NCBI GenBank assembly: GCA_018651745.1
Contig: JABIDL010000007.1
Coordinates: 1 to 31,649, forward strand
DNA: 31,649 nucleotides
Source: Candidatus Neomarinimicrobiota bacterium
Lineage (GTDB): Bacteria; Fidelibacterota; Marinisomatia; Marinisomatales; TCS55
Direction of reading: 5' to 3'
Position numbers and translations under genes: made by a program. Shown in pieces: positions 1 through 31,649 of this stretch (positions are counted from its first letter, which is position 1; the number at the start of each line of letters is the position of its first letter). The notes under the pieces are model-generated. The model searched no databases, was not told the DNA's origin, and saw only the letters and a program-made list of their open reading frames with translations.

Positions 1-140
1 AACAGGACATATTTGAATACATAGAGGTGTTTTACAACCGCCAAAGGCTTCATTCAGCCTTAGGCTACAAAACACCTATTGAATATGGAAAACTAACAAA
101 TGTTGCTTAACTTTATGTCAACTTTTTCGTATGAAGTCCA
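1..140 (+). mobile_element. Right end of an IS3-family-like insertion sequence (partial)
   Basis: The window opens inside the 3' end of a transposase gene (stop at 108-110). About 30 bases of short non-coding DNA follow, reading roughly TTATGTCAACTTTTTCG and then GAAGTCCA. That layout resembles the terminal inverted repeat of IS3-type elements, which end in CA, so I place the end near 139-140. The left end and the target duplication lie outside the window, so the boundary is inferred. Confidence 0.6.
3..110 (+). CDS. IS3-type transposase (OrfB/DDE), C-terminal 35 residues only
   Basis: Reading from base 3 gives 35 codons and a TAA stop. The peptide contains [19 protein letters not shown], the hallmark C-terminal segment of IS3-family integrase-type transposases (rve domain, just after the catalytic Glu helix). 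The active-site residues lie upstream of the window. In the family this enzyme cuts and joins the element ends. It is shown as partial because the 5' part is missing, not because it is damaged. Confidence 0.8.
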
Positions 141-613
141 TACTGGATGATATCCAGGTAATGAATACAAGTACGAGATCAATAGTTTATCAAAACAATT
201 TTGAACTGGCGAATGAACAAACTCTTATTCCAAGAGTACTCATGCAAAAAAGATCAAGCAGAGATATGGTGAGTACTACATTTACATTAACTGTAAATCA
301 GAGTACAGTATCTGTTGATCCAGAAATACTACCTTACGATTATGCCTTACACCGTAATTACCCGAATCCCTTCAACCCAATTACAACCCTTCGCTATGAT
401 TTACCGGAAAATAGTGAAGTGAATATTACTATTTATGACATTATGGGACGTGAAGTAAGAAGTTTGGTAAACCAAACCCAAGATGCCGGGTTTAAGTCAG
501 TAGTTTGGAATGCAACGAATGATTTAGGACAACCTGTGAGTGCTGGGATGTATTTATACAGAATTTCCGCAGGTGATTTTGTGCAAGTAAAGAAAATGGT
601 ATTGCTAAAATAA
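131..613 (+). CDS. Secreted protein with C-terminal FlgD-like/T9SS-type sorting domain, probably 5'-truncated by an IS
   Basis: The last ~90 residues form a sorting and FlgD Ig-like domain: NYPNPFNP, then a beta-rich stretch with ITIYDIMGREV, then GMYLYRI and a basic C-terminal tail ending MVLLK. In Marinimicrobia, Ignavibacteria and Bacteroidota this domain sits at the C-terminus of large extracellular proteins exported across the outer membrane. The first ~65 residues match nothing I recognise. No signal peptide is visible, and the only plausible ATG (131) lies inside the inferred IS end. The simplest reading is that this is the tail of a larger gene cut by the insertion near base 140, so it is probably a remnant. 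A genuine small protein is less likely. Confidence 0.75.
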   Translation: MKSILDDIQVMNTSTRSIVYQNNFELANEQTLIPRVLMQKRSSRDMVSTTFTLTVNQSTVSVDPEILPYDYALHRNYPNPFNPITTLRYDLPENSEVNITIYDIMGREVRSLVNQTQDAGFKSVVWNATNDLGQPVSAGMYLYRISAGDFVQVKKMVLLK

Positions 614-702
614 ATATCTAAAAGAACTATAAGCCTATTAATTAAATAAGACTCCTTATAAATTGATGAAATCGGTTAATACACTTTCCCGCCGTAGCTT
701 TT
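614..702. other. Short convergent spacer
   Basis: These 89 bases lie between the stops of the sorting-domain remnant (plus) and metG (minus). I see no convincing hairpin followed by a T-run on either strand, and no repeat. Confidence 0.5.
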
Positions 703-2211
703 TCAGATGTTTGATTTTACCTCGATTCTGGGAAAAAGAATGTCATGTTTTTTAAGGTTAAATCCGTCCGTAAGTCCGCCCCACTTAACATCGTCAGAGT
801 TTGAACCAAACGTGTCGAGCACAATCTGAGTTCGGCTCGGCATAACCGGTTTTAACAAAAGGGAACCAATTCTAAGCGCTTCGGCAGCCGTTCGTAACAC
901 ACATCCCGCCGTTTCCTTATCTTCTTTTACCAATTTCCATGGTGCTTTCATTTCCATGTATTTATTGACACTGCGAATAAACTGAAGTGATTCCTCGATA
1001 CCATCATTCAACCTCATAGAGTCAAAACATTCGTTTACCATTTTAATGGTTGTTATTGCCGAAAATTTCACCTGTTCTCCGCTTTCTGATTTATCGTCCG
1101 AATCCGGCAATTTCCCATCAAAAAATTTCTGAATCAAATTTGATACTCGACTCAGGAGATTCCCATAATCATTGGCTAGATCCGAATTGTACCGCTTGAT
1201 AAACGATTCCATAGTAAAGGCTGCATCCTGCCCCAAAACCATTTCACGCATTAGATAATACCGTACCGGGTCCACCCCAAATTCTTCAATCAACCCCAGC
1301 GGATCTACAATATTCCCAAGAGATTTGCTCATTTTTGTTTCACCACTTAGCCACCAGCCATGGGCAAAAATGGATTTGGGTAGATCAATGCTTGCTGACA
1401 TCAACATCGTTGGCCAATAAACCGAATGTGTTGTTAAAATATCTTTTCCAATCAGGTGAACATCTGCAGGCCACCATTTTTTAAAGTTGGATGAATCGTC
1501 GGAAAACCCGGGACCGGTAATGTAATTAATAAGCGCATCAAACCAAACATACGTAACATAATCTTTATCAAATGGAAGCTCAATCCCCCAATTCAGCCGT
1601 GATTTTGGTCGGGAGATACAAAGATCTTCTAAGGGTTGATTTAAAAATCCGAGTACTTCATTTTTTCGATGCTCCGGCTGAATAAATCCCGGATTCGCCT
1701 TGATATGATCAATGAGTTGTTGTTGATACTGAGACATCCTGAAAAAATAATTTTTCTCTTTTAGCTTTTTAATATCGCGAAACTCACCGGATTCAGATTC
1801 CTTTTCTGTGATAAATCTTTCTTCCGAAACAGAATACAACCCTTCATACTCATCCTCATAAATATCGCCTTTATCAAATACGTCTTGCAAAATAGTTTGC
1901 ACGACTGAAACGTGCCTGGGCTCGGATGTTCGAATAAAATCATCGTATTGTATGTGTAGCTTTTCCCAGAGATCCAAAAATCGTGGAGCCATTTCATCAC
2001 AATGTTTTTTCGGGGTTACGCCTCTAATTTCTGCTGCTTGTTGAACTTTTTGACCATGTTCATCGAGTCCCGTTAGAAAAAAAACCTCTTGACCTACATT
2101 TCTTTTATATCGAGCTAAAACATCTGCTAAGATCGTTGTATAGGCGTGGCCAATATGAGGATTATCATTTACATAATAAATTGGTGTAGTAATGTAAAAC
2201 GTATTTTTCAT
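703..2211 (-). CDS. metG: Methionyl-tRNA synthetase, short form
   Basis: This class I aminoacyl-tRNA synthetase charges tRNA-Met in the cytoplasm. The HIGH signature is at residues 19-22 (in PHIGHAYTT), the KMSKS loop at 293-297 (KMSKSLGN), and the WFDALINY motif of the family lies between them. At 502 residues it is much shorter than the ~670-residue E. coli or B. subtilis enzymes. It ends after the helical anticodon-binding domain, with no C-terminal Trbp111/EMAP-type tRNA-binding domain. The connective-peptide segment (EGLYSVSEERFITEKE) has no Cys pairs, so this is a zinc-free knuckle type. It is the third gene of a minus-strand operon, starting 15 bases after the holB stop. No strong ribosome-binding site precedes it. 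Confidence 0.97.
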   Translation of the reverse strand: MKNTFYITTPIYYVNDNPHIGHAYTTILADVLARYKRNVGQEVFFLTGLDEHGQKVQQAAEIRGVTPKKHCDEMAPRFLDLWEKLHIQYDDFIRTSEPRHVSVVQTILQDVFDKGDIYEDEYEGLYSVSEERFITEKESESGEFRDIKKLKEKNYFFRMSQYQQQLIDHIKANPGFIQPEHRKNEVLGFLNQPLEDLCISRPKSRLNWGIELPFDKDYVTYVWFDALINYITGPGFSDDSSNFKKWWPADVHLIGKDILTTHSVYWPTMLMSASIDLPKSIFAHGWWLSGETKMSKSLGNIVDPLGLIEEFGVDPVRYYLMREMVLGQDAAFTMESFIKRYNSDLANDYGNLLSRVSNLIQKFFDGKLPDSDDKSESGEQVKFSAITTIKMVNECFDSMRLNDGIEESLQFIRSVNKYMEMKAPWKLVKEDKETAGCVLRTAAEALRIGSLLLKPVMPSRTQIVLDTFGSNSDDVKWGGLTDGFNLKKHDILFPRIEVKSNI

Positions 2212-2226
2212 GTTTTGTTTTTTTAT

Positions 2227-3360
2227 TTAGCCGGCTAGATATTTTCGGACATCCAAAAGCATCGTGGTAATCACCAATGGCATGTAAAAATTACGATCCG
2301 GTGCTTGAACAATTTTATCAAGCGAAATGTGAATTCCTTTAAGATCCGCATTGGGAAAGCTTTGATTAAATTGGTAAATATCTTTTGAAAAATTTGATAG
2401 AATATTTTGGGATTTTACACTTGACCGATATAAGTATGCTTCATGAAACCATTTTTGAATCATGGCAATTCTTAATCGATATTCTTCCGGTTTAAATCTC
2501 GCCAATTGGCTGAGGTCCTGAGTTAGAGATTTCCATTTTCCGGAATCGTCATGCGTCATGGCAGCAATAAAATCTTTTATTTGAAGCAGCAAATCTTCCA
2601 AAGGTTGTTTTGATAAATACTTGGCTTGATGGATATTTCCATCTGATAATTGAACACAAATATGGGCTTTGTTTTCTTCGATTCCTTTTGCTGTTAACAT
2701 CGATTTAATCGTTCCATCCTTTAGGGGAGAAAAGGCAATTTTTTGACATCTTGAAACAATAGTCGGCAAAAGCTGTGACTGATAATCTGTCACCAATATA
2801 ATTGTTGTGTTTGGCGGCGGTTCTTCTAGAATCTTTAGAATCGCATTGGCGGATGCAGCATTCCCCTTGGCGAGTGTATGTGCCTGAAAAATAAGGACAC
2901 ATTTTCTGCCTTTAGAAGTGGATTTCAGAAAAATAGTTCTACGAAGTTCCCGTACTTGGTTAATTAAAATTTGTCGAGCTCGCGGAATTAAAATCCGATA
3001 GAAAGCATCTTTTGCTTTTTTCTCAATACCCTTTTCTAAATATTCTGCCTCATCTTTGCTTAATCCTTTTAAAGGATCAGAATTTTTTGTTTCTTTTTTC
3101 TCGCTTCCCGGCAACGGAAATATTAGCGTTAATTTTTCATCTTGTAGTGACAAAAAACGGATGCATGACGGACAAGATCCGCAAGGTATGTCCTTTGCAT
3201 CATCACAATTCATCATGGTGGCAAAAGCAAGAGCAACCGCTTCCTTCCCAGAACCTTCCGGTCCTGAAAACAAATATGCGGATCCAATCCTGTCTTTTTG
3301 AAAGATAGATGTTAGACGATTCCAAATTTCAGGCTGGAAATCCAATGGATATTGTGTCAT
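2227..3360 (-). CDS. holB: DNA polymerase III delta' subunit (clamp loader)
   Basis: This is an AAA+ clamp-loader subunit that helps load the sliding clamp during replication. With the start used here (377 residues) the order is: Walker A GPEGSGKE at 33-40; a zinc-binding module with Cys at 52, 60, 63 and 66; a conserved helix with NAILKILEEPPPNT; sensor-1 strand TTIILVTD; and the SRC motif (IVSRCQ) that contributes the Arg finger to the neighbouring subunit. The Walker A is intact, unlike the degenerate one in E. coli delta'. The C-terminal collar is poorly conserved, as usual. I chose ATG at 3358-3360 because it forms an ATGA overlap with the stop of the upstream envC-like gene, indicating translational coupling. 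An upstream in-frame ATG (3408) would add 16 unlikely residues. Confidence 0.92.
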   Translation of the reverse strand: MTQYPLDFQPEIWNRLTSIFQKDRIGSAYLFSGPEGSGKEAVALAFATMMNCDDAKDIPCGSCPSCIRFLSLQDEKLTLIFPLPGSEKKETKNSDPLKGLSKDEAEYLEKGIEKKAKDAFYRILIPRARQILINQVRELRRTIFLKSTSKGRKCVLIFQAHTLAKGNAASANAILKILEEPPPNTTIILVTDYQSQLLPTIVSRCQKIAFSPLKDGTIKSMLTAKGIEENKAHICVQLSDGNIHQAKYLSKQPLEDLLLQIKDFIAAMTHDDSGKWKSLTQDLSQLARFKPEEYRLRIAMIQKWFHEAYLYRSSVKSQNILSNFSKDIYQFNQSFPNADLKGIHISLDKIVQAPDRNFYMPLVITTMLLDVRKYLAG

Positions 3361-4559
3361 CGTTTTGCCAGCCACTTTTCTGGATTCAATTTTTGGCTCT
3401 TTCCCCAAATTTCAAAATGAAGTTTTGAACCATTCACCGATCCCGAATCTCCCATAAATGCAATCACATCGCCGGCTAACACTTCACTATCTACATGAGT
3501 TTCCACCTGAGTTACATGGCTATAAACGGTGTAAAATCCACCGCCGTGATCAATGATGATGGTGGTGCCATAGCCTCGAAGATACGTGATGACAGTAACA
3601 ATGCCGCCCAAAACAGTGCGAATCGGTGATCCGGGTTTTCCTTTAATATCAATTCCGGGATTATCCGTTGTTGTTTTGAGTTTAGCATTCCATTGATTCC
3701 CAAATTTCGCAGTAATTCGACCTGTAGCCGGCCAAGGCAATTGTCCTTTAAGTGAAGAAAATTTCTTAGTTTTTAAAGCGGCTTGCTGTCGGCGAATTCT
3801 TTCGGCCCGTTCAAATCTAGCTTTCTCATCCTGAATTCGTATAATAATATCATTCAGTTGCTTAACACCTTCCTGCTTTTCTTTCAAATATTCCGCAAGT
3901 TCGGATTTATTCCGTTGAATCTGAGCGAGTTCTTTCTCTTTCTGACGCTTTTTAGCAATTAAATCCTCGTATCGTTTTTCGCGGTCTTTCTTCAAAGCAA
4001 TACTTTGTTGATATTTGTCCTCTAAATTCACTTTCTGCTGGCGGATTTGGTATACCAAAGAATGAATCTTGGCTTGAGTCTGACGATCAATTCTTGATAT
4101 AATTTTTAAATATTTTGCACGATACACTGCTTGGCGCCAGGATGTTGAACTCAAAATTCGTTCTAAATCGCTGAGAGATCCTTTTGTATAAATGTGTTTC
4201 ACTCGATTTGAATATCGTCTTTTCAGAGCTTCAAGCTCATTTTCATTCCGGCTAATATTGACTTCTAAGTCGCTGATTTCAATTTTCAGAGTTTTCTGCT
4301 CTCTTTTCAGTTGTTTCAAAAGCCTGGATGAAAGCGATATTTCCTCATAGAGATTCGAAATCCGCCGTGAAGTCGATTTTTCTTTTTCCGCTTCATTTCG
4401 AATGCGACGTTTGGCAGCTTGAATTTCTAGCTTTAATTCCTGGATGGCTCTGGATTGATGCTCAAGCTCCCGTTCGTAATCACGCGTGTCTGCCTGTGCA
4501 CACAAATAGGCGGGCAAACAAAGAATGGAAATAGTTGTCCAGCGAAGGATCATAACCAT
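3357..4559 (-). CDS. EnvC-like murein hydrolase activator: signal peptide, coiled coil, degenerate LytM/M23 domain
   Basis: Residues 1-21 form a signal peptide ending LCAQ. About 25-270 is a long charged coiled coil, and about 275-400 is a LytM (peptidase M23) domain. M23 metal ligands sit in an HxxxD motif and an HLH motif. Here the first His is Asn (N300), while D304 and H348 are kept, and HLH is KLH (K379, H381). Two key positions are therefore lost. This fits the EnvC/NlpD class, which activates cell-wall amidases at division rather than cutting peptidoglycan itself. The domain architecture and periplasmic location agree. It is the first gene of the operon with holB and metG. A purine-rich AAGGAG lies about 13 bases before the chosen ATG. 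An ATG two codons downstream is also possible. Confidence 0.88.
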   Translation of the reverse strand: MVMILRWTTISILCLPAYLCAQADTRDYERELEHQSRAIQELKLEIQAAKRRIRNEAEKEKSTSRRISNLYEEISLSSRLLKQLKREQKTLKIEISDLEVNISRNENELEALKRRYSNRVKHIYTKGSLSDLERILSSTSWRQAVYRAKYLKIISRIDRQTQAKIHSLVYQIRQQKVNLEDKYQQSIALKKDREKRYEDLIAKKRQKEKELAQIQRNKSELAEYLKEKQEGVKQLNDIIIRIQDEKARFERAERIRRQQAALKTKKFSSLKGQLPWPATGRITAKFGNQWNAKLKTTTDNPGIDIKGKPGSPIRTVLGGIVTVITYLRGYGTTIIIDHGGGFYTVYSHVTQVETHVDSEVLAGDVIAFMGDSGSVNGSKLHFEIWGKSQKLNPEKWLAKR

Positions 4560-4615
4560 GAAAAATACTCTACTCCTTTCCCATGTAGCAATGTGTTTAA
4601 CAATTAAGAGTTCTC

Positions 4616-4645
4616 TTGACTAAGCAAAGAAAGTGTCTCTATTTT
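4616..4645 (+). promoter_or_regulatory. Possible sigma-70-type promoter for the cNMP-binding gene
   Basis: TTGACT at 4616-4621 is followed after 18 bases by TATTTT at 4640-4645, a fair -35/-10 pair about 25 bases before the ATG at 4669. It lies in the spacer between divergent genes. It is a motif match only, and the transcription start would be very close to the start codon. Confidence 0.3.
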
Positions 4646-4668
4646 GCCTGACGACAAGAGGAAATAAA

Positions 4669-5172
4669 ATGAAGAATGCATTGTGGAATAATATATTTCA
4701 AGGATGGAACAGCCAAGAAAGCGAAACTGTCCTCACCCTGAAACAGGTACCGATATTTAAGGGATTTACCGATAAGGAGTTCCAGGATCTCGAAAAACTG
4801 TTTCACCGTCGTGCCTATGATGCCGGGGAATTTGTTTTTAAAAACAGAGCGCCGGGCGAAGGAATGTACATCATTATGAAAGGTGCAGTTAAAATCACAA
4901 TAGGCACTCGTGAAAATAATGAACAAATTTTAGCAGAACTTTCTGAAGGAAGTTTTTTTGGAGAACTTGCACTTTTTGATGATGATCCTCGATCCGCTAA
5001 TGCTATTGCTACCGTTCAATCCGATTTGCTTGGATTTTTCACTGCAGATCTAATGACGTTAAATGACCGAAACCCACAGATGGGAAATAAAATTCTCTTA
5101 AATCTCGGCGGTGTTCTCGGTGAACGTCTGCGAGGTACCAATCAATTACTTTTGGAATCCCAATCTAATTAA
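4669..5172 (+). CDS. Cyclic-nucleotide-binding (cNMP) domain protein without DNA-binding domain
   Basis: A single Crp-type beta-roll spans about residues 28-135. The phosphate-binding cassette FGELALFDDDPRSAN at 97-111 keeps the Glu (E99) and Arg (R108) that contact cyclic nucleotide ribose and phosphate in this family. The protein ends at 167 residues with a short amphipathic C-terminal helix. There is no helix-turn-helix, so it is not a Crp/Fnr transcription factor. It may be a stand-alone sensor or the regulatory partner of another protein. The start was set at ATG 4669 because AGAGGA lies six bases before it, and an upstream GTG in frame has no such site. Only three bases separate it from the AI-2E-type transporter gene, so a functional link to that membrane protein is plausible but inferred. 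Confidence 0.85.
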   Translation: MKNALWNNIFQGWNSQESETVLTLKQVPIFKGFTDKEFQDLEKLFHRRAYDAGEFVFKNRAPGEGMYIIMKGAVKITIGTRENNEQILAELSEGSFFGELALFDDDPRSANAIATVQSDLLGFFTADLMTLNDRNPQMGNKILLNLGGVLGERLRGTNQLLLESQSN

Positions 5173-5175
5173 CTT

Positions 5176-6306
5176 ATGTATCAATCACCAGAATCCAAAC
5201 AAAACAACCTTTTATATTTGAGTAGGATTTACAGGATTATTGTGGGATTGCTCTTCGTTGGATTCCTTTCGCTGGTATGGCCCTATATTTCCAATGTCGT
5301 GTTGATTCTTGTGTTTGCATTCCTCTTTACCACTGTTCTTTTAAAATCGGTAGATAGCATTGAGCGCCGAATTAATAACCGCGGATTAAGTGTATTAATT
5401 GTCACTGTTGGACTTCTTGCCGGAATCGGTTTATTTATTGGTTCATTTATTTCCGAGATATCGCAACAAGCCACTGATTTTTCAAACAGAATTGATCAGG
5501 ATACCCTCACTGCAGAATTCAGCAAACTTGGCGCAAAGATATCCGCTACCCTTCCGGAAGGAATGGCTACGGGTAGTGGAGATTTTTCTGCAGCACTCAG
5601 TGGTTTTATTCAAATAGTTATAGAAAACCTTGCTGCACTTGCCGGGGTTATTGGAAATTTTGTTCTGAATGCGGCGATGATATTAATCTTCACCATTATA
5701 CTGCTGGCTGAATATCATCATTTCAAAAAAGTACTGGTTGGATTCTTTTCCAATAAATATTTCGAAGTTGGATTAGGACTTATTTACAATATTGAAAAAT
5801 CAGTTTCAAGCTATCTTCGCGGTCAGTTTCTTGCCGCAGCGAGTGTTGCTGTAATGTCGCTTGTCGGGCTTACAATCCTTAATTTCACCGGTGCCAATCT
5901 TACGCTGACTGTGTTTATTGGAATTATCGCCGGGCTGGCAAATTTAATTCCACTGGTTGGTCCGTTTGTTGGGATGATTCCGGCTATTCTGATTGCATTC
6001 ATGAATAATATCGGAAATGACGTCGCCATGGCACATCAATTATTTGGAGTTGTGCCGTCTCCGTTTTATGTGCTCGATATTGTTGTCATGTTCATTATTG
6101 TTCAACAAATTGAAGGGAATCTAATCACGCCAACTCTTGTCGGGAAAAGTGTCGGGATTCATCCTATGATGGTTATGATTTCACTTATAATCGGGGGCAC
6201 CTTGATGGGTCCACTTGGTATGCTGTTTGCCGTACCTGCAACGGGAATTTTAAAGGTTATCATTCATGAAATCATGTTTGTTCGGCGAAACGCCCACCTA
6301 CTTTGA
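5176..6306 (+). CDS. AI-2E family transporter (PerM/YdiK-like membrane protein)
   Basis: This is a 376-residue integral membrane protein. Hydrophobic segments lie near residues 20-60 and 70-92, followed by a soluble loop (about 93-145), one segment near 155-180, and a C-terminal cluster from about 215 to 370. The C-terminal half carries family hallmarks: NLIPLVGPFVGMIP, QQIEGNLITPTLVGKSVGIHP and LGMLFAVPATG. Members have been linked to autoinducer-2 export or to Na+/H+ antiport, and the substrate cannot be read from sequence. It starts three bases after the cNMP-domain gene and is surely cotranscribed with it. It ends eight bases from a convergent minus-strand gene, with no clear terminator between them. 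Confidence 0.93.
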   Translation: MYQSPESKQNNLLYLSRIYRIIVGLLFVGFLSLVWPYISNVVLILVFAFLFTTVLLKSVDSIERRINNRGLSVLIVTVGLLAGIGLFIGSFISEISQQATDFSNRIDQDTLTAEFSKLGAKISATLPEGMATGSGDFSAALSGFIQIVIENLAALAGVIGNFVLNAAMILIFTIILLAEYHHFKKVLVGFFSNKYFEVGLGLIYNIEKSVSSYLRGQFLAAASVAVMSLVGLTILNFTGANLTLTVFIGIIAGLANLIPLVGPFVGMIPAILIAFMNNIGNDVAMAHQLFGVVPSPFYVLDIVVMFIIVQQIEGNLITPTLVGKSVGIHPMMVMISLIIGGTLMGPLGMLFAVPATGILKVIIHEIMFVRRNAHLL

Positions 6307-6313
6307 CCGCAGA

Positions 6314-8161
6314 TTACCGTTCTTCAATCTTAAATAAAATATAATCTATAAACGATAACTCAAGCGGTTTTCGATTTTCAAATCTATACTTCCATAGTTG
6401 GTGATTTGCACCATCTTTGGATTGTTCAATCATTTCTCTGGGCTCGCCCATGATATTCTTCACCAGTGATGTATTCATTCCTATTCGAATAGTTGGTTTT
6501 GCCGCTTTTTCCTCTAAATTTTTTCGCTCCTGAATCATACGGGCATCAATTTTTGATTGTAATACCAGATTTTCTTTTGTTGTTAGTTTCTCTTTTAGTT
6601 CGTCGAGAATCCGCTCATTATTTCTACCTAAAGTCCCGGTTATATTTTTTGCTTTTTCAAGATATTGAACTACAAGATTGATGGCTTTCAGATCAGTAAT
6701 TTTATTAGCGTTTTCTATCAAAGATCCTGCTATTTCCTGTCTTAGCAAATCTATTCCGTAATGTAGAGATGGATCTTTTTTATCCGCTTGTTTTAGCAAT
6801 ATTAGAGCTTTATCATAAAAATTATACTGTATTGCTTTACTCGCTTGATAATATAAATGATAGGCTTCAAATTCAGGAATTACACTATCTACTTTAGAAT
6901 AGTATTGAGAAATATCATGTACCATTTCTATTGCTTTTTCGCCTTGGCCTGAATGTAAAACCAACTCCGCGGCATCCAATCGTGCTTCGGCAATTTTTCG
7001 AATATGATCATCTACAAACGGTTTAAAGGTGGAATCAGCAAAGACTCTAGCTTTTAAATATTTTTCTAAAGCACGATCTGTCATATTTCGTTCTTCAAAT
7101 TTTTGACCTTCTTTTAATAACTGAGTGGGAAGCTTTCGTTCACTTTCTTTAATTAGATATTCAGCTCGGTAGAGATTTGCATGGTTGGGATATAATTCAA
7201 CAAACTGTTTCAATTTTTCTGCTGCTTGCTGATAATCTTTCCTGTAATAATATTTTTTTCCAAGATCGCCAACTGTTTTTGAACCACCATACAATGCAGA
7301 AAACGTCACGAATACTCCAAAATTTGAAAGATAAAAACTGGAAATCGGCGTTATATCAGCAGGATCGTTGATATTCGATATCTTGGTGTAAGAATGCTTT
7401 AGATCAATGCCAATGTTAAACTTATTCTGTCTAGAATCGGATGCGGTTTGATTGAGAAGGACACGGATTCCAGCCGAATAAGAAGATGACGGCCCCCAAC
7501 CGCTGGGAGTAGCTTCAATTTCTTTTTCCGTCGTTTGATGAAATGTAGCAGTAGCAATTCCAAAAGTATAATTTAGATTTAAATACCATGGTTCAAACCA
7601 TTGAAGAATTACCGATTGGCTTACGCTGTAGGTCCAGGTTTTTGGTGCAAATTTTCTAACGCCCGGATTCCAGGATGGATTGGAATTCCCCCAGTCTTCT
7701 ACGGGGAGCTCAGCAGGAAGAAAGACATTTGAATACCGAATGTTTAATCCTGTATGCATATCTATCCAACTAGAATGAAGTAAATAAAGAGATAAATTTG
7801 TTTTCGCAAAATCAATATCTAACTGATGCCCTACCCTAGCCGTGAGTTCTCCGCCATCAAATTTGGTAACTGGCGAACCATATTGCATAAAATTTTCGTG
7901 CACACTGATGCCCGCAATACCGGCACCTCCGTTATAGCCAAAGCCATAACGGACTTCAAATGGAATAAATCTAATGGGTTCGTGGAATTCCCGACCTCGC
8001 AGGATACGATCCTTCCAATAGCCATCTTCAACCTCAATTTCTTGGGTTTGCTTTATTTGGATTAAGCCCCAAAGATAAGACTTGGTAGAATCTTGAGCGG
8101 TGAGATTGTTCACAACAACCCCTCCGACTACTAGTATTAGAAATATGAACCTCGGATACAT
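6314..8161 (-). CDS. Secreted/outer-membrane protein: beta-rich N-terminus, TPR region and BamE-like C-terminus
   Basis: Residues 1-22 are a signal peptide (LILVVGGVVVNNLTAQ). About 25-295 is rich in alternating aromatic strands and Gly and Asn, like an outer-membrane barrel of the PorV/OmpA type. About 300-530 is helical with TPR-like repeats (for example YYYRKDYQQAAEKLKQFVELYP and a similar unit near DRALEKYLKARVFAD). A short charged coil follows. The last ~60 residues contain IRIGMNTSLVKNIMGEP, which resembles the BamE/SmpA motif (G-M-x-x-x-x-V-x-x-x-x-G-x-P). I do not know a named family with this order. It is transcribed alone, divergent from the DUF4159 operon. A role in outer-membrane assembly or scaffolding is only a guess from the parts. 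Confidence 0.6.
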   Translation of the reverse strand: MYPRFIFLILVVGGVVVNNLTAQDSTKSYLWGLIQIKQTQEIEVEDGYWKDRILRGREFHEPIRFIPFEVRYGFGYNGGAGIAGISVHENFMQYGSPVTKFDGGELTARVGHQLDIDFAKTNLSLYLLHSSWIDMHTGLNIRYSNVFLPAELPVEDWGNSNPSWNPGVRKFAPKTWTYSVSQSVILQWFEPWYLNLNYTFGIATATFHQTTEKEIEATPSGWGPSSSYSAGIRVLLNQTASDSRQNKFNIGIDLKHSYTKISNINDPADITPISSFYLSNFGVFVTFSALYGGSKTVGDLGKKYYYRKDYQQAAEKLKQFVELYPNHANLYRAEYLIKESERKLPTQLLKEGQKFEERNMTDRALEKYLKARVFADSTFKPFVDDHIRKIAEARLDAAELVLHSGQGEKAIEMVHDISQYYSKVDSVIPEFEAYHLYYQASKAIQYNFYDKALILLKQADKKDPSLHYGIDLLRQEIAGSLIENANKITDLKAINLVVQYLEKAKNITGTLGRNNERILDELKEKLTTKENLVLQSKIDARMIQERKNLEEKAAKPTIRIGMNTSLVKNIMGEPREMIEQSKDGANHQLWKYRFENRKPLELSFIDYILFKIEER

Positions 8162-8314
8162 GAAGCCTCAAAATAAGACCGCAAGAAAAAGCGATCAAGA
8201 AAAACAGAACTTTATACTGTTGTGGTAGTGCAGAATATGTTGTTTAGTTTAAATTGATTCCTTAACGGGGAACCCGTGGGTATTAAATCTATTAAACGGG
8301 GACTGAGTTTAGAC

Positions 8315-8965
8315 ATGGTTAAAAAAAATATTCCAATTATTCTGCTGTTATTGATGTTCTTTGCAAATGCACAGGATTTTACAATTGCACGGATTCATTA
8401 TAGCGGTGGCGGTGACTGGTACAGCGATCCAAGCAGCCTTCCCAATCTTCTGAATTACATCCGGCTAAATACAACCATGAAGGTTTCCGCTCAGGAAGCA
8501 CGCGTTCGGGTGCTGGATAAAGAATTGACTGAATTCCCTTTTCTATATTTAACCGGACATGGAAATCTCAGGTTCTCTGATGAGGAATCAATTCGTTTGA
8601 GAGAATTTTTACTGTCTGGCGCTTTTTTGCATGTGGATGATAATTACGGGCTGGATCAATCATTCCGGCGGGAAATACAAAAAATATTTCCTGATAAATC
8701 TCTGGTCGAGCTCCCTCACCATCACCCGATATTTTCGGCATATTATAATTTTCCGAATGGCCTTCCCAAAATACACGAACATGATGGAAAATCACCGCAA
8801 GCATTCGCGATATTTGATGAGGAAAGAATCATGGTTTTGTACACATATGAAAGCGATCTTGGTGATGGATGGGAAGACGCAGAAGTTCATAATGATTCAT
8901 GGTCGATCCGCGAGGCGGCTCTCAAATTTGGTGTAAATATTGTTACCTTTGCATTAACGCAATAG
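8315..8965 (+). CDS. DUF4159 domain secreted protein
   Basis: This 216-residue protein starts with a signal peptide (KKNIPIILLLLMFFANAQ). It carries the DUF4159 pattern: FTIARIHYSGGGDWYSDP, then FLYLTGHGN, an LREFLLSGAFLHVDDN segment and a HHHPIF stretch. The family has no established function. It often sits near MoxR ATPase/DUF58/BatA or DUF4175 genes. Its core (strand, GHG turn, helix, then FLxxGAFLHV) resembles ThuA and class I glutamine-amidotransferase-like folds, which is my inference. I chose ATG 8315 over GTG 8276 because it places the signal peptide at the N-terminus. A GGGGA lies about 13 bases upstream. It is the first gene of a plus-strand operon, 7 bases before the next gene. Confidence 0.85.
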   Translation: MVKKNIPIILLLLMFFANAQDFTIARIHYSGGGDWYSDPSSLPNLLNYIRLNTTMKVSAQEARVRVLDKELTEFPFLYLTGHGNLRFSDEESIRLREFLLSGAFLHVDDNYGLDQSFRREIQKIFPDKSLVELPHHHPIFSAYYNFPNGLPKIHEHDGKSPQAFAIFDEERIMVLYTYESDLGDGWEDAEVHNDSWSIREAALKFGVNIVTFALTQ

Positions 8966-8972
8966 CGATTTA

Positions 8973-11900
8973 ATGAAACCTATCCAAAAGGAATTATCGA
9001 AAATAAAAAAGGCCGCCTTTAGAACGGACCTTTTCACCTTATCTTGGGCGGGATACACCAGCATTATTGTTTTTATACTCACTCTTATTATTCTTGAAGG
9101 CATTTTTTATTTTTCACCTGATGTGCGCTATGGCATTTGGTGGGCATCGCTAATCCTCGGAGTAATAGGACTCACCGTTACAATCTGTTTTGGATTTTTA
9201 ATTTACCATCAAAAAATTCACCGTTATAGATGGTCCACCCTCTCACGTAAAACAGGAAATCTGGCCTTTAAAAATGAAGATGCAGTCTTAAATGCGCTTC
9301 AACTTGAACGATCAACATATCAAAACCAATCTAAAGATTTGAGCATATCTTATATAAAATCTGTTTTAACTGAATTGAAAGCATTAAATCTAAAATCCCT
9401 TTTCCCGATCAAAAGAGCTGAGCGGTGGCAACGAATCACTTTAGGAACATTGGTTGTTTCTATCCTCATTTTATTTTTGACATGGTCTCATAGTGCCGAA
9501 TCAGTTTTCCGTTGGGCACATCCAAAAACCCATTTCTCGGTTCCCACGCCTTTTACTATTGAAAACGAAACCGGGCATATTCATTTATTGGGAGGTGATC
9601 CCACAGAAATTACATTTTCTGTTATGGATGGTAAAACCGATTCTGTTTATCTTGAATTATTATCAGGACCGGAAACAGCCCCTATGATATATGCGTCGGC
9701 TATGGATTCCTCCGGCACATTTCATTTCAAGCTAAAGGAAGTTTTTCAAGATTATTCATACCGAGGATTTGTGCCGGCAACACATTTTTGGGAAGCGTGG
9801 GATAGAATCGAAACACCTATTTCTACAATCACCGTAACAGATCGACCCATAATAGAATCGTTCAGCATTTCTGTCATTCCTCCGAATTACACCAAGCTTC
9901 CTGTAATCACTCAGGAAGGTCAACAAGCCAATGTTGAAGGCGTGTTTGGGTCCATCGTAACCGTAAAATTATCCAGCAATCGTCCCCTAAAAAATGGCCA
10001 TGTAATTTTTCATAATGATACGTTAGCGCTCACTGTGCGTGGTAAAAAGGCCGATGGTAACTTTACCATTACACAGGATGATGAATTCACTATTCATTTG
10101 GAGGATCGTCGAGGAATTCACAACCGGAATCCTGTGCCGTACCGTATTTATATGATTCCGGATATGCATCCCGAACTCAGCGTTATTGAACCTGATCCTG
10201 TTGTTGAACTCGGGAGTGACCAAATGTTATCTATTCACCTCAATTTAAAAGATGACTATGGTTTTTCAACCCTTCAGGTGGGTTACGAAGTTCAAAGACC
10301 AAGTTATATTCAGGCCGAACCTATGCTATCTATATTCTCCATTCCAATTCCGGATCCAGATCTGTTAAACCAACAACTTGAAACCTTGTGGAATTTGAGT
10401 GACCTCGGATTAATGCCGGAAGATGAAGTTCATTATCATTTTGAACTGTATGATAACGATTTATTATCCGGTCCAAAAAAAGCACTTTCAGGAACATTTA
10501 TCGCACGGCTTCCATCTTTATCTGATTTATTTGCCTCTTTTAACGAAGATGAGACAAAATTATTAGATGATGCGGAAATGAATTTAGAAGATCTTGAAGT
10601 AATGAAGGAAAAGTTGGACAAAGTAGAACTTGAACTTAGGAAAGCTGAATCCATCGAATGGGATCAGGAACAGCAAGTGCGGAAATCTATGGAAAAGGTC
10701 CGAGAACAAATAGAAACAATGCAACGCATGGCGGAACAATTAGATGCCCTATCTAATTCGGCGGAAAAACATCAGCTTTTTTCTCCACAACTATTAGAAA
10801 AATTTGAACAACTTCAAGATATGGTCAGCGAACTATTAAATGACGAATTATTACAAAATATGGAAAACGTGGATGAAGCATTATCTAAAATGAATCCTAA
10901 GGAATTGTCAGAAGCCATGAAAGATTTGAATCAGAATATGGAAAAGCTTGAGGCCGATCTCGATCGATTCCTTGACATATTTAAACAAGTTCTTGCAGAG
11001 CAAAAGATGGAAGAATTAAAAACGCGATTAGAACAATTGGTGGATTCACAAGAAAAATTAACGGAAGATATTGAGGTAAACGGTCAAGATGCTGATGCAT
11101 CGGAATTTGCTCGGATGAGTCAAGATGAACAACGCCTTCGCGAGGAATTCTCTAACTTTGACCGTGTATTAAAGGATGCAGAATCTGCAATGGAAGATAT
11201 TCATCCTGAAACATCGGAACAATTAAATGAACTTAGACGATCTAAAGAAATGACAAAAACTCAAATGGATTTCGGCAGAACCATTCAACAATTAAACCAA
11301 AATAATTCTGATGGCGCAATGGGATCATCTGAAGAAGTACAAAAAGACCTTGAACAATTGTTGGAGCAGATTCAAGGAATCCAAAATAATTTTCAACAAC
11401 AGACTGCTAATCAAATTGCTGAAGAATTCAGACACATAATGAGAGATATTCTTTCCCTTTCAAAATCACAGGAAAATTTGACCCAAGAAACATTATCAAT
11501 ATCCAGAAATTCACCACGGCTTAAGGAATCCGCAGTTCAGCAACTGATGCTTCAAGACCAGTTAACCAAGATAATGGAGCAAATGATTGCCTTATCAAAA
11601 AAGACGTTTGCCATTACTCCGGAAATCGGAAAAGCAATGGGGATGACATATGCACAAATGGAATCAGCAAAATCTAAACTTGCAAATCGGAATAATTCCG
11701 GTGCAAAAGGAAACCAGGATGCCGCAATGCAATCACTCAATCAAGCTGCATTATCTGTTAGGAATGCCATGAATGACATTCGCTCGTCTGGGTCTGCAAG
11801 CGGGTTTGAACAATTTATGAAACGGATGGAACAGTTAGCCGGACAACAAGGTGGAATTAATGAGCAGGGAATGCAACTTGCAATGGGGCAGATGGCTGCT

Positions 11901-12404
11901 TCGTTGCAACAGGCGATGATGCAGCGCATGCTTCAGCAGCAAAAAGGAGTTCGCAAATCTCTTCAGGAACTAGCGGAAGAAATGCGGTCATCATCCAATA
12001 AAGGATTGGGTGACTTGAGCAATATTGCAAATGATATGGATGATGTAATCCACGATCTTGAACGCAAACGATTTAACCGAAAAACTGCGGATAAACAAGA
12101 ACGTATTTTATCCAGAATGCTTGACAGTCAAAAATCATTGACGCAAAAGGGCACCAAGGACAAACGAACATCCGAAACCGCAGAAATGATTTCATATGCC
12201 GGCCCCGGAGGGCTTCCCGAAGATCTTGGTCAGAGACAAAACCTAGCAATTGAAGCACTAAATCGAGCGATGAAATCCGGATATTCCAGAGATTATAAAA
12301 CCATGATTCGGCGATATTTTCAAACACTCAGCCAATCTGATGAAATTCTTCCAAATCCTGTGCCTCTAGATACAATGAATATAAATCAACCAACAGAAAA
12401 CTAA
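8973..12404 (+). CDS. Large DUF4175-like membrane-anchored coiled-coil protein
   Basis: This protein has 1143 residues. Transmembrane segments are clear at about 28-47, 54-79 and 154-172. About 180-520 is beta-rich and looks like Ig-type or extracellular domains (for example a stretch ending in DRPIIESFSISVIPPNY). About 525-1090 is an almost continuous, very charged coiled coil, with a Gln/Met-rich section near 950-995 (for example MQLAMGQMAASLQQAMMQ). Topology and length match DUF4175, seen next to DUF4159 in Bacteroidota and related phyla. There is no enzymatic motif I can recognise. It could be a periplasm-spanning scaffold. It starts 7 bases after the DUF4159 stop and ends 6 bases before the TPR gene, which argues for a single complex or pathway. 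Confidence 0.75.
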   Translation: MKPIQKELSKIKKAAFRTDLFTLSWAGYTSIIVFILTLIILEGIFYFSPDVRYGIWWASLILGVIGLTVTICFGFLIYHQKIHRYRWSTLSRKTGNLAFKNEDAVLNALQLERSTYQNQSKDLSISYIKSVLTELKALNLKSLFPIKRAERWQRITLGTLVVSILILFLTWSHSAESVFRWAHPKTHFSVPTPFTIENETGHIHLLGGDPTEITFSVMDGKTDSVYLELLSGPETAPMIYASAMDSSGTFHFKLKEVFQDYSYRGFVPATHFWEAWDRIETPISTITVTDRPIIESFSISVIPPNYTKLPVITQEGQQANVEGVFGSIVTVKLSSNRPLKNGHVIFHNDTLALTVRGKKADGNFTITQDDEFTIHLEDRRGIHNRNPVPYRIYMIPDMHPELSVIEPDPVVELGSDQMLSIHLNLKDDYGFSTLQVGYEVQRPSYIQAEPMLSIFSIPIPDPDLLNQQLETLWNLSDLGLMPEDEVHYHFELYDNDLLSGPKKALSGTFIARLPSLSDLFASFNEDETKLLDDAEMNLEDLEVMKEKLDKVELELRKAESIEWDQEQQVRKSMEKVREQIETMQRMAEQLDALSNSAEKHQLFSPQLLEKFEQLQDMVSELLNDELLQNMENVDEALSKMNPKELSEAMKDLNQNMEKLEADLDRFLDIFKQVLAEQKMEELKTRLEQLVDSQEKLTEDIEVNGQDADASEFARMSQDEQRLREEFSNFDRVLKDAESAMEDIHPETSEQLNELRRSKEMTKTQMDFGRTIQQLNQNNSDGAMGSSEEVQKDLEQLLEQIQGIQNNFQQQTANQIAEEFRHIMRDILSLSKSQENLTQETLSISRNSPRLKESAVQQLMLQDQLTKIMEQMIALSKKTFAITPEIGKAMGMTYAQMESAKSKLANRNNSGAKGNQDAAMQSLNQAALSVRNAMNDIRSSGSASGFEQFMKRMEQLAGQQGGINEQGMQLAMGQMAASLQQAMMQRMLQQQKGVRKSLQELAEEMRSSSNKGLGDLSNIANDMDDVIHDLERKRFNRKTADKQERILSRMLDSQKSLTQKGTKDKRTSETAEMISYAGPGGLPEDLGQRQNLAIEALNRAMKSGYSRDYKTMIRRYFQTLSQSDEILPNPVPLDTMNINQPTEN

Positions 12405-12410
12405 AACACG

Positions 12411-14312
12411 ATGCGCCATTATATTCTATTTCTAATACTTTTTCTGTCCACCGGTATCGGGCAAATTAAAGTATTACCCATGGGTGAAGGAGCTATGCGA
12501 GATGCATTTTTACTCGAACAAAAAGGTGAGCTTGAAACTGCACAAAAAATTTATGAGTCAATTTTTATTGCCAACCCAAAAAATCGGCAAAACTTCAACC
12601 GGTTGAAACGAATCTACCAAAGACAGGAAAAACAGACCGAAGTTGTTGCATTAATTCAAGATTGGCTCATTCAGTTCCCAAATGATATTATGGAGCAAAT
12701 AGATTTAGGGAAAGCTATGTACCAGTTGGGGAAAAAAGAAAAAGCTAAGATGTTTTGGCAAAGCATTGAAAAAAATCATAATAAAAGTCAGCATATTTAT
12801 CAATTATTGTTTAGAAACTACACCAATCTCGGGCTAACAAAAGACGCCCATTTGCTCATTCAAAGAGGTCGGAAAGTCATGCAACAGCCGGACTTTATGT
12901 CCATTGACTTAGCACAATTCTATGATGTGCGGAGATCATTTGATCTTGCTCTTGAGGAATATCTTATCCATTTGCTACATCAACCAAAAAAAGAAAAATA
13001 CATACAAGATAAAATTTTACTTATGAGCGATGAAGAAATTGCCCAGCCCTTAATTGTATTCACATTAAACAAGCATTACCCGGAAAATAAGAAACCCATT
13101 CTCAGGATTTTAGCTGGCTATTATTTTAAACTCGGGAATTTTGATTTGGCTGCTAACCAGCATAAAAAATTAGGATTTGAATCCAAAAATGATGTATCCA
13201 GATTTTTATCATTCGCAAAACATCTACGTTCTGAGAAACAGTATTCCTACGCAATGGATATTTACAGTAGCGTACTTTCAAAATCTAGAGGATCAGAAGG
13301 ATTGGTAACGTCTAAACAATTGGGCGAAGCTTTATTGGGCATGGGGCAAACGTATGAAGATCAAATTGTCATTCAATCGCGACTACCTAAGTTTGCCACT
13401 TATTTCAAAGATAACATTTTTTTTGAAGATCAATTTTTCGGTCAGCCAGACATTTCTAACGCATCGCTATCTTCAACATTTGATTTATACCATGACATTC
13501 TAAAACACAGTTCCGGATCACTTATTTCACCACAAGTTCACATTCGTTTGGCAGAAATTCAGTATCGCTTTACACGTGATTTTGATGGTGCGAGGCGTTC
13601 TCTTAAATTAGCATTATCCGGAAACATTAAACCACATCTCAAACGAGCTGTGTATGCCCGTTTATGCGATTTGTTACTCGCCGAAGGAAACCCAGAACAA
13701 TGCATTATGTTTATCGAAAATGACATCCCTAACGCTATTAAAACAAGTTCTGAGAATAGTCTTGCTATGAAAACGATCCAATCCTTTTTCTTATCCGGGA
13801 ATGCAACTGAAGCGCAAATTCACTTGGATTCGATTTTAGTAAAAATAAAACCGAGTCACCCATATTTTAACGACCTATTAGAATTAGGAGATCTTCTTTC
13901 CCTTCGTCTTGAGGGAAATAGTATTTCAGATTCCACTGCATTTTCTCTGTATCTTCAGGCTGAGGGATTAATTCGACAATCAAAACTTTCTGAAGCAGTG
14001 GAATTGTTGGCTCTTGTTCAGTCTGATTTTCCCGAAGCGCCCATAACTTCTAATGCTGTTTTTCGAGAAGCAATTGTCCGTTTTAGCCTCGGAGAACCTA
14101 GCCGAACGCTTGAACTTTCTGATAAGCTTAGTGGTACTTCATTTGCAAGTCATGGACTTGCTATCCAAGGAGAAGTTTTTGAACAGTTGTTACAAGATCC
14201 AAAAACTGCCCTAATTCATTACCATGCTCTTTTGGAAACTTATCCCTCCTCTCTGTTAGCAGAACCTATTAGACGGCATGCCAGGCAACTAAATGAAAGA
14301 ACAGAAAGTTGA
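12411..14312 (+). CDS. Secreted TPR-repeat protein
   Basis: This 633-residue protein has an N-terminal signal peptide (YILFLILFLSTGIG). The rest is helical hairpin repeats of TPR type, visible for example at AMRDAFLLEQKGELETAQ and YIQ-type units and again near the C-terminus (GLAIQGEVFEQLLQDPKTA). No catalytic motif is visible. It would act in the periplasm or at the envelope as a protein-protein scaffold. It is the third gene of the five-gene operon: six bases follow the DUF4175-like gene, and its TGA shares one base with the next ATG (TGATG at 14310-14314), so translation of the two is coupled. Confidence 0.8.
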   Translation: MRHYILFLILFLSTGIGQIKVLPMGEGAMRDAFLLEQKGELETAQKIYESIFIANPKNRQNFNRLKRIYQRQEKQTEVVALIQDWLIQFPNDIMEQIDLGKAMYQLGKKEKAKMFWQSIEKNHNKSQHIYQLLFRNYTNLGLTKDAHLLIQRGRKVMQQPDFMSIDLAQFYDVRRSFDLALEEYLIHLLHQPKKEKYIQDKILLMSDEEIAQPLIVFTLNKHYPENKKPILRILAGYYFKLGNFDLAANQHKKLGFESKNDVSRFLSFAKHLRSEKQYSYAMDIYSSVLSKSRGSEGLVTSKQLGEALLGMGQTYEDQIVIQSRLPKFATYFKDNIFFEDQFFGQPDISNASLSSTFDLYHDILKHSSGSLISPQVHIRLAEIQYRFTRDFDGARRSLKLALSGNIKPHLKRAVYARLCDLLLAEGNPEQCIMFIENDIPNAIKTSSENSLAMKTIQSFFLSGNATEAQIHLDSILVKIKPSHPYFNDLLELGDLLSLRLEGNSISDSTAFSLYLQAEGLIRQSKLSEAVELLALVQSDFPEAPITSNAVFREAIVRFSLGEPSRTLELSDKLSGTSFASHGLAIQGEVFEQLLQDPKTALIHYHALLETYPSSLLAEPIRRHARQLNERTES

Positions 14313-15562
14313 TGAAACATCTTCTTTTTAGTATTTTGTTAATTGGGATGCTTCCAGGTCAAAAAATTCTCATTCCGATGGATCCTCAACAAAATGATCA
14401 TTTAAAAGCATACGGCATTGCCTTTTGGATTTTGGAGCGCGATATTAATGTAGAATGGCTTCTCAATTATCGTGGAGGATCTTTTTTAACGCAAGGGCAT
14501 TCTGCCATTGAACAAGAATGTAGAGTCCGTGGAGTAACATTTGAACGCGTAAATGCGACTGATATTTTGAATATCATGGGAGAAATAGAACAAAATAATA
14601 TGGATGTAGTCTTGCTTGAAAAAGCACCTAAAATTGCTATTTACACTCCAACGAATAAACAACCCTGGGATGATGCGGTTACACTTGCTCTGACGTATTC
14701 TGAAGTTCCATATACAACCTTGTGGGATGAGGAAGTTTTGACAAGCGGGTTAGATCAATACGATTGGCTGCATCTTCATCACGAAGATTTTACAGGTCAG
14801 TATGGAAAATTTTACCGGAATTATCACACAGCCCCGTGGTACATCAATCAAAAAGCAGATTTTGAATCCATGGCGGCAAAGTTTGGATTTCCATCTGTGC
14901 ATGAAGAAAAAAAGGCAATTGCTAGAGCAATTAAATCTTTCGTTGGACAGGGTGGGTTTTTATTTGCCATGTGTTCAGCAACGGATTCATACGATATTGC
15001 GCTTTCAATGGAAGGCGTTGATGCGGCTCATTCGGTTTTCGATGGATCCCCGGGAGATCTTGATGCTCAAGAAAAACTAAATTTTTCAAAATCATTCGCT
15101 TTTACTGATTATTCAATTATTCCAGATCCCATGATTTACGAATTTTCCAATATTGATTTTCCTCCGAGTAACAACCCTGTCACGAGGGGCGCAGAAGTGG
15201 ATTATTTTTCATTGTTCGAGTTCTCGGCGAAATTTGATCCCGTGCCAACCATGCTTACTCAGAATCATGTAGCAGTGGTGAAGGGGTTTATGGGTCAAAC
15301 TACAGGATTTCATCGAGATTTTATTAAAAAACATATCATTATTATGGGCGAAGATCCGGCATCGCCCCAAGTCAAATATTTGCACGGGAATTTTGGGCAG
15401 GGAACCTTCACATTTTTAGGAGGTCACGATCCCGAAGATTACCAACATTATGTAGGCGATCCACCAACGGATCTTTCACTTCATCGACACTCGCCCGGCT
15501 ACCGCCTCATCCTGAATAATATTCTCTTCCCCGCCGCTCGGAAAAAAGAACGAAAAACGTGA
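14312..15562 (+). CDS. Secreted protein of the family labelled 'asparagine synthetase B' (function unknown)
   Basis: This 416-residue protein has a signal peptide (KHLLFSILLIGMLPG). Strongly conserved-looking blocks include KILIPMDPQQNDHLKAYG, WLLNYRGGSF, PWDDAVTLALTY, DWLHLHHEDFTGQYGKFY, FAMCSATDSYDIA and GGHDPEDYQHYVGDPPTD. I recognise this as a Bacteroidota-type family commonly annotated as asparagine synthetase B. It has no N-terminal catalytic Cys and no PP-loop ATP site of true AsnB, and it is exported, so the name is almost certainly wrong. The stretch FVGQGGFLFAMCSATD resembles the Cys elbow of class I glutamine-amidotransferase-like proteins (inference). The start is ATG 14312, overlapping the previous stop; a TTG one codon earlier is possible. 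Its own stop overlaps the GNAT gene start. Confidence 0.8.
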   Translation: MKHLLFSILLIGMLPGQKILIPMDPQQNDHLKAYGIAFWILERDINVEWLLNYRGGSFLTQGHSAIEQECRVRGVTFERVNATDILNIMGEIEQNNMDVVLLEKAPKIAIYTPTNKQPWDDAVTLALTYSEVPYTTLWDEEVLTSGLDQYDWLHLHHEDFTGQYGKFYRNYHTAPWYINQKADFESMAAKFGFPSVHEEKKAIARAIKSFVGQGGFLFAMCSATDSYDIALSMEGVDAAHSVFDGSPGDLDAQEKLNFSKSFAFTDYSIIPDPMIYEFSNIDFPPSNNPVTRGAEVDYFSLFEFSAKFDPVPTMLTQNHVAVVKGFMGQTTGFHRDFIKKHIIIMGEDPASPQVKYLHGNFGQGTFTFLGGHDPEDYQHYVGDPPTDLSLHRHSPGYRLILNNILFPAARKKERKT

Positions 15563-15993
15563 TACACATCCGGAAATCAGAATTAATTGAATGTGTACAA
15601 TTATCAAAATTGATTCCTGAGTTTGAAAATCCATATCCACTTACAGAGTACAAAATGCGCTGTTCGCAAGTAGCCCATTTATCTTTAATTGCTGATTTTG
15701 AAAAACAACCGGCTGGATTCAAAATCGGGTATGATAGATTTAATGATGGATCATTTTACAGTTGGATGGGCGGTGTACGGGTAGAATACAGAAGGAATGG
15801 AATTGCTAAAGACCTCGCTGATAATCAGGAAAATTGGGCAAAAGAAAACGGATATAAATCCATCAAATTGAAAACAAGGAAAAAGCATCACGCAATGATT
15901 GCCTTCTTGCTGGATCAGGGATATTCAATTACATCTGAAGAGCCAAAAGAAAATCCGCTGGAAACACGAATTTGGATGGATAAAAAAATATAA
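15559..15993 (+). CDS. GNAT family N-acetyltransferase
   Basis: This 144-residue single-domain GNAT enzyme would move an acetyl group from acetyl-CoA to an amine. The acetyl-CoA pyrophosphate loop is RRNGIAKDL in the context GGVRVEYRRNGIA (motif A), and the C-terminal beta strand with FLLDQGYSI (motif B) follows the helix. No signal peptide or membrane segment is seen, so it is cytoplasmic, unlike the rest of its operon. The GTG start at 15559 overlaps the previous TGA as GTGA, so it is coupled to the secreted protein upstream. The substrate is unknown. It is the last gene of the five-gene plus-strand operon. Confidence 0.88.
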   Translation: MIHIRKSELIECVQLSKLIPEFENPYPLTEYKMRCSQVAHLSLIADFEKQPAGFKIGYDRFNDGSFYSWMGGVRVEYRRNGIAKDLADNQENWAKENGYKSIKLKTRKKHHAMIAFLLDQGYSITSEEPKENPLETRIWMDKKI

Positions 15994-16193
15994 ATCATTT
16001 ACGTATTTGGGATTAAAACATAATTTGAAGAAAACTAATCAGTATTTACACCCCTATGAAAGGAGGATTGTATAGATTTGTTTAATAAGTTAAAACCATT
16101 CGTCCTCTCCCCTGCTAATAGGGGAAACACACCGCGTCCGACCTTTGGCGGAATGGGGTCAAAAATAATGGATGGAATTTTTTAGAATATATT
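15994..16193. other. Intergenic region with hairpin and tiny ORF
   Basis: This 200-base spacer holds no convincing gene. A strong Shine-Dalgarno-like AAAGGAGG begins just inside a nine-codon ATG frame at 16056-16085. A small inverted repeat TCCCCT/AGGGGA with a six-base loop lies at 16108-16125 within a stretch that looks like a degraded dispersed repeat (CTCTCCCC..GGGGAAAC). No T-run follows, so it is not a typical terminator. Confidence 0.4.
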
Positions 16194-16613
16194 ATGTGGG
16201 TTCAAAAAAAGATAACACTTTCATCTCACTCCCGTGGCTTCCATGTTATTACAAATGAAATCCTAGGAGAACTCCCGGAACTTGCAAACTTCAAGATCGG
16301 AATCCTGCATGTGTTCATTCAGCATACTTCTGCTTCGCTTGCAATCAATGAAAATGCCGATCCGGATGTTAGGGCAGATTTTGAAGCGCATTTCAATGAG
16401 ATGATCCCCGAAAATCTGCCGTACTACCGCCACACGCTGGAAGGACCAGATGATATGCCCTCTCACATTAAGGCAGCACTCTTGGGATCGGATCTTTCCA
16501 TTCCAATCGAAAATGGAAAACTGGCCTTGGGAACTTGGCAGGGAATTTATTTATGCGAGCATCGAGATCGCGGAGGACAGCGAAAATTGATGTTAACTAT
16601 TCAAGGGGAATGA
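16194..16613 (+). CDS. yjbQ: YjbQ family protein (secondary thiamine-phosphate synthase type)
   Basis: This is a 139-residue single-domain protein of the UPF0047/YjbQ family. Family blocks seen are LHVFIQHTSASLAINENADPD-like (His and Ser/Thr cluster), a central YRHTLEGPDDMPSHIKAALLG segment and the C-terminal LGTWQGIYLCEHRDRGGQR motif. The length is normal (about 130-140). A weak thiamine-phosphate synthase activity is reported for the family, and the true cellular role is unsettled. The only nearby upstream gene ends 200 bases away, so it is probably transcribed alone. No strong ribosome-binding site is visible before the ATG. Confidence 0.93.
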   Translation: MWVQKKITLSSHSRGFHVITNEILGELPELANFKIGILHVFIQHTSASLAINENADPDVRADFEAHFNEMIPENLPYYRHTLEGPDDMPSHIKAALLGSDLSIPIENGKLALGTWQGIYLCEHRDRGGQRKLMLTIQGE

Positions 16614-16665
16614 AAATAATCCTGATGATGAATTTTTTGACAGATTAATAACCATCGCCAGAAAA

Positions 16666-17571
16666 TTAACGAGCGATTGGCATGGTGTGGCGATCAATTC
16701 CAATTGAACCAAAAACACCAATTCCTTCTTCAATCCCAAAACTTTGACCAGACCCACCCTCACCCAAAAATATATTCGAATATTCTGAATCATCTGCATA
16801 TCTAAAAAAGAAATCGTAATAATTTTCATCCATACTCATCAGAGAAATGAGCAACCAATCTTCATCCCAGTTTAGATTGCCTCCATCTTCAGAAAATTCC
16901 TTTCTTAAGGTCCAACTTTCTTCCCCCGGGCCGATGATTTCTTCTTGGGTAAGCCCATAATCATTATTATTATAATTATCCTCTTTCCAAATATAACTTA
17001 AGGAATTAGCTACACTCATTATTTGGTAATGGTTTGTAAGTGGCTGCCAACTAATATCCATGGTTTGATCCAATTGAAATGTATCTGGTAACAGATTTGT
17101 AAAAAGTTGGGAAGATGGAGGAATCGTGGTTTCGCCGGTTGCGGTGAGACCTCCCGGAGTGGAAATTGAAAGCGTCCATATTTCGCCGGGGTACGGGTTC
17201 AGCGAATCTCCATTAAATACATAAGCCCCCGTTGAGGTACTGTCTCCAGCCTCTAAATCGAAGTCATCATATTCAAAAAGATAGTCTTTTCCGTTATTGC
17301 TGACAATCACTTGCGCATCTCTAATTACATACCTTGAAGCATAATAGATGTTACCAACCGGGTCTTTTATGAGGGTGTCTGATGCTTCGTCCATTCTCAA
17401 TGAACGGTGCACGCGGATAAAGCTAGTGACAAGCGTATCTACAGATAAAATACCTAGCACATTCAGTACTGGTTCGTGGTCAGTTTCTACATCTTCCCAT
17501 TCCAATTCCGGGGAAATACTCAAACACCCTGAAATAAAAATGATAAGACTGATGGACATGAGCTTCCGCAT
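16666..17571 (-). CDS. DUF4249-type lipoprotein
   Basis: With the start at 17571 the protein has 301 residues and begins with a lipoprotein signal (SLIIFISGC, lipobox Cys at residue 16). The remainder is beta-rich, with a WTLSISTPGGLTATGETTIPP segment and a PGE..WTLSI pattern typical of DUF4249. This family is encoded next to TonB-dependent receptors in Bacteroidota and relatives. It is a presumed surface or periplasmic partner in uptake, with no known ligand. Here the ATG shares one base with the receptor stop (TAATG), so the two are coupled. It is the last gene of a long minus-strand cluster. A start six codons upstream inside the receptor gene is less likely. Confidence 0.82.
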   Translation of the reverse strand: MRKLMSISLIIFISGCLSISPELEWEDVETDHEPVLNVLGILSVDTLVTSFIRVHRSLRMDEASDTLIKDPVGNIYYASRYVIRDAQVIVSNNGKDYLFEYDDFDLEAGDSTSTGAYVFNGDSLNPYPGEIWTLSISTPGGLTATGETTIPPSSQLFTNLLPDTFQLDQTMDISWQPLTNHYQIMSVANSLSYIWKEDNYNNNDYGLTQEEIIGPGEESWTLRKEFSEDGGNLNWDEDWLLISLMSMDENYYDFFFRYADDSEYSNIFLGEGGSGQSFGIEEGIGVFGSIGIDRHTMPIAR

Positions 17572-20000
17572 TAGAATTCTGCTCTCCATCCAAGGGTAAG
17601 GAAAAATGGGAACATTGGTAAAGCTGCCCGTTCCATTCCCATGCTTTCACCGGTTAACCTGTTTTGTTTGTTTTGGTATTGATAGGTAATTGCATTTACG
17701 TGATTTGTTACATTGTTCAGCTGAATAAACCTTTCATAGGGAAATCCAAATATGGATGTTTTATGTTTTAAGCCAATATCCATTCGAAAGTAAAAAGGCA
17801 GGCGTGCTGAATTTTTTTCTCCTACTAAGAGACTTTCAACTCCCTTCCAATACGGTTTAACCGCATCATGTTCTACTGACCAATTTTCATATCGGCCGAG
17901 TGGTGGAGTGTAGGGTTGACCGGTGGAAGCCTGAATAGATGTACTTAAATGCAGATTCTTAAGAACAGAAAAATCTCCGACAATGTTTAAGGTATGTGTC
18001 CGATCATATTTCGGATGGTACCAACCAATTTTTTCAATATGTCGTTTTGTTTCGGCAAAGGTATAGCCAACCCAACCTCGAAACCGACCGGCGGTCTTTT
18101 TGAATAGAAATTCGAAGCCATATGCAAACGCTTTGGTTTCGTAAAACTCATTAAACGGAGTGGATCGCGATTCGTCTTCATCACCAAACATTAAGTCGCC
18201 TTGTTTAAGTGTGATCAGATTTTCGAAATGTTTATAATAAGTTTCTCCTCGAGCCAGCCAGTTTTCATCTGAAAGATACTCAATCCCCAGGATGACATGA
18301 TCTGCGTAGGGTGCCGGGCGGTCTGCCGGAATGCCAAGCCAAAAATCTATAAGGCGCCACGATTCATCTTCCGTATTTGCGATCGTTAAAAATTGATGAT
18401 ATCGCCCAAGTGCAAATTTTAATGAAAGGTCTTTTCTTAAGATATATTTCAGCCCAAAGCGAGGATCAATGTAGATTGAATCATGCAGGGAATAATCCAT
18501 CACTCGGCCCCCCATCTGCAACGCGAGTTTGGAGGTAACATCCCACTTATCCTGTAGAAAAAATGAAGTTTCTACCGTCCGGTTTTCCATTTGGAGAGGA
18601 TTCAAAAAAACGGTTGTATCTAAAGTCGAAAAAGTAAATTCCATCCCAAGATTATAATCCACCTGCTTTATTTGGAATCCACCCATAATCTGATGATTCG
18701 TGAGTCCATGCCAGGAAATTTCTGTTTCAACTGTTTTATCATCCACAATGTCAAAAAAATCGAAAGAAAATGATTCATCATAGGAACCGGATTCATTCCC
18801 CATATTCCAAGTTCCTTCATCAGAAAAATTCATGTCAAAATGGAATCGGTATCTGCTATTGGCTATAAACGTGCGAGCTACAAGTTGAGGTGTTATCAAC
18901 CATCGCCACGTGAGGCTATTGGTATGGTTCCCCCAAGGCCATTCAATTCCAAATGAAGAGTTGTTTTCCTCAGAATAATCTGAATAAATATCATAATTTT
19001 CGCTACGGTCGCTAAAAGAAAAAGTCAACACATCGTCACCGTAAAAACGGCTGTATGTCAAACGATGATTCAGATTTACATCTAAATTCACTTTGATTTG
19101 ATAATCATAAAAGTAATATGGAAATTTAAAATCATCATTCGCTCCCGAAATTATTCGGATAGCGCCTATAAACTGGTCAAAATAGGTTCGCCGCCCTGCA
19201 ATCATCCATGAGCCTTTCATACCGCCTATTTTCGGAAGTGGCCCTTCCAGCAAAGCTTTACTGGACACAAGGGATATATTTGCATTTCCTGTGATTTCTT
19301 CTGTATTTCCTTCGCGGTTGATTACATTCAGTATGGCGCCCATGCGTCCACCGTAGCGCGCAGGAAATCCTCCGGCATGGAAATCTGCTTCTTTTATGGC
19401 GTCGGTATTAAACGTGGAAAATATGCCACCTAAATGATACGGATTGTACACCGTAATCCCATCCAGCATAACCAGGTTTTGATCAGGTGTACTTCCGCGT
19501 ACATACAGCGCGCTGGAAAAATCATTAAGCGTCTGTACACCAGGGAGTAATTGGATTGTTCTAAATAAATCAGGCTCAATAAAAGCAGGAGCGAGTTCAA
19601 GTGTACGGAGGTCAAGGGTGATTCTGCTGGGTTCCACCAGCTCGCGCATTTTCTGTACTTCGCCAAACACATCCACCGCTTCTCCCTCAATAACCATCGG
19701 CAAGAGGCGAAAGTCCAGACGTAGATTTTGATTTCCTTTAAATTGAGTATTTTGGGTAATCATTTTAAAACCGATAATAGAAACCGCAATTTCATATTCT
19801 CCGGGAGGAACATTGGTAATCACATAATATCCTTCCACATTTGAGGCGGCACCAAGATTGGTTGACTTGATAAATACATTGGCATAGGCTAATGGTTCGC
19901 CGGTGGCATCATTACGCAAGAATCCGCTGATGGTAGCTGTTTCCTGCGCGTGCAACCCAATGGCAAAAAGAAGAAAAATAGTTTGAAGTGTTTTCAACAT
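17571..20000 (-). CDS. TonB-dependent receptor with carboxypeptidase-regulatory-like N-terminal domain
   Basis: This is an 809-residue outer-membrane receptor. It has a signal peptide ending LHAQ, then a CarboxypepD_reg-like Ig domain (about 22-105, with FLRNDATGEPLAYANVFI and VPPGEYEIAVS). The plug domain follows (about 115-230; SALYVRGSTPDQNLVMLDG, then FPARYGGRMGAILNV), and then a large aromatic-rich beta barrel ends in a terminal Phe (RAEF), as in BAM substrates. No long SusC-type motif is evident and no ligand can be inferred. It begins 44 bases after mazG and is coupled to the DUF4249 lipoprotein gene, suggesting a small uptake unit attached to the housekeeping cluster. Confidence 0.93.
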   Translation of the reverse strand: MLKTLQTIFLLFAIGLHAQETATISGFLRNDATGEPLAYANVFIKSTNLGAASNVEGYYVITNVPPGEYEIAVSIIGFKMITQNTQFKGNQNLRLDFRLLPMVIEGEAVDVFGEVQKMRELVEPSRITLDLRTLELAPAFIEPDLFRTIQLLPGVQTLNDFSSALYVRGSTPDQNLVMLDGITVYNPYHLGGIFSTFNTDAIKEADFHAGGFPARYGGRMGAILNVINREGNTEEITGNANISLVSSKALLEGPLPKIGGMKGSWMIAGRRTYFDQFIGAIRIISGANDDFKFPYYFYDYQIKVNLDVNLNHRLTYSRFYGDDVLTFSFSDRSENYDIYSDYSEENNSSFGIEWPWGNHTNSLTWRWLITPQLVARTFIANSRYRFHFDMNFSDEGTWNMGNESGSYDESFSFDFFDIVDDKTVETEISWHGLTNHQIMGGFQIKQVDYNLGMEFTFSTLDTTVFLNPLQMENRTVETSFFLQDKWDVTSKLALQMGGRVMDYSLHDSIYIDPRFGLKYILRKDLSLKFALGRYHQFLTIANTEDESWRLIDFWLGIPADRPAPYADHVILGIEYLSDENWLARGETYYKHFENLITLKQGDLMFGDEDESRSTPFNEFYETKAFAYGFEFLFKKTAGRFRGWVGYTFAETKRHIEKIGWYHPKYDRTHTLNIVGDFSVLKNLHLSTSIQASTGQPYTPPLGRYENWSVEHDAVKPYWKGVESLLVGEKNSARLPFYFRMDIGLKHKTSIFGFPYERFIQLNNVTNHVNAITYQYQNKQNRLTGESMGMERAALPMFPFFLTLGWRAEF

Positions 20001-20044
20001 ATATCCAATATTAGACTATGTGATCGGCGATAATTAATTGTCAT

Positions 20045-20836
20045 CTACAAACAGCCATTATTTTTCTTTACCTGATTCCAGATTTCATCCATCTCCTCCA
20101 AATTCGATTCTTCCAGAGTTTTCCCTCTTTTTTTCAATTCTTTTTCGATCCCGGCAAAACGAGTTGTGAATTTCTTATTCGATTTTCTAAGCGCATCTTC
20201 TGCCGGAATGTCCAAAAATCTGGCCAAGTTCACAATGGCGAAAAGTACGTCACCGATTTCTTCTTCTATGTGTTCTTTTGCTTCTTCTGATTCGGCTTCT
20301 TTGAGTTCCTGAATTTCCTCGTGAACTTTTTCCCAAACTTGTTCTATTTTATCCCAATCAAAACCGGTATAGCTGGCTTTCTGTTGTAATCTCTGAGCGC
20401 GCACAAGAGCAGGCAAAGTGACCGGGACACCATCCAATCTAGACGCGCGTTTCTTTTCCTTATGTTTGGTGGCTTCCCAGTTTTGTTTTGCTTCAAAAGC
20501 AGCGTCAGCTTTTGCATCGCCAAAGACATGCGGGTGGCGGCGGACCAATTTTTCGCTAACATGGTTTATGGATTCATTCAATTTGAAATACCCATTCTCT
20601 TCTGCAATTAAAGCTTGCATGATTGTATGTAATAAAATGTCGCCCAATTCCTCTTTTAGCTCGCTCCAATTTTCCTGGTCTACACTTTCCATAACTTCAT
20701 AAGCTTCTTCCAAAAAAAATGGAAGCAGCGAAGCATGTGTCTGTTCTCTATCCCAAGGGCACCCATCTGGTTCACGCAATCTTGCGACAATACCGGTAAG
20801 TTCCTCAAACATTTCGCCTAATTTTTTGTCACTCAT
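20045..20836 (-). CDS. mazG: Nucleoside triphosphate pyrophosphohydrolase MazG
   Basis: The protein has 263 residues, the same length as E. coli MazG, and hydrolyses NTPs and dNTPs to monophosphates. Both all-helical MazG domains are visible. The first has the metal-binding pattern EEAYE (43-47) then ELGD (63-66). The second has HEEIQELKEAESEEA and EEIGDVLFAIVN. The N-terminal PDGCPWDREQTHASL motif is typical. It overlaps the 3' end of ybeY by 8 bases. In the family it controls ppGpp and damaged-nucleotide levels, but no toxin-antitoxin partner is near. Confidence 0.95.
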   Translation of the reverse strand: MSDKKLGEMFEELTGIVARLREPDGCPWDREQTHASLLPFFLEEAYEVMESVDQENWSELKEELGDILLHTIMQALIAEENGYFKLNESINHVSEKLVRRHPHVFGDAKADAAFEAKQNWEATKHKEKKRASRLDGVPVTLPALVRAQRLQQKASYTGFDWDKIEQVWEKVHEEIQELKEAESEEAKEHIEEEIGDVLFAIVNLARFLDIPAEDALRKSNKKFTTRFAGIEKELKKRGKTLEESNLEEMDEIWNQVKKNNGCL

Positions 20837-21269
20837 TTATAATCCCTTCCCATCCAAATTGTGTTAAATAATAATTCTCTTTTTCCCGCATGATCTTCCG
20901 TTCGTCTTCAGTTTTGTCATCGAAATTCAGTAAATGTAATCCGCCATGAATCAATAGCCGGCAAATCTCTTTTTCAACCGGTTCATTAAAGTTAGCAGCA
21001 TTTTCTTTCGCTCTTTCTAGGCTGATATAAATTTCACCCTCCACCTTTTTTTCAGAATAATCGTTTAAACGAAACGCAATAACATCCGTGAATTCATCTT
21101 TCTTAAAAAATTCTTTTTTAAGACGCCGTAATGATTCATCACCGGTAAAAATAATAGAAATATCGCCTTCCGTATATCCTTCGGATGACAATGTTTTATA
21201 GATTATTGAGAAGGTTTTGTCCTGATGGATGTTGGAATCACCGCCATCAAGAATAGTTTTTACAATCAT
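20829..21269 (-). CDS. ybeY: Endoribonuclease YbeY (rRNA maturation factor)
   Basis: This 146-residue metalloprotein acts in 16S 3'-end maturation and ribosome quality control. The signature HGGLHLLNFDDKTEDE is at residues 108-123. His108 and His112 are kept, but the third canonical metal His (H-x3-H-x5-H) is Asp118. Bacteroidota YbeY proteins have the same substitution, so it is probably a lineage form and not inactivation. An upstream segment with IYISLERAKENA is conserved. The ATG overlaps the pgpH stop as ATGA, and the pgpH-ybeY order is common in bacteria. Here mazG follows. Confidence 0.93.
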   Translation of the reverse strand: MIVKTILDGGDSNIHQDKTFSIIYKTLSSEGYTEGDISIIFTGDESLRRLKKEFFKKDEFTDVIAFRLNDYSEKKVEGEIYISLERAKENAANFNEPVEKEICRLLIHGGLHLLNFDDKTEDERKIMREKENYYLTQFGWEGIINE

Positions 21270-23602
21270 TTCACTTTTGCATTGGACTTATCGCCTTCGG
21301 GGTATTCAACGCGAATGTGATAAATCCCTCGCAATACAGGAAGCAAGCCGGTATTGCCGTCCACAGTTCCCCGAATTTGCCGAATTTCATCCATGGTTAA
21401 CGGACAATGGTCAAGTTGTCCTGTTGAAAGCCGTTTCTCAATAATTTTATCCATCATTTTTTCAATTTTCATAATATCAGGTTCTTTGATGGATCGGGTC
21501 GCTGCTTCCACTGCTTCACAAATCATCAGAATACCGGTTTCTTTTGTATTAGGACGCGGGCCATTATAAAAAAATAATTTTTCATCCACTTTCGATTCGT
21601 CACCGCCCGCTTCCTCAAGCGCTTTATGGTAAAAATACTCTACACGAGTTGTGCCGTGATGCATCGGAATAAAATCACTTACCGCCTGCGGAAGCCCATA
21701 TTCTTTCGCTAGTTTTAACCCGTCGCTGACATGTTTTCTGATAATTTTTGCGCTCATAGCCGGAGTCAATTCATCATGCTTATTTTTATCAGACAGCATA
21801 TTTTCGATAAAATATTCAGGACGTCCAATTTTACCAATATCATGATAGTATGCGCCAACACGGCAGAGCAGAGAATGTGCTCCGATTGCATCTGCGCACG
21901 CCTCGGCAAGATTACCGACAACTACACTGTGGTTAAAGGTTCCATTGGCTTCACGCTGAAGGCGTTTTAAAATAGGATTTTGAAAATCTAATAATTCAAG
22001 AAGCGTAAGATTTGTTGTCACTTTAAATACCACTTCGAGAATACCGATGAGTCCATAGGTTACCACAGGCGCCAAGATGCTCATTGCCACCAGGTAAAGC
22101 ATATCTATTCCCATTCCACTCCAAGATGACTGTTTAAAAAGTCCCAATGCCAAAACCACCACTGCACTGGCAATCAGCAAAGAGATGATGGTTGTGAACA
22201 TTTGCCGTCTTCGCCTCAGTTTTCTTACCGAAAACAGTGCGATCGATGATGTAAAAAGTGCAATAATGATAAATTCCACATTATTCCCAATTAATATTCC
22301 GGCGAGCAATGTAATTGAGGTAACTCCCATAAATCCAATTCTTGCATCAAACATTATAGTTAGAACCATTGCAGACACCACGACAGGAATCAGATATTCA
22401 GAGAATCCAAGCCTCACTGTAAAAATGTATGCAAAGGATATTACCAATAAGAACATGAGTCCAATCAAGATTAGCATTCGAATGTCATCAAAAATGTGAA
22501 TTCGATATGTTAACAAAAAGGTAAAGAAAAATGAAACTACAACAGCAATTGTAAGGAGTTTCCCAAGATAAGCGATTGATTTATCCAAAAAAGTTTCAGT
22601 CCCTGCGTGCTTGCTAATAGCGATGCTAAGAGAATTCAATTTTTCAAGGATTTCTTTTGTAATGCGTGTATTGGTATCTACAATTCTTTCATTTTGTAGA
22701 ACGATTCCTTTATGTCTTGGAACAAGGTCTAACCTTGCCTGACTTCTTCGCTCCGTTGTTTCCCGATCATACACGAGGTTTGGGCTCATAAATTCCACAA
22801 TCAATTCATATCCCAGCTCTAATTCTAACTCACTTTTCCTCTCGTACAGATGGGTGACTTCTAACCGTGATTTTGTCCAAGCTTGCTGAAGGTCGTTAAA
22901 TGCTTCGGGGGAGTCTAAAGACGGAGCATCCGAAGCTGTTTGAATTGAAATGTCTGTGCTAATAATCGCATTTTTTGGAAGATCAAGGATCCCTTCGGCC
23001 CACCGATTTCTACAAACCTGCACAATAGATGATTCAAACTGTTTCAAATCAGTTCTTGATGGATCATCTGGAATTGGAATTAAAAATGCGTCCCACCGAT
23101 CTTTTTCGATTGTGAATGGGTAGTTAGCGTAAAATGCTTGTAAAAGGATAGAAATTTTGGCGCTATCCGTTTGAACCATTAATTTTGCTTCTTCATATTG
23201 GGAAGAAAACCTGTAACGATACTCAAGGTCTTTTGAATTCCTGATATTTACGCGGGCTTGTCGTATCGCATCTACAGATTGAAAGAAATGGGACATCTTT
23301 TTGGTTTGAGACTCAACGATATTCTGATCCCGAGTAAACAAATATGGTTCTGAAGCCTGGGCTTGGTCTAAATCCGTTTTCAATTCGGATGCAGTTTTTA
23401 GGATCGGGAAATTAAACGGTGCAATTATCGGATCCCGAGTAATATCATCTAGGTTATAACTGTATAGAAGGGATGTTCCACGAGGAAAAAAGAACGAGAG
23501 TAGAACCACAAGACCTAGCACGACAGAAATTGGCTGCCAGTGGTCTTTCACAATGGTGATAAACACAGAAAGTTGATTTGGACGATGGTTAGAGTTCTTC
23601 AT
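21266..23602 (-). CDS. pgpH: 7TM-HD family phosphodiesterase (PgpH-like, probable c-di-AMP hydrolase)
   Basis: This is a 778-residue membrane protein. One transmembrane helix lies near residues 18-38, followed by a large extracytoplasmic 7TMR-HDED domain (about 40-345), seven helices (about 350-540), and a cytoplasmic HD domain. HD residues are present: NHSVVVGNLAEA, HDIGK at 587-591, KHDELTPAMSAK, KHVSDGLKLA and MHHGTTR. The set is complete, so it is probably an active phosphodiesterase. In Firmicutes this architecture hydrolyses c-di-AMP, and activity here is inferred. It shares a base with the acyl-CoA dehydrogenase stop (TAATG) and overlaps ybeY by four bases. PhoH, often the upstream partner, is absent here. 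Confidence 0.92.
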   Translation of the reverse strand: MKNSNHRPNQLSVFITIVKDHWQPISVVLGLVVLLSFFFPRGTSLLYSYNLDDITRDPIIAPFNFPILKTASELKTDLDQAQASEPYLFTRDQNIVESQTKKMSHFFQSVDAIRQARVNIRNSKDLEYRYRFSSQYEEAKLMVQTDSAKISILLQAFYANYPFTIEKDRWDAFLIPIPDDPSRTDLKQFESSIVQVCRNRWAEGILDLPKNAIISTDISIQTASDAPSLDSPEAFNDLQQAWTKSRLEVTHLYERKSELELELGYELIVEFMSPNLVYDRETTERRSQARLDLVPRHKGIVLQNERIVDTNTRITKEILEKLNSLSIAISKHAGTETFLDKSIAYLGKLLTIAVVVSFFFTFLLTYRIHIFDDIRMLILIGLMFLLVISFAYIFTVRLGFSEYLIPVVVSAMVLTIMFDARIGFMGVTSITLLAGILIGNNVEFIIIALFTSSIALFSVRKLRRRRQMFTTIISLLIASAVVVLALGLFKQSSWSGMGIDMLYLVAMSILAPVVTYGLIGILEVVFKVTTNLTLLELLDFQNPILKRLQREANGTFNHSVVVGNLAEACADAIGAHSLLCRVGAYYHDIGKIGRPEYFIENMLSDKNKHDELTPAMSAKIIRKHVSDGLKLAKEYGLPQAVSDFIPMHHGTTRVEYFYHKALEEAGGDESKVDEKLFFYNGPRPNTKETGILMICEAVEAATRSIKEPDIMKIEKMMDKIIEKRLSTGQLDHCPLTMDEIRQIRGTVDGNTGLLPVLRGIYHIRVEYPEGDKSNAKVK

Positions 23603-24762
23603 TAGATTTTTTGAATAGATTTAAGAATTTCCCTCGAAATAATAATTCTCTGTACTTCGCTTGTACCCTCGCCGATTTCGAGGATCTTTGCATCTCGGAA
23701 AAAGCGTTCCACATCATATTCTTTCACGTATCCATATCCGCCGAGTACTTGAATCGCTTCGGTTGTCACTTTCATAGCAGTTTCGCTGGCAAACAGTTTT
23801 GCCATGGCAGCTTCTTTGGCAACATTTTTTCCGTTATCTTTCATCCAAGCAGCATGAAAGGTAAGTAATTTTGCCGCTTCAATTTGTGTAGCCATATCTG
23901 CGAGTTTAAATGAAACCGCTTGGAATTTGTGAATCTTTTTCCCGAAAGCGGTTCGTTCATCCGAATATTCGAGGGCTTTTTGATATGCCCCTTCTGCCGT
24001 CCCAACCGAAAGTGCCGCAATAGAAATCCGGCCGCCGATTAAGGTTTTTAAAAATGTTTTAAACCCGGCGCCGGGCTCGCATAAAAGACAATCTTTTGAA
24101 ACTCGCATATCCTCGAAAAATAATTGGCGCGTATCGCTGGCTTTCCATCCCATTTTCTTTTCAGGCGGACCAATTTTTAATCCGGGAGTGCCTGTAGCAA
24201 CAGTGAACGCACCAATGCCCAGGAATTCCCCGTTATCTTCAATGCGAGCGGTAAGATTTAATACGCCGGCGTACCCAACATTCGTGATAAAGATTTTTCC
24301 ACCATTAATGATGTAATCATCTCCATCTGTCACCGCTGTCGATTTGGTTGCACCAGCATCGCTTCCGGCTTCCGGTTCTGTGAGCCCAAATGCACCGAGC
24401 ATTTCTCCGGATGCTAATTTTGGAAGATATGTTTGTTTCAATTTTTCAGAACCTGACATCAAAATAGGCATAGTCCCGAGGGATATGTGTGCTGCAAGTG
24501 TGATTGCTACGGATGCATCTGCCTTTGCAAGTTCTATCACGACTGCAGCGAATGCGATCATATCCATCCCCGCGCCTCCATATTCTTCCGGGATTGGAAT
24601 TCCCATCAAGCCTAAGGCTGCCATTTTTTCTACCAACTCTTTGGGGAAGCGTCCCTCTGCGTCTAGTTCTTGTGCAATCGGTTCAATTTCATTTTTTGCA
24701 AAATCACGTACCATTTCAACAAGCATCATATGTTCTTCGTTAAAAAACAAGTCGTCCATCAT
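23602..24762 (-). CDS. Acyl-CoA dehydrogenase (short/medium-chain type)
   Basis: This 386-residue flavoenzyme oxidises acyl-CoA to enoyl-CoA with FAD. Family blocks are AFGLTEPEAGSDAGAT, GKKIHKFQAVSFKLADM and LGGYGYVKEYDVERFFRDAK. The catalytic base Glu is E365 in GEGTSEVQ, as in SCAD, MCAD and butyryl-CoA dehydrogenase. Length and helix layout are normal. It starts 10 bases after fabH, so beta-oxidation or branched-chain acyl-CoA chemistry sits beside fatty-acid initiation. Chain-length specificity cannot be set from sequence alone. Two adjacent ATGs make the start uncertain by one codon. Confidence 0.95.
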   Translation of the reverse strand: MMDDLFFNEEHMMLVEMVRDFAKNEIEPIAQELDAEGRFPKELVEKMAALGLMGIPIPEEYGGAGMDMIAFAAVVIELAKADASVAITLAAHISLGTMPILMSGSEKLKQTYLPKLASGEMLGAFGLTEPEAGSDAGATKSTAVTDGDDYIINGGKIFITNVGYAGVLNLTARIEDNGEFLGIGAFTVATGTPGLKIGPPEKKMGWKASDTRQLFFEDMRVSKDCLLCEPGAGFKTFLKTLIGGRISIAALSVGTAEGAYQKALEYSDERTAFGKKIHKFQAVSFKLADMATQIEAAKLLTFHAAWMKDNGKNVAKEAAMAKLFASETAMKVTTEAIQVLGGYGYVKEYDVERFFRDAKILEIGEGTSEVQRIIISREILKSIQKI

Positions 24763-24772
24763 TAATCTCGAT

Positions 24773-25762
24773 TTACCATTTTACGGCAGCGGATGCCCAC
24801 GTGAATCCTGCACCAAAAGCAGCGAAAATTATAATATCACCCTTGGAAATTTTTCCTTTTTCAACTACCTCGCATAAAGCAATCGGAATCGAAGCAGCTG
24901 TCGTATTTCCATATTTATGAATATTAGAATATACTTTTTCCATCCCAACGCCCATTCGTTTTGCGACTGCTTGGCTGATTCTAAGATTGGCCTGATGAGG
25001 AATAATTAATGCTACATCATCCATGGATAATTGGTTGGCTTCCATGGCTTCATTAATCACTTCGGGGAACCGGGTAATTGCATTTTTAAACACTTCCCGA
25101 CCATTCATCATAGGATAATGTCGGTTTTGTTTTAGTAAATCTTCAGACATTCTCGGATTGTTAGTTGACCCGGGCTCTTCACACCACAACATTTTTAAAT
25201 GTTTACCTTGGCAATGCAAATGCGTTGATAAAATTCCGCTCTCATCCTCAGTCGCCTGCAAGATGGCAGCCCCGGCGCCATCGCCAAATAAAACTGCAGT
25301 ATCTCTTCCTTCGTCTGAAATATCCAGCGCAGTAGATTGTACTTCTGCGCCCACCACCAAAACTGATTTGGCATTTCCAGATCGAATAAACTGATCTCCA
25401 ATGGACATCGAATAAATAAAGGCAGAACAGGCCGCTTTAATATCAAATGCGCCGATATTTCTCAGATTCAATTTGTCCTGGAGCTGTGCACTGATTCCCG
25501 GGAAAAAATAATCGGGCGTAATGGTGCCTACGATTACAAGGTCAATTTCTTCAGCAGTTACGCCGGCCATTTCCATGGCTTTACGAGAAGCTGTTTCTGC
25601 AAGATCTGAAGTAGTTTGCCCCTCTTCTACCCAATGACGTTCTTCGATTCCGGACCGCGTTCGAATCCATTCATCTGATGTATCCATCCATTGTTCCATA
25701 TCCGCATTGGTTACAATTTTATCTGGGACACAGGATCCGATGCCAATTATTTGTGATTTCAT
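24773..25762 (-). CDS. fabH: Beta-ketoacyl-ACP synthase III
   Basis: This 329-residue thiolase-fold enzyme starts fatty-acid synthesis by condensing acetyl-CoA with malonyl-ACP. The catalytic triad is visible: Cys112 in KAACSAF, His256 in IIPHQAN and Asn286 in KYGNTTA. The substrate-loop block GIEERHWVEEGQTTSDLA is typical. The length is near the family norm (about 320-330). It lies 75 bases after recJ and just before the acyl-CoA dehydrogenase gene. Its presence apart from the usual plsX-fabD-acpP cluster suggests it may be one of several copies, which cannot be checked here. Confidence 0.96.
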   Translation of the reverse strand: MKSQIIGIGSCVPDKIVTNADMEQWMDTSDEWIRTRSGIEERHWVEEGQTTSDLAETASRKAMEMAGVTAEEIDLVIVGTITPDYFFPGISAQLQDKLNLRNIGAFDIKAACSAFIYSMSIGDQFIRSGNAKSVLVVGAEVQSTALDISDEGRDTAVLFGDGAGAAILQATEDESGILSTHLHCQGKHLKMLWCEEPGSTNNPRMSEDLLKQNRHYPMMNGREVFKNAITRFPEVINEAMEANQLSMDDVALIIPHQANLRISQAVAKRMGVGMEKVYSNIHKYGNTTAASIPIALCEVVEKGKISKGDIIIFAAFGAGFTWASAAVKW

Positions 25763-25836
25763 ATCAGGAATTCCATAAGAATGAGAGTTTCAACAAACTA
25801 CAATTTACAGTAAATAATAATAATCAAGTTAATGAG

Positions 25837-27546
25837 TTAATGAGCATTAGGTGTGAGTTTAATATCTCGGACATTGAGTTGAATTTCACGACGATTTTGC
25901 CATTCATTGATTTCGACTACAAATGCTAAATCTATCGGATTCCCTGTAATAAGGTCCTGATAATGTTCGGATAGATTGAACCCAATTGCCCCATAAGTTG
26001 TTCCATTCTGCCGTACAGTAAAACGAATGTGGTTTCCACCGCCAATCACCTTCGGAATACCGGAAATTTCAACGTTTGACGCAAAAAATTTGGGTCTCAT
26101 ATTTCCGGGGCCAAACGGACTAAGCTTGTCAAGGAAATCCATAAATCTCGGAGTAATGTCATTCAATTTTAACTCACCCTCAACCGTTATTCCGGGAATA
26201 AGATCATCATCTGACAAACATTCATTCGCAATGCTAACAAAAGAAGATCGGAATGAATCGCAATTTTCTTCCTTCACGGTTAATCCTGCAGCCATTGGGT
26301 GTCCTCCATATCCTTCTAATGTGGATTTTACTTTTGTCAAAGCGTCGTATAAATTTAATCCGCGAATACTCCGAGCTGAACCGGTACCCAACCCATGTTC
26401 CTTCATCGATATGACGATCGCAGGGCGGTGAAATTCTTCTTTCAGTTTTGAAGCGACAATCCCAACCACACCAGGATGCCAATCTTTACCCCAAACAACA
26501 ATTGCTTTGTCGGTTGAAAGATCTATTTCTGCATTTACTTTTAGCAGAGCATCTTCAAAAACTGCGTCCTGAATTTCTCTTCGCCGTTTGTTTTCTTCGT
26601 CTAATTCTCTTGCTAAATCAGATGCAATATCCTCATTATCTGTTGTAAGCAACTTCACACTTCTATTGGCATCCCCGAGTCGGCCCGCTGCATTTATTCT
26701 TGGGGCGACACCAAATACCAATTGGCCAATGCTAGGAACTTTATTCGAAAGTTTTGCCAAAGCCAATAATTTGCTAAGTCCAATAGATGAAGGCGATTTC
26801 ATTTGGTTCAACCCAAAATGAACCAACGTTCTATTTTCGTCCTTTATCGGAACGAGATCTGCGGCAGTGCCAAGTGTCATAAGAGATATTAAATCTGATA
26901 TTTCCGAAAATGATTTTCCACGATTTTTGATAATACCGGAAATAAATTTAAAAGCTACTCCGGCGCCACAGAGACCTTTAAACGGGTAAGCACAATCTTT
27001 TCGTTTTGGATTAAGAACAGCAAAAGCATTTGGCAAAGTTGCGTCTGGCGTGTGATGATCAGTGATAATGACGTCCACACCAATAGATTGGGCGTATTGC
27101 ACCGCTTCAAATGCATTGATTCCGCAATCACAAGTAATGATAAGATTTGCGCCAATATTTTTTGCAGTATCAATTCCCTTTTTTGATAATCCATATCCTT
27201 CGATTTCGCGATTTGGGATATAAAATTCAGGTTTCCCGCCAACAGTTTGCATCCCAAGATACAGCACAGAAGCGCCCGATGTTCCATCCACATCATAATC
27301 CCCAAACACCATAATAGGAGTTTTGGTTTGGATATTTTTTATTACTCTGTCAACCGCAATGTCCATATCTTTCATCAGAAATGGATCGTGGAGTTGATCT
27401 AAAGATGGATTAAAAAATGGTTGGGCTTCTTTTAGGGAGGTAAAACCACGGTTCGCTAAAATCGTGGCAATGATGTTACTACATTTAAATTGTTTCCCAA
27501 GATGTGAAACCACCTCAGGGTCCGGTTGAAGACTAATCCATTCCAT
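25837..27546 (-). CDS. recJ: Single-stranded-DNA-specific exonuclease RecJ
   Basis: The protein has 569 residues and degrades single-stranded DNA 5' to 3' in recombination and mismatch repair. DHH phosphoesterase motifs are DYDVDG at 83-88, CDCGI at 139-143 and DHH at 163-165. The DHHA1 part has SARSIRGLNLYDAL and GGHPMAAGLTV. The C-terminal OB-type segment has ISGIPKVIGGGNHIRF. All metal-binding motifs are intact. It is the first gene of the long minus-strand cluster ending with the DUF4249 gene, and the RNase P RNA gene lies just upstream on the same strand. Confidence 0.96.
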   Translation of the reverse strand: MEWISLQPDPEVVSHLGKQFKCSNIIATILANRGFTSLKEAQPFFNPSLDQLHDPFLMKDMDIAVDRVIKNIQTKTPIMVFGDYDVDGTSGASVLYLGMQTVGGKPEFYIPNREIEGYGLSKKGIDTAKNIGANLIITCDCGINAFEAVQYAQSIGVDVIITDHHTPDATLPNAFAVLNPKRKDCAYPFKGLCGAGVAFKFISGIIKNRGKSFSEISDLISLMTLGTAADLVPIKDENRTLVHFGLNQMKSPSSIGLSKLLALAKLSNKVPSIGQLVFGVAPRINAAGRLGDANRSVKLLTTDNEDIASDLARELDEENKRRREIQDAVFEDALLKVNAEIDLSTDKAIVVWGKDWHPGVVGIVASKLKEEFHRPAIVISMKEHGLGTGSARSIRGLNLYDALTKVKSTLEGYGGHPMAAGLTVKEENCDSFRSSFVSIANECLSDDDLIPGITVEGELKLNDITPRFMDFLDKLSPFGPGNMRPKFFASNVEISGIPKVIGGGNHIRFTVRQNGTTYGAIGFNLSEHYQDLITGNPIDLAFVVEINEWQNRREIQLNVRDIKLTPNAH

Positions 27547-27678
27547 ACGGGATTAAAATAAGCACAGGAATGGCGTGAAAGTTAGGTTTAATTTGGGTGA
27601 TTCCTCCTCCACCCATGCAGATAAGAAGAATGCATATTTTACAATATCACCCGAATTAGAGAATCGGACAAAAATATA

Positions 27679-28020
27679 GAGCCGGTCGATAAGCCGAGTT
27701 CTGTCGCGGATGGCCATTCATCTGGTCCTGACATTTCTATCAGGATCTCGCGATCTACCCACTCCTCAAATAATGCGGACCACATTTCGGAGCTTACTTG
27801 ATCTTGCACCGGGCGGGGTTTACCAAGCCTTCGGCGTTACTGCCGAAGCTGGTGGTCTTTTACACCACCGTTTCACCTGTATCCGCCAATGACGGATAGT
27901 CTTCTCTCTGTTGCACTTTCCATGCCCTTCCGAGCCCCTCGTATTACGAGGCACCCTGTCCTGCGGTGCTCGGACTTTCCTCCCTTTCGAAAATCGAAAA
28001 GGCGACCATCTAACCGGCTC
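27679..28020 (-). ncRNA. rnpB: RNase P RNA (class A)
   Basis: This is a catalytic RNA that trims the 5' leader from pre-tRNAs. The 5' and 3' ends pair perfectly over 8 bases (GAGCCGGT with ACCGGCTC), which fixes both ends as helix P1. On the minus strand the conserved regions come in order: GAGGAAAGTCCGAGC, CAGGGTGCC, AGTGCAACAGAGAG, GGTGAAACGGTG and, near the 3' end, CGACAGAACTCGGCTTAT. The 5' CCGAG and 3' CTCGG both differ from E. coli in complementary ways, a covariation that supports an intact fold. The length (342) is typical. The P1 stem is followed by TATATTTTTG, which could act as a terminator. ORFs here on both strands are spurious. Confidence 0.96.
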
Positions 28021-28146
28021 ATATTTCAAAAAGCCGGGGAAGTTACACGTTTGGGGATATAAAGTTGAGAGGGTTTTTCTTGCTGGTGAAGATTATGGGT
28101 TTATTGAGCGACTGGCTTTTGTTTGGGAAATGATTCGCAATGCTTA
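28021..28146. other. Upstream flank of rnpB
   Basis: These 126 bases must hold the rnpB promoter on the minus strand, but I cannot pick convincing -35/-10 boxes. No gene is visible. Repeat unit A1 starts directly after it. Confidence 0.35.
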
Positions 28147-28240
28147 TCATTTCGGTCCGGTGGATGGTGGTTCTTCATCAAAGGACCTTGCTCTGCTAAT
28201 TTAGATTCCTCTGGCTCCGCCAGCCGGCGGATCGGAATGA
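28147..28240. repeat. Dispersed repeat unit A, copy 1 (94 bases, one arm degraded)
   Basis: It resembles copies A2 and A3 over its whole length and carries the shared core TTTAGATTCCTCTGGCTCC and a CCGCC/GGCGG hairpin. The left arm reads TCATTTCGG where A2 and A3 have TCATTCCGA. The right arm TCGGAATGA is intact. It is four bases shorter near the right arm. Confidence 0.8.
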
Positions 28241-28280
28241 CTGGGTTGGGAGAAGTACAATATAATCCTTAAGGTTAACT

Positions 28281-28570
28281 ACTTTTCTTAACGTAAGAAA
28301 AGTATCAAAAGAAGCTTTCGCTACGGAACAATCCGAGGAAAAAGAATTATCCAACGGGTCGATTTTTAACTCCCCGAAATTCTTTCTTGAACAAAAATTT
28401 TGATTCCAAAGGGTCATACAGAAAAATCGCCTCTTCCTTTAGGATAATACTTCCTCTGGATCCCGGATTTTTCCAAGGCGAGGAAAAAGTAGAAGATTTG
28501 GATAGTGGTACATAAATACCTTTGCGACGCAAAGGGGATGTAGGGAATCCACGATCAGGGATGATCGTGG
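28281..28570. repeat. Dispersed repeat unit B, copy 1 (about 290 bases, full length)
   Basis: It starts with a perfect 10-base inverted repeat ACTTTTCTTA/TAAGAAAAGT around a three-base loop (28281-28303). It continues with about 215 bases that are nearly identical to copy B2. It ends with CCTTTGCG/CGCAAAGG separated by one base (28519-28535) and a perfect 9-base hairpin CCACGATCA/TGATCGTGG (28549-28570). No ORF in it is conserved in B2. Confidence 0.85.
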
Positions 28571-28599
28571 CACTTTTTGGATGTTAAAAATAATAACTG

Positions 28600-28697
28600 T
28601 CATTCCGAACCGAAGTGTGAGGATTCTTCATCGAGTGACCTTGCTTTGCCAATTTAGATTCCTCTGGCTCCGCCAGCCGGCGGATCGCTCGGAATGA
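28600..28697. repeat. Dispersed repeat unit A, copy 2 (98 bases)
   Basis: It is bounded by a perfect 9-base inverted repeat TCATTCCGA/TCGGAATGA. Inside is an inner hairpin CCGCC-AGCC-GGCGG and the common core. It has the same length as A3. It lies only 29 bases beyond B1 and just before the 3' end of the zinc-ribbon gene. Confidence 0.85.
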
Positions 28698-28714
28698 CTG
28701 GGGTGGGGTACAAT

Positions 28715-29422
28715 TTATTTTGCAGATTCCCAAAAAAGAAATCTGTTGCATACATCACAATTAAAGACAATTTTTTCAGATTTTATTTCAGATACGATTT
28801 GTGGTGGGAGTACAGACCCGCAACCGCCACATGCATTTGAATGAATTGCAACGACCACTAATCCATTCCTCGCAGAAAAAATCTTATCATATTTTGAGAG
28901 TGTTTCCTGATTAAGGTTTTTGGTTTTTGAAGTTCTTTGCGATTCAAGATCGGATTTTTTCTCAGATGATTCTGATATCAATGCTTCTAAGCTCGACCTG
29001 CGATTTCCTAAGTCCAATGTCAGCGATTCTAAATTATCCTCTCCCTCTTTTGTTTCCTCATCTAACGTATCTTTCTCTTCGCTTATTTCCAGCGTTGTCA
29101 ATTCAATGGTATTGAGTTGTTCTTTCAGATGATCCATTTCATGTTGAAGGGCATCATATTGTTTGTTATTTGTTACCAAAAATAGTTGATCTTTATACTT
29201 GTCAATTTTTTCTTTAATTGTGTTCATTTCAAGCGTGTTTTTATCCATCTGCATCACAATTTCTTTTGACCGAACTTTCCCTTCATTTACAGATTTCGTT
29301 AAGCTGTCTTCTTCGTTTTTGAGTTCATCCACTTTGGTGGGTAAGTCGCCAAGCAATTCTTCCAATTCTTGAAGTTCGGTATCAATTTTTTGGATAATCA
29401 CAAGATCCAGAATGTCTGTCAT
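28715..29422 (-). CDS. Coiled-coil protein with C-terminal C4 zinc ribbon (DUF164/zf-RING_7, CdsZ-like)
   Basis: The protein has 235 residues. About 1-175 is a long charged antiparallel coiled coil. The C-terminus is a zinc ribbon with Cys at 198, 201, 222 and 225 (CGGCG then CDVCN), all four present. This is the widespread zf-RING_7 family. Members are small cytoplasmic proteins of uncertain role, with proposals in nucleic-acid binding or secretion-chaperone scaffolding. AAAGGAA lies eight bases before the ATG. Upstream on the same strand is a palindrome followed by a T-run, which may attenuate transcription. The gene reads toward rnpB, an arrangement also seen in some other phyla. Confidence 0.9.
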   Translation of the reverse strand: MTDILDLVIIQKIDTELQELEELLGDLPTKVDELKNEEDSLTKSVNEGKVRSKEIVMQMDKNTLEMNTIKEKIDKYKDQLFLVTNNKQYDALQHEMDHLKEQLNTIELTTLEISEEKDTLDEETKEGEDNLESLTLDLGNRRSSLEALISESSEKKSDLESQRTSKTKNLNQETLSKYDKIFSARNGLVVVAIHSNACGGCGSVLPPQIVSEIKSEKIVFNCDVCNRFLFWESAK

Positions 29423-29451
29423 TTAAGATGTTCCTTTCTTATAAAAACAAA

Positions 29452-29473
29452 AATGCACCGAATTCGGTGCATT
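29452..29473 (-). terminator. Palindromic hairpin plus T-run in the leader of the zinc-ribbon gene
   Basis: This is a 22-base perfect palindrome whose core is TGCACCG next to its mirror CGGTGCA. On the minus strand it is followed at once by TTTTTGTTTTT, the layout of a rho-independent terminator. It sits 30 bases before the ATG of the downstream gene, with a ribosome-binding site between. No other minus-strand gene ends upstream, so it may be an attenuator or the 3' end of a small RNA. Confidence 0.5.
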
Positions 29474-29516
29474 GCAGTTTGAAAATTCCCCAGAAATAAT
29501 TGCGGAATATTTATCG

Positions 29517-29566
29517 AACCAATTCGAGAGAATCGGCACTCCTTTCCGGGAAAGAGGTTGGTTTTT
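29517..29566. other. Structured element in divergent spacer
   Basis: The outer arms AACCAA (29517-29522) and TTGGTT (29558-29563) enclose ATTC-GAGA-GAAT, a GNRA-type loop, and CTTTC-CGG-GAAAG. On the plus strand a run of five T follows. This could be a branched RNA or a terminator. No family is recognised. Confidence 0.4.
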
Positions 29567-29725
29567 CATATATTTTCTTTACTATTCATAACGATTAAAG
29601 CCCTTAAATTTACGGCAATAATTTCAACCTGAAACAAAAATTAATCGGGTGGAGTGAATATTGTCCAGATTCTTGGAATCTTGTGCATTATCATTTCGTT
29701 TTCGAAATTTTAATAAGGAGCAGAA

Positions 29726-31036
29726 TTGAATTTAGAAACACACATTAAAAATCATTCAGCCAAGGTTGGAGTTGTTGGACTTGGATATGTTGGACTTCCC
29801 GTATGTATTGCCTTCGGGGAAGCCGGTCTGTCTGTTACCGGGATAGATTTGAATGCACAAATTGTGAAATCCTTAAATCAAGGGAAAAGTCACATTGGCG
29901 ATGTATCAAACGAAAGGCTACAGAAATTGGTTGACGTCGAGCGATTTAACTCCACACTCGATTATGCATGTATTTCTGATCTTGATGTGTTAATCATTTG
30001 TGTACCAACGCCCTTAAATAAGGTAAAGGATCCGGATGTATCTTTTATTATATCAGTTACGGATGGAATGCTACCTTACATGCACCAGGATTTACTGGTT
30101 GTACTTGAGAGCACTACTTATCCGGGTACAACCCGTGAACTTGTTTTAGAAACATTGGAAAAATCCGGTGAAAAGATTGGGGAAAGTTTTTTTCTCTGCT
30201 ATTCTCCGGAACGTATCGACCCGGGAAATACATCTTATTCATTAAAGAATACGCCCAAAGTTGTTGGAGGCGTTACGGAAACCTGCACTCATTTGGGATC
30301 CTTACTGTACAGTCTAATTTCGGATAAAGTTGTACCCGTTTCTTCTCCTGAAGCAGCTGAAATGGTTAAACTTCTTGAGAACACATTCCGATCAATTAAT
30401 ATCGGACTCGCAAATGAAACAGCCATTATGTGTGAAAAGCTTGGTGTGGACGTTTGGGAGGTAACCGATGCTGCATCCACAAAACCATTCGGGTTTATGA
30501 AATTCACCCCAGGTCCTGGACTTGGCGGACACTGCATTCCGATTGATCCTCAATATCTTGCCTGGAAAATGAGATCTTTAGATTATCGCGCTAAATTCAT
30601 TGATTTAGCTCAAGAGATTAACACGCACATGCCTCACCATGTTGTAGAATTGATTTCGGAAGGGTTGAACCAACAGGGGCATGCAGTTAAAGGAAGCAAA
30701 ATTTTATTATGTGGTGTGGCTTATAAAAAAGATATTGATGATATAAGAGAATCTCCTGCATTGGATATTATGAAATTATTGGAAGAGGACGGAGCTGACG
30801 TAGGTTTTTATGATCCGAATGTTGAAGAAATTCGCTGGAATGGCGGGACAATAAAGGGAATTGAATCTATTGATAAAGAAACAATCCCATCTTTTCGGGT
30901 AGTGGTTATTTTGGCTGACCACTCAGATGTGGATTATTCTCTTATTAAAAAACACGCGGAACTGATTGTGGATACTCGCAATGTGTATTCGGATGCAGAT
31001 CATATTATTCGATTGGGCGTGGGGAAAAAGAAATAG
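29726..31036 (+). CDS. Nucleotide-sugar 6-dehydrogenase (UDP-GlcNAc/UDP-ManNAc type, WbpA/WecC-like)
   Basis: The protein has 436 residues and would oxidise the C6 hydroxyl of a UDP-sugar to a carboxylate with two NAD+. The Rossmann motif GLGYVG is at 18-23. Other family blocks are CVPTPLNK, ESTTYPGTT and SPERIDPGN. The catalytic Cys is C270 in GGHCIPIDPQYLAWK. The C-terminal domain has CGVAYKKDIDDIRESPA. These blocks fit the WbpA/VipA/WecC branch better than UDP-glucose dehydrogenase. The product would feed surface polysaccharide or O-antigen. The TTG start is supported by AAGGAG five bases upstream, and no in-frame ATG serves better. A larger polysaccharide locus may lie beyond, but the next 600 bases hold only repeats. 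Confidence 0.93.
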   Translation: MNLETHIKNHSAKVGVVGLGYVGLPVCIAFGEAGLSVTGIDLNAQIVKSLNQGKSHIGDVSNERLQKLVDVERFNSTLDYACISDLDVLIICVPTPLNKVKDPDVSFIISVTDGMLPYMHQDLLVVLESTTYPGTTRELVLETLEKSGEKIGESFFLCYSPERIDPGNTSYSLKNTPKVVGGVTETCTHLGSLLYSLISDKVVPVSSPEAAEMVKLLENTFRSINIGLANETAIMCEKLGVDVWEVTDAASTKPFGFMKFTPGPGLGGHCIPIDPQYLAWKMRSLDYRAKFIDLAQEINTHMPHHVVELISEGLNQQGHAVKGSKILLCGVAYKKDIDDIRESPALDIMKLLEEDGADVGFYDPNVEEIRWNGGTIKGIESIDKETIPSFRVVVILADHSDVDYSLIKKHAELIVDTRNVYSDADHIIRLGVGKKK

Positions 31037-31153
31037 GGCATTCCCACTTCGAGTGGTTTCAGTTCAAAGGCTTGAAAGGATAACGCGTCTCCGCCAACAG
31101 GAGTCTCGGGTTGACAGAGCTTGATAGAAATTGGCTAATGGGGGGAAGGTTTG
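31037..31153. other. 3' flank of the dehydrogenase gene
   Basis: A small hairpin CCACT-TCG-AGTGG (31044-31056) followed by TTTC lies just after the stop and could be a weak terminator. Otherwise I see nothing in this stretch. Confidence 0.3.
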
Positions 31154-31251
31154 TCATTCCGAACCGGCAGATGGTGGTTCTTCATCAAAGGACCTTGCTC
31201 TTCGAATTTAGATTCCTCTGGCTCCACCAGTCGGCGGATCACTCGGAATGA
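31154..31251. repeat. Dispersed repeat unit A, copy 3 (98 bases)
   Basis: It is bounded by TCATTCCGA/TCGGAATGA exactly as A2, with the same 98-base length and core. The inner hairpin carries CCACC-AGTC-GGCGG, one A:C mismatch compared with A1 and A2, so that stem is not protected by compensating change here. Confidence 0.85.
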
Positions 31252-31303
31252 CTGGAGTGGGGTGAATCAAATTTTATCTGAAATGGGGGTTTGATAATGA
31301 TCG

Positions 31304-31376
31304 AGGTACATAAAAACCTTTGCGGAAGGTTCTAAACTTTCGCAAAGGATATGTAGGAAATCCACGATCAGGGATG
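31304..31376. repeat. Repeat unit B, 3' tail only
   Basis: About 73 bases match the tail of B1: GGTACATAAAAACC, CCTTTGCG and CGCAAAGG (8-base arms, here with a 16-base loop), then CCACGATCAGGGATGA. The right arm of the last hairpin is missing. It sits about 22 bases before copy B2. Confidence 0.75.
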
Positions 31377-31398
31377 AGCAAGATCATTTGTGTTATCT

Positions 31399-31649
31399 AC
31401 TTTTCTTAACGTAAGAAAAGTATCAAAAGAAGCTTTCGCTACGGAACAATCCGGGGAAAAAGAATTATCCAACGGGTCGATTTTTAACTCCCCAGGATTC
31501 TTTGTTTAACAAAAATTTTGATTCCAAAGGGTCATACAGAAAAATCGGCTCTTCCTTTAGGATAATACTTCCTCTGGATCCCGGATTCTTCCAAGGCGAG
31601 AAAAAAACTAGAAAATTTGGATAGTGGTACATAAAAACCTTTGCGGAAG
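31399..31649. repeat. Repeat unit B, copy 2 (runs off the window)
   Basis: It starts with the same 10-base hairpin ACTTTTCTTA/TAAGAAAAGT as B1 and stays nearly identical for about 230 bases, then reaches the CCTTTGCG arm and the window edge. Differences are scattered substitutions. One creates a stop in the frame that is open in B1. Confidence 0.85.

Follow-up and report, generated by a model that had tools for sequence, protein, structure and literature searches.

Five genes packed closely together on one strand raise the question of whether they encode a single undescribed envelope machine, as the initial annotation of this DNA had proposed, or whether some of them are only neighbours. The window, i.e. 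the whole stretch of DNA that was analysed, is the complete contig C7 of 31,649 bases and belongs to a 1.86 Mb genome (96% complete) of Marinisomatota (SAR406-type). The results presented below argue for a machine made of four of the five gene products.

Layout of the locus

The tight packing of the five same-strand open reading frames was confirmed (Table 1). The DUF4159 and DUF4175 genes are separated by 7 bases and the DUF4175 and TPR genes by 6 bases; the TPR and 'AsnB-like' genes meet in a TGATG stop-start overlap, and the AsnB-like and GNAT genes share a 4-base GTGA overlap. Because of the stop-start overlap, the ATG is the likelier start of the AsnB-like gene, judging from the sequence, than the alternative TTG; the residue numbers used here are counted from the TTG. 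Hydropathy analysis showed strongly hydrophobic N-termini on the DUF4159, TPR, and AsnB-like proteins and three hydrophobic segments in the DUF4175 protein, near residues 20-51, 53-80, and 152-175, while the GNAT showed neither a hydrophobic N-terminus nor a hydrophobic segment. Thus, the earlier statement that four of the five products are exported or membrane-bound holds. The DUF4159 gene occurs once in the genome, and a scan for promoters and terminators gave matches at chance level only.

Table 1. Genes of the cluster and of its surroundings in the window.
Feature	Position	Strand	Properties
Divergent exported protein	6314-8161	-	TPR-like C-terminal half
DUF4159 protein	8315-8965	+	216 aa, exported; PF13709, 220.4 bits (cut-off 25.9)
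DUF4175 protein	8973-12404	+	1143 aa; PF13779, 57.4 bits (cut-off 27.3), residues 301-937
Exported TPR protein	12411-14312	+	633 aa; TPR_14, TPR_6, and TPR_19 matches
Exported 'AsnB-like' protein	14312-15562 (alternative start 14309)	+	about 416 aa; no Pfam or NCBIfam match
GNAT acetyltransferase	15559-15993	+	144 aa; PF00583, 37 bits
YjbQ/UPF0047 protein	16194-16613	+	TIGR00149, 146 bits
TonB-dependent receptor-like protein and DUF4249 partner	16666-20000	-	
MazG, YbeY, 7TM/HD protein, acyl-CoA dehydrogenase, KAS III, RecJ	20045-27546	-	neighbouring block

Gene order and joint presence of the four genes

Reading the neighbourhoods in 37 Marinisomatota genomes, we found the DUF4159, DUF4175, TPR, and AsnB-like genes side by side, with their order unchanged, in 32 of the 37 loci. 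In the five exceptions the AsnB-like gene was separate and the DUF4159-DUF4175 pair was still together. The identical four-gene order was also present outside the Marinisomatota, in the loci L093 and L098 (both KSB1), L104 (Gemmatimonadetes), L095, L107, and L113. Since the synteny is conserved to this extent, the four-gene cluster is far beyond chance.

The same cannot be said of the GNAT gene, which was found 3' of the AsnB-like gene in 10 of the 17 loci from the window's own order and in none of the 20 outside it. Within the order it could lie up to about 2 kb from the AsnB-like gene, with other genes in between. Because of this narrow distribution the GNAT was ruled out as a component and is a lineage-specific local neighbour outside the core module; the suggestion that it modifies a component found no support. 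The YjbQ/UPF0047 gene was a commoner downstream neighbour than the GNAT gene (a cluster of 61 loci in the survey), and a further functional link between it and the module is possible.

Among the other flanking genes, the one for the divergent exported protein is conserved beside the module (a cluster of 33 loci), and the first four members of the block that begins with MazG recur 3' of the module in many relatives. No clustered homologue of the TonB-dependent receptor-like protein and its DUF4249 partner was seen in the other loci read. In flavobacterial loci the AsnB-like gene is located 3' of TGT-LptF/G-AccA-DnaB, and in Bacteroidota the conserved genes 3' of the DUF4175 gene are presumably YbeY and MnmG. 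Around the module genes of Bacteroidota lie common housekeeping genes, which do not point to any substrate.

The presence of the four genes was then compared across 148 Bacteroidota genomes. The AsnB-like protein was detected in 108, DUF4159 in 109, and DUF4175 in 109 of these, and the same 108 genomes carried all three. Full-length TPR homologues tracked the other three genes: the best E-value of the TPR profile was 2e-32 or better in all 108 genomes and 2.4e-18 or worse in the other 40, the threshold for presence being set post hoc, at the gap that separated these groups. The additional DUF4159/DUF4175 genome, G245, is one of the 40 without the four-gene set and keeps only Bat-type paralogues: its MoxR and DUF58 are accompanied by a DUF4159 paralogue and a short protein resembling DUF4175. 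The module genes are mostly scattered in Bacteroidota and lie up to megabases apart in several single-contig genomes (they are far apart in, e.g., G226, G272, G303, and G287), so linkage does not explain the all-or-none pattern. General assembly failure does not explain the absences either, as MnmG was found in 147 of the 148 genomes; in addition, several of the genomes lacking the module are near-complete single contigs of 2.2-5.1 Mb.

To place the absences on a phylogeny, an MnmG tree was built with FastTree from 80 Bacteroidota genomes, 40 lacking and 40 carrying the module, which were picked from both groups and not at random. It contained seven all-lacking clades and required six parsimony changes; it is a single-gene tree with some weak nodes, and the nodes of about five of the losses are well supported. 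The absences would thus represent about 6-7 independent joint losses. A set of 50 FCB genomes, chosen for carrying the AsnB-like gene, had DUF4159 in 48 and DUF4175 in 47, and the exceptions were mostly draft MAGs.

A decayed form of the locus was found in the Marinisomatota genus g5, whose streamlined genomes are 0.8-1.0 Mb in size. No match to the AsnB-like protein or to DUF4175 was obtained in this genus, and the DUF4175, TPR, and AsnB-like genes are gone from the syntenic locus (L287-L290), which is flanked by relatives of the genes that flank the module in the window. The only trace of the module there is a diverged DUF4159-like open reading frame of 193-196 aa, in which the motifs GGGDWY and THG are no longer present. 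This fits a loss of function once the partners were gone, the alternative being a changed function.

Because related bacteria keep or lose the four genes together even when these are far apart, we regard the genes between 8315 and 15562 as very probably forming one functional module. The proposal of one envelope machine is strongly supported for DUF4159, DUF4175, TPR, and AsnB-like, on the basis of synteny, all-or-none presence, and joint losses, and fails for the GNAT. The co-occurrence survey, in which rare co-occurrence would have spoken for an incidental cluster, left the four-gene core standing.

The AsnB-like protein and its partners

The AsnB-like protein is far more conserved than its DUF4175 and TPR partners. 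We aligned 58 homologues, drawn from Marinisomatota, KSB1, Bacteroidota, Ignavibacteria, Kapabacteria, Cloacimonadota, Zixibacteria, Gemmatimonadota, and other phyla; they are 56-78% identical to the protein of the window, and about 80 columns are invariant. The identity was 21-48% for DUF4175 and, relative to the TPR protein of the window, 17-35% for TPR. A hydrophobic, signal-like segment preceded the conserved core in all 146 homologues tested. The window protein has no Pfam family and the 58 relatives have no consistent one, and a sequence search found no solved structure for the family.

The protein was modeled with good confidence (m1728fcb4a1ea; pLDDT 87, pTM 0.88). Residues 106-413 of the model adopt a class I GATase-like (flavodoxin-like) fold, matching many GATase-like structures with Z-scores of 10.5-12.6. 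The top match was an N-acetyl-(R)-beta-phenylalanine acylase (Z 12.6, VIA-align), and ThuA-like proteins, MetA, PdxT, HisH, and PuuD were also found; the Foldseek E-values were modest (best 1.8e-5, with low TM). In the class I GATase-like superfamily the nucleophile is a cysteine at a strand-helix elbow. Cys222, invariant in the 58 sequences, lies between strand 217-221 and helix 223-233 of the predicted model. The other invariant residues include H157, H158, E159, D160, H320, H373, D374, E376, and D377, and the invariant motifs HHED (157-160) and GGHDPEDYQH are present. The stretch H373-D-P-E376 follows strand 365-370 of the model, with a spacing different from that of HPE. From their places in the alignment and in the predicted secondary structure, Cys222, His373, and Glu376 or Asp374 are candidate catalytic residues, and the protein may well be a cysteine enzyme. 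It thus would share its fold and the cysteine at the nucleophile elbow with superfamily members such as ThuA-like proteins, MetA, PdxT, and PuuD, and differs from them in being exported, in having no Pfam membership, in an extra N-terminal domain (about residues 18-105), and in having GGHDPED where class I GATases have HPE.

The name under which the protein had been annotated appears misleading. The likeness to asparagine synthetase B is confined to the label given in the initial annotation, and the predicted fold and the signal peptide are different from that enzyme. As neither an asparagine synthetase domain nor a class II glutaminase domain was found in the window protein (Pfam, NCBIfam) or in the 58 relatives, the 'AsnB' label is probably wrong and should be dropped. 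An 'asparagine synthetase B' transcript has been listed for Bizionia (PMC9478572) and might or might not belong to the AsnB-like family. The Bacteroidetes/Chlorobi signature proteins of PMC1887533 were rejected as counterparts of the AsnB-like protein because of their lengths.

The DUF4159 protein carries the motifs GGGDWY, THG, and GGFLHxDDNYG and has no conserved cysteine (alignment of 33 sequences). It belongs to the same sequence family as the solved structure 4i66 (Hoch_4089; E 1.2e-18), itself uncharacterised. Both the DUF4159 and the AsnB-like proteins have a GGFL-type motif; detectable homology between the two was rejected, as a profile comparison gave a 21% probability over 24 columns located elsewhere in the proteins. 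For the DUF4175 protein, the model (m7effbe847667; pLDDT 82, pTM 0.49) predicts three transmembrane helices, three Ig-like beta-sandwich domains (about 195-302, 312-406, and 410-512), and a long helical coiled coil at 516-1062, in an arrangement of domains that is not reliable. Foldseek matched it only to generic tandem Ig/FnIII-type proteins. In the literature searched, no mention of DUF4159 was found, and DUF4175 was mentioned in one paper, in connection with the Acinetobacter AdvA.

Possible function and relation to Bat-type clusters

The DUF4175 protein would be held in the inner membrane by its three helices, with the Ig-like domains and the long coiled coil projecting into the periplasm. 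The TPR protein could serve as an adaptor, the AsnB-like protein could be the enzyme, an amidase or acyl/amido-transferase that depends on a cysteine and has a polymer or a protein of the envelope as its substrate, and DUF4159 would be a companion subunit, perhaps binding the substrate or a partner. Together, the four proteins would act as a periplasmic enzyme on a scaffold, responsible for maturing or repairing a shared component of the envelope, and would do so with neither a MoxR nor a vWA protein encoded beside them. As a whole, this scaffolded envelope enzyme module is the best explanation we can offer and a reasonably probable one. Whether the four proteins form a physical complex is an even question, and any particular substrate named at this stage would be improbable. 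More tentatively, the module might be a new trans-envelope machine that goes back to the ancestor of the FCB group; its periplasmic enzyme, Cys-dependent and of the GATase fold, would carry out a reaction on the envelope to which no known system corresponds, and the machine would be dispensable only as a whole.

The AsnB-like protein is of interest because it is exported and very strongly conserved across the FCB group, yet has no Pfam family and bears a seemingly wrong enzyme label. Through the all-or-none pattern it is tied to the three other proteins, so that four orphan families become a single system open to testing. Flavobacteria carry the genes and some of them are cultivable and genetically tractable, so deletion and active-site mutants are directly feasible. 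Work on the module could also open up DUF4159 and DUF4175, two families found again in the Bat/MoxR clusters, which are themselves poorly understood.

The relation to these clusters was examined in the window, in its genome, and in relatives. In agreement with the initial annotation, no AAA_3 (MoxR), DUF58, or vWA domain was matched among the window's open reading frames scanned. Elsewhere in the genome, MoxR-DUF58 pairs are located on C2 and C37 and a vWA-like pair on C19, with DUF58 on all three contigs. In several Bacteroidota, a second cluster (L275-L279, L285) has a DUF4159 paralogue beside MoxR, DUF58, a protein of 386-517 aa, and a DUF4175-like protein of 710-780 aa; in KSB1, L282 combines TPR, DUF4159, MoxR, DUF58, DUF4175, and BatA-like genes. 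Bat operons thus share the DUF4159 and DUF4175-type families with the module, and TPR proteins and envelope proteins with a membrane anchor are typical of such operons as well (PMC3557215, PMC11834572). In contrast, the module adds the conserved Cys GATase-fold protein, its DUF4175 is the long form with a coiled coil, and it has no linked MoxR, DUF58, or vWA gene. By its sequence families, the module is related in two of them to Bat-type clusters, without the ATPase and vWA parts that define these. The molecular function of the Bat proteins has been described as not elucidated (PMC3557215), and in Riemerella the Bat operon affects stress resistance (PMC11834572).

The module could belong to the MoxR-DUF58-BatA (Bat-type) chaperone machinery as a branch that depends on MoxR and DUF58 encoded elsewhere, with the AsnB-like and TPR proteins as accessory subunits or clients of an AAA+ system. 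The paralogues beside MoxR-DUF58, the KSB1 cluster, the two MoxR-DUF58 loci in the window's genome, and a MoxR gene three genes upstream of DUF4159 in L190 are consistent with such a dependence. However, none of MoxR, DUF58, and vWA was linked to the four genes in the Marinisomatota neighbourhoods checked, and G245, with a Bat-type cluster and no module, shows that the two are separable; we consider this branch explanation unlikely. MoxR or DUF58 genes hidden upstream in relatives were also looked for, but the upstream genes tested encode other products: a cation efflux protein, a GGDEF regulator, DUF456, PPIases, and a SecD/SecF-type protein.

A slightly stronger, though still rather unlikely, alternative concerns the enzyme itself. 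Some relatives with the GATase fold are not enzymes, and the AsnB-like protein could be a non-catalytic ligand-binding protein of this fold in a module that acts as a sensor or a structural tether. Its matches to ThuA-like proteins, to the GATase-like domains of GH42 galactosidases, and to a chain of the levan utilisome, which are not amidases, point in this direction, as does the lack of a conserved cysteine in DUF4159. On the other hand, an invariant cysteine placed directly where a strand ends and a helix follows, together with the invariant histidines and acidic residues and a conservation far above that of the partners, argues for catalysis. An incidental clustering of unrelated conserved genes, which the many housekeeping neighbours in Bacteroidota could suggest, is very improbable given the identical gene order across phyla and the joint absence of genes that are not linked. 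The scaffolded enzyme module therefore remains our preferred explanation.

An anti-phage defence system was also considered and rejected, as no PADLOC model supported it; there was only a weak match in the DUF4175 coiled coil (E 7e-4). Finally, at L036 (11967-14216) we observed a DUF1565 protein with a Por secretion (T9SS-type) C-terminal tail, which adjoins a MoxR-DUF58 pair in the same genome.
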